Of a DNA stretch of 64,000 bases, positions 1 through 64,000 are shown in pieces (the first letter of the stretch is position 1; each line of letters opens with the position of its first letter). Origin of the DNA: Cheilinus undulatus (Eukaryota; Chordata; Actinopteri; Labriformes; Labridae). The notes under the pieces are model-generated. The model was not told the DNA's origin. It searched no databases and saw nothing but the letters and a program-made list of their open reading frames with translations. The translations under genes and the position numbers were made by a program. The stretch covers positions 3,236,921-3,300,920 of the forward strand of contig NC_054885.1 in NCBI RefSeq assembly GCF_018320785.1, given 5' to 3'.

Positions 1-30
1 TCTTCCTCAGAAGAGTCATGTGACTTTGCT
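1..30 (-). repeat. Edge fragment resembling the 570-650 hammerhead-like repeat
   Basis: Read on the minus strand, this piece runs through a GTCACATGAC palindrome into CTGAGGAAGA and is then cut by the window edge. The same order (GTCATGTGAC, then TGAGGAAGACTGC) occurs on the plus strand at 583-618, so the two pieces are inverted copies. CTGAGGA fits the hammerhead core CUGANGA. Too short to classify alone. Confidence 0.4.
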
Positions 31-86
31 TATCAGCTGATCTTCTGCAGGTTTGGTCACCCTGTCTTGATTGACACGCCCCCTGC

Positions 87-467
87 TAGGGCTTAATCAC
101 AAATGAAGCGAAATATGGCCTGCTGCAATTTTAAAATCGCAGAAGGGGGCAATATTTCTTTAACCAGTTTACACCTCTTTTTTTGCAGCAGAGATGTTGT
201 GCATTACATATTGTGCAATCATTCAAGTGACTTTTTTTAGAATAGTCTGCAAAACAGTCCTACTTCCTTCATTTTTGTACATTTTTCTTATTGAATATGA
301 GAATGATAACCACTCCCTTCAATGCAAAAATTCATATCCAATTTGCAATACAAGTCAAGATCAGCACAATAAGTTATCTGTTGGAAATACATAAGATGAG
401 GAACTTCGCAATCGCAATATGGGGAAAAAATCACAATTAGATTATTTTCACAGATCGTTCAGCCCTA
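87..467 (+). mobile_element. hAT-like MITE, TAGGGCTG family, copy 1
   Basis: A 381-bp element that begins TAGGGCTT and ends CAGCCCTA. It is flanked by a perfect 8-bp direct repeat CCCCCTGC (79-86 and 468-475). An 8-bp target duplication with short inverted ends is the hAT superfamily signature. The interior is AT-rich and non-coding; the 66-codon frame inside it (194-394) is not a gene. Other copies lie at 4640, 34883, 54495 and 57902. Confidence 0.85.
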
Positions 468-569
468 CCCCCTGCTGTCTGACGGCTTCTTGAGGACGGC
501 GTCCCAGTTTCCCTGATCCATCGGTGGTATTTGTTGCTCTCTGAACAAAGTCCATGATGTGATTTTCCT

Positions 570-650
570 GATTCAACACGTCACTGCAATGTCATGTGAC
601 TCTTTTGAGGAAGACTGCAGGAAATCAGCAGTCGAAACGTGGATGCAACA
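570..650 (+). repeat. Hammerhead-like core, possible Penelope-like element fragment
   Basis: TTGAGGA (605-611) is followed by a perfect 6-bp stem GACTGC/GCAGTC (613-618 with 628-633) and then GAAAC (634-638). This is the order of a hammerhead ribozyme core (CUGANGA, helix II, GAAA), with U in place of the first C. Penelope-like retroelements are known to carry such motifs. I could not define helices I and III, so activity is unproven. Confidence 0.4.
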
Positions 651-2316
651 CAAAACTATAACTTATTTATCCAATTCTGATCAAATGCACCGCTATACTA
701 CAGCTACATCCAAGCTAATCCCTATACTGGGTGTCATTGTTTACAACTAAACCTTGTCAGTAGCTCCGCCCCGTTCTCCTCTAATGATGCTGATTGGTCC
801 GGTCCATTCTCAGCTGTTTTAGATTGGAGCTTTGCAACATGGATCAGCCTGATAACAGACATGGAATCTGGACAATCCATCTGCTTTGCAAGGCTAGCAT
901 GGCGTCTGAATCCAGGCATATTGTGTTAGAGTTAACCTCGCAAAGCCAGTGGATTGGTCAGATTTCATGTCTGTCATCTGATCACGAAACCTATTTGCTG
1001 CATCATAAAATAGATTCTAAATATTCTAAATAAATATCTAAGGCTTTCTGGAGGATAATAATGGTGTTCAGTTTAGTCTATTTGCCTTCCTGGTAAAATC
1101 TCTTGTGGCTATTACTCACTATTACCAAGGATCTTATACAAATCACCTTAACAATGCTGAAATATCCCTTTAATTGGGGAGTTACTGGAGCTAGGGTTGA
1201 CATGATGCTCTTATTTTGGCTTTCCCTATTACAACAGGTAAAATCAATCAATTTAGATCCATTTTTGATGCCAAAGTAACAAAATTAGAAGCTCTAATCC
1301 CAATCAGTCAGAGATTTTATCATCCAAAGAGTTAAATTTCACTACTTTAATCCGTAGTATTTTACTGATTAAAGCCATCAGTCTATCCATACTGTCCCCC
1401 CGCCCTCACTGACCTCCTCCTCCTCATCCTGAACCTCCCTCCGTCCTTCCTGCTCTCCTCTTAAATGGGTCGCGTGGTTCATCTGTTCCCACGGTGACAG
1501 CCAGCAGAACAGATGGAGGCGGCTCTCATCCTCTTATTGTTCCCCTCCCGTTGGACCTCAGCTCGCAGAAAACACACACCAGGAATCACCAAACCAGCGA
1601 GGAGCGCCCCATCCTCCTCCTCCGTAACACCGACACGGGGCAGAGAGGGGGGGGGGGGCAAAGGAGGCCGGCCGGAGACGGTCCGGGAGAGATGTGGGTC
1701 ATGTGTGCTCAGAGGGGATAAGACATCCATACAGGAAACACAAAAGGTCCTATAGGAAGCTTCAGACGGCTTAGAGAGGAAACACAAAGGGCACTTTCTC
1801 CATCAGGGAGAGGAGAGTTCATAAACAAGTCAGTACGGAGACATTTAGGGACAAAAAGGACAGGAATCTCTGCCTCTACTGCCAAGATTTAACAGATTTA
1901 TTCTCAAAGTAAAGGTGTCTGCTTTTATATAAAAAGGAATGATATATTTAAGAGATATTAAATGTGATAATGTGAGGGAAAACAATGCAAAGTTAAACAA
2001 AATATATAAAACGACAGTATTTAGATATAAATATCCTCCTGTTGTGCAGATATAGTCAATGAGGATGCATGCAAACACAACAAAAAGCTTCTGAAAGGAT
2101 GCACAAGTGAGCCATTAAGAATAAAAGGATTTCCACATTACAGGAACATGAAGTAGATTATTTTCCTCATGGTGTCTCATATTTTTACTGCAGTGTAAAA
2201 ACGATGGCACAGACGACACTGCTGCCACATTTTAACTCCTCTTTATGGTCGAGTCTTCCCCATGCAACACATGCAAAATAAAAATAAATGCACCAATGGA
2301 TGCTGTTCATTTAAGG
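651..2316. other. Stretch without a recognised gene
   Basis: Nothing I can assign. A moderately GC-rich, CT-rich part (about 1385-1790) has overlapping open frames on both strands, including 102 codons on minus. Their composition is proline/serine low complexity, they have no recognisable domain, and they overlap one another, so I do not call them. The rest is AT-rich. Confidence 0.5.
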
Positions 2317-3010
2317 CAGGGGTGTCAGACTCAATCCCAGCGGGGGCCAGAATCTGGATTGAGTTCTAACCTGAGGGCTGACCAGGGTCAACATTTAACC
2401 AAACACTGTCAACCTCTTTTTCACCACTGATGAATTATGGGAAGTAAAAAAAAAACAACTGAGCGTTGACGATAAAGGATTTTTGGATTTTAAAAAGTCA
2501 AAATGATAAGTTTATAAGATCAAAATCTGAAGTAAAAAGGCAAACTTATTAGTTCAAAAGGTCAAAACACAAAATTATAAGAAAAATAGAGTAGAAAAAA
2601 TAATATACAAGGCAGAAATATGAGACTGAAAGTCAAAATCATGAATCTAAAAGAACAAAATATGAGACAAAATTCACAACTGTGTATTTACAAGGTGAAA
2701 TATGAGAATATGAATTAAAAATTTGTGAGTTTTAAAGGTGAAATATGAGATAAAATAAAAAATCATGAGTTTTGTAAGTGCAAAATGTGAGGTATAATTT
2801 AAAATCATTACTTTCAAGGCTAAATATGGTATGAAATTAAGAATCATGAGTTCAAAAGGACAAAATATGAGGGAAAGAAATCAATATCATGTCTTAAACG
2901 GTCACAATATGAGAAAAAAGGCTGAAATTATTCATTGCAAAGGCCAAAATATGAAATAAAAATGTTGTTATTTAAAGGGCAGGAAAAAGTCATGGAAAAA
3001 TAGTTTATGT
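2317..3010 (+). repeat. hAT-type element end followed by degenerate tandem array
   Basis: It starts with CAGGGGTGTCAGACTC, a typical hAT (Charlie-type) end. From about 2440 it becomes a degenerate array of roughly 40-60 bp units built from phrases such as CAAAATATGAG and AATCATGAGTTT. The array resembles, in reverse orientation, the stretch at 22890-23215. A matching right-hand end (GAGTTTGACACCCCTG) sits at 5926-5941, but the flanks do not form a clear target duplication, so I do not join them. Confidence 0.5.
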
Positions 3011-4224
3011 TAAGATAACAGCTGCAAGAAATCTTCTGTTTGAATAAATAATGACGGCTTGAAATTCCTGCAATAATTTCCCATCCTTTCTTTCAGTAAA
3101 AATCAACATCAGATATCAGCAAAAATGTATTTATCTTTATTTAAACTCATTTACAATGACATCGAGCATATAAAGACAGAAAATGCATGATATAAAACAT
3201 ATTCTAAAGATATAAAGTACAGTAACATATAACAAAATACATAATAATACCCAGAAATGGCACATCAAAGTCAGTTAAAACAGGTGCAATCAGAGGACAA
3301 GAAATTCAGAATCAGTGATGGATGGAGCAAAGAAGCTAAAGGCAGATCTGCTGAGCTCAGCATGAACTCTCAGAACCTGGAGCCAAAAATCCAGCGTATG
3401 TATCTGTAGTTTATAGAAGATCTCTGATCAGTACTGTTAAGAATTTAGTTCATGTAGTGACAGGCGCTAATTCACCAGGGTTTATTAAAATGTGTCCCTC
3501 AGCTTCCTCACACAGAAAGAAACAGCTGTGAAATAATTATTGCCAATAACAGGAAGCTCTGAGGCTCAGTAGCATTAGTGCTGCTGTGAGTCTGCAGAAA
3601 GCCAGTGTGCTGCACATGATCGCCCTCTGCTGGTCAGATGCAGACATTACAGTCCACATAAAATCAGGTTTGCTGATCTGTCATTTTAGTGGAGGGTGAG
3701 TTTGTGTTGATATTTCTCAGGGTTCTCGAGGATCCTTGAGAAGTCTCATAAAATCTCAGTTTGTAATGTTTGAAATGTAAGGCCTTAAAAAGTTTAATTT
3801 CTGCCAGTGAGAGGGCTTGAATTAAAGACTTTTTCGTGTTTTCTTACATGATTCTGATCAATTTTCTATTCACAAAAAGCTTTATTAGCATGAAAATGAG
3901 AACTTTCATTGCCAAAGCAAATCACAATAAAAACATTCAGAGATTGAAATTCACAAAATCAAAGATTTCTCTGTTGGGAGGAGACTGAACGGTCTCTGAC
4001 AGGCTCTGATGTATTCAGCAGCATCTGTGCAGACGACTCTTTCTTCTCCTGATCGGTCTTTTTTTTGCCTCCATGGTCGTCTAAGTAACAGCTGACATCA
4101 GTTACTGCAAACAGGCCTGTATATATGCATGCATGTAGATAGAGTAGAGGCATAATGTGCCAGAAATCATCAAATCTGGGCGTTTAAAGCCAACACTATG
4201 GGACATTTTATAAACTGTGTTTGA
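3011..4224. other. Gene-free stretch
   Basis: AT-rich unique-looking DNA with no splice-bounded open frame that I recognise. A plain intergenic or intronic spacer. Confidence 0.4.
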
Positions 4225-4460
4225 AATAAAAATAGATATATAACTAAGTAAATAAAATATAGATAGAATAATAATATAAAATGAATAAGTAAATAATATA
4301 AAATAAAAATAAAATATAAGATAAGATAAAAATGAATAATAAAAAATAAAATAATATAAAATAATTAATCATAATAATAATATTAAAAAAAATAAAAATG
4401 TATTATTATTTATAATAATAATAATATAAAATAAATAATATAAAAATAGAAGAAATAAAT
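4225..4460. repeat. A/T-only simple repeat (AATA/TAATA type)
   Basis: About 235 bp consisting almost entirely of A and T, with repeated AAATAATATAAAATAAATAA phrases. It is a simple-sequence tract with no coding potential. Confidence 0.85.
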
Positions 4461-4639
4461 AAAAATATCCTGCCCTGGTCTGGTGACTCAGAAATCTTAT
4501 ATTTTTCATTTTTGACTGTTTGCCGTGCAAAAAGTCTTAAATTAGATTTTTTTTTAAGTTCATAGGAGCCCTGATTTCTGTTTGCTGTTGTAGAAAAATG
4601 ATTAAAACATGCAGATTCAAAGTCAGCAATCACATTTAT

Positions 4640-5065
4640 TAGGGCTGGGAAATTCATCGAAAATCTGATTAAATTGCAATTTTCAAATTGCAGAAGGTGC
4701 AATATTTCTTTGACCTGAAATGTGTGTCAAAATACCAGTTTTATACTTTTTTTTGGAGCAGAGATGTTTGCATGACATATGCAATAATTCAAGTAAAAAA
4801 ATTTGAAATAGTCTACAAAAAATCCTACCTTCTTACTGTATTACATTTTTCTTATTTTATATGACAAAAATGACAAAAACCCTGCAACGCAACAATTCAC
4901 ATCCAAATTGCAATACGAGTCAAAATCATTAGGATTCAATGTTTTTAAAAACATTTTCAGCCGTTGTTTAGGAATGAAGGAAAGCTGAGGAATAATCGTG
5001 TATCAAATCGCAATATTGGGGGAAAAAAATCGCACTTTGATAATTTTCCAAAATCATTGGCCCTG
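4640..5065 (+). mobile_element. hAT-like MITE, TAGGGCTG family, copy 2
   Basis: Starts TAGGGCTGGGAAATTC and ends ATTGGCCCTG. The flanks ACATTTAT (4632-4639) and ATATTTAT (5066-5073) match at 7 of 8 bases. Interior phrases (GCAATATTTCTTTGACCTGAAA, AGCAGAGATGTT) are shared with the other copies, so this is a diverged member. Confidence 0.75.
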
Positions 5066-5252
5066 ATATTTATTACATATAATTTTATATAATAAAATAA
5101 CTGAAATGTTTGAACAATATAAAAACCATCATCCATAGGAATAGAAATATTTTTTATCATTGATGTTCTTGTGTTTCAAATACCCGGGCCAGACGTGGCC
5201 ATCGAACAGGCCGGGTGGATCTGGCACCGTGTAGTTCCTAGAGCATTCAAAT

Positions 5253-5702
5253 TCAAATCAAAATTTGGCCTAGTGCAGTTTTAAACTGCAGACAGTAAAA
5301 CAGTTCTGTAACCTGTTAAAATACCAGTTTCATACTTTTTTTTTTTTTTCTTGCAGCAGAGATGTTATCCTTTACACATTCTGCAAAAATTCATGTTTTT
5401 GTAGAACAATTTCAAAAAATCCTACTTTTCTCAATTTTGTCTGTTTTTCTTTATCAAGCGAGAGCAACTTTTTTATGCTGTAATGGATTTCAAATTTGCA
5501 ACATAAGCCAAAATAATCACAGTCAGATGTTTTTCAAAACCCTTCATCCCAACGTTAATGTATCTAATACTGTGTCTGTAATATTAAATGTTTTTTGCAT
5601 ATGTTTGTTGAATAATACACAAGATAAGGAACCTAAAAATAATTGCAAACAATCACAATGCTTGAAAAAAAAAATCACAATTAGTTTATTTTTGCAAATC
5701 TA
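5253..5702 (+). repeat. Degraded TAGGGCTG-family MITE without clear ends
   Basis: Shares the internal order of the family (CTGCAG...AACCTG, TTTGCAGCAGAGATGTT, then TCACAATTAG near the right end), but the terminal TAGGGCTG and CAGCCCTA are not recognisable. The 113-codon open frame across it (5362-5703) arises from AT-rich repeat sequence and is not a gene. Confidence 0.6.
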
Positions 5703-5797
5703 GGATGTTTGCAGCTTTTTATATTTAAAACCATCTTTACAGAGATTATGACATCAGGAGCTCACAAATCGGTGCTTTCAAACACAGTCTCCTAGAG

Positions 5798-5941
5798 GTG
5801 TGCTCTAATGGTGAGATTTCAAAACAAAAGGCTGCTCTAATCGCGATTGACTTTCACAATCCTGGTCTAAACAGTCTGGCCCTCAGGACTTCTCATTGGA
5901 GCAAATCTGGCCCCAGACTCAATATGAGTTTGACACCCCTG
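5798..5941 (-). repeat. hAT-type element end (GTGTCAAACTC type)
   Basis: On the minus strand it begins CAGGGGTGTCAAACTC, matching the end at 2317, and continues into a phrase built on TGGGGCCAGATT that is typical of such ends. The other end is unassigned. Confidence 0.5.
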
Positions 5942-6009
5942 AAATATGATAAACAGATATTTTTTCAAAGCTGTCAGGCACTTGTTAAATCTCAAAGTGT
6001 GTCGGTTTG

Positions 6010-6145
6010 ATGTAGAATGCTTTATTGCTTGTGTTTGTTGGAAAATACATGAGATGAGGAACTTCAGGAATAATCACATTTCAAATTGCTATATTGGGTA
6101 AAGAAATCTCAATTCAATTATTTTCCCAAATGGCTCAGCCCTGGC
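6010..6145 (+). repeat. Right-end fragment of a TAGGGCTG-family MITE
   Basis: Contains TTTATTGCTTGTGTTTGTTG, a GAATAATCACATTTC phrase and a closing GGCTCAGCCCTGG, in the same order as the right third of the full copies. No left end is present. Confidence 0.5.
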
Positions 6146-7183
6146 GTAGGGTGGTGTAAATGTACTCCGAAACCGCTCAGCCCCTCTGTGTGTGTGTTAA
6201 ACGCCGCTCTGCTCTCTGCGTGTGTAAATTCTCTGGTTCTGTCACGTCCATGTCTGGTGCTGCTTTGGTTCTGGTGCTGTTTTCTGTCTCTGGGATCGAG
6301 CGTTTGCTTCTTTTTTTTATTTATTTGGCCTTCTACTCATCCACTAACCTGCATGCTGCCCGCTAACACCTCAGCTAACGGTGAGTGCTCCGACATTTAA
6401 CACGCTAACGTGCATTTAGAGGCTCCTTTACTGCAGAAAACATGTTATTGTTTTATACTTCAGCATTAGAAGTCTGTGGTGGTGGTTTTCAGTTTCAGTT
6501 CTGCAGTGATGCTGCAGCTGAACCTGGAAGGCTGGTGTAAAAAAATCTGGCATTTTATTTCCAGTCCTAGCCGGTTCTCCTGTAGCCAATCAGATCGTCT
6601 TATGGGCGGGACTGTGGAGAGTGAAAACAGAGCTGCAGAGCCCTGTAGTGAAGCAAAACCTGCACAGTTTTCAATGCATTTTATTGCTGATTGATGAAAT
6701 TTAATGCAGATCTGGACACTAGGCCAAATGCAGAATACCAGCCCTGATAATTGGCCATCCTGACATGTGGTTGACTCTTAATTCAGGCCACCCCTGAGTA
6801 CGTCACTGCTACAGACGGGCCACATCAGTCAGAAACATCTGGACACCTACTGGGTTACTTTCATGGGTTTCTGGATTATTGCTGGTGCAGCATAGACTTC
6901 AAGATGATGGAACCTGAAGAGCTAAATTCATTTCCAGGTTTCAGGGTCATTCCTGCAGCTCTCTTTGTCTGATTAAAGACATTAACTTTGAAGAATAAAC
7001 TCAAAAGCATAATTTTACTCAGAGATCCACAGTCAACTGCATTAAAAAGAGCAGTTATAATGGATTCAATAGCATAGTCTGAATATCTAAAATGATTTAA
7101 AATGAGTCCTAGTCTAGTCTTTGGTTTTAAAAGTCTGTGTTTAACTCTCCATTACTGAATCTCCGTCTCATGTCTCTCCACAG
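6146..7183. other. Spacer or intron before candidate terminal exon
   Basis: Slightly richer in GC than the flanks. It has good splice-like signals, such as AACG followed by GTGAGT near 6380, but no open frame I can join to the exon candidate at 7184. It may be intronic sequence of the unnamed plus-strand gene. Confidence 0.3.
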
Positions 7184-7701
7184 AGCGGCCGAATGATCTC
7201 CATATCTTTTTTTCTTCCAGCTGATCAGCGATGGCGACGACGAGCGATGGAATACGACTCGGCTGCGTCTCGACTCTGCCGCCTGAAGGATTTCAAACTC
7301 CTTCGTTTGGCGTCAGGGCTGCTTGTGAATAGCAAACGTCTTTACACCAAAGTGCCTTGAAAAAAAAATTCTGCGTTTTTACCCGTCTGAGTTTGTGTTG
7401 AAGAGTTTTAAAGGCGAAGGAGTGTGGGAGTGTGAAGTTCTAACGTAGAGGCAGAGAGAAAACAGTGTGACATGTTTGTTTCCAGCTATTTAACTGTGAT
7501 CTAATAAAGTTTAGTCTGACTCTAGTTATCGTGAAGAAACCCTAACTTTAGACTGACTCCTCACGGCCGTTCTCTCCTGAACCGCTGTCAGGGAAAGTCG
7601 ACAGAAGCAGCAGAAGCTCTTCAGGCTTCACTTCTTGGTTGTTTATTTGAAGTTTTCAATTCGTTTCTGTTTGCTTGAAATGTTTAAAATAATGCAATAA
7701 A
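7184..7701 (+). other. Candidate 3'-terminal exon and 3' UTR, gene unknown
   Basis: Two acceptor-like sites (TCTCCACAG ending at 7183 and TTTCTTCCAG ending at 7220) precede a GC-richer stretch. In one phase it reads through arginine-rich DQRWRRRAMEYDSAASRL to a stop just before position 7361. In another it ends earlier, as DGDDERWNTTRLRLDSAA plus stop. AATAAA signals at 7503 and 7696 are followed by a GT-rich tract, as in real poly(A) sites. I do not recognise the protein. Seen: acceptor, stop and poly(A) signals. Inferred: a plus-strand gene whose earlier exons lie to the left or were not found. Confidence 0.35.
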
Positions 7702-7855
7702 TGTGTGAAACTGTCCACTGGCTGTTTGTTGTGTTTGTTTAATCAGAGTGTGTTGATTAGAGCTGCATCATTTTTGTGTCTGTGTCTCCTTACAGTCAGG
7801 CAGCGAAGGGGAAGTTTCACTGTCCCAATACGAAAGGCCTACAGCTCCTATGAAA

Positions 7856-8340
7856 CAGTGGTTCTCAACCTTGGGGTCAGGACCCCTTTGGGGGTCGCGA
7901 GACACTGAGAGGGGGTCACCAGATGCCTTAAAAAAACTAAGAATATTTTTTTAATTACACTGTTGCCACTTTACACAAATTTGACCCAATTTCAATCCTT
8001 TTTTATCACTTTTTAACACCAATTTAGCCAACTTTAACACATTTTTGCCACTTAAAACCCATTTTTGTCCATTTTAATTTTTTTTCCTCCCTGTTTTTGC
8101 CACTTTTAAACCAATTCTTGCCACTTTCTGCCTCTTGTTGCCTCTATCAACCACTTTTTACACCCCCTTTTGCCCATTTTAACCACAGTTAACCCATTTT
8201 TTGCCAGTTTATATTAATTTTTCATCCCAGTCCACCTGATTTCCACCAATTTTTTTGCACTTGAAAGCCATTTCAGCCACTTTTTAATCCCCTTGCACCA
8301 CTTTTTGTGCCCATTTTGCCACTTTTATCCATACTGAATA
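7856..8340 (+). mobile_element. Truncated CAGTGGTTCTC hAT-like element with internal array
   Basis: Starts CAGTGGTTCTCAACC and continues with the GGGGTCAGGACCCC hairpin-like phrase. It then runs into a degenerate ~20-bp array (TTTTTGCCACTTTTAACCCA type) and loses similarity near 8340. It is closely similar to the full element at 9941. Confidence 0.7.
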
Positions 8341-9188
8341 CTGGTGAACCAGTGGCTTGTCCTTCCAGACACAGGTGTCTTTATACTACAATCACTGAGA
8401 CACGTTGACTGCACTCAGGTGATCCTCATTCCACTAACTGTGAGACCGCTAGCACCAGGTCAGCCACTTTAGAAGGGCACTCATTTTTAATAAATTGAAA
8501 TTACTCTATAGAAATCTGTTTTTACTCTAGCCAAATTAAATAGGCCATGATTAATTTATAGAATTAATAAAAAGGCACAGTGTATGGATCTTAATTGACT
8601 CACATTAATGCAGTATTATTCACATTTTTATATTATTTATCCATATTTTTTATCAGTTGAATGAAGGGCCATTCATAGTTGGACGACCTTCTGGCATTTG
8701 CCTAAATTCCAGATGACCATCCTGTCACTGGCGGCCATCTCTGACCCCACTAAAGAGAGTCCAAATAGACTGAAAAGGCTGCGTGGTTCTTCTTTTCTCC
8801 TCATCATGACCCAATAAGAATATTTTTCAGTTACTGTTTGGAGAACTTGTTGTCCTTTCAAAAGTCCTCTGCATAACTTTGAACAGTCTTCAGATTAAAG
8901 GGATTAATGGGGTACGTTTGAGCCAACATTGTTTGGTAGCCCAATCTTTGCCAAAAACTCCTAAATTCCACGGAGAAACTGAACCCATCTGTTACACTGT
9001 GTAGCCTAGGAGTCCTTCTTAAAGGAGCAATGCTCACTAAAATCACTGGAGGCTACGTACCACATACGGCCCAACTTTAAAAATACTGAAACACATCCTG
9101 TCACATGGAGGTAAACACTCCGTTATCACGCTGCTGAGCAGCACGCCTGTCATACAAGCGTCTACATGTCTGTCTGTTTACTTCCCAG
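8341..9188. other. Gene-free stretch
   Basis: No recognisable exon or repeat boundary. If the exon at 9189 is real, this would be the intron preceding it. Confidence 0.3.
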
Positions 9189-9421
9189 GGTGCAACAGGA
9201 GCAGCTGGCGGCCATCTTTCAGCTTCTGAGGGAGAACCAGGAGGCGCTGGGGGAGGTGACGGAGGGAGACATGGAGGAGCAGATGAAGCTGTACTCGCTC
9301 TGAGACGCCTGGATGTAAAGATAGAGACTGTAGTAGGGCTGGGCAACACGTCCAGTTTTTAAGAGTCTGTGTTCAAACCAGATATCATTTATACTGACAG
9401 GATTCATGTTGATTTAATAAA
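9189..9421 (+). other. Candidate 3'-terminal coding exon, gene unknown
   Basis: A strong acceptor (TCTGTTTACTTCCCAG ending at 9188) opens a 37-codon frame (from 9190, preceded by one phase base) that ends in TGA at 9301-9303. AATAAA follows at 9416. The peptide is hydrophilic and helical: QQEQLAAIFQLLRENQEAL, then an acidic stretch ending in KLYSL. This looks like the coiled-coil C-terminus of a real protein, but I cannot name the family. It may be an alternative last exon of the same gene as 7184-7701. The minus-strand open frames over this interval are its shadows. Confidence 0.45.
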
Positions 9422-9932
9422 AGCATAGCTGTCAGGCCTAATACTCAGGAAGAAGCTTGTTTACAGTAACTATAATCTTATTTATTTATTTATTTAGGAG
9501 TATTTATTATACCCATCTGACACCATGACCACAAAAACAGAAGTCCTAGACACCCAGCTGGACATTACAGCTAAACTCTTTTACGCTGTCTGCACAAATA
9601 CAAGAGTACGATTATTCTCTGACATCAGCGGTGAGTTCAGTCACCCAGGCTCCCAAAGCATGCTGGGAAGCATTTCACTCCATTTCTGGTCTAGCTTTGC
9701 ATTCCCATCACAGTAGCACCGCTCTGCTCCTCCTCACTGGAAATAGGCGCCACGTCTGTTTCCAACGCCATCACCCCACCTGATGTTTAATGAAGGAGAA
9801 AAGCTGTTAAAAGTGCCCTTCCTGATTTTACATTCAGATGTTCCCAGAATGCTTTGTGAGGCGCTCACTCTTTTGTTATTGTTTTGATTGATTGCCCCCT
9901 GGTGGCAGAATTTATATTCTAGGGTCAGGACC
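9422..9932. other. Gene-free stretch
   Basis: Spacer. An open frame starting at 9525 reaches a good donor-like GCG/GTGAGT near 9630, but it has no recognisable protein and no partner exon, so it is not called. Confidence 0.35.
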
Positions 9933-9940
9933 CTCTAGCG

Positions 9941-10875
9941 CAGTGGTTCTCAACCTTAAGGTCAGGACCCCCTTGGGGGTCGCAGGACACTGAGAGGAGG
10001 TCACCAGATGCCTTAAAAAAAAAACTAAGAATATTTTTTTAATTACACTGTTGCCACTTTACACGAATTTGACCCAATTTCAATCCTTTTTTTTATCACT
10101 TAACACCAATTTAGCCAATTTTAACACATTTTTTGCCACTTAAAACCTATTTTTGTCCATTTTAATTTTTTTCCTCCCTGTTTTTGCCACTTTTAAACCA
10201 ATTCTTGCCACTTTCTGCCTCGTGTTGCCTCTATCAACTACTTTTTACACTCCTTTTTGCCCATTTTAACAACAGTTAACCAATTTTTGTCATTATATAT
10301 CAATTTTTCACCCCAGCCCACCTAATTTCCAATTTCTTTGCACTTGAAAGCCATTTCAGCCACTTTTTAATCCCCTTTTACCACTTTTTGTGTCGATTTT
10401 GCCACTTTTATCCAATTTTTGCCACTTTTAGCCCATATATGTTCTTTAAAAATCTAATTTCATCACCTTTTCCAGCATTTTTTGCCCTTACTAAACAATT
10501 TTAGCAATTTTTAACCCATTTTAATGACGTTTTTAAACACGTTATTTTCATTTAAAAAAGGCTATTTACTGCACAAATGAATAAATAAAGATATTTGTTT
10601 CTTTGATAAGAGTGGTTATTATTCAGGTCAAATTTAAAATATGGTTTTCACAGCTTAACTTTACAGTGGACCGTGGTTTTGCTGACCTCCATGGGCCCCC
10701 AGTTCAGCTGGATCCCAGAAGCCTCCCCCTTTATCCCCCCTTATGAACGGCCTTGTCTGCACATGACTGTTCCAAATTGTGCATGGCTGTTCAACCACCT
10801 TCAGGTACAGCAGGGTCCCCGGTCTCTGGCACCTTTATTTTGGGGATCATGGTCCGAAAAGTTTGAGAACCCCTG
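9941..10875 (+). mobile_element. Non-autonomous hAT (Charlie-type) element with internal array
   Basis: Full-length: CAGTGGTTCTCAACC at the left and GAGAACCCCTG at the right. It is flanked by a perfect 8-bp duplication CTCTAGCG (9933-9940 and 10876-10883) with TA at the centre, as in Charlie-type hATs. The inner 450 bp or so is a degenerate ~20-bp array of TTGCCACTTTTAACCCA units. No transposase is present. Confidence 0.85.
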
Positions 10876-11654
10876 CTCTAGCGCCCCCCTTATGGAGAAA
10901 CTGCGACCTACATTTATTCTATTTTCCAATCAGAGCCAAATGTTTTACATGAAAGTTGGGCTACATGAGACGAAAGAGGCAAAAAAACAAACAGATGTAG
11001 AGATGTCCTTCAAAATAAAAGCATTAGACGGTTTGTAGCAGTTTGTCTGCAATGCTTGAGAACAATTATGAAAAATAATCCAGTAACAGGGTTGTAGGAC
11101 TTCTATTTTTTTTGCTGTGGTTTCAAACTGGTTTTGTTAATGTTTAATTTTTACTAGAATCATATCAAAGTTTATCATTCTGCTGCTGTGGCATGGCCAT
11201 TCACTAATGGTCCACATGGCCCAGCCCTGGTCTGTATGATGTTTTAACTTAAATGTTTTATCTTTTTCTTTTTTTAACTGCTATATTTAACAAAAATTCT
11301 CTGACCATCGCTGCAAACTGAGATTCTGAATGTCACTGATGCTCTAAATCACAGTATTGTTATTTAAATATGACAGAAGCAAACACAAGGGGTCAAATCC
11401 TCTCTGAGTATTAATACGTGCATTATTGGGTTTCTATTTCTGAATTAAACTTTGCAGCTAAATTAAACAGCGCTTCAATAAAGTGAAAAACAACCTTAAT
11501 ATTTAAAAAAAATGTTTAATGTTGGATTTTGTTCAGAATATGATGAACTGTACATACATTTTACTCTGTGAACTGTGAAATGTAAAGTTTTTTAAATGTT
11601 TTTTTAAAGCTATCCATGTAATAAATACTGTAAACACTGATCAGTGAAGGACTT

Positions 11655-11790
11655 TTTTATAAATGTGTTTTTATGCCCTTAATCAGATAGGACAGTGGGT
11701 AATACAGGGAACCAGGGAGAGAAAGAGGGGAATGACATGGTGGGAGAGGAGCCACAGGCTGCATTTGGAACCAGACCACCCTCTTCATCA
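11655..11790 (-). repeat. tRNA-derived SINE fragment
   Basis: Shares the GGACAGTGG...GGGAGAG...GGAGCCACAGGC...TTGGAACC order with the clearer copies at 36715 and 37284. On the minus strand this is the body of a fish tRNA-type SINE. The tRNA-like head is eroded. Confidence 0.55.
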
Positions 11791-12068
11791 ACAACAGTCT
11801 CTGCAGGAGGGGAGCACGGGTAACCATGAGGCTGCCAGCAGCTTGGCTCAGGATTTTTATTCAGTTATATCTCACTAGAATCAAACTTCAGGTCTAAAAT
11901 GGTCAGATTATGTTAGAAGATTTGACAAACAGAGATGATAACCAGTTAGAACCTGTGGTCCAGCCAGGCTAGTAGTTTCCTCCAGAGTATAGTCTTAATG
12001 CTGATCGGAGTGGAAAGTAATGTATTACTTTTATTTACACTACTGTAATTGAGTAGTTTTTGAGTACA

Positions 12069-12577
12069 ATTTAAAGGTCACATATTTTAACCTTTAAGAC
12101 AAGTTTATATAGGTCACAGATGTCTTTAAAACGTGCCCATGAACACTCCAGTAATGGATTTATGCACGTCTAAAAACTCCTCTGTTTCAGCCCTGCTCAG
12201 AACGAGCCGTTTCTGTGTCTGTAGCTTTAAATGTTAGCGAGCTGTCTGACTCCGCCCCTCTCAGGAAATGGATGTGGCTCTCCTGATGTTAAAATGCAAT
12301 TAGCAGACACTTTTATCCAAAGGAGGATCAGGAGAGGAGGGCGGAACTTTCTTTCAAGCGGGGAGGGCCAACCGAACCTGGGGGCGGAGCTAACTCCCCA
12401 CATGACATCATGAGGGGAAAACCTGAGACGACTTGTTTTTTCTGAAAGGTGGAGAAAGAGAGGAGGGAGGGAATGGATTTTCCAGGTACTTGAGGGGATT
12501 GTGGACAGACCAGGGTCACATATTTTTGTTAGAAAAGCCTGAAAAGGTGATTTTTGCATATTATGTCCCCTTTAGAG
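12069..12577 (+). repeat. MITE-like repeat with GGGGACATA-type ends
   Basis: The right end, read on the minus strand, is CTAAAGGGGACATAATATGC; the left end is TTTAAAGGTCACATATTT. The interior phrase around GGTACTTGAGGGGATTGTGG recurs inverted at 36315-36540. It sits within another repeat rich in ACTTTTACTT (12005-12068, then 12578-12650), so it appears nested. The open frames here are not genes. Confidence 0.55.
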
Positions 12578-13232
12578 TCAGTACTTTTACTTCTACTTAA
12601 TTACTTTTTAACCAGAGTAACTATACTCACCTCTGTCGACTACGCTGTATTTCAAATTCTAGGGGATGTGTCGGCAGAGTTTCCCATCATGCCCTTGGGC
12701 AGAGATGTATTTTATGTTTTTCCTTGTGTTAAGATGTTTTTATTTTGGGCATTTTTTTAAGTTTATTTTTGCTGTTTTTGTTGTCAGACATATTTGCACC
12801 ATGAGTGAAGTTTCCTCTGAGTTAGGGCTCCCACCTGTGATTTAGGATGCTGTCATACTGTAAGATATGTAACATTTTAAAAAGTGTAGTTTAACTTTGA
12901 GTGTGTACTGATAGCGACTCTTTTAAAGTGTTAAATTTAACTCTATATGAGTAAAATCAATTTTGTCAATTTCGCCGTGTGTCTGACTTTATTATAGAGG
13001 TGTGACTTTACCTGAACGACCTGTTTGAAGATCCTTTCTCTTGTTTTTCTGGCCAATAAGGAAAGAACAAATTTCACTGTACAAGTCCTTAAAGTAAACT
13101 TTAGATTGAATATTTTTACTTGCGTAGATTTATAGAGCAGTATTTTCATTTTTACTTAAGTAAAATTTAACCTTGGTGACTGTACTTTTACTTGAGTACA
13201 ATAGTCAGGTACTTTTTCCTCCTCTGATGCTG
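12578..13232. other. Gene-free, repeat-rich stretch
   Basis: Contains scattered ACTTTTACTTGAGTA phrases of an old repeat (best at about 12580-12620 and 13150-13210), with unassigned AT-rich DNA between. No gene seen. Confidence 0.4.
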
Positions 13233-13240
13233 ATCTTGGC

Positions 13241-14284
13241 CAGTGGTTTTCAAATTTTTTTGCCCATTGCACACCTAAGGTTAAGCCAAATTCTGAAGGC
13301 ACACCATATTTAAATCGATACAAAAGTGACTTTTTAAATAATGTTACAGTCAAGGTGGCCCAGAAAGGGAGATAAAGGGGAGAGCTTCCTGGGGCCCAGC
13401 CAACTGGAGGACCATGGAGATGGCAAAGGATACCAAAGATGAGTTAAAAGTGATTTAAAAAAAAAAAAAAACATGACAAATCGTGCAAAAAGTGGCAATA
13501 AAAAAGTGGTAATAAAAAAAGTGGCCAAACAATGGGTTGAAATGGGCAAAAATGGGGTTCAACTGGCCTAAAAGAAGGGTTAAATGTTGTAAAAAGTTGG
13601 TAAAAATGGCTCAAAAATGATTAAAAAAAAAGGGCAAAATTGGGTTAAAAAGTGGTCAAATAGAGGCAAAAGTTGGCAAAAATTGGCAAAAACGTGGCAT
13701 AAATGGGTTAAAGTGTCAGAAAGGTGGCAAAATAAATCACAAGTGGCAAAAAAGGGTTAAAGTTGCTAAAAGGGGTTAAAAAGTAATGGGGGAAAGTAAT
13801 AGGGAAACAATAGCAAAATTGGGCGAAAAGTAGCAAAGAGGTGGCAAAAATGGGTCAAAAGTAGTAATAAGAAGTGACAAAAATGCTAACAAAAAAGCAG
13901 CAAAATGGTTTGTCAAAAGAAGTGGCAAAAATGGGTAGAGGAATTGGTTAACTTGGTTTAAAGTAGTATGAATTAATAATTTCAACACCTATTTCAACCC
14001 AATAATGGCTCACCATGCTTTTTAGTTCTTAATGAGGAAACTGTTAGCCAGGATGCTAGCACCAATGCTACTGATCCAACACACATACACCGATATATCA
14101 ATAAATCCCAACTGGGCAGGTCCCAGTCTCTGGGGTTTTTCTGGGGTCCAGAACTGTGGGCAGGCCTGGTTACAGTACCTGCCATAAAGTTGTAGTAATA
14201 ACGTATGGTACACATTCCCACAGCACACCTAGACTTGCCTCAAGACACACTAGTGAGCCCTGCCACACCATTTGAGAACCATTG
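13241..14284 (+). mobile_element. Non-autonomous hAT element with internal GTGGCAAAA array
   Basis: Ends are CAGTGGTTTTCAAA and TTTGAGAACCATTG. The flanks ATCTTGGC (13233-13240) and ATCTAGGC (14285-14292) match at 7 of 8. About 13450-13970 is a degenerate array of units like AAAAAGTGGCAAAAATGGGTT. Both ends are shared with the element at 29324, so these two form one subfamily. All open frames inside are array artefacts. Confidence 0.85.
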
Positions 14285-14479
14285 ATCTAGGCTATATTCA
14301 CTCTATAAAATAAATGTGTTAATTCTAAAAGCTTCAGAGGTCCAGGGTACGGCTGTTAGAAATTAATCCAACAGGATAAAGTGATTGGTGGAATTAATCA
14401 TACAAATTGTGTTGTGCTAAAGAAAAAAAGGGTTATGTCATATGTTATAAAACCAGATAATCCAGGCCTGGATGGTGTC

Positions 14480-14990
14480 CTAAATTCTCCCCTACACAGT
14501 AAAACATCTGTAGTTGACTGTATACAGATGCATCTAAATTATTCAACCCCCATCGCAAATCAGCTTTACTGTTTAAATGTATAGACTTTCTGCTTTTTGC
14601 AGTGATTAAACCACCTTCGTTGAATCCCACCAGAGATTTTCTATGAGGTTCTGGTCAGGCGACTGTGACAGCTGCTGTAGAATCTTCCAGGACTTCTTCT
14701 GCAACCAAGCTTTGGTGGAATTTGAGGTCCGCTTGGGATCATTATCCCTTTGAAAGCTCCAGTTTTCTCACAGACGTTTCCTCCAAGGATTTCCTGATAC
14801 TTCACTGAATCCGTCTGTCCTTCCACACGCTGCAGGTATCCAGTGGCAGAGGATGCAGAGCAGCCCTAGAGCATCACAGAGCCACCGCCATTCTTCCCTC
14901 TTCTTCCTCCAAACATACTGCTGATACATCGGGCCAGAAAGTTCCCTTTTTTTTCCATGGCCGTTGCACAGAGAAAACGTGCAGCATCAA
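14480..14990 (-). pseudogene. Tc1/mariner transposase fossil
   Basis: Read on the minus strand, pieces in shifting frames match the second half of a Tc1-type transposase: [18 protein letters not shown], then DNDPK (second catalytic Asp region), then [12 protein letters not shown], which holds the last acidic residue. Frameshifts and stops separate them, so it cannot encode an active enzyme. The right part includes an ATTATTCAACCCCCAT phrase that is probably element sequence. Confidence 0.7.
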
Positions 14991-17900
14991 CAGTCGGGAC
15001 TGTAAACAACAGTAGAATTTTACTGAAACTCATTTTGAACTCAACGTGTTTTCACGGGATGAAAGTAAAATTATAAAAGAACTAAAAGTCCTGAGATTTT
15101 TTAAAATGTAATTAATTACATCTAGAGAAGAAGGAAACATGTCAGAGCTAAATTCTTTAAACGGGTAAATTTTCCTTCAGAGCTGACTTCATGGCTGCCT
15201 CTGCACCAACAACCTCGACATGAATGCATGTAAACGGAGAAGAGCTAGTTCTTGATTTTTATCTTAGTTTTTATGGTTTAACAGGTCAGTACATGTACAT
15301 GCAGTTAGAAATGATTAATTCATCGTGTCAGCCTGGTTAAACTGGACTTTCAGCAGTCTTGGTTTTTTTACACCACATCTGTAGCACTTTCTAATGTCCA
15401 GCTGGGCAGCTTCACACCATGTAAATATACAACCTCTATGTTTGCCGCCTCCATTGCTGATGCAAACATAAGTGCTTTTTCAAAAGTCAGTTCTTCCTCC
15501 AACACAGATCAGACAGTTTCTAAACGTCTCTTGTCACAAAAGTTACAGTCCTGCACCAGGTTTCTCAGTTCAGCCTTAGGCCGGCCACACACTACAAGAT
15601 TTTAAGCCCTATTTTAAACAAGATTTGACCCCCCGACAATTGTGGGGACGTATCCCTACTGGAGCCTCGTTGCAAATGATTATTTGTCTGAGTAGTCTGC
15701 ACATGTGTGGTGTCAACACGATTAATTTACTGCTCCAAATCGCGTCTTAGCCTTCCAGACCCTACATCGTAAATATCAAACTTGTTTGATATTTATGATT
15801 CTAGGTTGCAGTGCTGCTGACGGAGTACCCACAACAGCCAATGAGAGCGAGCAGACCGGGTAGTGTCACCAGACAGATCATACGTACATTGACTGCTCAC
15901 AACCATTAACACAACTGTACATATACATTTTCGTACGTAAAGGGAGTATAAATGGGCCTTTAGGGTACTTTCACATTAATGTGGATTCCTCCCCCTCCCC
16001 CTTCCCTCGGCTGGCTTGCTTTCACACCAGCAACATCGAGCCATGCCCACATAGATATGAATAAGTAGATACGACACGCCCCTTTGAGCTGCATGCCTAC
16101 GGTGAGGCTAAGCTAGTGGGGGGCATCCATGGTTGTAGAAGGCACAAAAACTAAAACAACAAGGATACCTGTACATTGTGCTACATATGGTTGCACATAC
16201 GCCGTACGGTTGAAACAAGGAAACTGGGAATAACCTTCAAAGGTAAGAATAGTTTTTTGGCTCTTTTTTCATTATTAAATCTTGTTGAGAGCTTCAGTAA
16301 CTACTTGGCTACTCACAAAATACTAACGCGAGCTAGCAGCTTGACAGCCAAATACCAGATGATTAATAGTAGCTGTAGTATAACTGTACAAGCAATAGTA
16401 GTAGTACTAAAAGTACAAGCAGCAGTAGTCGTATAAATAGCCGTTAGAGTCGTAGAAGTAGTATCAGCATTTGTAATAGTATTACCTGTTGTAGTAGCAG
16501 TGCCAGTATCAGCAGTAGTAGTTGGTGTACTACCACTACTACAAATAGTAATCGCATTACTATTACTACTACCACTACTGCTAATAGTAATAAAGCCTAA
16601 TTCATATAAATCCAGATTACCCTCTACGTTCTTTCTCCAAACCAATTTTATGACAAACTTCTCTAACCCTCTACGTGACTGACATTGTGCATGATCTAGT
16701 AAATAAGCAAAGTAAAATAAATAAATAATAAGAAGTAAAATAACTAAAATTGTAGGCTACACTGGTAGAAAGCCCTTTTCCATTTTTTTTTTTAAATCAA
16801 ATGTTCTGTATTAACAGCACGTTTTGATGTTGACAATAAAGTAAACTGCATGAAAATCGGTTGAGAAATGAGTAAGTAATGATTTACTTTCAGTGTACAT
16901 GCATTGCCTTTGATGGGAACGTTGCCCCCACCAAAGTGGCCGCCACGTAGGCACGTCACTTAGCGGGCTGCTACAGCGCGCTGGTGTATCTGGTCTTCTA
17001 TCTATGCGTGCCCAGGCCCACTTGCATCTGTACTCAGTCTGAAACAGCAGGTGGGGGTGTGCATGCAGCTGGTTAGAAGGAGGAGAGAGAAGAAGAAGTT
17101 ACCATGGCAACCACTCGGGTCATGACCTGAGCGAAGATTGTTTTTGTTTTAACCCGGCAAAAAAAGTCCCTCCTGCAGCCATGGATGATTTAAAATCACT
17201 TTGAAAGATGCCAGCAACTTTCATATCCCTTCATCTCTTCATAGCTCTTCGTATCTGCACATCTACTACAGCCCAGAGGATTGAACGGGCCGAGCTGCAG
17301 ATACAGCGGTTTTTGAGGTGACAGGAGACTTTTATTGCCTTTACACCTCCTCTCACTGACTCCAACTTGCGGTGAGTCACAGCAGACCGTTTATTGACTG
17401 GATTCTGATGATTTCCACCCTTTATTAGGAAAAACGTGAACAAACTGCCGCTCTGTGGAAAGAAGTTTAGTTTTCACGATGACGTCATAAAGCTGATACG
17501 ACCTCCCCATGTGGGCCTGTCCCGGTGCCTGAATGCAGTCCGTTTGTATTCACAGTACCAAAACAAACTGGACTTTGGGCTCAAGTGCACTCGGATCCAG
17601 GACTGGGCCCCTAATGTGAAAGTACTCTCATAATTGCCTACACTTTGAATATTACTGTGGTGCCCTCTGTTGGCACTAAAATGATATAACATTCCACTGT
17701 CACTTCATAACACGGGGGAAGTCCTGAATAGTGACATTTCACTGTTTTATTTAAAATCTGTGCATATTCATGATTTTTTAAAGGCACCAGTATTGAACCA
17801 GCGCACCCAAGAAGTCGTCTGAGAGGAATCAAAGACAATTGGAGCAACGGTGTGGCATGCAAATCAACACAGACGGAAGATAGGCTGCCAATTATAGAAG

Positions 17901-18151
17901 TACGATATTACTACCTAATTTTTTAGTGGCAGAAATGGGCTTCAAGTGTAAAACATCATGAAATAAATATGTAAAATGAGAGTGACAAAATTAAAAAAAA
18001 GCAGAATAAGAATAAAAATCGCTAAATGAAGTGCAGGATTTAGCCCAAAGTTTGTACAGCCAGATGTTTTAAGTCTTTTTTAAATAAGTAGAAATTATGT
18101 TTACTAAGCATGTAAATGAACTGAAGAGTCTGTGATGCTTAGACTTAAATA
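14991..18151. other. Gene-free stretch with repeats
   Basis: No exon recognised. It holds a repeat starting near 15580 (GGCCACACACTACAAGATTT), a perfect 12-bp-arm palindrome at 15770-15795, and a degenerate GTA/ACT trinucleotide tract at about 16340-16600. A slightly GC-richer segment lies near 16900-17110, with no frame I can assign. Confidence 0.4.
16340..16600. repeat. Degenerate GTA/TAC trinucleotide tract
   Basis: Rich in GTAGTAGTA on the plus strand in the left part and ACTACTACT in the right part, so the two halves are partly inverted. The serine/threonine-rich open frame on the minus strand (16313-16645) is produced by this tract and is not a gene. Confidence 0.65.
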
Positions 18152-18314
18152 ACAGTGTTCATGCTTTGTTAATTCAGATTAAAGCTTTGATAAAAAACAC
18201 ACTGACACCAGAAATGGATGCTTCAAAGCTTTAATGCAGAGATTGATATTGTTGGTGTGTAGCACAGACTAAGAGCTGTCAGAGAAAAGCCGGTTTTCAG
18301 GAGAGGAGTGGCGT

Positions 18315-21300
18315 CTAGAACTCAGCAGAAGCTTCCTGGCCTTGGTTGATGTAGCTGTTGATGTAGTCCACGAAGCTGGAGACACGGGTGTAGACCCCAG
18401 GATGACCAGGAAGACCACAACTGCCATAGCTCATGATGCCCACCTGGACAAAGTCACCGCCACTACGGCACACCAGTGGGCCGCCGTAATCCCCCTTTAA
18501 TGGCAGGAAACAAACCGTTAATCACATTCAGGTTGGCTGTTTTATTCTAAAAGGGTTCAAACTTTAATCTGATGGTCAAACTCACCTTGCAGGCGTCCTT
18601 TCCTCCAGCCAGGTCTCCTGCACACAGCTGCTCATCGGTCAGGTTAGGATAGGTCTCCTTACAGACGTTCTGAGGGATGATGGGAATCCTCAGCTGCTGA
18701 AGGGTTTCTGGAGAAGGGAGGGGAACTGCAGAGACACAGGGGTCATAATGATTCTGGGCTTATACTTTCTCACAGCCCTGTATGTCCTTGTACATCATGT
18801 AAACCCTCTTGGTGTGACCCTTACCCTCATCTCCGACGTTCCCCCATCCTGTGATCCAACACTCGGACGAAGAGTCGAAGGAGTCGGTGGCTCTCGGCAG
18901 CCGGATCGGTTTAACGAGCTGAGAGAAAGTGATCGTCTTCTTCAGCTTCACCAGGGAGAGGTCGTTGATGTAGCCGTTGCCCACGGCTCGATATCCAGGA
19001 TGAGGCATGTCAAACTCGATGCCCATGTAACGAGCCGACGCCTTCTGCAGGTCATGGGAGCCGACCCAGGCCATGGAGCGGGTCACGTCAGGCCTAGGGT
19101 CTCTAGAAGCAAACAAATACCAGTGGATCAGGACTCAGAGTGTTCAGTATTGTGTTGATCTGTGTAACCTTGATGAACAGAGTAATGAAGAAACCTCGCT
19201 GTCCTTTTCAGACTGAATAAAGCTTTTAGAAACAGAAGCTTATGTGTGAAGTTATTTTATTATAACGGTGCTTTTAGCTGCAGAAATCCTGGACACAGAT
19301 ACTGACTTGTCCCAGCAGTTGGCAGCAGTGAGCACCCACTGACTGTTGAGGATGGTTCCACCGCAGCGCCACTTTTTGGTGCGGCTACTGAAGACATTGA
19401 GGTAAACCATCCACGGCCACCCGCCTTTTGGAGCGTTCTTCCCCCCGATGATGGAGCTCCCCACCTCAGCACCAAACAGACCTGAACAAGAACAAAACAA
19501 ACCAGATCAGAATGATGATAAACCTCTGACAGGTCCCTGCAAAACACAAATCTTTGTAGTCTGTGTTCTAATTTCTGGTCAGAAACAGGGGTGTAGCGGG
19601 GATTTTTGGCCCCCAGAAAGAATATTACACGGGGCCGTCCTTAACCAGCTAGCCAGTCAACAAATGTTGCATCAAATTTTTAATCTCTTTATTCTATTTT
19701 ATATTTGTTTTGTTGTTTTCTCTGCACAGTTTTTCTTTTTTTTCTATCCCCCCCCCCCCCAATTTGTTGTCTCTTTTTAATGTTTATTATATGTAAATAA
19801 TTTTGTAAATCAGCACCACAACTTGCTACCCATTTATCTGTCTGTGTAGCAAATATTTGTTTGTATGCACTTATTGGTGAATAAAAGATATATATATATA
19901 TATATACTGCATTTCATGTAAAGTTATGAAATTTTAAATAAAATTTAAAAACATATATACATATATGAGAAAATATATATATTAAAAAAATACATATAAA
20001 ATATATATCTATTTACATATTTGCCTTGCATAAAATTACAAAATTTAAAATAAATTAAAACACACACACACATATATTATATATATATCTAATATATATA
20101 AAATATTAGTATAACAAAAAGAATATATATTGAAAATACATATATAAAAATATTTATTTATAATTTGCATTGCATAAAATTATAAAATCTTAAATTAAAA
20201 CACACACACATATATATTAGTATAAAATATATATATATATTAAAAATACACATTATATATTATATAAAATATATATTTATTTATATATTTGCCTTGCATA
20301 CAATTTTAAATAAATGAAGACACACACACATATAAGAAAATATATATTTATTAAAAATATATATTTATATTTTTGCCTTGCATAAAATTATAGAATTTTA
20401 GATAAATTAAACCACACACACACACACACACACCCATATATATATATATTCTTTTTTTAATTTTAATTTCCCTTTCTATAAGCAATAATTTTATCATGCT
20501 AAAATTAAATTAACTTGCATTACTTTGCAGTGCTGGACATTCGGAGATTTCTAAGGGAGGGGCAGGGCCCCCAGTATCGTATTTCACTCTGTATTACTCC
20601 ATATTACAGTTCTTATACTGTTTTGTGAGTGTTTTTTGAACAAATATGACCATCCTGTAATCAAACTAGCATTGAAAGGGTTAAAATCCTGAACATTTTC
20701 AATAATTGATTGTTTTGATCACAACTGAAGTTGTTCAAAAGATATGACCAAAAAAAAGCAGAAAAAAATGAATGTATACTATTTTTATTGCTGTTTTTGT
20801 CCCTAATGACTCGAAAGGGAAGAAAATTTTATATCTGTTTCTACACAAAAACTAAAAATGCAACAAAGTCAATATTTTGGCTGATCATTGACATGTCCAC
20901 GCTGGATTTAGAAATAACGTTCCAGCCATCCAAAGATAACACATGTTAAAAAACAACATTGACTTTAAGTAATCAAACTGGCATTTAAAGGGTTAAAATC
21001 CTCAAAAGGATTGAATGGAGGTTTAAACTAATCTGTTAAGTTTTTACAGCAGGTTTTGGAAGGGGACATTTTTGTCCTTAATGGCTTTAAAGGGTAGTAA
21101 ATTAAAGTGATGCCTGAGAGTTAATATAAGCTGTTTTCACCCAAAAATCAACATTTATGTCTTATTTTATATCCAAAAATCAAAGCTCAGGCCTGAATTT
21201 TCTTTGGTAATTAATCTGATGATGCAGGATGCAAAACTTCTTAGTCTTCTTGAGCTCACGTCAAAAACATTTCTCGCTGCTTATTGCCAATTCTTCATGT

Positions 21301-22382
21301 CAGCTATTTTTCTATTTTTCTATCATAGAATAAGATGTTTGGATGTTTGTCTTTCAGGCTAGTTTTCCTTCTAATAAGTGAAAAAGATGTTTTTGACTAG
21401 AAAGTAGACAAGCACACGGCAGTGATTACAACACAAAACTGACAGAATTGTGAACTTTTCCTTTAAATTTGGAGAGAAACTCACAGGCAGCCTGTTCTCA
21501 GAAACCAACAGAGGCAGACATTAGTTTATAAAATGCTGAAGCCAAAATCCTTCAGTTTAAAACAGACTAACATTTTTGATAGTTCATCCTTGTGCTCTCC
21601 TCAAATTTACAACCCTCGGGACACCTTCGAGGCAAAAATGTACACGTACAGAAAAGTTGCCATTAAATCAGCATACATCAATATTTTTTTCTACTTTTTT
21701 TTTCATAAATTTCTTCAACAACTTCAGACCGGCTCCAATCTACCAAATATTAAATAATTTTAAAGATTTTAACCCTTTAAATGCCGGTTTGATTATTTAA
21801 AATATTTTATTTTTTCACTAAAAAACAGAAAAAGTACATTATTTTTCATATAATTAACAGTAGAAAGATGGGACTTTGGTGCTGATGAGAGTCTCTGATG
21901 GGTCAAAGATTAACAACAAAACTGATTTGATTGCACTTGTATTTTTTTTGTAGTGCCAGCTTTCACATTCGGGCACCCTCTTGACACCTTTGAGGCAAAA
22001 ATGTACACGTACAAAAAAAACTGCCATTTTTTGTACGTGTTCATTTTTGCCTCGAGGGTGTCCCAAAGGTACAAAATTCACTGAGAGAGTATGAATGACA
22101 TTTAAGAGTAAAACATGTTGGATTTCACAAATTTAACTAGAAAGCAAAGTTCCTGTAAAAATTCGTGCCACAGGCTGTAAAACTGACAAAATGATCACAA
22201 ATTTAAAAAAAAAAAGTTGAGAAAAATGGCCAAAAATGCCCGAGGAGGGCACAAGGGTTAAAGTCAGTGAACTACCTTTAATAAATCAAATCCAGATACA
22301 TAATTAAAGCATAATGCTGACGTGTCTCACCTCCACAGTAGTGGATCAGCACCAGCACGGTCAGGAGTTTGCAGAAAGCCAT
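18315..22382 (-). CDS. Inactive trypsin-fold serine protease homolog, copy A
   Basis: Five coding exons on the minus strand: 22331-22382, 19307-19481, 18825-19102, 18586-18725, 18315-18494 (825 nt, 274 residues plus stop, frame intact). Residues 1-17 are a signal peptide (MAFCKLLTVLVLIHYCG). The mature chain would start at IIGG (28-31). Chymotrypsin-fold landmarks are present: CGG at 57-59, NDLSLVKL with the Asp102 equivalent at 123, CWITGWGN, a trypsin-type pocket Asp at 212, and PGVYTRV. However, the His57 position is Asn72 (TAANC, codon AAC) and the Ser195 position is Tyr218 (GDYGGP, codon TAC), so it cannot work as a serine protease. The layout resembles the tryptase/prostasin group of S1A; I give no symbol. 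Probable role (inferred): secreted binding protein or decoy. The sequon NLT at 196 is absent from copy B. The exon 2 donor is GTCAGT, chosen because it alone keeps phase. Confidence 0.9.
19735..20470. repeat. AT/CA microsatellite and ~120-bp minisatellite in intron 1 of copy A
   Basis: A poly-C run (about 19748-19760) is followed by (TA)n and then 4-5 imperfect units of roughly 90-140 bp. Each unit has TTTGCCTTGCATAAAATTA (about 20022, 20163, 20288, 20372), then an A-rich part, (CA)n, and (TA)n. It is missing from the matching intron of copy B, so it was inserted or expanded after duplication, or lost from B. Confidence 0.7.
21581..22261 (-). mobile_element. piggyBac-like MITE cluster in intron 1 of copy A
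   Basis: Read on the minus strand, the right end is TTAACCCTTGTGCCCTCCTC (TTAA at 22258-22261) and the left side carries CCTTGTGCTCTCCTC at 21582. This type of end with TTAA suggests piggyBac. A near-perfect hairpin lies inside (21983-22018 pairing with 22027-22062, 33 of 36), and one arm sequence recurs at about 21617-21650. Copy B lacks this block at the same intron position (near 27450), so it appears to be an insertion specific to A. Confidence 0.5.
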
Positions 22383-22424
22383 GATGGTGAAGAGTGAAGC
22401 TCTGCAGAATGCACCGAGACCCTG

Positions 22425-22455
22425 CAGCTTTTTATCAGCCGCTCTCTTATCAGCA
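22425..22455 (-). promoter_or_regulatory. TATA-like and GATA motifs upstream of copy A
   Basis: On the minus strand, CTGATAAGAGAG is followed by CTGATAAAAAGCTGCAGG, ending about 45 bp before the ATG. The second motif is a TATA-like box and the first fits the GATA-factor site WGATAR. Both are kept in copy B (27645-27672), where the spacer between them differs slightly. Inferred from position only. Confidence 0.45.
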
Positions 22456-22875
22456 ACATCAGCTCAGGTTTTTTTCTCAGAATGTGGAAAATTACTCGCA
22501 TGCTGTGATGTAGAGATCTGGTACTCTGCAGCAGCATTTCAACTTTGAAACATTTTATATTAATGCACAACTAAAGCGCAGCGAGTGCCGTTTTATTGTT
22601 TATTATCTCAAAGCACAAGTTATGAGGAGAAATATGAGAAAGTTTAATGAGCTCTCTTACCTAATATTAGTAATGTTTCATATCATCTATTTAAAATAAA
22701 TAATCTATAACACACACTTGTATTTACTTCTTTCAAACAAACCAGTCATTTGACCCTGTTTACCCATGAAAACAGATAAATTTAGTTTGTTTTCATATTT
22801 TGATTTATTCATCTTGTTTTCTCAGGATTACAACACTGTCTGTTTCTCAAGATCTTGATAAATAACCATGTGATC

Positions 22876-24197
22876 ATTTGGCTTTTTCAATTGGTTATTT
22901 GGACTGATATCATAGTTTGACCTTTTAGGGCCATCGTTTTTAATTTTAAGCCACATTATTGCCTAAAAACATTGTGATTTTCTTTTTTATATATTTGCCC
23001 TTTAAAAGCATTATTTTATCATCTAATTTCATGTTTTGACCTTTTGAACAAATAAAATTGACTTTTTATCTCGTATTTGACATTTGAGGTTAACAGTTTT
23101 AATTTTAAGTCATATTTTGGCTTAAAAACATGGTTGTGACTTTCTTTTTTTATATATTTGCCTTTTCAAAACATTATTTTAACATCTAATTTTGTGCTTT
23201 GACCTAAAGCAAAAATGAAGTCTGTATGATGAAGTGAGCTGAAGTTTGAGCCTTAGAAGTTGAAACAGTTTTCGAGGATCTAAAGAGTTTAGTTGTATTG
23301 CCGTAGATGGGGAACTGAATGGGTTTCGATCACGCTTTGAAGCTTACTGTGCCAAATCCGTTGATCATTTTGCCCTTAAATCTTTTTTTGTGAGCAAGAG
23401 GAGACGTTTGGCTATGTTTTGCTGTTAATATTATAAATGTGGACCAAATATTTTATTCAGCAGAACAGTTTCTTCGGGAAGTTCTGCCTCTATTTCACAC
23501 AGCTTCTGTGCTCTAAGTGTGACATCATCACTCTAAGCCTCTCCATTTACCCCCATTGTAAACGTCTGAGAGAGCTCAAATATTCATGAAGTTTGATCAG
23601 TGATTATAAGAAATCTGTAAAAGATATCAATAATGTGAATCAGTCCTAGATAGCTGAAGAGTTTGTCTACGTTTTAAAGCAAAAATGAAGTTTGTATGTT
23701 GAAGTGAGCTGAAGTTATAAGCCTTAAAAGTTGGAACCATTTTAGAGGATCTAAAGTGTTGGCCCATCTGAAATAATGTTAATTTAGTTTTAGAAAAAGC
23801 AAAATGGTTTAAAAAAGTATAAATGATATAAAAAATATTTAAAATAGCTGAAAAGAGCATCGGAAGCTGAAGAGTTTGATAGTAGAATAGTGAAAATATT
23901 CCAAAAAATGCCAAAGTTATGAGGAGTTAAAAAAAAGTGCAGTTTTTAAGAAATGCCCTATTCAATTGAATGGCAAAAAATGTTGCAGAAAAAGTGTAAT
24001 ATTTAAAAATTATAAACGTTTTAAATGAGAAAAGTCATAGCCATCATGTCCTAAAAGAGCTGGATAGAATGATATGAGAATGATGAGTATAGCTCAAAGA
24101 GTGAAAGAGCAGATGGGGTCCAAAAAACGTACAGAAAAAACAAAATGGCTGACGCAAATATCAATAGTGTGGATGCTTACTCAGCATCCCCACTAAT
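22876..24197. repeat. Spacer between the tandem copies, repeat-derived
   Basis: 22890-23215 resembles, inverted, the array at 2440-3010. About 23211-23290 and 23681-23760 are near-duplicates of each other (AAAGCAAAAATGAAGT...GTGAGCTGAAG). The segment ends in a hairpin, TAGTGTGGATGCT (24165-24177) with AGCATCCCCACTA (24183-24195), directly before the start of unit B. It looks like a MITE at the duplication junction. No gene. Confidence 0.55.
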
Positions 24198-24361
24198 TAC
24201 AGTGTTCATACTTTGTTAATTCAGATTAAAGCTTTGATAAAAAACACACTGACACCAGAAATGGATGCTTCAAAGCTTTAATGCAGAGATTGATATTGTT
24301 GGTGTGTAGCACTGACTAAGAGCTGTCAGGGATAAGCCGGTTTTCAGGAGAGGAGCAACGT

Positions 24362-27300
24362 CTAGAACTCAGCAGAAGCTTCCTGGCCTTGGTTGATGTA
24401 GCTGTTGATGTAGTCCACGAAGCTGGAGACACGGGTGTAGACCCCAGGACGACCAGGGAGACCACAACTGCCATAGCTCATGATGCCCACCTGGACAAAG
24501 TCACCGCCACTACGGCACACCAGTGGGCCGCCGTAATCCCCCTTCAACGGCAGGAAACAAACTGTTAATCACATTCAGGTTGGCTGTTTTATTCTGAAAG
24601 GGTTCAAACTTTACTCTGACGGTCAAACTCACCTTGCAGGCGTCCTTTCCTCCAGCCAGGTCTCCTGCACACAGCTGCTCATCGGTCAGGTGAGGATAGG
24701 TCCTCTTACAGACGTTCTGAGGGATGATGGGAATCCTCAGCTGCTGAAGGGTTTCTGGAGAAGGGAGGGGAACTGCAGAGACACAGGGGTCATAATGATT
24801 CTGGGCTTATACTTTCTCACAGCCCTGTATGTCCTTGTACATCATGCAAACCCTCTTGGTGTGACCCTTACCCTCGTCTCCGACGTTCCCCCATCCTGTG
24901 ATCCAACACTCGGACGAAGAGTCGAAGGAGTCGGTGGCTCTCGGCAGCCGGATCGGTTTAACGAGCTGAGAGAAAGTGATCGTCTTCTTCAGCTTCACCA
25001 GGGAGAGGTCGTTGATGTAGCCGTCGCCCACGGCTCGATATCCAGGATGAGGCATGTGATTATAGATGCCCATGTAACGAGCCGACGCCTTCTGCAGGTC
25101 GTGGGAGCCGACCCAGGCCATGGAGCGGGTCACGTCAGGCCTAGGGTATCTAGAAGCAAACAAATACCAGTGGATCAGGACTCAGAGAGTTCAGTATTGT
25201 GTTGATCTGTGTAACCTTGATTAAATGAGTAATGAAGAAACCTCGCTGTCCTTTTTAGACTGAATAAAGCTTTTAGAAACAGAAGCTTATGTGTGAAGTT
25301 ATTTTATTATAACGGTGCTTTTTAGCTGCAGAAATCCTGGACACAGATACTGACTTGTCCCAGCAGTTGGCAGCAGTGAGCACCCACTGACTGTTGAGGA
25401 TGGTTCCACCGCAGCGCCACTTTTTGGTGCGGTTACCGTAGACGTTGACGTAAACCATCCACGGCCACCCGCCCTTTGGAGCGTTCTCCCCCCCGATGAT
25501 GGAGCTCCCCACCTCAGCACCAAACAGACCTGAACAAGAACAAAACAAACCAGATCAGAATGATGATAAACCTCTGACAGGTCCCTGCAAAACACAAATC
25601 TTTTTATGTTTGTGTTCTAATTTCTGGTCAGAAATATCCCGTTGCTATGGTGGCCAGAAAGAGCAACTGTAAAAGTATTTAATAGCTGCAAAAACTCATT
25701 CCACCAGATGTCAGAAAACAAATGCAACAGTATTTAAAGAATGTAAATAAATTTAACATCATTAAAATATTTTATGATACCTAAAATACATAAATGATAA
25801 ATTATTAAATCTTTTTGCATTCAACTAAAAAATGAAATAAAATCATAACTTGCAAAAATAATTAACTCTTGCAAAAAAATTTGATTTTTTTTTGCAGTAA
25901 GTGAACATTTTTTTCTTAATTTTTTTCCTCTTTTTGGAAATGTGTATGCATTTTATTTTTTATTTTTTTATTGCAATCATTAAACATTTTTACAGTGGAC
26001 CTTTAGGGTCATCGTATATATAACAACTTACCCCAATGACCCATACATGTACATATAAGGATATTTTTACATTTTGGCTTCTTTAAAACATAAAAAACAC
26101 AACATAATTGTTCCAAATTTACATAAAGTTTTATGAATTTTCTTGGGATGTTTGAAGAAATTTGCTTTGAATTTTTCTTGGATTTTATTGAACATTTTTG
26201 GGGTTATGTTTATATATTTTGGAGTCTTCTGAAATTTGTAGGTCTTTTCAGGGGTATGCAGGGAATTTATTTGAGCTATTTCAGGAAATATGATTGGAAA
26301 TAATGGTGGGGAATTTTCTTTGAAATTTTCCTGAATTTTTAGGGATCTTTTTGGGATTTTCTTTTTTTTTTTTTTTGACTTTTTTTGACTTTTGATTTTT
26401 GGGAGGTATTTTTCCTTTGGACAGTTTCAATAAATTTGATTGGAATTGGGGGGGCGGGGGGGTATTTGTAATTTCTTGAGAATTTTATTAAAAATTCTGG
26501 GTGAAATTTACTTAGAAATTTTGGTGAATTTTGTTAAAAACGGAACTACATTTTTAAAGAATATTTGGAGAACATTTAATGCAATCTTTAGGCCTTTCAG
26601 GAAAGTTTACTGAAATATTTGGGGATTATTTTAGGAGGTATCTTTTTAAAGAATTCATGAATTTTCACAGAATTCTTTGGTAATGTCTCAGACATTTTAG
26701 GGAAATCAATTTATTTTTTATATTTTGAGAATCTCTAATAATTCTAAAGGGAATTTCCAAGACCTGGACTTTTGGTGGAAATTTAGTTTATAATTGACCT
26801 CACCGCAATAGTTGCATGTGAAAAGATGCTTAGAAAAAGAACAATGATCTATCTAAAGAGCAATGGGGTGATTTTGGCCGTCATATTTTGGAAGTAAGAA
26901 CCTAATTTGTCAAGAAATGGACGGACTGTATAAGTGCATTAGTGAAATGGTACAGATCCTCTACAGACCTCAACAAGTTCTCCCATCATCAGAAATCTGA
27001 CCCTGTACATCCCTTATTGGCAGGCGCCATTCCACCTGACTGAGACTCATAATGTAAAAAATATGCACCTTTTTTTTTTGTAAAAACTACTTCCTGTTCA
27101 AATACGAGGTTTATGTTATAAACTTAGTAGAGTACGCTGTTAAAACTAATGTGCCAATGCAGGAAGCAAAAACTCATGTCAGATTATTTTTCTATTTTTC
27201 TATCATTGAATAAGATGTTTAGATGTTTGTCTTTCAGGCTAATTTCCCTTCTAATAAGTGAATAAGATGTTTTTGACTAGAAAGTAGACAAGCACACGGC

Positions 27301-27601
27301 AGTGATTACAACACAAAACTGACAGAATTGTGAACTTTTCCTTTAAATTTGGAGAGAAACTCACAGGCAGCCTGTTCTCAGAAACTAACAGAGATAGACA
27401 TTAGTTTATAAAATATTAAAGCCAAAATCCTTCAATTTAAACACTAAACCTGGTAGTTTAAAAAAGATTCCTCTAGTTGGAGTCAGTAAACTACCTTTAA
27501 TAAATCAAATCCAGATACATAATTAAAGCATAATGCTGACGTGTCTCACCTCCACAGTAGTGGATCAGCACCAGTGAGGTCAGGAGTTTGCAGAAAGCCA
27601 T
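24362..27601 (-). CDS. Inactive trypsin-fold serine protease homolog, copy B
   Basis: Five coding exons: 27550-27601, 25355-25529, 24872-25149, 24633-24772, 24362-24541 (825 nt, 274 residues, frame intact). It has the same two catalytic losses as copy A, Asn72 for His57 and Tyr218 for Ser195, while the Asp102 equivalent and pocket Asp212 remain. The losses therefore most likely predate the duplication. By hand count it differs from copy A at about 15 residues. These include the signal peptide (V9S), a surface loop (LNVFSS to VNVYGN, residues 45-50) and three adjacent residues (EFD to YNH, 105-107). The loop change creates an N-glycosylation sequon NRT at Asn50, while the A sequon at 196 has become HLT. 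Expression and function are unknown; a secreted non-catalytic role is inferred. Confidence 0.9.
26100..26790 (+). repeat. Degenerate AATTTT-rich array in intron 1 of copy B
   Basis: Irregular units like TTTTCCTGAATTTTTAGGGA and GAATTTTCTTTGAAA repeat with much drift. A reverse-oriented relative occurs at about 46550-46960 in CLN3 intron 14. A poly-T run (about 26361) and a poly-G run (about 26448) are included. Origin unknown. Confidence 0.45.
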
Positions 27602-27644
27602 GATGGTGAAGAGTGAAGCTCTGCAGAATGCACCAAGACCCTGC

Positions 27645-27672
27645 AGCTTTTTATCAGCTGTTCTCTTATCAG
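27645..27672 (-). promoter_or_regulatory. TATA-like and GATA motifs upstream of copy B
   Basis: Same arrangement as upstream of copy A: CTGATAAGAG, then CTGATAAAAAGCTGCAGG on the minus strand, about 45 bp before the ATG at 27601. Its conservation may reflect only the recent duplication. Confidence 0.4.
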
Positions 27673-28418
27673 CAACATCAGCTCAGGTTTTTTTTCTCAG
27701 AATGTGGAAAATGACTCAAATCCTGTGATGTAGAGAGCTGGTACTCTGCAGCAGTATTTCAACTTTGAAACATTTCATATTTAAGCACAACTAAAGCCCA
27801 GCGAGTGCCATTTTATTGTTTATTATCTCAAAGCACAAGTTATGAGGAGAAATATGAGAAAGTTTAATGAGCTCTCTTACTTAATATTAGTAATGTTTCA
27901 TATCATCTACTTAAAATAAATAATTTATAACACACGCTTGTATTTATTACTCATGATCCTGTTTACACATTAAAACAGATAAATTTAGATTGTTTCCATG
28001 ATATTTTGATTTGTTCATCTTGTTTTCTCAGGATTAAAACACTGCTTTTCCCTGATGACAAGTTTATTTTGGTCTAGTCTCAAGATCTGAAGAAATTACC
28101 ATGTGATAACAGGAAAACCAGTGCTGTTTACCCAAGTTATTGTGGTAAGTAGGTCAGAATAGTGAGAAAAAGACTAATTAGTTTGTTATCAAGTGAAACT
28201 GGTGTCATATAAATGGTATAGTCTTGTCATTTTAGGGCTTTTGTAATAATTTATAAATTTAAATCTATTCAAATTCCCTTCTTAAATCATAAATAAGTTC
28301 TGATATTTGTTTCTTAATCGTCAAACTGGCTTCCAAAGCTACAGATTTGTCAGCAAGAGGTTATTTAATATATATTTTTTCGTTCAAACAATAAATATAC
28401 TGATTTTACAACAAACTC

Positions 28419-28713
28419 TTGTTCGCTAGCTGTAGCGTCAACGGGAACTTGCGCTTTAGCTTTTGTTTCCGCTGGGGTTTATTTACGTGGAACACCGCGT
28501 TCACTGGACGGAAGGAGGAAAATATCGAACAATTAGCGGCTAAACTAGGTCAAAAACAGCCTGTTCTCCGGGATGTTTTGACGCTTTCTGTGTTTGACAG
28601 TGCACGTAGCTTCTTAGTAGCCTTGCTAAAATGTCTTCGGATTATTTTAAAGTGTTCTAACGTATTTTATTTACTGTTAGATAGTTTTATTTATTTTTTA
28701 TCCTGGTTTAAAC
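28419..28713 (+). promoter_or_regulatory. Probable CLN3 promoter and 5' UTR
   Basis: A local rise in GC and CpG (for example AGCGTCAACGG, CACCGCGTTCACTGGACGG) lies in otherwise AT-rich DNA directly before the CLN3 start codon at 28714. No TATA box is obvious. I saw no exact CLEAR (TFEB) site. The 113-codon open frame here is not called. Confidence 0.4.
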
Positions 28714-31700
28714 ATGGAACAGAGTGGCAGCGTCCCCGCACATCTTGTTCACCGCCCTGACACCAACGGTGGGTCTGACATCTGTCAGCATCATAAACAA
28801 GATCTTTAAAAACATTATGTTAATGGTTTCATGTTTTATTTTTAGGCCGTTCGACTCTATGGAGGAACTGGTCCGGGTTTTGGTGAGTGTCTACAACCAA
28901 TGTCTGGTGTACTGGTTAAATTAGTTACCGTGTAAAATGTGAACTTTAATTTTAAGTTATTGATGAATACATATTTATAAGCTTGTTAGGATATGACAAC
29001 TAAAATATAAACAAAAAGGCATTTACGAAGACTCCTAAATCTTTTAGCAGTTGTTCTAACTACGGCAAGCACAGCTTAATTCGGCTGAAGTCACCAGTTA
29101 GCACGGTCACTACTTAAACCATTACACTGGTAGAGAACAGAGCGGCTTTTCTAAAGAGAAACTTATTCTAAAGGTGTTATGAAAGGTGACATAACAGATG
29201 TATTACCAACGTTAACAGCCTTTATTTGGAAAAAATAAAACTATAAAGTTTTTTAATTTTCCGGTTGTAGTCGAAACTGCTTCAGCCCGCTGCTTCCTAA
29301 TGTTCACACTGAGTAGACTAGACCAGGTTTTCAAACTTTGTTCGCCCAAGGCACACCATATTTAAATTGATATAAAATAGACTTTTTAAATAATGTTACA
29401 GTCAAGGTGATCCATAAAGGGGAGAGCCTTCTGGGCCCAGCCAACTGGGGGATCATGGAGGTGGAAAAATTGGGCAATAAGTGGCAAAACAAAATCAGAA
29501 ATGGGCGAAAATTGGTTAAAAAAAAAAAAGTGGCCAAACAACAGGTTAAAATTGGAAAAACTTGTTAAAATAGAAGGAAAAATGGGTTACAAGTGGTCTA
29601 AAAGGGTTAAATGTTGTAAAAAAGTGATAAAATGTGTTTAAAGTGATTTAAAAAAGGGCAAAATTGGGCAGAAAAGTGGTCAAACAAGGGCAGTAGTGGG
29701 TGAAAATTTCCAAAAAGGTGAAATAAATGGGTTGAAAGTGTCAAAAAGGTGGCAGAATAGATCACAAGTGGCAGAAAATTGGCAAAAAAGGGTTGAAATT
29801 GAAATAAGGTGGTAAAAGGGGGTTAAAGGTTATTAAGAAGAAGTAAAAAAGTGGCCAAACAGTAGAAAAATTGGCTGAAAAGTGACAAAAGGGTTGCAAA
29901 GATGGTTTAAATGTGGCAAAACATTCCCCAAAAAGTGGCAAAAATATGTCAAAAGTGGTAAAAAGAAGTGGCAAAATGGATTAAGCTGTCAAAAGAACCA
30001 ATCCAATCAACCCAAAATTAGCTTGCCATGCTTTTTCAGCTCTAAATTATGTAACTGTTAGCCAGGATGCTAGCACCAATGCTACTGATCCAACACACAT
30101 ACGCTGATATCATCAATAAATCATAATTAGGGAGGGCCCATTCTCTGTTTTTTTCCAGCCAGATCTGTGGGCAGGCCTGGCTACAGTAGGCTACTTGCCC
30201 TAAAGTCACAGTAGTAACGTGCGGTTGTACAGGTTCCCAAGGCACACCTAGACTTGCCTCAAGGCACACTAGTGTGCCCTGACACACCATTTGAGAACCA
30301 CTGGGCTAGACTATACACTTTGACATAAATGTAAAAAAGGAACAGAAACCTTTGGTTTGCTGTTTATTCAGTTTAAGAAATGAAACTGCCTCCTTTTGGC
30401 TGTGTCTGTTGTTAATAAGGTAGAAGAAGAGTTGTTTCTGCTGCCATACTACATCTAGATTTGGACTGTTGTGAAATATTGGCTCATGGGAAAAGATCAT
30501 GTTTCATTATCAGTTCTAGATAGTAAGGCCGTCTAAATTTTCCACCCTCAGAGACTCATGGAACTGCAAAAAGAAACAAAGTGTTTTGTTTCAGGTCCTG
30601 GTTTATATTTTAAAATTTCACCTGTGGTGGACTCAGGATGTTTGAGGAGCAGGGGTGAAAATAAGAAGGGTACCTTCAGTGTGTAGTGGGGCACCAACAC
30701 ACAGAAGTTGTACTCATAGTACTCATGTACTTATAGTTGAACATTTACAGTAAAATACTTATAAATCCCCCCCATGTCTAAGAAGAATTTGAGCCCCCTC
30801 AGGGCCGACACGTAAAAAAAATAGTGATATTTTGTGACCAAAATTAACATAAATTTTAATTATTTTTTGTGCAAATCCAACAATGTAGCCCTCAGGACAG
30901 ACAGAGCCCTGTGCCCCCCTGAGATCTCTGGTGCCCCCCCTAAGGGGGTCCAGGACCCCAGGTTGGGAAGCAAGGTACTACACCACTGTAATGAAACAGA
31001 TGAGGAATTTGTAACTATTTAACTATTTATGTCACAAAAATAAATAAGAGAGGACGTCAGTGAATGTTGATTCAATACAGAAAAGTTGATGGCACTGATC
31101 ATCAACTGGAGGCCCGGGGGCCATATCAGGCCCCCCAAAGCTTCCTGTCCTGCCCTTGAAACATCATTAAATCCAAAAAAAGGAGGAAAAGAAGATGTGG
31201 TTTTAAGAGTATCCTTTGGCTTTGAATGCCTGCAGCTTTTAAATCCATCCCACAAACAATTAACACCGAATTAGTTTTAGGATGACTTCACAATGTGATC
31301 TGTTTTTACTGAAATCAGTAGTAGATATTTAAAAAAAGGGTTGAGGTTGGCAGAAGTGCTGCAAAATGACCAGATAAAGTGGTGAAAAGGGGTTAGAGAG
31401 TAGCAAAATGGATTGTGGAGTGGCATAAAGGGACCAAAATTGGCAGAAAAGTGGTGAAAAGGGGTTAAAATCTTTCAAAAATTGGGTTGAAATGGCAATA
31501 AAAGGGGATAAAAGTGTCAAAAATTGGTTAAAAATGACAAAAAATAGTGCAAAAAAAGTTATGGATAGGGATAGGCAGTGGCCAAAAATAGAAGAAAAGT
31601 GGCAAAAATGGATTTAAAAAAAAGTAGCACAGAGGGGGTAAAACATGCAGTGGTTCAAAATGGGTTAAAAATTGCAAAAATTGGGTTAAAGAGGCAAAAC

Positions 31701-34700
31701 GTATCAAAAATGGGTTAAAAGTGACAAAAATTGGTTTTTAAGTTGCAAGAATTGTTGAAAAAGAATGTAATGAAAAGGGGTTAAAAAGCGGCCAAAATAG
31801 AAAAAAAGTGGTACATATGGGATAAAACATGCGTGAAAAGTGGTTCTAAAGGGGTTAATCCTTGCAAAAATTGGGTTTAAGGGGCAAAAAGTAACAAAAA
31901 TTGGTAACAAATGACAGAAAATAGTGCAAAAAAGTCATGAAAAGGGGCTTAAATGGGTTAAAGAATTACAAAATTGGGTTAAAGAGGCAAAGAGGGGCAT
32001 AAAATATCAAAAAGGAGGTAAAAGTGTCAAAAATGGGTTAATACTGGTGCTTCATGACAATTGTGGAGGGCCCGTTCTCTGGGATTTTCAGGGGCCCAGC
32101 CAACCCTGTTGTCAGGTCTGTCTCCTTGTGGCCTGCTGCATTATAGATAATAGGTATAGATCTCACTGGTAATGACTAAAATGTCCTGAGTTTTGAAAGA
32201 AAGTACAAATACTACTGCAATAATATTTCAATCAGACCAAAATATTGATTTAATTTTTGTTTATGTGAAAGTCGGGCCCCCAGAGTTTCTGTCGAGACTA
32301 AATCTGGCCCTTGTGCAGATGTACTTGATGACCCCTGGTTTATGGCACTCAACAACATTTGTTCTCTCTAGTATTGGGGTTCCCAAACTTTTGGGCCTAG
32401 GACCCCCAAATGAAAAGGTCAGAGACCAGGGACCCCACCGTACCTTAAGATGGGGAAGCACTGTTGCACACGGCCGTGCACATTTAAGAAAAGTTGTGTG
32501 CAGACTTACATTTTAAGGATTTTTCTAAACTATTACTTTGATGTCAGCATAAATCTCACAGCAGTTAGCACTGGTGCCTCACATCAAGACGGTTCCTGGT
32601 TTGGTTCCTGGTCAGGGCCTTTCTGTGCTGAGTTTGCATGTTCTTCCTTTAAAATTTAGTAAATAAGTGATATGATCACCCAACACATGGTTCTGGATTC
32701 TTCTATTTTTGTTTTGAAAAGTATATTGATAGAGTTAGATTTATACCTTTATATTACTTTATAATATTCACTTTAAACCATTCAGTTTGTCCAGCAAAGT
32801 TTACATTTATGTCATTATTGTGTGTTTGCATATTGTAAGCTTTTTAATCCTGGGATTATTTATGTGATCTGTCTCTTAAATAAATAAATAAATGTTAAAA
32901 TTGTATTAAAATGTAATTATCTGTGATCATGACATCCCTGTTGAAAACCGTGCATGTATAAGAAGTTATCAGAGTAACCTTTCATCCAGCAGCTCGGTCA
33001 TCAGTTTTTGATGCATCTGTTTACTCTGCCTTATCTGTCTCTCTTCCGTTTATCTCCTCAGGCTGCTCGGATTGTGCAACAACTTTGCGTATGTGGTAAT
33101 GCTGAGCGCTGCCCATGACATCCTGAAAAAACAAGAGTCAGAGAACAACACAGCATCAGTAAGAGGACTGAGTCTGTCTGTTTGGTAGCTTTTATTCAGA
33201 GCTAAGGTTCTGTACTTTAACAGTCTTTAATACTGCATTTTTTAAATCAATTAATAGTCAGAAAAAAGCAAAGCTGTAAGAAAAAAAAAGATTTTATGTC
33301 GTGATCTTACCTGCAGCTGATGGGAGGAAAAGAGAAAGTGATCCATTCATCCCGTAGAGATGCAAAAGTTAAAATATTTTATAGCAAAAGAGAGCAAAAA
33401 AAAAGTCTAAAATGCCTGAAAAAAACATAAACCTTTTGGTATCAAAGTTTTGTGCAATTCAAACACTGTGCAGAAGGTTGCCTGCAATTTTTGTTAGCTG
33501 AAATATAGAAAGAACCCAGTATTTTATTTTCTATTTTTATTTAACTAGAACAAAACCTCGTTGATATTAAATGTTTTTCTGTTCAAAATTGTCCTGGTCA
33601 ACAGTTAACAGAATTTTAAGAGCAGATTATTAAGTCGGTGCGTAAGACTTCAGTTTTTTCTATGTCGTCACAGGGTTCCAGCAGATCCTTAAAAGTCTTC
33701 AGAAGTCTTATTTTCAATAGTTAGTGGTCTTAAATTGTAGATGGCACCTTGACTTCGGTGCGTCTATATCCAGTCTCTGTTTTCTACCTACATGCGATTA
33801 TTTTAATCATCCTTTTTTATATGTTTGTGATAAATTTCACTGTACTCTATATTGATAGAAATGAGGCATTAAATGTGCAGGAAATCATTAAATTTGGGTA
33901 TTAATGACCAAAATATCTCTGTTTTCCATCAACTGACATTTCATCCACAGGGCATTGAACCAGATAATCCAGTCCAGTGTACCAAGGAATCGCATGCCTT
34001 TCATTTTTGACTGTCTGCCACATAAAGTGTGGTATTAAATTTTATCAGCTCAGGTCTTTAAAAAGGTCTAAAAAGTCTTGAATTTCACCCTTAAAGCGTG
34101 TAGGAACTCTGTATCAGAACACGATTGATACTGTTAGATTTTTTCCTGTATTATTTCTAGGTGTAAAATCCTGGTATCATGACAAATCTATAAAATTAAC
34201 TTTTTCCTTTTTTTTCCGCTTTCCTTTCCAGGTTTCAGGGACACTGTCCGTGGATTTCCAGGGTGGAAACAGCAGCAACAGCAGTCGCTATGACTGCAAT
34301 CCTGTCTCCACTGCGGTAAGTAAAGTCACACCCACCGACCTCTGAATGTCTTTAATCAGGTTATACAGAGGCAAGGAATAACTCATTTTCTAGGTTTTCA
34401 TGAAATAAAGCACAAAAATATTTCAGATAGAGCATCAGAGGTTCCTTTCAGAACACATTTCATAAAAGAGAAATGAATTAGGGTAAATTGCAAAGAGCTG
34501 TGTTCATGTATGACCTCTGACAGAGGCAAAAAGTATTTAAAGTAAAGTTGAACTGGTGATTATGAGGTTTAAGGGACTTTTTTGCCAACCAAAAATATTT
34601 TGTGGAATATTTTTTAGTTTTTCTCTAAAGCTCAATGGAGCAGTTTTGCTGCACAAGTGCCCAGTTCACTTAAAGTGCTCTCATTTTTCACATCTTTGCC

Positions 34701-37700
34701 TGATTTTTACAATAAAAGCTAATCATTTAAATGAAAAACTTGCATGATCTAAAATGCATTTCAGTCAGTAAAATTGTATTTTTAAGCTGAGAACTTTTAT
34801 AAAGTTAAAGAGTAGATTTGCACTCCTGATTTAAGTTTAAATCATGAGGACAAATTTTCCCACTTCAGATGAATGTTCAAACTAGGGCTGGGCAATTAAT
34901 CGTAAATTAGATTAAACCGCAATATGGCCTGCTTCAATTTTCAAATCGCAAACAGTGCAACATTTTTTTGATCTGAAATGTTTCAAAATACCAATTTGAT
35001 ACAATTTTTTGCAGCAGAAATTTTAAGCTCTACACATTACGCATACTTAAGTGTCTTTTTTTAATATAAAATCCTAATTTTCCTCTTTGTGTATGTGATT
35101 TTCTTGAACAAAATGAAAATAACATAAAAGATTGTCATCGCTTCAGCTTAGCAATCAATATCAAATTAGGCGTATGAGCCAAAATCACAATTAGATGTAT
35201 TTTTTTTCAAATCTTTCATACCTAGTTTAATTTATCTAACATTGTGCTGTGTATAATATAAAATTATTTATTGCTTATGTCTGTTGAATAATACATAAGA
35301 TAAGGAATCTAAAAATAATCACATATTAAATCGCAATCACAATATTGGGCAAAAAATCACAATTAGATTATTTTCTCAAATCGTTCTGCCCTAGTTCAAA
35401 CTTTTCTTGCACCTTAACAAGAAAATTAAATTAAATTAAAATAAACTTTGAGACAGAAGGAAAATATAACTTCTTTAGTTTTACTTTTGATGTCACAGGA
35501 CTCTTAACAATAAAACATTCTCCTTTATTTATCTGAGTGATATTTCTGATGTTTTCCTCCTCAGGCTGTCCTGTTGGCCGACATCCTTCCAACGCTCGTC
35601 ATCAAGCTGTTTGCTCCGTTTGTCATCCACAAAATGCCTTATGGGTAAGATCAGAGTTATTTTCCTATTTTATCTTTCTTTTCTTTTTTTTTTTTTTTTT
35701 TGGTCTTATTTTAGTTTGTCTTTGTTCACCAGGTTTTTTGTCTTCTATAACTGAGCGCTGTGGTCCATTTAGTTTATTTTTATTCTGAGCTGCTGATGCT
35801 AAGCTCACTCACTGTAAACTAAGTCACTAAGGGGTTAAAAATAAAGTTACTTTACTTTGCAAAGCTGGTGGATTGTCCAGATTCCATGGCTGTCATCAGA
35901 TGGAGCTATCTCCTAGTGCTTAAAGCTGATTCATCTGTCCTGGTTACAGAACGACAGGACCAATCAGAATCATTTAAGGAGAAAGAGGCAGTGCCGGTGG
36001 GCGTGGTTTAGTTGAAGCGACTGCAAGCCTGTAAACAATGGCGGCCTGTAGAGATTAGCATGGATGCAGCTATAGCAGCAGAACTGGACAGGATTTCTGT
36101 ATTGAAAGAAGAGCAGAGAACCAGACTGAAGCTTTTCTTGGTTTTCACTCTTCTCCTAACCGGCTTCAGCAAGAGTTTGATTCACCAGCCAACGTCACAT
36201 AAACATTCTCACATCTGTTGTAGTCGCTCTATTGTTTTCATCTTTATACCTCTCTGGTTTAACATATCAACAACATCTGTAAATGGAAAACAACAACTTC
36301 TTTATTTTAGGGCTGAGAATATTTTAAAGGGGACATATGCAAAAATCACTTTCTCAGGCTTTTCTAACAAAAATATGTGCCTTTGGCCCGTCCACAATCC
36401 CCTCAAGTACCAGAAAAATCCATTCCCTGCCCCCTCTCTTTCTTCACCTCCCAGAAAATGTGTGCTGAGACAAGCTGTTCTCAGATTTCCCCTCATGGTC
36501 AGGGGCGGAGTCAGACAGCTCGTTAACATTTAAAGCCACAAACACAGAAACACACAAAAAGCTACCTACTTCAAATCTAAAAGGTCAATTCATTGTTTTA
36601 GAAATACAAACTGTTTTTTTTTTTCAATTAAAAAAGTTTGATTCCAACTTAAAGGGACAAATATTCATCTATTAAGTCAGTAAGACTCCAGATCTTTATT
36701 CTTCAGATTTATTTCTGGGCTTTTTATCCCTTTATTCATAGAGGAGGACAGTGGATAGAGTTAGGAAAAGGGAGAGACATGAGGGAAAGGAGCCACAGGC
36801 CGGACTTGAACCCAGGCTCATCTGCTCCCCAACTTACCTCTAAATTTATGGTTTTTATGGCCAACATCATTCAAAAAGGGGCAATAACTGCAACCAGTTT
36901 ATTGTGGATTCTTTCAGTTGCTGGACTGAGCTTTAGAAGAACTGTATAAATAAAAATATCATCCTTTTAGGCTTTTGCACTTAACAAGCATGGAGCTAAA
37001 CTGTTTATTTACCTCCTTCATTCTTTCCTTTCTGTTCCAGTTTTCGAGTTTTGTTCTGCTCCATCATGGCGGCGACAAGTTTCCTCCTGGTGTCGTTCTC
37101 CTCAGCTGTGTGGATGAGCCTCCTCGGTAAAGAACACACCTCTAAAGACAGAATCCAAACTAACTTTATAGGTTTTTTTTATCAATTATGGTGGTGTAGC
37201 TGGATTCTGATGCTGTCTTTGTATGTTCATCCAAAAGCTTGATCCAAAAGAGCCAGCTGGACTTGGTTCAGGTTCTTTTAAAGGTTTATTTTTTGGGCAT
37301 TTCTGTGCCTTTATTAGATAGAGGAGGACAGTGGATAGAGTCGGACACAGGGACAAGAGCAGGGGAGAGGCATGCAGTAAAGGGCCTCAGGCTGGATTTG
37401 TACCCGGGCCGTCCGCATACAAGGGGCGCACCTTAACCACTCGGCCACCTGCGCCCTTTGGTTCAGGTTCTTGAAAGTGATTCTTCATGAAACCTCAAGT
37501 CCAGCTGCCCCTTTCAAAAATTGCTGATGGTTGAGTTTTGTAGATAAATCTCTCCATCTTTAGCTTTGATCTCATTTCCTCTAGTCGGATGTAAACAGTC
37601 ATTTCACAGAAATATGTTATCATGATCTGCTGCAGGCATCTAACCTTAAAGTTTAGGTTCATGTGCTGATGTTCAGTTTTTACTCTTAAAGTGAGAGGAA

Positions 37701-40700
37701 GAGGAAGAGTAATCTAAACAGAAGCAGGTTTAGAGACAAACTGAGAAGTCTGATTCCTGTAAAGCTGAAAGAACATCATCACAGCTTTTATCAGGAGTGT
37801 TTCATCCCTGACAGCTGAACAGGTCAAACATGACATCTGACAAAATGAGGGTCACTTTGTACCAGACCTGTGGAGTCCTGAGAAGACTTTCTGCTCAAGT
37901 GTCCTCTTCAAATGTCCCTTATGAGGCCTGTTAGCACTGGTTTAGAGTCTTTATAGTCAAGGCTCATCTTAAGTCTAAATTCAATAAATCTCTCCTGAGC
38001 GTGTGTGCTTTCATCCATTGTTGATTTCTTTGTCAGGGACCAAAAGTAGGAAGTTAGCTGAAAAAATATAGTTCTCATGAAAGTTTTTCTGGTACCTCCA
38101 CATCCCTTAAGGCAGTGGTTCCCAAAGCGGGCGGTGGGCCCCCTCCATGAGGGTGCGGGGTTATATAACAGGGGAGGAAGTCACCTCAGATTCAACAACT
38201 TTATTGGAGTTTAAGTCCAAGACAGTCAGGGTTTTGGATTGGAGGGGAAAAGGAGGAGTAGTGAGGCACAAGAGTCTTTGCCACACTTTCTCCTTTTGCA
38301 ACATCCTACCTGTGTGAGGATGTAGCAAAAGTCTGTAGCCTCTACATTAGAAAGTCAAACAACAACTGGACATTAAAAATGAACAGAGATTGACAGTCTC
38401 ACTGCTGCACCCAGAACTCAAAAAGATCTCTAGCACCAAATAAGCCCCAACAAAAGTTAGGGAACCTCTGCCTTGAGGAACTGAGTATTGTTTGTTAGCT
38501 CATATTATTTAAATATTTTGTTTTAAAGTTCGTGTCTCTGCCCGTGTTCAGACTAATCCGTCTCTCTCTCTCTATTTTCAGGAGTGATTTTTGCCAGTGT
38601 CAGCTCTGGACTCGGAGAACTGTCCTTCCTCTCTCTCACAGTCTTCTTCAGCAGGTAAACTGTGATCTTTACACATTTCATTGTCTACAGTGAAGTCATT
38701 TCATGTTTTTTTTTTTAGATACTTCTTCATATTTTGACAATTATTTCCATGTTTTATCTGTTCTTTCTTGGCTGCACTCCTGTAAGATGTGTCTTCTTAC
38801 TATAACTAGCTTGTATATTGGTATATTCATGTTTTTCTACTGATGAAGTTTTTCTAAGTGTTGGCAGAAAGTTAACTAGCCATGGGCTGTGGTCAGACCC
38901 CATCAGAAAGTTCTGGATTATGTGAATGCCCCCTTTGAAATAGACACAGGTTTTCTGAGCTGTACTGTCTGCTCAGTGGGTGAACCTTCCAACTACACTT
39001 TGTTCCACATTGTTATGTAAATTGGATTTTAGTGTCAAACATTCAGTTTTTGTTTTCCAGTTAAACTCATGGATGATGTTGTGTCTCAGGGCTCTTTGGA
39101 TCACTAAAATCAATCTAACACACCTGTGATCATTAGTTTGCCAGGTGAGCCCAATTAAAGGAAAACTACTTAAGAAGGATGTTCCACATTATTAAGCAGG
39201 CCACAGGTTTCAGCAATATGGGACAGGAAAAGGATCTTTGCTGCTGAAAAGCCTCAAATAGTGCAATGTCTTGGACAAGGAATGAAAACATGAGATATTT
39301 CAGGAAAACTTCAGCGTGATCATCGTACTATGAAGAAATTTGTGGCTGATTCAGAGCACAGACGGGTCGGTGCAGATAAAGACATAATGAGGAAGGTTTC
39401 TGCCAGACAAATTCATGGGATTAAGAGAGCAGCTGCTAAAATGCCATTACAAAGCAGCAAACAGATATTTGAAGCTGCTGGTCCCACCAACCTCAAGGTG
39501 TAGGATCCTCCAGAGGCTTGCAGTCGTGTATAAACCTACTATTCAGCCCCCCCTAACCAATGCTCACAAGCAGAAACGGTTGCAGTGGGCCCAGAAATAC
39601 AAGAAGACTCATTTTCAAACAGTCTTGTTTACTGATGAGTGCCGTGCAACCCTGGATGGTCCAGATGGAGGAGTGGTGGATGGTTGGTGGTTGGCCACCA
39701 TGTCCCAACAAGGCTACAGGGAGGGGGCGGAGCCATGTTTTGGGCCAGAGTCATGGGGAGAGAGCTGGTAGGCTCCTTTAAAATTACCTCAGCAAAGTAT
39801 ATAGAGTTTCTGACTGACCACTTTCTTCCATGGTATAAAAAGAAGAACTGTGCCTTCCATAGCAAAATGATCGCGTGCATGACAATGCACCATCTCATGC
39901 TGCAAAGAATCTCTCTGTGTCATTGGCTGCTATGGGCATTAAAGGAGAGAAACTCATGGTGTGGCCCCCATCCTCCCCTGACCTTTAACCCTGTTGAGAA
40001 CCTTTGGAGCATCCTCAAGCTAAAGATCTATGAGGGTGGGAGGCAGTTCACATCAAAACAGCAGCTCTGGGAGGATATTCTGACATCCTGCAGAGAAATT
40101 CAAGCAGAAACTCTCCAAAAACTCACAAGTTCAATGGATGCAAGAATAGTGAAGGTGATATCAAAGAAGGGCTCCTATGTTAGCATGGAACTTGGTCTGT
40201 TAAGATGTTTTTGATTGAAATAGCTTTGATTTCAGTAAATATGACCTTCAACAAATGACCATTTTCAGTTCTTTACAACCTATAAAATGTTTTAAAACTC
40301 TGTTTTGCATAATAATGTGGAACAGTGCATTTTGAGTTTTTTATTTTTGAAAAAAGTAGATAGTTATCATTGGGAGGTTTGCTCAAACAAAGTTAAATTA
40401 TGCTCTAAACATTGATGACTTGAAAATTACACTGACTGTCATTTACATAATAATTTGGAATGCGGTGTAGTGCTTTCATTCTGCAGTGAAACAGAAGCGT
40501 TGTGCACTGACAGCTGTGAGACAAACAGTTTTTCCTCCATGTTGACACAAGTGGAATCTCAACATTTCAAACATAGATCTTGATTTAATTTTGTTGCTGA
40601 CGCTCACTTAGTGAGACGCACTGTAATTCAAATACTGACAATCATAACTCCTACTTCAAATATATTTTTTGCAACCTTTATGTTTTCTCAGGAACGTTCT

Positions 40701-43700
40701 GGGAGGCTGGGGCTCAGGTACAGGTGGTGCAGGTGTCGCTGGAGCCTTCCTCTACTCTGGTCTCACCCAGGTCGGCCTGACGCCTCGGGTCACGCTCCTC
40801 ATCATGCTGGTGGTCCCAGTCATGATGCTGATAAGGTGAGTGTGGAGGGAAAAAAAATCAAACTTTATTTTACTTAAATTCAGACCTGTACAGCAGTGGT
40901 TTTAACTGGTCTGGCCTCAGGACCCACCAAACCAAGACACACATTACTAATATTTTCAACCAATCAGATTTAAACATTGATAAATAGTGCAGTTTGGACC
41001 TCAGACGCTAAAACACAACAGGACAAGGAGTCGGAGCATTTCAGAGTTTTCATGAAAAGAGAAATGAAGGACAGCAGCCCAAACCTATCTACCAGGCTGT
41101 GCATGAATAATTCTGCTGTAAAGTTTGCTGTTTTAATACGGAGCCTGATAGAAATCAAACATTTTAGCAGATTTTTACAGGAGCTGCAGTTTCTGATTCT
41201 CCTTGTCAGCTTCTTTTTTAGACTTTGAGAGTTACTGCCTGTTTTTTTATAGCCATCCTTATAAACTTGATATTTCTGCGTCTTCAGGAGGAGTTTCTCT
41301 AAATTCAGCGCTGTTGACCTCCACTCATCAGTGAACTAATGAGATTTGAAAGATGTACGAGTGGATAATTCCTCTGTTTGTTCTGCTGTCATGAGAAAAG
41401 TCTTCTGACGATCACATGCTCCTCAGTAAATGTTAAATGTCCTGTGTTCTCTATTGTTAATGATACTGAAGCATCTTCTGTTTTAATAGTCACATTTATT
41501 CAGCTGTGTTTTAGGGTAAAGGGTTCTCTTAAATATGAATATTTTAACACTAAACTAAACATAACTCCCATTCAGGCCACATCCTGGTTTCTCCTTTTCA
41601 TTCCTCCTCATTTTACTGACTATATCGTCACTCCTCTGTTAGTTATTTCTTCCTGCTGGATCCCCCGTCTTCGTTGCCTCAGTGGAGAAACAAGGTGACA
41701 GCGTATGAGGCGGTGGGCTCAGAGGAGAGCGAGCGGTTGATTGACGGAGCAGACGAGGAGGAGAAATCAACCACAGGTACACGCCACAAAGCCTACCAAC
41801 TTTCTGTCCCATTCTGATGCTCGGGCTGAACTTTAGCACATTGTTGTCACCGTGGGACTGTCAGCGTTGATGCATTAATCGTGATTAATTAAGGTCCACA
41901 ATTAATGCAACAATTGCCTTTAGTCACGATTAATCACATGCTTTATTGTCAATTTTTAGCACACTTTAGTCCAGCTTCTCCCTGCAGCCACAGGGATGTA
42001 AAATAAGTCCACCACTTCTCCTAAATGGCTAATTTCACTTTAAAAATTCAGACAGCTCAGTGCAAGAGTCAGAAATCATCTGAACCTTCTGATATCAAGC
42101 ATTTATCTTTTTACTGCCCATTTATTTCCTTTTTAATCCATCACAACTTCTTTTTTCTTTGGTTAAATGCCTGCAGCTACCACTATTCTTCTCAAATTCT
42201 CTGACCAGAAACAAGCGTATCAGCTTGAAGCTTTGCAAGGTGAAGGCTAGACATGAATTTTGGACGATCTGTCTGCATTGCACGGTTAATTTTAATGATC
42301 CAAACAAGTAAAATCCATGCCATGTGCAACCATACATAAAAACAAAGCAAATACATGTGCATTAAAATAATTTAAAATGTGAAAATGTATTATTGAGAAG
42401 TGCAAATAAGCCTGACTCTCAGAAATGCACTTACTGCTAAGTTAACCAGCAGAGCATGCATGCAGCAGCTCTCCGGGCTCTGCTTTAATCTAATCAGATC
42501 ATAATCAAACATTGAGCTATTCTGGAGGAGGAGGGGGGAAATCTGATCATAAATGTTTCTTTAAGGAGATAAAATGAAGCTTAAACTCTAAATGAGTCAC
42601 CTCGGTGCCCTCAGCTCTTTATCTCAGTTTATTTAGCCTATGCTGGGTTTTTTTTACAGAAGCTTGTTATGTGCACATTAGAGGAGATAAGTCGGTCCGT
42701 ATGAGGGAGGGTTTGTGTGGGGACACAAAGGAGATAAATCTGATTTTATCTGCTCTAAACTACATTAAATCTGATATCCAGGGTTGGTATGATGGAAAAA
42801 GGCCAAACAGATAACTAATCTAGCTTTACCCTGTAATTTTGATGCTCTTAATTTGCAAATTGTCATGTCAGGATACTTGATTACTGGTGGACTTTAGGCC
42901 ACATGTTTATGTGTATTTAAGCTGATGACTCAAAGATGCATAAGTCTGAAGAAGAGCGTGCTGGCTCAAAAAGTCACATGGTTGCAAATAAACGCCTGAT
43001 ACAGCAACTCCTAGGTGTGCAGACCTTTTCTCCTTACCTCTCTCCCCCTGGACGTGGACTTTTTGACCCCCCTCTCAATCAGGAGGCTGACCAAAACCTC
43101 ATGCCCATCTGCTGTCAGCCCAGTGAGCAGTACTCTGGCCCTCTCCCTTCCTTCCATAGACTCTTGACTGAACCCAGAACCTGCAGACTAAATAATGCAT
43201 GTTTATATAGACTTTATGCATCACATTAACACTCATCAGATTTTATCTCTTCTGTTTAAAATCAAACAGTCTGTTTTACATCCTTCATAAAATTGCACTT
43301 TCACCTGACAATCAATAAACCTGCACATCTCCACGGTTTCTCCTTTTTTAGCACCTTTGTATATACTTTCCTGATCTTTATATTGTATTTTTTATTTTGC
43401 TGCTATATTTTCCTTTAATAATCTATTTAGGACTATGGCCTCGTAATATTTTTAACTTCCTCTGTGCCAGTGTGAGTCAACCCTGCTCAACCAAAGAGCC
43501 AAATTACTGTAAAAATATCTTTGCAAGAACCCCAATCTAAGGGTGAAAAGTGGTGAAAAAGATGTCGAAAAAATGGGTTAAAGTGGTGATAAAAATCAGT
43601 TAAAACCGGAATAAATGATGTAAAAAGTGGCAAAAACAATGGGTGAGAAGAGCAAAAATGGTATAGAGTGGCAAAAACAATGGCTGAGAAGTGACAAAAA

Positions 43701-46700
43701 CAGGGAGGAAAAGTGGCAAAAACTGTGTGAGAAGTGACAAAAATGGGGAGAAAAAATGGCAAAAAAATGTGTAAGAGGTGACAAAAATGGGTTGAAAAGG
43801 GGCAAAAATGAGTGAGAAGTGACAAAAATGGGGAGAAAAAGGGGCAAAAAGGGGAAAAATACAAATTGCAAAAAGCAGGATAAAAGAGGCAAAAACTGGT
43901 GATAAAGGACAAAATGGGCTAAAAGTGGCAAAAATTGGGGGAAGCTGTAAAAATGGGCTAAAAGCATCAATGGATTAAAAGGTGCAAAAAGGGGCAAATA
44001 AGAGCAATAGAAAATAAATAAAGGTTGACAATTAAAGCCTTTTAAGTGTGGGAAACAAACTGATTAATGCGATTTGCAATGAGGAATTTCTGAGGTCAAA
44101 GTTTCCATTTTTCAAGATTTTCTGGGGATAATATTTCAAATTATGACATAAAAGAGCCGTTGACTATCATTGCTTTATGCTACTTGTTTTGCATCTAGTA
44201 CAAGTCAGATTCCTTAATTGTAAAAATCGTCTTGGCAGTAAAACTCGATTCTGGTTCTGAAAAGGCAGCTTTCGGGTTGTTAAATGTGATTTTTCTCATT
44301 CTTCACACCCTTTCATTTCAGTTTTGACAGCTAGATTTCCTTTTACTTCATGTATTACTGCTTAGCTTGAGAAATACAACTAAAAATTTATATTTTATTA
44401 TTTTTGACTACATGGATGAAGCTCAGCCAAGCTCTGAATGATGAGGACCCTGTTTGATTCCTAACGATCAATCTTTTGTCTTTCTGAATGATTTTTAGAG
44501 GCTTCTTTAGTAAAAACTGTCATTTATGAGCATAATTTTGCTAAAGTGTGTTTTGTTACTGAATAACCACACAGTGCATGCTCTCTTTCACCTGAATGTA
44601 CCAGAGGAATGGACTGTTGGACCGCTCACCTTCACAGAGAAGCTTCAGGTTATCAAAGTGAGTCTACTCTCATATCTAATGGAAACATCAGGGTTGGAGG
44701 ATTTGTCTTATTACACTGATAATCCTCTTGTTTTCTGTGAGCAGGGTCTGCTGAAGTTCGTGTTTCCTCTGGGACTCGTCTACTTCGCCGAATACTTCAT
44801 CAACCAGGGATTGGTGAGCTCTCTTCAATTTGATTCACCTTTTTGATGTCCCATTTAACGGAGATTCCTTGAAATGTGTTGTCTCATTTATTTCGTAAAT
44901 AAGCCATCCAAACCTACCTCTTATGTGGAAAAGTCATTGCCCCCTTAACCTGATACCTGGAGTCTTTCACATCACTGTGGAGGAATGTTGTCTCACTCTT
45001 CTCCTTTTCTTTTTCCAGATGGAACTTCTGTATTTCCCTGATTTCTTCCTGTCCCATGCAGAGCAGTACCGCTGGTCAGTTAGCCTCCCTTTAAAACTTC
45101 TCCTAATGATTTCTATTGATTAAATTATTTTAGGATGTAGACTTGGATTTGGTTATTGATCAACGTTGTGTGTTCAGGTATCAGACTCTGTACCAGGTGG
45201 GCGTGTTGGTGTCTCGGTCGTCTCTCTGCTGTGTGAAGATCAGGAAACTGTGGGCGCTCTCTCTGCTGCAGGTGAGAAACAGAGGACAAAAGGTGCAGAC
45301 ACGGGGATAATGATTGTCCAGAACAGTGGTTCTCAATCCTTTCTTGATCAAGGCGCACCAGATCCATATTTATACAACACTGCCTATTTAAAACGTTCAG
45401 GCAGGCCACGGGGTCAAGCACTTGAGATCAGCTGATCTGATTTGCCAGCTAATGACATTCATGCAGCCATATTTAAACAGCTCTAACCTGGCTATGCTTT
45501 GCTGCTCCCTCTCCAAGCCACTTTTTACAGCCCTCCTCCACCCCAGCTCCTCCTTCCCAGGACAGCCACAAATGAATAACAGCGAAGTGCAAATTTACAA
45601 CTGCCAATAAATAACAACTATTTATGACCGCAGATCATGCATTTCTTGACAAAGTGGTCCTGACTTGTATAGCTGCAGTAATTATGTATGGTTGTACAAA
45701 TTGCTATGGCACACCAAGACTTGCCTCAAGGCCTGCCGTTTGAACCACTGGTCTAGAACATTTAGTTTGTGCATGTTATGACAAAAAAGTCACTAAAGTG
45801 AAAGTAAAATGTTTGAATTTTCAAAGTGAGTAGCTTTTTAGACCCAGTAATAACTTCAGAGTTATTAATTTTGTTGCTTTACAACCTATGAAGATGAAAT
45901 CCACACAGTATTGATAAAGGAAAAAAGAAATGTGTGTTTAAAGCTTCTTTTATTTGTAGTTCTTTTAGTTTTTTTCTTCATACAAAGAAAAACTAATTAG
46001 ATACAAAGCTGTTTAGACTATAAAGGTTGTCAGTCGTTGTTGGTTAAGTTCCTGATTCCCCTGACTCTCTCCGGCTCTTTGTCCTCCTCAGGTGGTGAAC
46101 GCCGCGCTGCTCCTGTTTGCAGTAAAGTACCAGTTTCTCCCCAGCGCCTGGTTGGTGTTTGTTATCATCCTCTATGAGGGTCTGCTGGGTGGAGCCGCGT
46201 ACGTCAACACCTTCTACTTCATCAGAGAAGAGGTGAGAAGCTGAGAGCTGCACCTGAATTCATAATGAAGTTTGTTCAATCCTTTGAAATTGATATATTC
46301 CTATTAAAAACTATACTAAATCAAGTTAAAGAGGAATATATTGACAAACACAGAGGTCTGCAGGACTCCTTATATTTATGTAGTTTAGTCCTTTAAAATG
46401 TAAATATTTCTGTTAATCTTGATGTAATATGAAAACTAGAAGTGCCAAACCTTGAATTTATTTTCAAGAGAAAGCCAAGGCTTACATCTGTAATATCAAA
46501 CTTTAAAGTAATAATTGTATTATGACATGTTGTATAAAAAAGGGAAAATTGAACAGCTGGAGAAGCTCCAATTTTGTTGTATGAGATACATTTTTGATCT
46601 TTTTTTTGCCCAAAATGCAATGAAAAATCATGGAATATTTCCCCCATGCATTCAAACAAATTCCCTAAAATTTACATGAAAATTCAGGAAAACTGTGCAG

Positions 46701-47589
46701 GAACTCCCCCTAGAATTTCCGATCATATTCACAAAAGCATACAAATACATTTCTGAAATTCCCATGAAAGTGCCTAAAAATTTTAAAGCCACCAACCACA
46801 AATCAAACTCTCCAAAATACAAATTTTCCCTATACTTTTCATTGAAATTCCTGCAAATTTAAAAAACGATTCCCCTTAACATTTCAATCAAATTGCTTGA
46901 ACTTCTACAGTAATTCTGGACAATTTTCTAACTAAATTTAAATGGTTGAATTTATCACTATATTCTAGGAAAGCCAGAATGTAATATCCTCATGTGTGCG
47001 CGCAGAATCTCAGGTTTAGCCTCCTGACAAACAGCCACAACATGCTAGCTTTCCCTCCTGTCAGCCCAATCAGAGGTATCATTTTTAAATTAGGCAGTAA
47101 ACATATTTATTTCTGCAGAAAAACTAACATTTTAACATAGATTATTAATGCAGACAGCCTCTAGTAGACACTCGAGGAACTGCAGCTTTTTCACTTCTGC
47201 AGTGGCTTCGTCTGTCAACAGCAGAGGTTGCTGCTTGGTCACCAGCCTCTCTCTCCTCCATTTTCTCTTTCTTCAGCTGTCCTATCCTATAAAGGCAAAA
47301 ATAGCCTAAAAATAACTTAAAAAACGTAGGCTCAAGCAGAGGATTTCAGAGGTCTAGGCATTGTTGCAAGCCTCTATTTGTCTTAAAATCATCACCTAGA
47401 AGAGCTGTAGGATTTCAAACAGCTGTGGTGTGTCTGTTGTTTATCCTCACGTGTCTTCCTGTTTCCTCGCAGACGGAGGAGCGACACAGGGAGTTTGCGA
47501 TGGCTGCAGCCAGCGTGGGAGACAGTCTGGGCATCGCTCTGGCCGGGCTCGCTGCTTTCCCCGTCCACAGATACTTCTGCTCCCTGTGA
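28714..47589 (+). CDS. cln3: Battenin, lysosomal/endosomal membrane protein
   Basis: Fifteen coding exons: 28714-28768, 28846-28882, 33062-33158, 34232-34315, 35565-35644, 37041-37126, 38582-38654, 40692-40835, 41643-41776, 44605-44657, 44745-44813, 45019-45074, 45178-45271, 46092-46232, 47473-47589. They total 1320 nt and 439 residues; human battenin has 438. All junctions are GT/AG and keep phase. Family signatures include [20 protein letters not shown] (32-51), [25 protein letters not shown] and [13 protein letters not shown]. Sequons at Asn59, Asn76 and Asn79 fit the glycosylated first lumenal loop. The acidic dileucine sorting signal ESERLI (247-252) aligns with the human lysosomal one. 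Unlike human, the C-terminus is FCSL, so there is no four-residue CAAX box. CLN3 is needed for lysosomal export of glycerophosphodiesters, and its loss causes juvenile Batten disease. The exon 10 acceptor is uncertain (44604, or about 44576 in the same frame). Introns hold a Tc1 element, hAT elements, SINEs and a MITE. Confidence 0.96.
29324..30303 (+). mobile_element. Non-autonomous hAT element in CLN3 intron 2
   Basis: Begins CAGGTTTTCAAAC and ends TTTGAGAACCACTG. The flanks GACTAGAC (29316-29323) and GGCTAGAC (30304-30311) match at 7 of 8. The first and last 250 bp or so match the element at 13241 closely (ACCATATTTAAAT, CACACCTAGACTTGCC). The middle is a GTGGCAAAA-type array. Confidence 0.85.
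30780..30985 (-). repeat. hAT-type end fragment
   Basis: On the minus strand, CTTGCTTCCCAACCTGGGGT followed by GGACCCCC and GGGGGGGCACCAGAGAT is the usual start of another CAGTGGTTCCC-type hAT relic. No second end or target duplication was found. Confidence 0.4.
31093..32337 (+). mobile_element. Non-autonomous hAT element (CATCAA-type ends) in CLN3 intron 2
   Basis: The left end CACTGATCATCAACTGG pairs with the right end CTTGATGACCCCTG. The flanks GTTGATGG (31085-31092) and GTTTATGG (32338-32345) match at 7 of 8. About 31330-32040 is a degenerate array of GTGGCAAAAATGGGTTAAA units, as in the CAGTGGTT elements, although the ends are different. No transposase. Confidence 0.75.
32370..32500 (+). 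repeat. CAGTGGTT-family fragment
   Basis: GGGGTTCCCAAACTTTTGGG followed by GGACCCCC and a CTGTTGCACACGGCCGTGCAC phrase recalls the subterminal part of the element at 9941 (around 10740-10870). Partial, no ends. Confidence 0.4.
34883..35393 (+). mobile_element. hAT-like MITE, TAGGGCTG family, copy 3
   Basis: A 511-bp element with TAGGGCTGGGCAATTAATCG at the left and CGTTCTGCCCTA at the right. It has a perfect 8-bp duplication GTTCAAAC at 34875-34882 and 35394-35401. It sits in CLN3 intron 4 and has no coding capacity. Confidence 0.9.
36312..36545 (-). repeat. GGGGACATA-type MITE relic
   Basis: Inverted relative of 12069-12577: the plus strand starts AAAGGGGACATATGCAAAAA, runs through CCACAATCCCCTCAAGTACC and ends near CAGACAGCTCGTTAACATTT. 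It accounts for the open frames on both strands here (36012-36533 and 36302-36529). CLN3 intron 5. Confidence 0.6.
36715..36835 (-). repeat. tRNA-derived SINE
   Basis: The plus strand shows the reverse complement of the SINE: TTTATCCCTTTATTCATAGA, GGACAGTGGATAGAG, then GGACTTGAACCCAGGC, whose reverse contains a GGTTCAAGTCC B-box. In CLN3 intron 5. Confidence 0.65.
37284..37455 (-). repeat. tRNA-derived SINE, best-preserved copy
   Basis: On the minus strand it starts GGCGCAGGTGGCCGAGTGG (A-box), followed by GGTTAAGGTGCGCC and a GGGTACAAATCC near-consensus B-box, like a tRNA head with a long variable arm (Ser/Leu type). The body then runs through CTCTCCCC to ATAAAGGCAC at the tail. It sits in CLN3 intron 6. 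Confidence 0.8.
38113..38470 (+). mobile_element. Short non-autonomous hAT element in CLN3 intron 6
   Basis: CAGTGGTTCCCAAAGCGGG at the left and GTTAGGGAACCTCTG at the right. The flanks CCTTAAGG (38105-38112) and CCTTGAGG (38471-38478) match at 7 of 8. It is 358 bp, without the ~20-bp array of its longer relatives. Confidence 0.75.
38996..40467 (+). mobile_element. Tc1/mariner element with broken transposase in CLN3 intron 7
   Basis: About 1.47 kb flanked by TA (38994-38995 and 40468-40469). The terminal inverted repeats are about 27 bp: CACTTTGTTCCACATTGTTA at the left pairs with CACCGCATTCCAAATTATTA read from the right. Transposase remains run in the same direction as CLN3, starting near 39220. 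A stop falls early. One frame covers 39415-39770 ([14 protein letters not shown], catalytic region) and another covers from about 39730 to 40212 ([11 protein letters not shown]...[10 protein letters not shown], last acidic residue). The DNAPSH-type motif is degraded to TMHHLML. The ends are fairly intact but the enzyme is dead. Confidence 0.88.
43485..44000 (+). repeat. GTGGCAAAAA-type degenerate array in CLN3 intron 9
   Basis: Units such as AGTGACAAAAATGGGGAGAA and AAGTGGCAAAAACA repeat with drift for about 400 bp, preceded by CTGCTCAACCAAAGAGCC. This is the same internal array type as in the hAT elements. I could not find a convincing pair of ends or a target duplication. The phenylalanine-rich open frames on the minus strand are artefacts of the array. 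Confidence 0.6.
45324..45750 (+). mobile_element. Non-autonomous hAT element in CLN3 intron 13
   Basis: CAGTGGTTCTCAATCC at the left and GTTTGAACCACTG at the right. The flanks GTCCAGAA (45316-45323) and GTCTAGAA (45751-45758) match at 7 of 8. The right part shares CACACCAAGACTTGCCTCAAG with the elements at 13241 and 29324. The array is absent, so this is an internally deleted relative. Confidence 0.8.
46550..46960 (-). repeat. AATTTT-rich degenerate array in CLN3 intron 14
   Basis: Reverse-oriented relative of 26100-26790, with phrases such as ATGAAAATTCAGGAAAA and CATGAAAGTGCCTAAAAATT. Intronic, no coding potential. Confidence 0.4.
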
Positions 47590-50500
47590 GCCGCCCACAC
47601 AGCCGGCAGCTCGATGATTAAGACATACGTGGGAGAGCTTGGTTTGAAGGTTTATTTATACCTGGTATCAGAGACTATCAGACTTCCCTCCTACATTAAA
47701 CACAGGAGAGAGGGGGAAACATCTAAATATAGTCCTAATGAACTAAAGTGGAGTTTCAGGTATCTGAACTTTGATCAGATTCTTATTCTTCCAACATGTT
47801 TTTACATTTAGGCCCTGAAATTTTAACATGGTTATCTTTCCTTTACATTATATCAACTTAATTGTCCCTAAGGGGAAATTTACCTTAGACCTAAGTGCAG
47901 AAAAACCACTCAGATCTGTGCAACTTATAAGAAAACAAAAATACTTAGGCAGCCATGAAAAGACTTAATCAAATAGACTTCCATATGCATTATTTAGAAG
48001 AAAGAATAATAAATACAAAAAAGACCAAACTACACGTTTTTATTGTTTACATTTGCAGACTGGCTCATAACTTTATTCTCTGCAGACAGAATTTGATTAT
48101 TTTCATTTAGCTTCATTGAAAGCCTCCTTTTCAGCATGAATACTAATCGCAGCCTCAGCAGATGAGCCAGTAACATAAAAAAACTGCTTTTGCACGCACA
48201 TCAGTACATATCCTGCTCTAAAGATACTCTTTATAGCTCTTTTTCTGTACATTGCTGGGATATTTTGGGAGTATAAGCTGCATCTCCTAGTTCTGCTCCT
48301 GTACAGAAGTGAAGCCAGATTTTTCCATGTGATCGCATGTGCTAGAAATGTCAAAATATTCAGTACTTGGACACTTTTTGTCTTTATAAAACGGTACTGT
48401 ATTTGTTATTTTAATGATCTATAGAAGGAAAAAGTACTGAGACATTACACATCTACATCTGTTTGATAGGACAGATGCATTAAAGAGGATGAATCCATCA
48501 AAAACTGCAGGAAAAACTCCTGCAAACTTAAAGTACCTTTATTCTTTGTTAGGTTAGTGTTGTTACTTTCCAAATTGTCTTCCAAAAAAAAAACATTTTT
48601 ATCTGAATAAGATCAAAATTTACCCATGGCTAAAGGTCAGTATATATTTCAAACTAAAAGCAAAACAAAGAGAAGTTTGTTGAGGAAAATCTCTTATCTT
48701 AATTGCTAACTGTAGCTGAGATTTTAGGCTGACCTCACACTGGATGATCTACAAATCGTAAATTATTTCATAAACATGGGAGACACATGCATAAGAGCAG
48801 TTTAGTTCTCATGTGATAGTCCTCTGAACGCACACACGAGAAGATTCACGGTGAGACCAGTAGACCAGGTATGGGAGCGTATGCCGGTTCGGCACTTCCC
48901 CCGTGTCAGCCCTGGTCCTGGACTGCTCTGGTCTCCTGATGGCCATCCTCCAGGCCTGCTCCAGGCCCATGCCCCATCTCTCCAGGTATCCTCCCACCTG
49001 ACCTCTCCACGATGCACACGGTCACCCTCAACGTCTAGACCTAATTATAGAGTTTGCAATTAATTCATCACAGTTAATCCCATATGTCGGTCGTTTTGAA
49101 AAGACTGCATGGCTGCTAGTTTTAGTAATAATAGTAATACAACAGAATGCTTCTGAATGGCATCAAAACTTCCCTCTAGCTTTTGAAACAAAGAAGTGTA
49201 GAATGAGGGCAGATTATTTATAAAATTTTAACTATTGAGATTAATCGGCATGCATTTTTAATCGCATATTTAACCTCTGTGATCGATTCAAATTTTACCA
49301 CCACTAATAATACAAAAGGAAGACCAAAGAGAGGAAGCACTGCTGGGGTCTTTTTCCTGTCGTACTCAGGTGTTCTTTGAAACGTTGGGCTTGCTTTGCA
49401 CAGTTTGTCTGTGCCTTGGATTGTTTTTCTGAAAAACGGTTGCAGTTTTTTAATAATTTGTTTTTTATTTTACACCGTATGAAAATCATGCATCCACCGC
49501 TTCACAAAATTAACTTGTACACAAATTATTTTGTTTTACAAAACATTTATAAAATACAAAATAATTCAGAGTCAGATTCAGACAAATTTATTTATCCCAA
49601 ATGGCAATTCAGTTTTTGCAGTCTACCCAGACCGTACATACAACCACAAACAGCAGAGACAACAATAAATTAAAGTCAGTACGTGACAGAGATGCTCATT
49701 GACACATCGACCCTCATGTGACCCCTTTAGTAACGACACACTCAGGGTCAACTGTACAAATGAGCCCAAAGTCCACATACTGAGACATCCACAAAGCTCC
49801 AAACACACAGGACGGCTTAAAAATGTTTTAAAACCAGCTAAAACCGGTTAAAAAAAAACCTGTTAAAAAAAGGTAAAAGACAAGCCAGGTAGAGCTGCTT
49901 TGGGTTGCACACTGTGAAGCGCCCCGGAATTGATTATAATATAAATAATAATAATAAAATTATAAATAATGACAAAATTGAAAAATAGTGCAATTAAAAA
50001 TTCTATTAATTGCAATTAGCTACCAAAATTCTGTTATAAATTGCCTTTTTCAAATGGTTTGACAGCCATTGTTAAATTTAGGAGCTTCTTTATATTTTGA
50101 AAAATTTTCCAAATTTTGATTTGAGATTTAACAACATCTACGTTTGACGAGTTTGCATTGCATGTAGAAAAGTCCTTTAGAGAATCACCTCACATTCATA
50201 CTATCAGCTGACACCAGAGCCTGAACTTTAAACTTTTACTCTAGAATAGGAAGTCAGATTAGTACTTCTGTTTTTTATTTTTAGTGTTTTAGTGTTTAAC
50301 ACAGCTGGACTAAAGAAAAGATGCACTTTTGGCACTTTTGCATTAAAAATAAACTTTAGGAATACTGTAAACAATAAAGAGCATGGTGATGGGTACGATG
50401 ATACTGAAGTATTTTACTTTAATGGTCAGATATTGCAAGCAAGGAATAATTTACACACATAATACTGGTTTGTATCAAAGCCTTAACAATTTTGAGTGCT

Positions 50501-51380
50501 CTAAGATTTTTAATGTGTTTTTGTCACTTCTGATTAAATACTTTGAATTCTTTTTCAAGCATTTGCAACTTTTTGATTCCTTTTATTTTTAAATCCCATC
50601 TGAGACGTTAACAAAGCCTCAGAAGATTAAGTCGTTCTGTTACCTTTTTCTTTCAGTACCTGGTTGAATCAGGGTTGTTAGCTTACTGATGATTGTTTTC
50701 CTTTTCACTGACCGTTCATGTCTAATCATAATTGAAATAACCAAAAGTGCCCTTAACTGTTAGTTCCTATGAGCAACTCTGAAAAATACTTTATGTTGAT
50801 GATAATTTTAATTTTACACAGGTATTAATCAGGAAAAAGAACTAAATCCAGCTTTAATAATTCACTTTTCAACAGTCAGTGCCCTTAAAAACTTTGTAGT
50901 AATAAAATAAAGTGTTTTCTTTCAAGATGTGCACATTCCTGCTGATGTTTTTATTATGTTTTATAATCTGCTGCTACTGATGACTTTTTGAAAACAATTT
51001 ATGTTTTTCAGCACTTAGTTAAATTGTTTTCATTGTGGGGTTGTGTTTAAACTGTCATGCAAAGTAAAAATGTGAATAAAATTTGAAGTGATAATAAAAA
51101 TGTGGTCGATATTTTATAATCAGTTTGAACTTTTCTGCATTGTATCATCATAAATAACATTAGTAGTACTTGCTGTACCTGCTTTAACCTGCTTTACTTA
51201 GTTTTCTAAAAAACGATTCAGTGTTGTTTTTCAGTCAAGAACAAAAGTGGTGAGATTTTACAATCACTGAAATCTGTTTTTGTTTACATTTTACACAGCA
51301 TCCCAACTTCATTTGTGAGGTATTTATTAGGCTTGAAAAATCTCAATACAAGATGAAGCCTTGTCATCAGTGTTCTAAGG
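47590..51380. other. CLN3 3' UTR and spacer before PPP4C
   Basis: Starts with the CLN3 3' UTR, whose end is not certain; AATAAA occurs at about 48008. The rest is AT-rich, with a GATTAAT-rich repeat relic near 49050-49280 and a short TTTATTTATCCCAAATGGC repeat tail near 49588. A further AATAAAATAAA lies near 50902. The 71-codon minus-strand frame at 48802-49017 is not supported by any family match. No gene seen. Confidence 0.45.
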
Positions 51381-52270
51381 CAGTGGTTCTCAAAATAGGG
51401 GTCAGGACCCCATTTGGGGTCGCCAGATGCCTGAAAAAACAATATTTTTTAAATGTTTTTTGTCACTATTATTTGCCACACATTTTATCTCTTTCCCTCG
51501 CCAATTTTTGCTAATTTTAACCCATTTTTGTCATTTTTAATCTGTTTCCAGACTTTTTTCTGACTGCTTTTCCAACTTCTAAACCAATTCTTGCTGCTTT
51601 CTGCCTATTGTTGTCTCTGTTAACCCATTATTATGGATTTTTACCTGTTTTCACCCATTTTTGCCCCTTTTAAGTACATTTGACTATTTTTATGCACATT
51701 TTTGCAAGTTTTACCCACTTCTGCCAAGTTCTCTGCCTTAGTTAACCCATTTTTGCCAGTTTAAAACACTTTTCTCCACTTTTAAATCCCATTTCACCAG
51801 CATTTCCACCCTTTTCTGCCACTTAAATCCCCTTTTACCACTCCTTAAGCCTATTTTTTGCCATTTATTGCTGCCTCTCTTATCTATCTTTTGGTACCTT
51901 TTGCCTTTTCTACTTCTTTTAAAATCCCATTTCACCACCTTTTCCCCCATTTTTTGCCATTTTAACCCATTTTAGCTATTTTCAATCCATTTTAGTTCTG
52001 CTTTTAAGAAAAACGATGCACATTTAAGACTATCGACTACAGCACAAATTAATAAAAAAAGATATCTGTTGCTTTGTTAAGAATTGTTTTTATTCAGGTT
52101 GAATATTAATATGGTTATTGCAACTTAACTGTAGAGTGGACCATGGTTTTGCTGGGCCCCAGAAAGCGCTCCCATTTATCCCCCCTTATGTGCGGCCTTG
52201 TCTGCACATGACTATTCTTAATTGTGTCTGTGTTTAGCCACCTTCAGGTCCAGTGGTGTCCCCTTGTTTT
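51381..52270 (+). mobile_element. CAGTGGTTCTC hAT-like element, right end lost
   Basis: Begins CAGTGGTTCTCAAAATAGGG with the GGGTCAGGACCCC phrase and carries the CCATTTTTGCC array from about 51480 to 51990. It then follows the 9941 element through TGGACCATGGTTTTGCTG and CCCCCCTTATG, and fades before the right end. Confidence 0.75.
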
Positions 52271-52539
52271 TCCTGTTTATTTGCTAATTAGCTGTAAACC
52301 TGGGGAAAAAGTCAAAAATCTTTATAAACACTTATTTATAAAAAAAAAAAAAAATTGAAAATCTTTGTAAATGTTGTTTTTCTTTACCAGATTCTCACAG
52401 CTTCAATGAAATCTTTCACAGTTTAGCCTTAAAAAATTAAAGGTGGCATATGTTAAGAGGGAGACACCTTTAAAATTTCCTACATTGCCGTTTAGGGCCA
52501 CCGTATCAGAGAAAAAAACATGCTTATGTGATCTAACGA

Positions 52540-52930
52540 CTTCTTTCGGGAACGCGCTCGACTGCTGTTCAGGCTGAGCAATGCGCGTGCCCGCCACCGG
52601 AACTTACAGTGTGATCGTCGGTGTTCATGAACAGGCAGGCTGAACCGGCAACGACGAAACCGAGGAGAGAAGAGGAACCGGTGGACACACAATCCACGGA
52701 ATGAGATTTACCTATGGTTGTTTCTCAAAGATCATCCGTCACTAACACTCCGGTAATTACTACCCTTCGTCTTTTATCGAATTAACCGCCGCGGTTTGCG
52801 GCTTTTTGTCCCGGTGTGCCTTTTAGCATCGGCTAGCTGGTTAGCCGAGTAGTGCTAACTGGTGTTGACGCCGTCTGTTCAGGTTAGCCCCGGCAGCCAT
52901 GGTTAGCCGGCTAACGTTCGGCGTTTTTCA
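52540..52930 (+). promoter_or_regulatory. CpG-rich probable PPP4C promoter and non-coding first exon
   Basis: CpG density rises sharply compared with the AT-rich flanks (ACGCGCTCGACTG, AACGACGAAACCGAGG, ACCGCCGCGGTTTGCGG). A likely 5'-UTR exon ends at CACTCCG with donor GTAATTAC at 52752. Coding starts only in the next exon (56444-56708), so intron 1 would be about 3.7 kb. Position and composition only; no transcript evidence. Confidence 0.5.
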
Positions 52931-53811
52931 CAGCTAACCTCAATACGAATTTTAGTCATGTAAGTCAAGCAATTCTGTGTTATAGTGCGGCACGAGATGG
53001 CAGACATTACAGCCAACCTGCGGGACAAATTCCTGAACAAAATGGTCGGCTAACTTATCAAAGCATCAGCGGTTCGCTGACGTCGTTAGCAGTGATGTAA
53101 GCTAACCTGCTAATGGTTAGCTTTCTATGTAGCTACGCCCATAGGCCTCACATTCCTTTACGGAAAAAACGTCAGTATATGAGGTGTTTCTACACCTGTA
53201 TTCAGGGCTAATTTAAAAAGGAAAGTATTCACCCTGTTCTGATTACAATGATTGTTTTGTAGGAAACCAGTTAGGGGATATCATGGGACTGTGGTTGTCA
53301 TAAAACTAGGTTTTCAACTCCAATACTTGTAAAGAACAAGCTATTCTGATATGGTTTGAAACCCATAACTTAAACAGAAGTCTGGAGCTCTCAGACTTGG
53401 TTATTATCTTTTTACATGATTGGAAATGGCGATAAAACAACTACAAATCCCAAACTTATTGGTCGTGTTTGTCTGAGCAAATTTAGATAATGTGGAGGTG
53501 TTTGTCTTCAATATTTGATAAAAACATCCCTATTCAGTGCGGGGATATTATAAATTATATGTAGTTCGTTTTTAAAGCTCTGGAACTTTCTGAGACTTTT
53601 GATTTGATAATTTAAATATCCAGGACTATATTATCCTAAAATATGTATTGTTACAGGCTGAGCAGTATTTATAATATTAGATGAGGAATTGTAAGATCGT
53701 TGTTTATGTTGAAGTTGATAAGAGAAAAGCTACCAGGCCTAAAAATAGTTTGTTTACAGCCTTTCTTTACAGCCCTTTGGCAGTGAATGTGAATCAAGTC
53801 TTGGTCTAATT

Positions 53812-54986
53812 TAGGGATGCACAATACCTACTTTGTCAAGACCAACTCATGATACAGAGTACAAATATGAGTACTTATACCATCACTGTTGGTAAAATAA
53901 TTCTGGAAGTATTTTTATTTACATCCGATGACCTTCATTCTTCACTTGAGAATTTATCATTGCATAGTGGTTTTTAGTACAATTTGGTAATAATGTGTAG
54001 TTCTAGTTATACTGGACAATACTGCATTGCATTTGTGATTAGGATGTAATCTGTTCATGGCATCATGAGTCTACTTGCTTGGTTATCCAGGAAAAACAGA
54101 AAAATAATAGTTTTGGTGTTCTCAGTTTAAAACATACAGCTATTAAATAGCATAGAAACGTCAGTTTTTATAGTACTGCTGTTAAATTAACTTTAAACTT
54201 AAAATCAATCATATTTGAATATAAAGGCACTTCTACAAAGTACAGTATTTGCATTATTGTAAATTTAAAGGCCTTTCTGTAGTAGCTTTCCAGTACTAAA
54301 TACAAAATAAGTGCACAGTCTGACATTAAGACTGCAATTATATTAACTGTACATCCTCATTTATGTTTAAATATCACCAAACTGCAGACTTGGCTCCAAC
54401 TTTAAATATAAACTCGCATAATAAGAGGCCAACATCATACTGTAAAATGATACTGCAGTGTTTTACAAATATGAGTGCTAAGGTTTATATTGACTAGGGC
54501 TGAACAATTTTGGAAAATAATCTAATTGTGATGTTTTCCCCCAATATTGCACTTGTGAACTGACATGCGATTATTCCTTAAATTTCTAATATTCCTATAC
54601 AAGGGCTGAAAAATTATATATAAGTTTCTAATTCTGATGACTTTGAATCGTCTTGCAAATTGGATATGATTGTTGCATTGAAGGGTTTTTTTCATTCTTA
54701 TATTTAATAAGAAAAAAGTACAAAAAAGAAGAAGGTAAGGGTTTTTGTAGACTATTCTCAAAAGAAATGGCATCTGAATGATTGCATGATATGTCATGCA
54801 TAACATCTCTGCTGCAAAAAAAAGTTTAAAACTGGTACTTTGACTCAAATTTCAGGTCAAAGAAATATTGCACCTTTTGCAATTTGAAAATTGCAGCAGG
54901 CCATATTGCGATTTTATCTAATTTTCGATTAATTGCCCAGCCCTAATATTGACACCTATACTGGTATTGGTATCTATGCATCCCTA
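53812..54986 (+). mobile_element. Diverged TIR element (TAGGGATGCA ends) with a MITE nested inside
   Basis: The left TAGGGATGCACAATACC mirrors the right GGTATCTATGCATCCCTA. Between them lies the TAGGGCTG MITE at 54495-54945, so the outer element is older. I found no clean target duplication. In intron 1 of PPP4C. Confidence 0.5.
54495..54945 (-). mobile_element. hAT-like MITE, TAGGGCTG family, copy 4
   Basis: Ends TAGGGCTGAACAATTT and GCCCAGCCCTA, with a perfect 8-bp duplication ATATTGAC at 54487-54494 and 54946-54953. It is in inverse orientation to copies 1-3. The 108-codon minus-strand frame (54522-54848) is repeat-derived. Confidence 0.9.
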
Positions 54987-55288
54987 ATCTTTAGATTAAA
55001 ATGTCTTAGTTTTCAGTCACATTTAAGATTTTTTCACTCCTTAAAGGTTTATTTTAGTTTTAGTGTGGAAACTCAAACATCTTAGTCAAGTTTTGGTCAG
55101 TAAAAGTCCTGACATTTTAGTCAAGATATTTATTTTCTTTGAACTTGTTTACCTTGACATTCTGTAAACTTATTATAAATGTAACAAACTGTTATTAATG
55201 CTCTAAAGATATTTTGATAGATTTAAAATACACAGAAGAAATGACTGACGTAGACAGAGGTGCAGACGAAAATACCGACATACCTAAT

Positions 55289-55742
55289 AGGGATGGGAAT
55301 TTTTACGTATGATTAGGTAGGTACAATTTGATTTGAATACAATTCAGAGGTCTAGGATTTGATTCTTAATCTGTTATTGATGCATTTTTTTTACATTTCT
55401 GTTCTTACTGTGTCAAACTTAATAAAACTGTTACATTTGTGTTAAGAAAGAAGGAGATGAATTAAACTTCCACTATCGTCTAACAGGAGATGTGTGCAAA
55501 CCGTCATTTCAGATGTGTTACAAGTGTCCTTTTTTCACAAGTGAACAACTGGTAATCAAAATCTTGCTGTTACGCACTGCGTGTCAAGTTCCACGTTTTT
55601 GGTCCTGCTATTCCACAGTATTAAATATTTAAATAATTGATTATTATTATCAATTATTGGACTTTTGAAAATCGTTTCAGAATCTTTCACCTCCACATCA
55701 CGGTGCCTCTAAAAATCAACTATTTCCTCCCACCTCTAATAC
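55289..55742. repeat. Unclassified repeat in PPP4C intron 1
   Basis: Begins AGGGATGGGAATTTTTACG and ends around CCTCCCACCTCTAATACC. The inner phrases GATTTGATTCTTAATCTG and AAATCGTTTCAGAATC partly mirror each other, as in an old foldback repeat. No class assigned. Confidence 0.35.
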
Positions 55743-56610
55743 CTAACGTGCGTCATATACGCAGATACCTTGGATTTAACATCCCACAGTTCAGCACCAA
55801 CACTTATGTCTCCTTGACAAAAACTAAACTTACTTTTCATCAGCGTTTTTGTCTTCAAAGATCAATTTTAACTCGTCCTTAATCTTGTCTTACTCATGGG
55901 TAAAAAAGGTTTTTAGCTAACTTTTTAGTCATAGTTTTGTTGATGAAATTAACACTGCAGTCTCGGTTCTCAACTGATGGGTCGTAACGCAATTTCAACA
56001 TGTATCTGGAAAATGATAATTGGCAAATATTCTGTGACGCGCCTTTATTTTGAAGAGTATATCTGTGTTTTTGTTCTGTCACGTCTTTTGTTCCCTCCCA
56101 GCCAGACTTACCATTTCATTACAAATAATTGTTTATGACTGAAGTAATAAGAAATGTAGGCCAGTTTTTTATTATTATTTCTCATGTGCATGTCGACATA
56201 GTGCCACATGCTGTTAATTAAAGTGCCTGTGTGTGATATTTAGCATTTAGGCCATGAGGATTTGACCCAGAGCTGATCTGTTTTCATGGTCAAACCTGAG
56301 AGGAAATATGTTGGATAGATCTAGTATCCCGTGGTATCATAAAACAACTACACCATGTGATTGTCAGGTTCTGGTGTTTTAGTATTGTGACCTTTCCTTT
56401 GGTTTGTTGCTGACTTCTCTCTTTTTTTTGGCTCCCCTCACAGAAAATTAAAGCCAGAGCCTGAGCTGCAACTTTTGAATAGCCTTGTCCATTTCTGAGG
56501 ACCGTCCGCTCCACTGCCGGGGAAAGAAAGAGGCCGTTGTTCCAGTGACCCCGGCGTGAGAAGAGGAGTGTGTGCTTAGTGTGTGAGCGGCTCTCCCTAT
56601 GTGTGTCACA

Positions 56611-59600
56611 ATGGGAGACATCAGTGACCTGGACCGACAGATAGAGCAGCTCCGACGCTGTGAGCTCATTAAGGAAAATGAAGTCAAAGCGCTGTGTGCT
56701 AAAGCCAGGTAATGAATGAAGCTGAGTCACTGACACAAAAACCAGGATGTAATGTCCTCACTCTGAACAGGATCTGTGTGATGTAAGCTGCTTCAGATGA
56801 AGTTTTTGTGCAATCATATTTTTACATTGCAAATCCTGTTTTACTGATAGTTGATATTTTTGCTTACAACTTGTAGGTGCTTCGTAATTTTCGATGCCAT
56901 GCATTTTAAAATGGTTCAATCTCTGCTGTTTTTATGATAATTAGTATCTCAGGCCCTTTTCAAGCTTGTGCAAAATTTTCACAAATTCATTAGGGTGGAA
57001 AACTTTGCATTTGTAAGAGCAAACAGGAGCTTTTCACCCAAACTTGCCTGGTCCCCTTATATTAATGCCCATCTTTTTGAGGAAAACTTTTAAGCGTAAA
57101 GAAGCAAGTCAGGAAGGGGGAAATTGCAGGGTACTGTGTGTTAAAAAGAGCCTAATAGTGCTGAAACCTTTTAAAACTGTTACATCTTCAGTTTTATTTT
57201 AGAAAATGATTTATTTGTAGTTTTACAGAAAAGGCAGAGCATTCAGACGGTTGAAAGGCGAGAACACTACCTTTCTCCCCCTCCCATCTCTACTCTCTTA
57301 TAACAGAAAAGGGACAAAAGGATCTATTGTGTATTTGTTTACAAGTTTCTCTGGTCATCCTTTTATACAACTACATCTAATGTTAACCCTCTGAGACAGA
57401 CATTTATACATCAAGGAGAGACGCGGGTTATTTAAGTTTCTTAACTTTAGAGCCATATATCACTGCCACTTTTTACCCAATTGAAGCTTGACACTGTGTC
57501 ACTCCAGTGATGCCACCCATGCCTTCGTAGCCTTTATGGAGGCTTTTCAAGTGAGCCTGGGACTTGGATGACTTTCTGGGGCATTTAAAGATTAAATCCA
57601 CACCGGATATTGCTGGTGTTTTATCCATTTTATAGAACTGCACAGATCCTGGTGGAGATGTCCTGAATAGCTCATAATAGAGAAAAGGAGAGACAGAGAG
57701 CCTGTGACGTGGTCTTCTGTGTCTCTGCAGACAGGAACTGCTTTGAACAATGGCACACATAGCACCAATACAAAAAAGTGAATCGACTTTTTTTAATTAT
57801 GTGAATACTTCAAAGATTTTTGTCATAGAATGATTATTTTTTCACTTTTTGGTCCTAAAAAGAATCAGAGGACACGTTTGTGCAAAAGTCTTGGTCATTA
57901 TTAGGGCTGAATAATTCACAAAAATAATGTAATTGTGATTTTATTCCCCAATACTGCAATTTAATATCTGATTATTCATTTTATGAAGAATTGAAAAAAC
58001 ATATGTAATTGCAGTTGATTTTGCTCTTGTTGCAAATTTGATATCAATTGCTTTATTAAAGAGAAATTCTTTATTTTTCAGTTCTGAAAGGCGGACATCA
58101 GGGCACATCATATACATGAAAAAGTACCTGAGTTTCCTCTATAATTCAGTCTTTCCTTTTCTTATGTAAGGAACTAGTGCAACATAGGAGAGGTAAAGTG
58201 TGCACACAAGACCAACCAAAAATACACCATAAATAGTCTCGCGAGGCAGAAAGTAAAACAAAACCACAACAACATTGTAGTTTGCCAAGATTACATAGCA
58301 CCACAAATTCCTTAGATTGTCACCTCCACAAAATTTTTGTTGTTTTGATCAAGAAAAATGTGCATAAAAAGGAAGAAGGAGGATTTTTGTACACCATTCT
58401 AAAATACTGAAACTTGAGTGTACACAGAAGTTCTGCTCCTGCAAAAAATGAATGCATTAAACTGGTATTCTAACATATTCAAGTTAAAGAAATGGCCACA
58501 TTGCAATTTAATCTAATTTGCGATTAATTGCCCAGCGTAGTCGTTATTGATAACTGTGTATCACACATAAAAATATTTGACTTTTAATTTCTGTTCAGTT
58601 TTTTCTTTGTCTTTAGAGTCCCAAACATTGTTTTAATTCAATGACATTACTGCAGCACACTTATTCTTAAAGCCCAGGTTGTCCTGAATAAAAGGATGTT
58701 TAGAGCTTGACTGTGCACCACAGGGTTGATCCATGTGGGTCCCTGCAGAGCTGAGATATAGACAAGAAAAGGCTGTTTTTCCTAGAATCTCATATCTGAA
58801 CTTCCCCAATATAAAGTACTAGAAAGCTCAGTGAGCCATGCTTCAGAGCAAAGGTTCTTTAGTCATATTTTTAACCTAAAGCTGTCACAAGAAAAAAAGA
58901 CTACTGTCTTAACTACACAAAAACTGCAGGGTGTTGGAGTTTGCCTGCAGTTTTTGGCACTGGAAACTACAAATTGCTCAATATTGGGTGTCTGGAACTT
59001 CTATCTTTGTTGCTGTGGTATCAAACCAGTATTGACCGACCTTTAACTCTAGTAAACCTTGATTCAAAAAAGTAGAACACAGATTGAATCATGTTGGGTG
59101 TCTGTAAACCTGGATTTGAATCAGTTTGCTGTACTGTTCTTGCATCATGATTGCAGTTTAGTGATATGAGCTTTAGACAGAAGGGTGTAGCTTTACAGCT
59201 GTGTCTTATGTAAGTCCTAAGAATCTGGTACAGACCTGTTCTGGATGTAAAAAAAGAAGGATTAAAGACCATCAGTAACCATAAAAACCTGCAGTACCTC
59301 TCATTAAAAAATCAGATTTTAATGTATGCTGGGTAAAAAATGCTAAAGAAGTACCATAGCGTGGGTCTTAAAACGCACTGTCAGTAAATCTAAAGGAGTT
59401 TAGCAGGACATGAAAGTTTATCTAATGATGTGTTTCTTTTTCAGAGAGATTCTTGTTGAAGAAAGTAATGTCCAGAGAGTAGACTCTCCTGTCACAGTGA
59501 GTAAAAGTTTAATTTCTCAGCAGAGATTCTGACTTTAAAGATGGTATTAACCTAAGACTCCACTCCAAGAAAAATATAAAACTACTAACATGTCCTGCTG

Positions 59601-62600
59601 GAGACAATGTGGTTTGAGGGAGGCAAATCACTTTCATGTATTTTGGGGATGCCCCACATTAACTCTTACTGGAAGGAAATACATTGACCAACATTGATCA
59701 TTGTGTTTAAAACTCACCTACCTATGAACTTTGAGACTCTGTATTTTGGTCGAACTCAACTAATGAATGGAAGGAAGGATGTAAAGCTACTACAGGCTCT
59801 TCTAGCAGCCAGTAAAAAGTAAATTACCAGAAGGTGGTTGAATCCTTCACCTCCCACATTGGAGGAATGGTTTGGAATCGTTTTTGAGATATATAAAATG
59901 GAAAAGCTAACCTATTGTTTAAGAGTTCAGAAAGTTAAATTCGACCAAATTTGGGCTAAATAGATTGATTTTATTACCCTGACACGCATGGACTTTAGTA
60001 ACTACACCTGAATCTGTACAAACTTCATCTCTCTGATTGTATATTATGTAAGCCACCTTGGTTCTTTCGTTTTTTATGTTTCTTAATTCAAAAAGTGGGA
60101 AATGAATGTTGTAAACAATGCTGAGTTGATTATACTTTTGTATGCAACATTTTCCTAATAAAAAGTTAATAAAAAAAAGGTGGTATTAATCTTTGTTTGT
60201 TTCCTCGCAGGTGTGTGGTGATATCCACGGTCAGTTCTATGACTTAAAAGAGCTGTTCAGAGTGAGTTCCTGTTTTTCTTCACGTATTCTCAGTTACCAC
60301 ATGATTGTTGTTCATTGTATTGTCTGCTGAAGTTTGTTGCTGATGCCATATAGAGATGTTATTTAATACTTTATGGTGGTGCATTGTTGGAGTCACGTTG
60401 TAGGGCTCGTGTTTATCAGCCACGCCTCGTCCAGGTGCTTTCTAGCTGTGGTTGGTAGAACAGGTATTACAGTGTGTTCAGACAAGCACTGATTACAGGA
60501 GCCGGGCTCTTTAAAGGTTAAATATGTGACTTTTAGTCTAGATGTCCAATAGATGGCTGAAGTTCTGGAACCAAAAACAACCTCCACAGAACTTCAGAGC
60601 ATCCCCACACCCGCTCCTCCCTCAGTGTTCTTAAAGATTATTTGGTCCATATTTCTTAGAACCTTTTTACACAAAGTATTTTTCTTCAGTTTGCGAAGTC
60701 TTTTAGTTCCTTCCATTTGTACATTATTCCTGAGTTGAGGCCTGGGTCTCTTCTTTTACTTGTTTGTGGGTGTAAATGTTGGATTAGGAGGATCCCTGTG
60801 GCGAAATGAAAAATATAAAGCATGTTTGAGCCTCTGAGGTTGCATTAGCACTGTTATCCATACCATCCCTAAGCATATTCAGCCCTTAAAGTACAGTTTG
60901 TGTCACCAGTAGGAGTGCGCCATACTATACTCAAGCACAGCACCCTTCCTTGACTCTGGAAGAGGCAGGATGGTTGGAAATTTAAGGCTACATAAAGTCT
61001 TGAAAAGTCTGATTTTAACCTGTAAGCGGTCTCACATTTTAGATGGCTCTTTGACTATAATGTGTCGTTATCCCTCCTTTGGTATTTTTTCTTTTAAGAT
61101 ATATTTTTGGGCTTTTATGCCTTTATTTTAAGAGAGGACAGTGGATAGAGTCTGTAACAGGGATGAGAGATTGGGGGAAAGAAGTCCTCAAACCCAGGCT
61201 GCCTGCATACATAGGGCACAACCTAACAATCAGGCCATCTGCACCCTTATGTAATCTTTGTTTCATAGTGAAATCAATTACATCTTGATTATTCTTCTGC
61301 TTGCATTTAGAGCAGTGCAGCCTGTACAGTTTATAACCAGACACCATCAAATTTCAGCTTTAATGACCAAAAAATGTCTGTCCTTTCTAACAGCATTAAA
61401 TCATAAATTCAGATCTGGCCTGGTGTGCCAAAAATGTCGCATCTTATTTGTGACTGTTTGCCACTGCTGTCATCCTGTCTAACACGTCTTGACCACTAAA
61501 CCTGTTTAAGATCAGCTGATAAGGTGTGTCGCAGCAACATCCTGTGATGCTTCTTAAGAAAAACTGCAGGAAGTCAGTGGTTGAAACATGTCAGGGTCAT
61601 AAAAATGTCACGTCTGTCTTTTAGAAACAGAAGAAAAACCTCAGGGGAGGTTTGCTTTCACTGTATCTTTATGAAGTTATTAATCCATTATATAGTCAGC
61701 TGCAATACATTTAATATCCAAAACATTAAAGTTTAGAATATTGCGTATTCCTGTATCTGTTGAAATACACCCCAGACTCAGTTCTTCATATTTCAGAATA
61801 TGTGCTCATTCTGAACAATAAGAAATATCTGAATTTGCAGTGGTTTCTTCAAGCCTCAGTGTGTGCTTAGGCAGTTTGATTCAGGTTGTTTAATAGATTA
61901 GCTGCCTTTAAATATGGCTGCCCCAGTCTACTGCAGAGGCTAATATTTCCTACCGCCGTCCTGCCTTAAATGCCTTCTTAAAGGTCTGAAAAAGCGTAGT
62001 GCTTCTTTTTTTAACAGCTGCTATGCATTTCAGTATCACGTACAGTAGAAGACATGTATTATAGTGTTCTGTGGGCCAAGTCTCTGCTGCATCAAAGTCA
62101 CATTAACTGAAGCATTGACTTTTTAAAGTAGAGCTTTTATTTGAGGTTTTTCTAAGATTATCAGAGTGGTTACAGTGAAGCATTTGTGGATAAATCTTGT
62201 TGAATCGTGAGGCTTGCAGTCTGTGTTGTAGTGTTTCACCTTGGTCAGTAACTTGCTCACGGTGTCTGTGGGGTCTGCAGGTATTAAGATCATAAATCTC
62301 TTTAGCTGAAATCAAGGCTTTTAAAAAGTATTCAAGTTTTAAATAGGGGCACAGGTGTTTTAGTGGTTTAAGGTGGCCTCATGTAAGCAGATGACCAGGG
62401 TTCATGTCTGACTTGTGGCTACTTTCCCTCACTCTCTCATCCCTGTCTCTTACTCTATGAATAAAGGCATTAAAAGCCCAACAAGACAACAGGAGCAAGC
62501 TGCAACTTTAGCAAGACTCCCATGATTTTACTGACTTTGGAAATTTGAAAAGTCGTTAGGTGTAAGGCCGCCTCAGTATATACGCAACTGTGTTGTTAAT

Positions 62601-63929
62601 GCAATATGTGATGAATTAAAGCTCTAATGCAACTCTGCATTAGTCCCACCTGTGTGGTTGTTATTCTCTGTAATGTTGTTTTCTGAGCATATTCCCTTGT
62701 GTTAAATTGTGTAATTTGTCCTTGTTCTACAGGTTGGTGGCGATGTCCCAGAGACAAATTATCTCTTCATGGGCGATTTTGTGGACAGAGGCTTCTACAG
62801 TGTGGAGACGTTCCTTCTTTTGCTAGCTCTTAAGGTAAATGTTCTTATTTCTTGGTTTTCTATTAGGAAAGTGAACAGGGTTTTTTTCTTGTTTTAACCA
62901 GTAATGCATTCTCCAATTAAATTTTCATGCATTGTCTTGCACCTTAGCACTGCGTTCTGTCTGATTGTTATGAAGTCTAAAATCACATTTAAAATATAAA
63001 GTCATAAAATGTGTTAAAAGCCTTTGTTTTTCTTTTTCAGTAAAAAAATAGATGATCATTCAGATGAGATATCTCACTGCTTTATCATAGTCACATCAGC
63101 TAGTTGGCAGTGGATTTTTTCACTGCATTAACAGGACTGTATTGTGTGCAAAATAGAAGACAACTGGAAAATTCAAGTTCTGGGAATTTGGCTTCTAGAT
63201 AAAATACAGGGTTGGTTTGTAGGGGAAACAACTGTTATAATGTGAATGCAACACACACAAAACCATCTTCACACTAGGGACAATAGGAATCAAAGACATG
63301 AGCCCAGCATGGAATTTAAGAAGCCTCACTGCTATGTGGAGCTAAAGTTGTATGAATTTTCTCTGACTGGGTCTTAAAGTCGTAGCTTTAATAAAGTTTG
63401 CTGCATCCTCCCAGCGGGAGAATCAGTTATGTTTGTTGTCTGTAAGTTTCATACTCTGTTTCCCTGAGTGACTTTTTAAATCACTTAAAGATTTAAGAAG
63501 ACTTCTCGTCTCATCTCTTCTGCTGTGCTCGTCAGGTGCGTTATCCAGACAGGATAACCTTGATTCGGGGTAACCACGAGTCACGCCAAATCACCCAGGT
63601 CTACGGTTTCTACGACGAGTGCCTCCGTAAATACGGCTCAGTCACTGTGTGGAGATACTGCACGGAGATCTTCGACTACCTGTCCCTGTCTGCTATCATC
63701 GATGGCAAGGTGAGAAAAAGAGCCTCAGGATGAAGATTTGAACGCTGTAGTCACAAAAATGACGCCGTGGAAGGTTGATCTTTTCCCTCCTTTGTCCCTC
63801 AGATCTTCTGTGTGCACGGCGGCTTGTCTCCTTCCATCCAAACACTGGACCAGATCAGGACCATCGACAGAAAACAGGAAGTACCTCACGATGGGCCGAT
63901 GTGTGACCTCCTGTGGTCGGACCCTGAAG
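56611..63929 (+). CDS. ppp4c: Protein phosphatase 4 catalytic subunit, 3' part beyond window
   Basis: Coding exons: 56611-56708 (exon begins at 56444 with 5' UTR), 59445-59496, 60211-60261, 62733-62834, 63536-63709, 63803-63929, then out of the window in phase 1. 201 of about 307 residues are visible. The start [17 protein letters not shown] is the conserved one and has A at -3 and G at +4. Metal-binding and catalytic motifs are all intact: GDIHG (53-57), GDFVDRG (81-87), RGNHE (112-116) and VHGG (163-166). PPP4C is a PPP-family Ser/Thr phosphatase that works with PP4R regulatory subunits in DNA repair, centrosome maturation and signalling. The missing third would carry the remaining metal-binding His and the C-terminal leucine. 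I cannot tell whether this is the ppp4ca or ppp4cb paralog. Confidence 0.96.
57902..58539 (-). mobile_element. hAT-like MITE, TAGGGCTG family, copy 5, long form
   Basis: TAGGGCTGAATAATTC at the left and ATTGCCCAGCGTA at the right. The flanks GTCATTAT (57894-57901) and GTCGTTAT (58540-58547) match at 7 of 8. It is 638 bp; about 58080-58330 is extra sequence absent from the shorter copies, either an insertion or a remnant of a longer parent. In PPP4C intron 2. Confidence 0.8.
59554..60175 (+). mobile_element. 5'-truncated LINE (L1/Tx1-type) tail in PPP4C intron 3
   Basis: The frame fragments match the C-terminal end of a fish L1-like ORF2: [19 protein letters not shown], then [10 protein letters not shown], then [11 protein letters not shown] and [20 protein letters not shown]. 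Internal stops are present. The 3' part ends in AATAAAAAGTTAATAAAAAAAA. A ~17-bp target duplication flanks it: AAAGATGGTATTAACCT (59537-59553) and AAAGGTGGTATTAATCT (60176-60192). Dead on arrival or decayed. Confidence 0.8.
61095..61252 (-). repeat. tRNA-derived SINE
   Basis: The plus strand carries the reversed SINE: GGGCTTTTATGCCTTTATTT, GGACAGTGGATAGAGTC, CAAACCCAGGC and GCACAACCTAACAATCAGGCC. The head is diverged from the 37455 copy but keeps the order. PPP4C intron 4. Confidence 0.65.
61540..61600 (+). repeat. Decayed copy of the hammerhead-like repeat
   Basis: AACTGCAGGAAGTCAGTGGTTGAAAC parallels the stem-loop and GAAAC of 613-638, but stem pairing is reduced and the CUGANGA part reads TTAAGAAA. 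A relic only. Confidence 0.35.
62343..62482 (+). repeat. tRNA-derived SINE, plus orientation
   Basis: Starts GGGGCACAGGTGTTTTAGTGG, has GGGTTCATGTCTG at the B-box position and ends ATGAATAAAGGCATTAAAAG. It is the only plus-strand copy of the family in the window. PPP4C intron 4. Confidence 0.65.
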
Positions 63930-64000
63930 GTAAACACACAGCCAGATGGGCCTTTTTAAACTTATTTTGACTCCAGTCAGAGTTTAAATCCCACATGACA

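Follow-up and report, generated by a model that had tools for sequence, protein, structure and literature searches.

Within the window, by which we mean the whole 64,000-nucleotide stretch of fish chromosome analyzed here, a tandem gene pair (copies A and B) occupies positions 18315-27601 on the minus strand, from the end of the copy A stop codon (18315) to the start of the copy B ATG (27601). Each copy consists of five exons (52, 175, 278, 140 and 180 nt) encoding 274 amino acids and a stop in open frames. Both frame-intact copies, their length and their coordinates had been predicted exactly. The splice sites are intact as proposed, with GT-AG in 8/8 introns across both copies, and the predicted signal peptide is seen as a signal-peptide-like start in each. 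The features are as follows.

22331..22382, minus strand: copy A exon 1, with the ATG and signal peptide; start context ACCATCATGG
19307..19481, minus strand: copy A exon 2, with the GSS-IIGG junction and TAANC; AAC (Asn, for His57) at 19320-19318
18825..19102, minus strand: copy A exon 3, with the Asp102 equivalent within NDLSLVKL
18586..18725, minus strand: copy A exon 4, with pocket Asp189 (DACK) at its end and the sequon NLT
18315..18494, minus strand: copy A exon 5, with GDYGGP; TAC (Tyr, for Ser195) at 18488-18486; stop TAG
22428..22435, minus strand: copy A TATA-like element ATAAAAAG, 53 nt upstream of the ATG (consensus match only)
18230..18235, minus strand: copy A poly(A) signal ATTAAA, 79 nt downstream of the stop (consensus match only)
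27550..27601, minus strand: copy B exon 1, with the ATG and signal peptide
25355..25529, minus strand: copy B exon 2, with GSS-IIGG and TAANC; AAC (Asn) at 25368-25366; sequon NRT
24872..25149, minus strand: copy B exon 3, with the Asp102 equivalent
24633..24772, minus strand: copy B exon 4, with pocket Asp189 and without the NLT sequon of copy A
24362..24541, minus strand: copy B exon 5, with GDYGGP; TAC (Tyr) at 24535-24533; stop TAG
27647..27654, minus strand: copy B TATA-like element ATAAAAAG, 53 nt upstream of the ATG (consensus match only)
24277..24282, minus strand: copy B poly(A) signal ATTAAA, 79 nt downstream of the stop (consensus match only)
18148..22838, unstranded: duplicated unit of copy A, homologous to 24195-28044 except within intron 1, at its center and in part of its 5' half
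24195..28044, unstranded: duplicated unit of copy B

The window holds 530 frames of at least 45 codons, about 20 of which were covered by scans of the neighborhood.

Residues 28-260 of both proteins match the Pfam Trypsin family PF00089 over its full profile (1-220 of 220; 4.9e-58 and 5.8e-59 for the two copies). The sole other Pfam match, DUF1986, lies inside PF00089 and scores 23.4 bits in copy A, below the cut-off, and 28.4 bits in copy B, above it. Eight cysteines are present in the mature domain of either copy. We use chymotrypsin-type numbering, which we take to hold for the near-invariant columns 57, 122, 180, 195 and 237. In A and B alike, His57 is replaced by Asn (AAC) and Ser195 by Tyr (TAC), confirming the original prediction at the codon positions. 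Also as predicted, both copies keep Asp102 (residue 123) and the pocket residue Asp189 (212), as well as Gly193 (216), Asp194 (217) and the equivalents of Gly216 and Gly226. Each lost codon is indeed one base away from a catalytic codon, but this says nothing about when the losses occurred. The activation end had been called intact. Both copies do carry IIGG, but it is preceded by Ser and not by Arg or Lys, a third lesion that had been missed. Arg or Lys is found directly before Ile16 in 17 of 18 other rows of a same-genome comparison, the 18th (L048) being misaligned and reading ERIVGG. Because Ser takes the place of the basic residue, the usual zymogen-activation site is gone.

Neither copy thus has the His57 and Ser195, or the basic residue before Ile16, of an active S1 peptidase. 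Both show what defines a serine pseudoprotease at the sequence level, namely lost triad residues, an open frame and retained fold positions. Given the full-length PF00089 match and the triad losses common to both copies, A and B are, as far as their sequences tell, S1-fold pseudoproteases, as had been proposed. Could the pair still be enzymatic by a non-classical mechanism, via Tyr195 or another residue? The retained pocket Asp and oxyanion glycine would speak for this, but general base, nucleophile and activation site are all lost together, we know of no S1 precedent for such catalysis, and we find the idea scarcely credible.

We compared the pair with S1 loci of the same genome; our tree of S1 sequences likewise holds own-genome rows only. 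Over aligned parts, 26 paralogs are 34-49% identical to the pair, with single exons reaching 56%. Among the 141 of 306 candidates scored, we found neither a third close copy (the best match after A and B is 1.2e-20) nor a close catalytic twin, which we had sought to date the losses. Tyr195 is restricted to A and B among 45 rows, and the combination of Asn57 and Tyr195 occurs in these two only in the loci examined. The His57 column (39 rows) reads His in 32, Asn in four, Asp in one (L055, TSADC) and a gap in two (exon 3 of the pair), and the pocket position 189 is Asp in 38/46 rows; some places may be counted twice in this residue census, because only rows with identical stretches were removed. 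Besides A and B, the Asn57 rows are L028 (TAANN, confirmed) and L008. The latter proved to be a misalignment of a haptoglobin-like sequence that reads TAGRN. L028 combines Asn57 with Ala195; in the PDB, the nearest match of its last exon is coagulation factor IX (1.7e-25).

In a narrower form of the binding-protein reading, the pair would be a decoy or regulator: an intact Asp189 pocket may hold Arg/Lys substrates, inhibitors or cofactors but not cleave them, and so compete with an active trypsin-like enzyme. The equivalents of Asp189, Gly193, Gly216 and Gly226 are retained, S1 paralogs with intact motifs are numerous in the genome, and protein Z and VaaSPH-1 offer precedents, as described in PMC13194640. 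However, the pocket may not form without a basic activation residue, a bulky Tyr195 would sit next to the S1 site, and there is no close active twin to compete with, the nearest active paralogs being at most 49% identical. We regard a decoy function as unlikely.

The divergence between A and B informs on whether the pair is maintained. Fourteen changed codons alter the amino acid and five are silent (dN 0.029, dS 0.032, NG86; dN/dS about 0.91), and the 14 are not significantly fewer than the 17.2 expected under neutrality (P = 0.108). Coding differences (24/825) are weakly lower than non-coding ones (59/1345 aligned, ~4.4%; p = 0.085). An assembly artefact, in which two haplotypes were placed one after the other or the catalytic codons contain base errors, seems very improbable to us: although the pair is known from the assembly alone, the catalytic codons are identical in both copies despite these differences, the non-coding divergence is high for alleles, a 1.4-kb spacer lies between the duplicated units, and the centers of intron 1 in A and B have no blastn match to each other.

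More weight has to be given to a young decaying pair, in which catalysis was lost in one gene that was duplicated while drifting, and too little time has elapsed for the frames to close. Three functional motifs are lost, dN/dS is as cited above, and 24 neutral substitutions would leave the frame without any stop in 42% of cases. Shared losses and open frames had been taken as a sign of function kept after duplication. This argument does not hold up well: with dN/dS near 0.9 and such a neutral chance the observation is weak evidence of function, and the shared losses themselves count for little, because a single round of losses that predates the duplication suffices to explain them. Against decay, indels and splice-site damage are absent from both copies. 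No coding indel separates A from B, compared with 2.45 expected at the local non-coding rate; if coding indels are indeed expected at that rate, the joint absence of stops and indels has a probability of 3.8% under neutrality. The changes also avoid conserved positions, since the nine amino acid differences that could be scored fall in columns variable within the family, with a mean entropy of 2.45 against 1.61 (permutation p = 0.0046; in a circular-shift check, 7/195 shifts, the real one included, reach the real value). Moreover, both copies keep 38 of 43 columns that are near-invariant across the 26 paralogs, though none of these is more than 49% identical over aligned parts; they depart identically at the other five (H57N, C122R, M180Q, S195Y and W237Y). 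The placement of the changes and the retention of near-invariant positions are the stronger evidence and favor a function, as judged from these alignments. We regard decay as possible but rather doubtful.

We consider it somewhat probable that A and B are single-domain S1 pseudoproteases encoded in tandem, with tryptase, prostasin and plasma kallikrein as relatives, and that they would be secreted and act without cleavage by docking a partner. Besides the points raised against decay, the five-exon models with open frames and GT-AG introns speak for this reading, as do the start context, TATA-like element and ATTAAA signal seen in each copy. Binding of a partner is the most likely mode of action because two of the three cutting residues are lost. 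The losses probably came first and the duplication afterwards. The secreted product would adopt a chymotrypsin-like double barrel and may offer its partner a docking site formed by the former substrate cleft and the loops on its rim, much as the HGF and MSP beta-chains do with their receptors, which would place Tyr195 mid-face of the docking surface. Since the duplication, A and B appear to have diverged mainly on this rim, in the 37, 60, 99 and 170 loops, whose boundaries in the pair we have assumed. Each copy carries a sole glycosylation sequon in a different place (NLT in exon 4 of A, NRT in exon 2 of B), and this together with the rim-loop divergence points to partners or tuning that differ slightly between them. 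If no activating cleavage takes place, the cleft may remain disordered as in a zymogen, and this would weaken the cleft-docking model. An extended version of the docking model, in which a free-standing, cleavage-independent S1-fold ligand reached Tyr195 independently of HGF and MSP, gave up its zymogen switch and later diverged into a pair of ligands differing in rim loops and sole glycan position, is quite improbable as a whole. In this version, signal peptidase might even cut directly before Ile16 (Gly at -3, Ser at -1), setting the fold without an activator.

It seems sensible to view the pair as a new example of a known phenomenon, the S1 pseudoprotease. If Asn57 and Tyr195 are fixed in orthologs, the pair would have arrived at the Tyr195 pseudoprotease state of MSP by a route of its own, in a minimal single-domain protein amenable to expression and direct testing, and names such as 'trypsin-like' or 'tryptase-like' would misstate the chemistry of such genes. 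If they are not fixed, we would be looking at an ordinary decaying duplicate.

We compared the pair to known S1 proteins. The best of 557 PDB matches for the whole protein are plasma kallikrein (7.6e-49), prostasin (2.8e-48) and tryptase alpha (6.7e-48), and the last 63 residues match tryptase alpha best (2.1e-15). These catalytic S1A enzymes align TAAHC and GDSGGP to the Asn and Tyr of the pair, which, unlike them, is without a basic activation residue. Haptoglobin is a secreted S1 pseudoprotease without the catalytic His and Ser. The pair does not belong to it: no haptoglobin is among the best 60 of the 557 PDB matches, and the genome has a separate haptoglobin-like gene (C1:39.42 Mb) that reads TAGR and GDAGGA. 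Azurocidin is described as an inactive homolog in PMC7914634; the inactivated protease paralogs of scabies mites, protein Z and VaaSPH-1 are listed as S1 pseudoproteases in PMC13194640. All four belong to other lineages with other functions and are likened to the pair by description, not by sequence. Haptoglobin and azurocidin, the analogs offered by the original prediction, are not the nearest at the nucleophile position, where Tyr is the state of MSP (PMC3405059). Our literature search on this lineage and on fish pseudoproteases, with most subscription journals outside its scope, showed no paper on this lineage among those listed and no occurrence of the string GDYGGP.

The HGF residue at the Ser195 position is, we assume, Tyr673. 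The MSP counterparts of the triad are Gln522, Gln568 and Tyr661, and MSP carries kringles and an activation cleavage at Arg483-Val484, according to PMC3405059; four kringles and an activation cleavage are given for HGF in PMC12029800. The pseudo-active site of both beta-chains forms a core of the receptor interface, as stated in PMC13194640. The pair shares the Tyr195 of this family but is no member of it, with 274 amino acids, PF00089 starting at residue 28, no kringles and no basic activation site. Like the MSP and HGF beta-chains, A and B have the S1 fold, Tyr for Ser195 and a replaced His57, and would be non-catalytic; unlike these, they consist of one domain, lack a basic activation residue, carry Asn rather than Gln at position 57 and keep Asp102.

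We analyzed two tandem trypsin-like genes, A and B, located in a window of contig C21 (the window being G000:C21:3236921-3300920, within a genome of 1.17 Gb):

22382 to 18315, minus strand: gene A, 5 exons, 274 amino acids plus stop
27601 to 24362, minus strand: gene B, 5 exons, 274 amino acids plus stop
18148-22838: duplicated unit containing A
24195-28044: duplicated unit containing B

The exons measure 52, 175, 278, 140, and 180 nt in A as in B, all eight introns are GT-AG, and the start context is strong in both copies. Again in A and B alike, a TATA-like ATAAAAAG is found 53 nt upstream of the ATG, and the stop is followed after 79 nt by an ATTAAA. Both products match Pfam PF00089 (Trypsin) at ~1e-58. 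Plasma kallikrein, prostasin, and tryptase are the closest solved structures to the full protein among the best 60 of 557 matches, and tryptase alpha is the closest to the last 63 residues.

The original prediction reported Asn in place of the catalytic His and Tyr in place of the nucleophilic Ser in both copies, and we indeed read TAANC instead of TAAHC (Asn, codon AAC) and GDYGGP instead of GDSGGP (Tyr, codon TAC) in A and B. Residue numbers follow chymotrypsin numbering, fitted via alignments to solved structures. The Asp102, Asp189, Gly193, and Asp194 equivalents are present, and eight mature-domain cysteines are retained. Of the features described as intact, Asp102, the pocket Asp189, and the splice sites are so, but not the activation end: IIGG is there, but it is directly preceded by Ser in both copies, a third lesion that had gone unreported. 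In 20 aligned rows from the same genome, the residue before Ile16 is Arg/Lys in 17, Ser only in A and B, and Glu in one (locus L048), the last being a one-residue misalignment whose true reading is ERIVGG.

We compared these lesions with other S1-like loci, picked because they resemble PF00089 or copy A; the census is therefore not a whole-genome one, and certain places may have entered it twice. Position 195 is Ser in 40 of 45 rows, Ala in two, Asp in one, and Tyr in two, the Tyr rows being A and B and none else. At position 57, the 39 rows comprise 32 His, four Asn, one Asp, and two gaps, with Asn found in the pair, in L028, and in a haptoglobin-like row that is misaligned. Asp occupies position 102 in 31/31 rows and position 189 in 38/46. 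The census also picks up other pseudoproteases, which serve as controls. A haptoglobin-like gene (L008/L030, G000:C1:39.42 Mb; top match 4f4o_C Haptoglobin, 1.7e-25) has TAGR at the His motif and GDAGGA at the Ser motif. A factor VII/X-like protease domain (L029, G000:C24:751883-752452) has GDDGSP for GDSGGP and adjoins two domains, at 728 and 743 kb, in which Ser is intact. The L028 locus (G000:C8:32658167-32658385 and upstream; C8:32.66 Mb), with TAANN and GDAGGP and a last exon closest to coagulation factor IX, is likely a further S1 pseudoprotease; it shares Asn57 with A and B, but not Tyr195. Triad loss as such is thus not rare among the examined loci; the Asn57-Tyr195 combination is.

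The A and B proteins are identical except at 14 of 274 residues, and no third close copy was found among the 141 of 306 candidates scored in the same genome. Identity of the pair to 26 paralogs from this genome is 34-49% over aligned parts, reaching 56% in single exons. An IQ-TREE LG+G4 tree was built on 197 columns from 24 paralogs and the pair, after 7 of 33 rows had been removed for being near-duplicate or partial. In this tree, A and B cluster with support 100 and join nine rows of C20 and C21, the split isolating these 11 having support 75 as read off the drawing. Across 26 paralogs (5 of 31 rows dropped on the same grounds), 43 columns are near-invariant, with at least 90% one residue. 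A and B retain 38 of these and depart identically at the other five, the His57, Cys122, Met180, Ser195, and Trp237 equivalents.

The duplicated units are 91 to 97% alike across aligned blocks and separated by a spacer of ~1.4 kb. At this divergence, we consider a haplotype artefact in the assembly unlikely. The arrangement looks like an ordinary tandem duplication that occurred later than both catalytic losses; gene conversion between the copies might instead account for the shared losses. The centers of intron 1 (19586-21294 and 25635-27173) are AT-rich and gave no blastn match to each other, and the flanking intron parts are ~95% alike. Other features were seen in the window:

9115-9300, plus strand: exon with similarity to the helical domain of MXRA7 (5.2e-16)
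29582-31925: AT-rich diverged repeats of ~87 nt (family D7)
39391-39768, plus strand: Tc3-type transposase helix-turn-helix-like fragment, under the Pfam cut-off
63497-63730, plus strand: PP2A-family phosphatase catalytic subunit exon (PDB 3e-28)

About 190 kb past the window (G000:C21:3492230-3497429), two matches to globin exons, one on each strand, likely mark a globin locus in the same arm of this chromosome. A beta-globin exon of the genome has its closest matches in haemoglobin chains such as 1xq5, 6rp5, 4esa, and 1hbh (1.2e-43 for the best), which are fish haemoglobins and point to a bony fish as the source.

The shared losses and open frames had been taken to suggest that a function was kept, an argument that is weaker than it appears. 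Coding sequences differ at 24 of 825 bases, with 14 amino-acid-changing and 5 silent codons (NG86 dN 0.029, dS 0.032), and 42% of neutral simulations with 24 substitutions contain no stop. Neutrality predicts 17.2 amino-acid-changing codons versus the 14 observed (P 0.108), and coding divergence is not clearly lower than non-coding divergence (24/825 versus 59/1345, p 0.085). The absent indels and the changes at variable columns point the other way. There are no coding indels versus 2.45 expected from local non-coding gaps, an expectation derived from four gaps in alignable segments chosen by hand, and with this rate the joint probability of no stop and no indel under neutrality is 0.038. Amino-acid changes fall at family-variable columns (mean entropy 2.45 versus 1.61, permutation p 0.0046; 9 of 13 mature-domain changes scorable, the other four lying in poorly covered columns), and 7 of 195 circular shifts, the real one counted, match or beat the observed placement. 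Nine of the 13 map to the cleft rim, at 224 or in what we presume to be the 37, 60, 99, and 170 loops, where unconstrained change is also expected in any S1 protein. The changes are grouped more tightly than chance would predict (p 0.028), perhaps owing to multi-base events. One N-glycosylation sequon is present per copy, at different sites: A has NLT at 196 and B has NRT at 50.

Established S1 chemistry requires a general base and a nucleophile, and because both are lost, classical catalysis is impossible in A and B. We infer that their product would be a secreted binding protein. Its fold may or may not leave the zymogen state: Asp194 and Ile-Ile-Gly-Gly are both present, but Ile16 could plausibly be freed only through signal peptidase or cleavage by a non-tryptic protease, which we conjecture on the basis of the -3/-1 rule. 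Among the papers listed, our literature search found nothing on the lineage of the pair, which teleost databases may well hold as 'tryptase-like' or similar. HGF also has Tyr in the place of Ser195. Macrophage-stimulating protein (MSP) is the closest worked example of the Tyr195 state, its triad counterparts being Gln522, Gln568, and Tyr661 (PMC3405059). A recent paper on PRSS23 describes the pseudo-active-site region of the HGF and MSP beta-chains as a core interface through which their receptors are recognized, and names cofactors, decoys, and scaffolds as other modes (PMC13194640). Unlike HGF and MSP, A and B have neither kringles nor a basic activation site, which rules out membership of the pair in that family.
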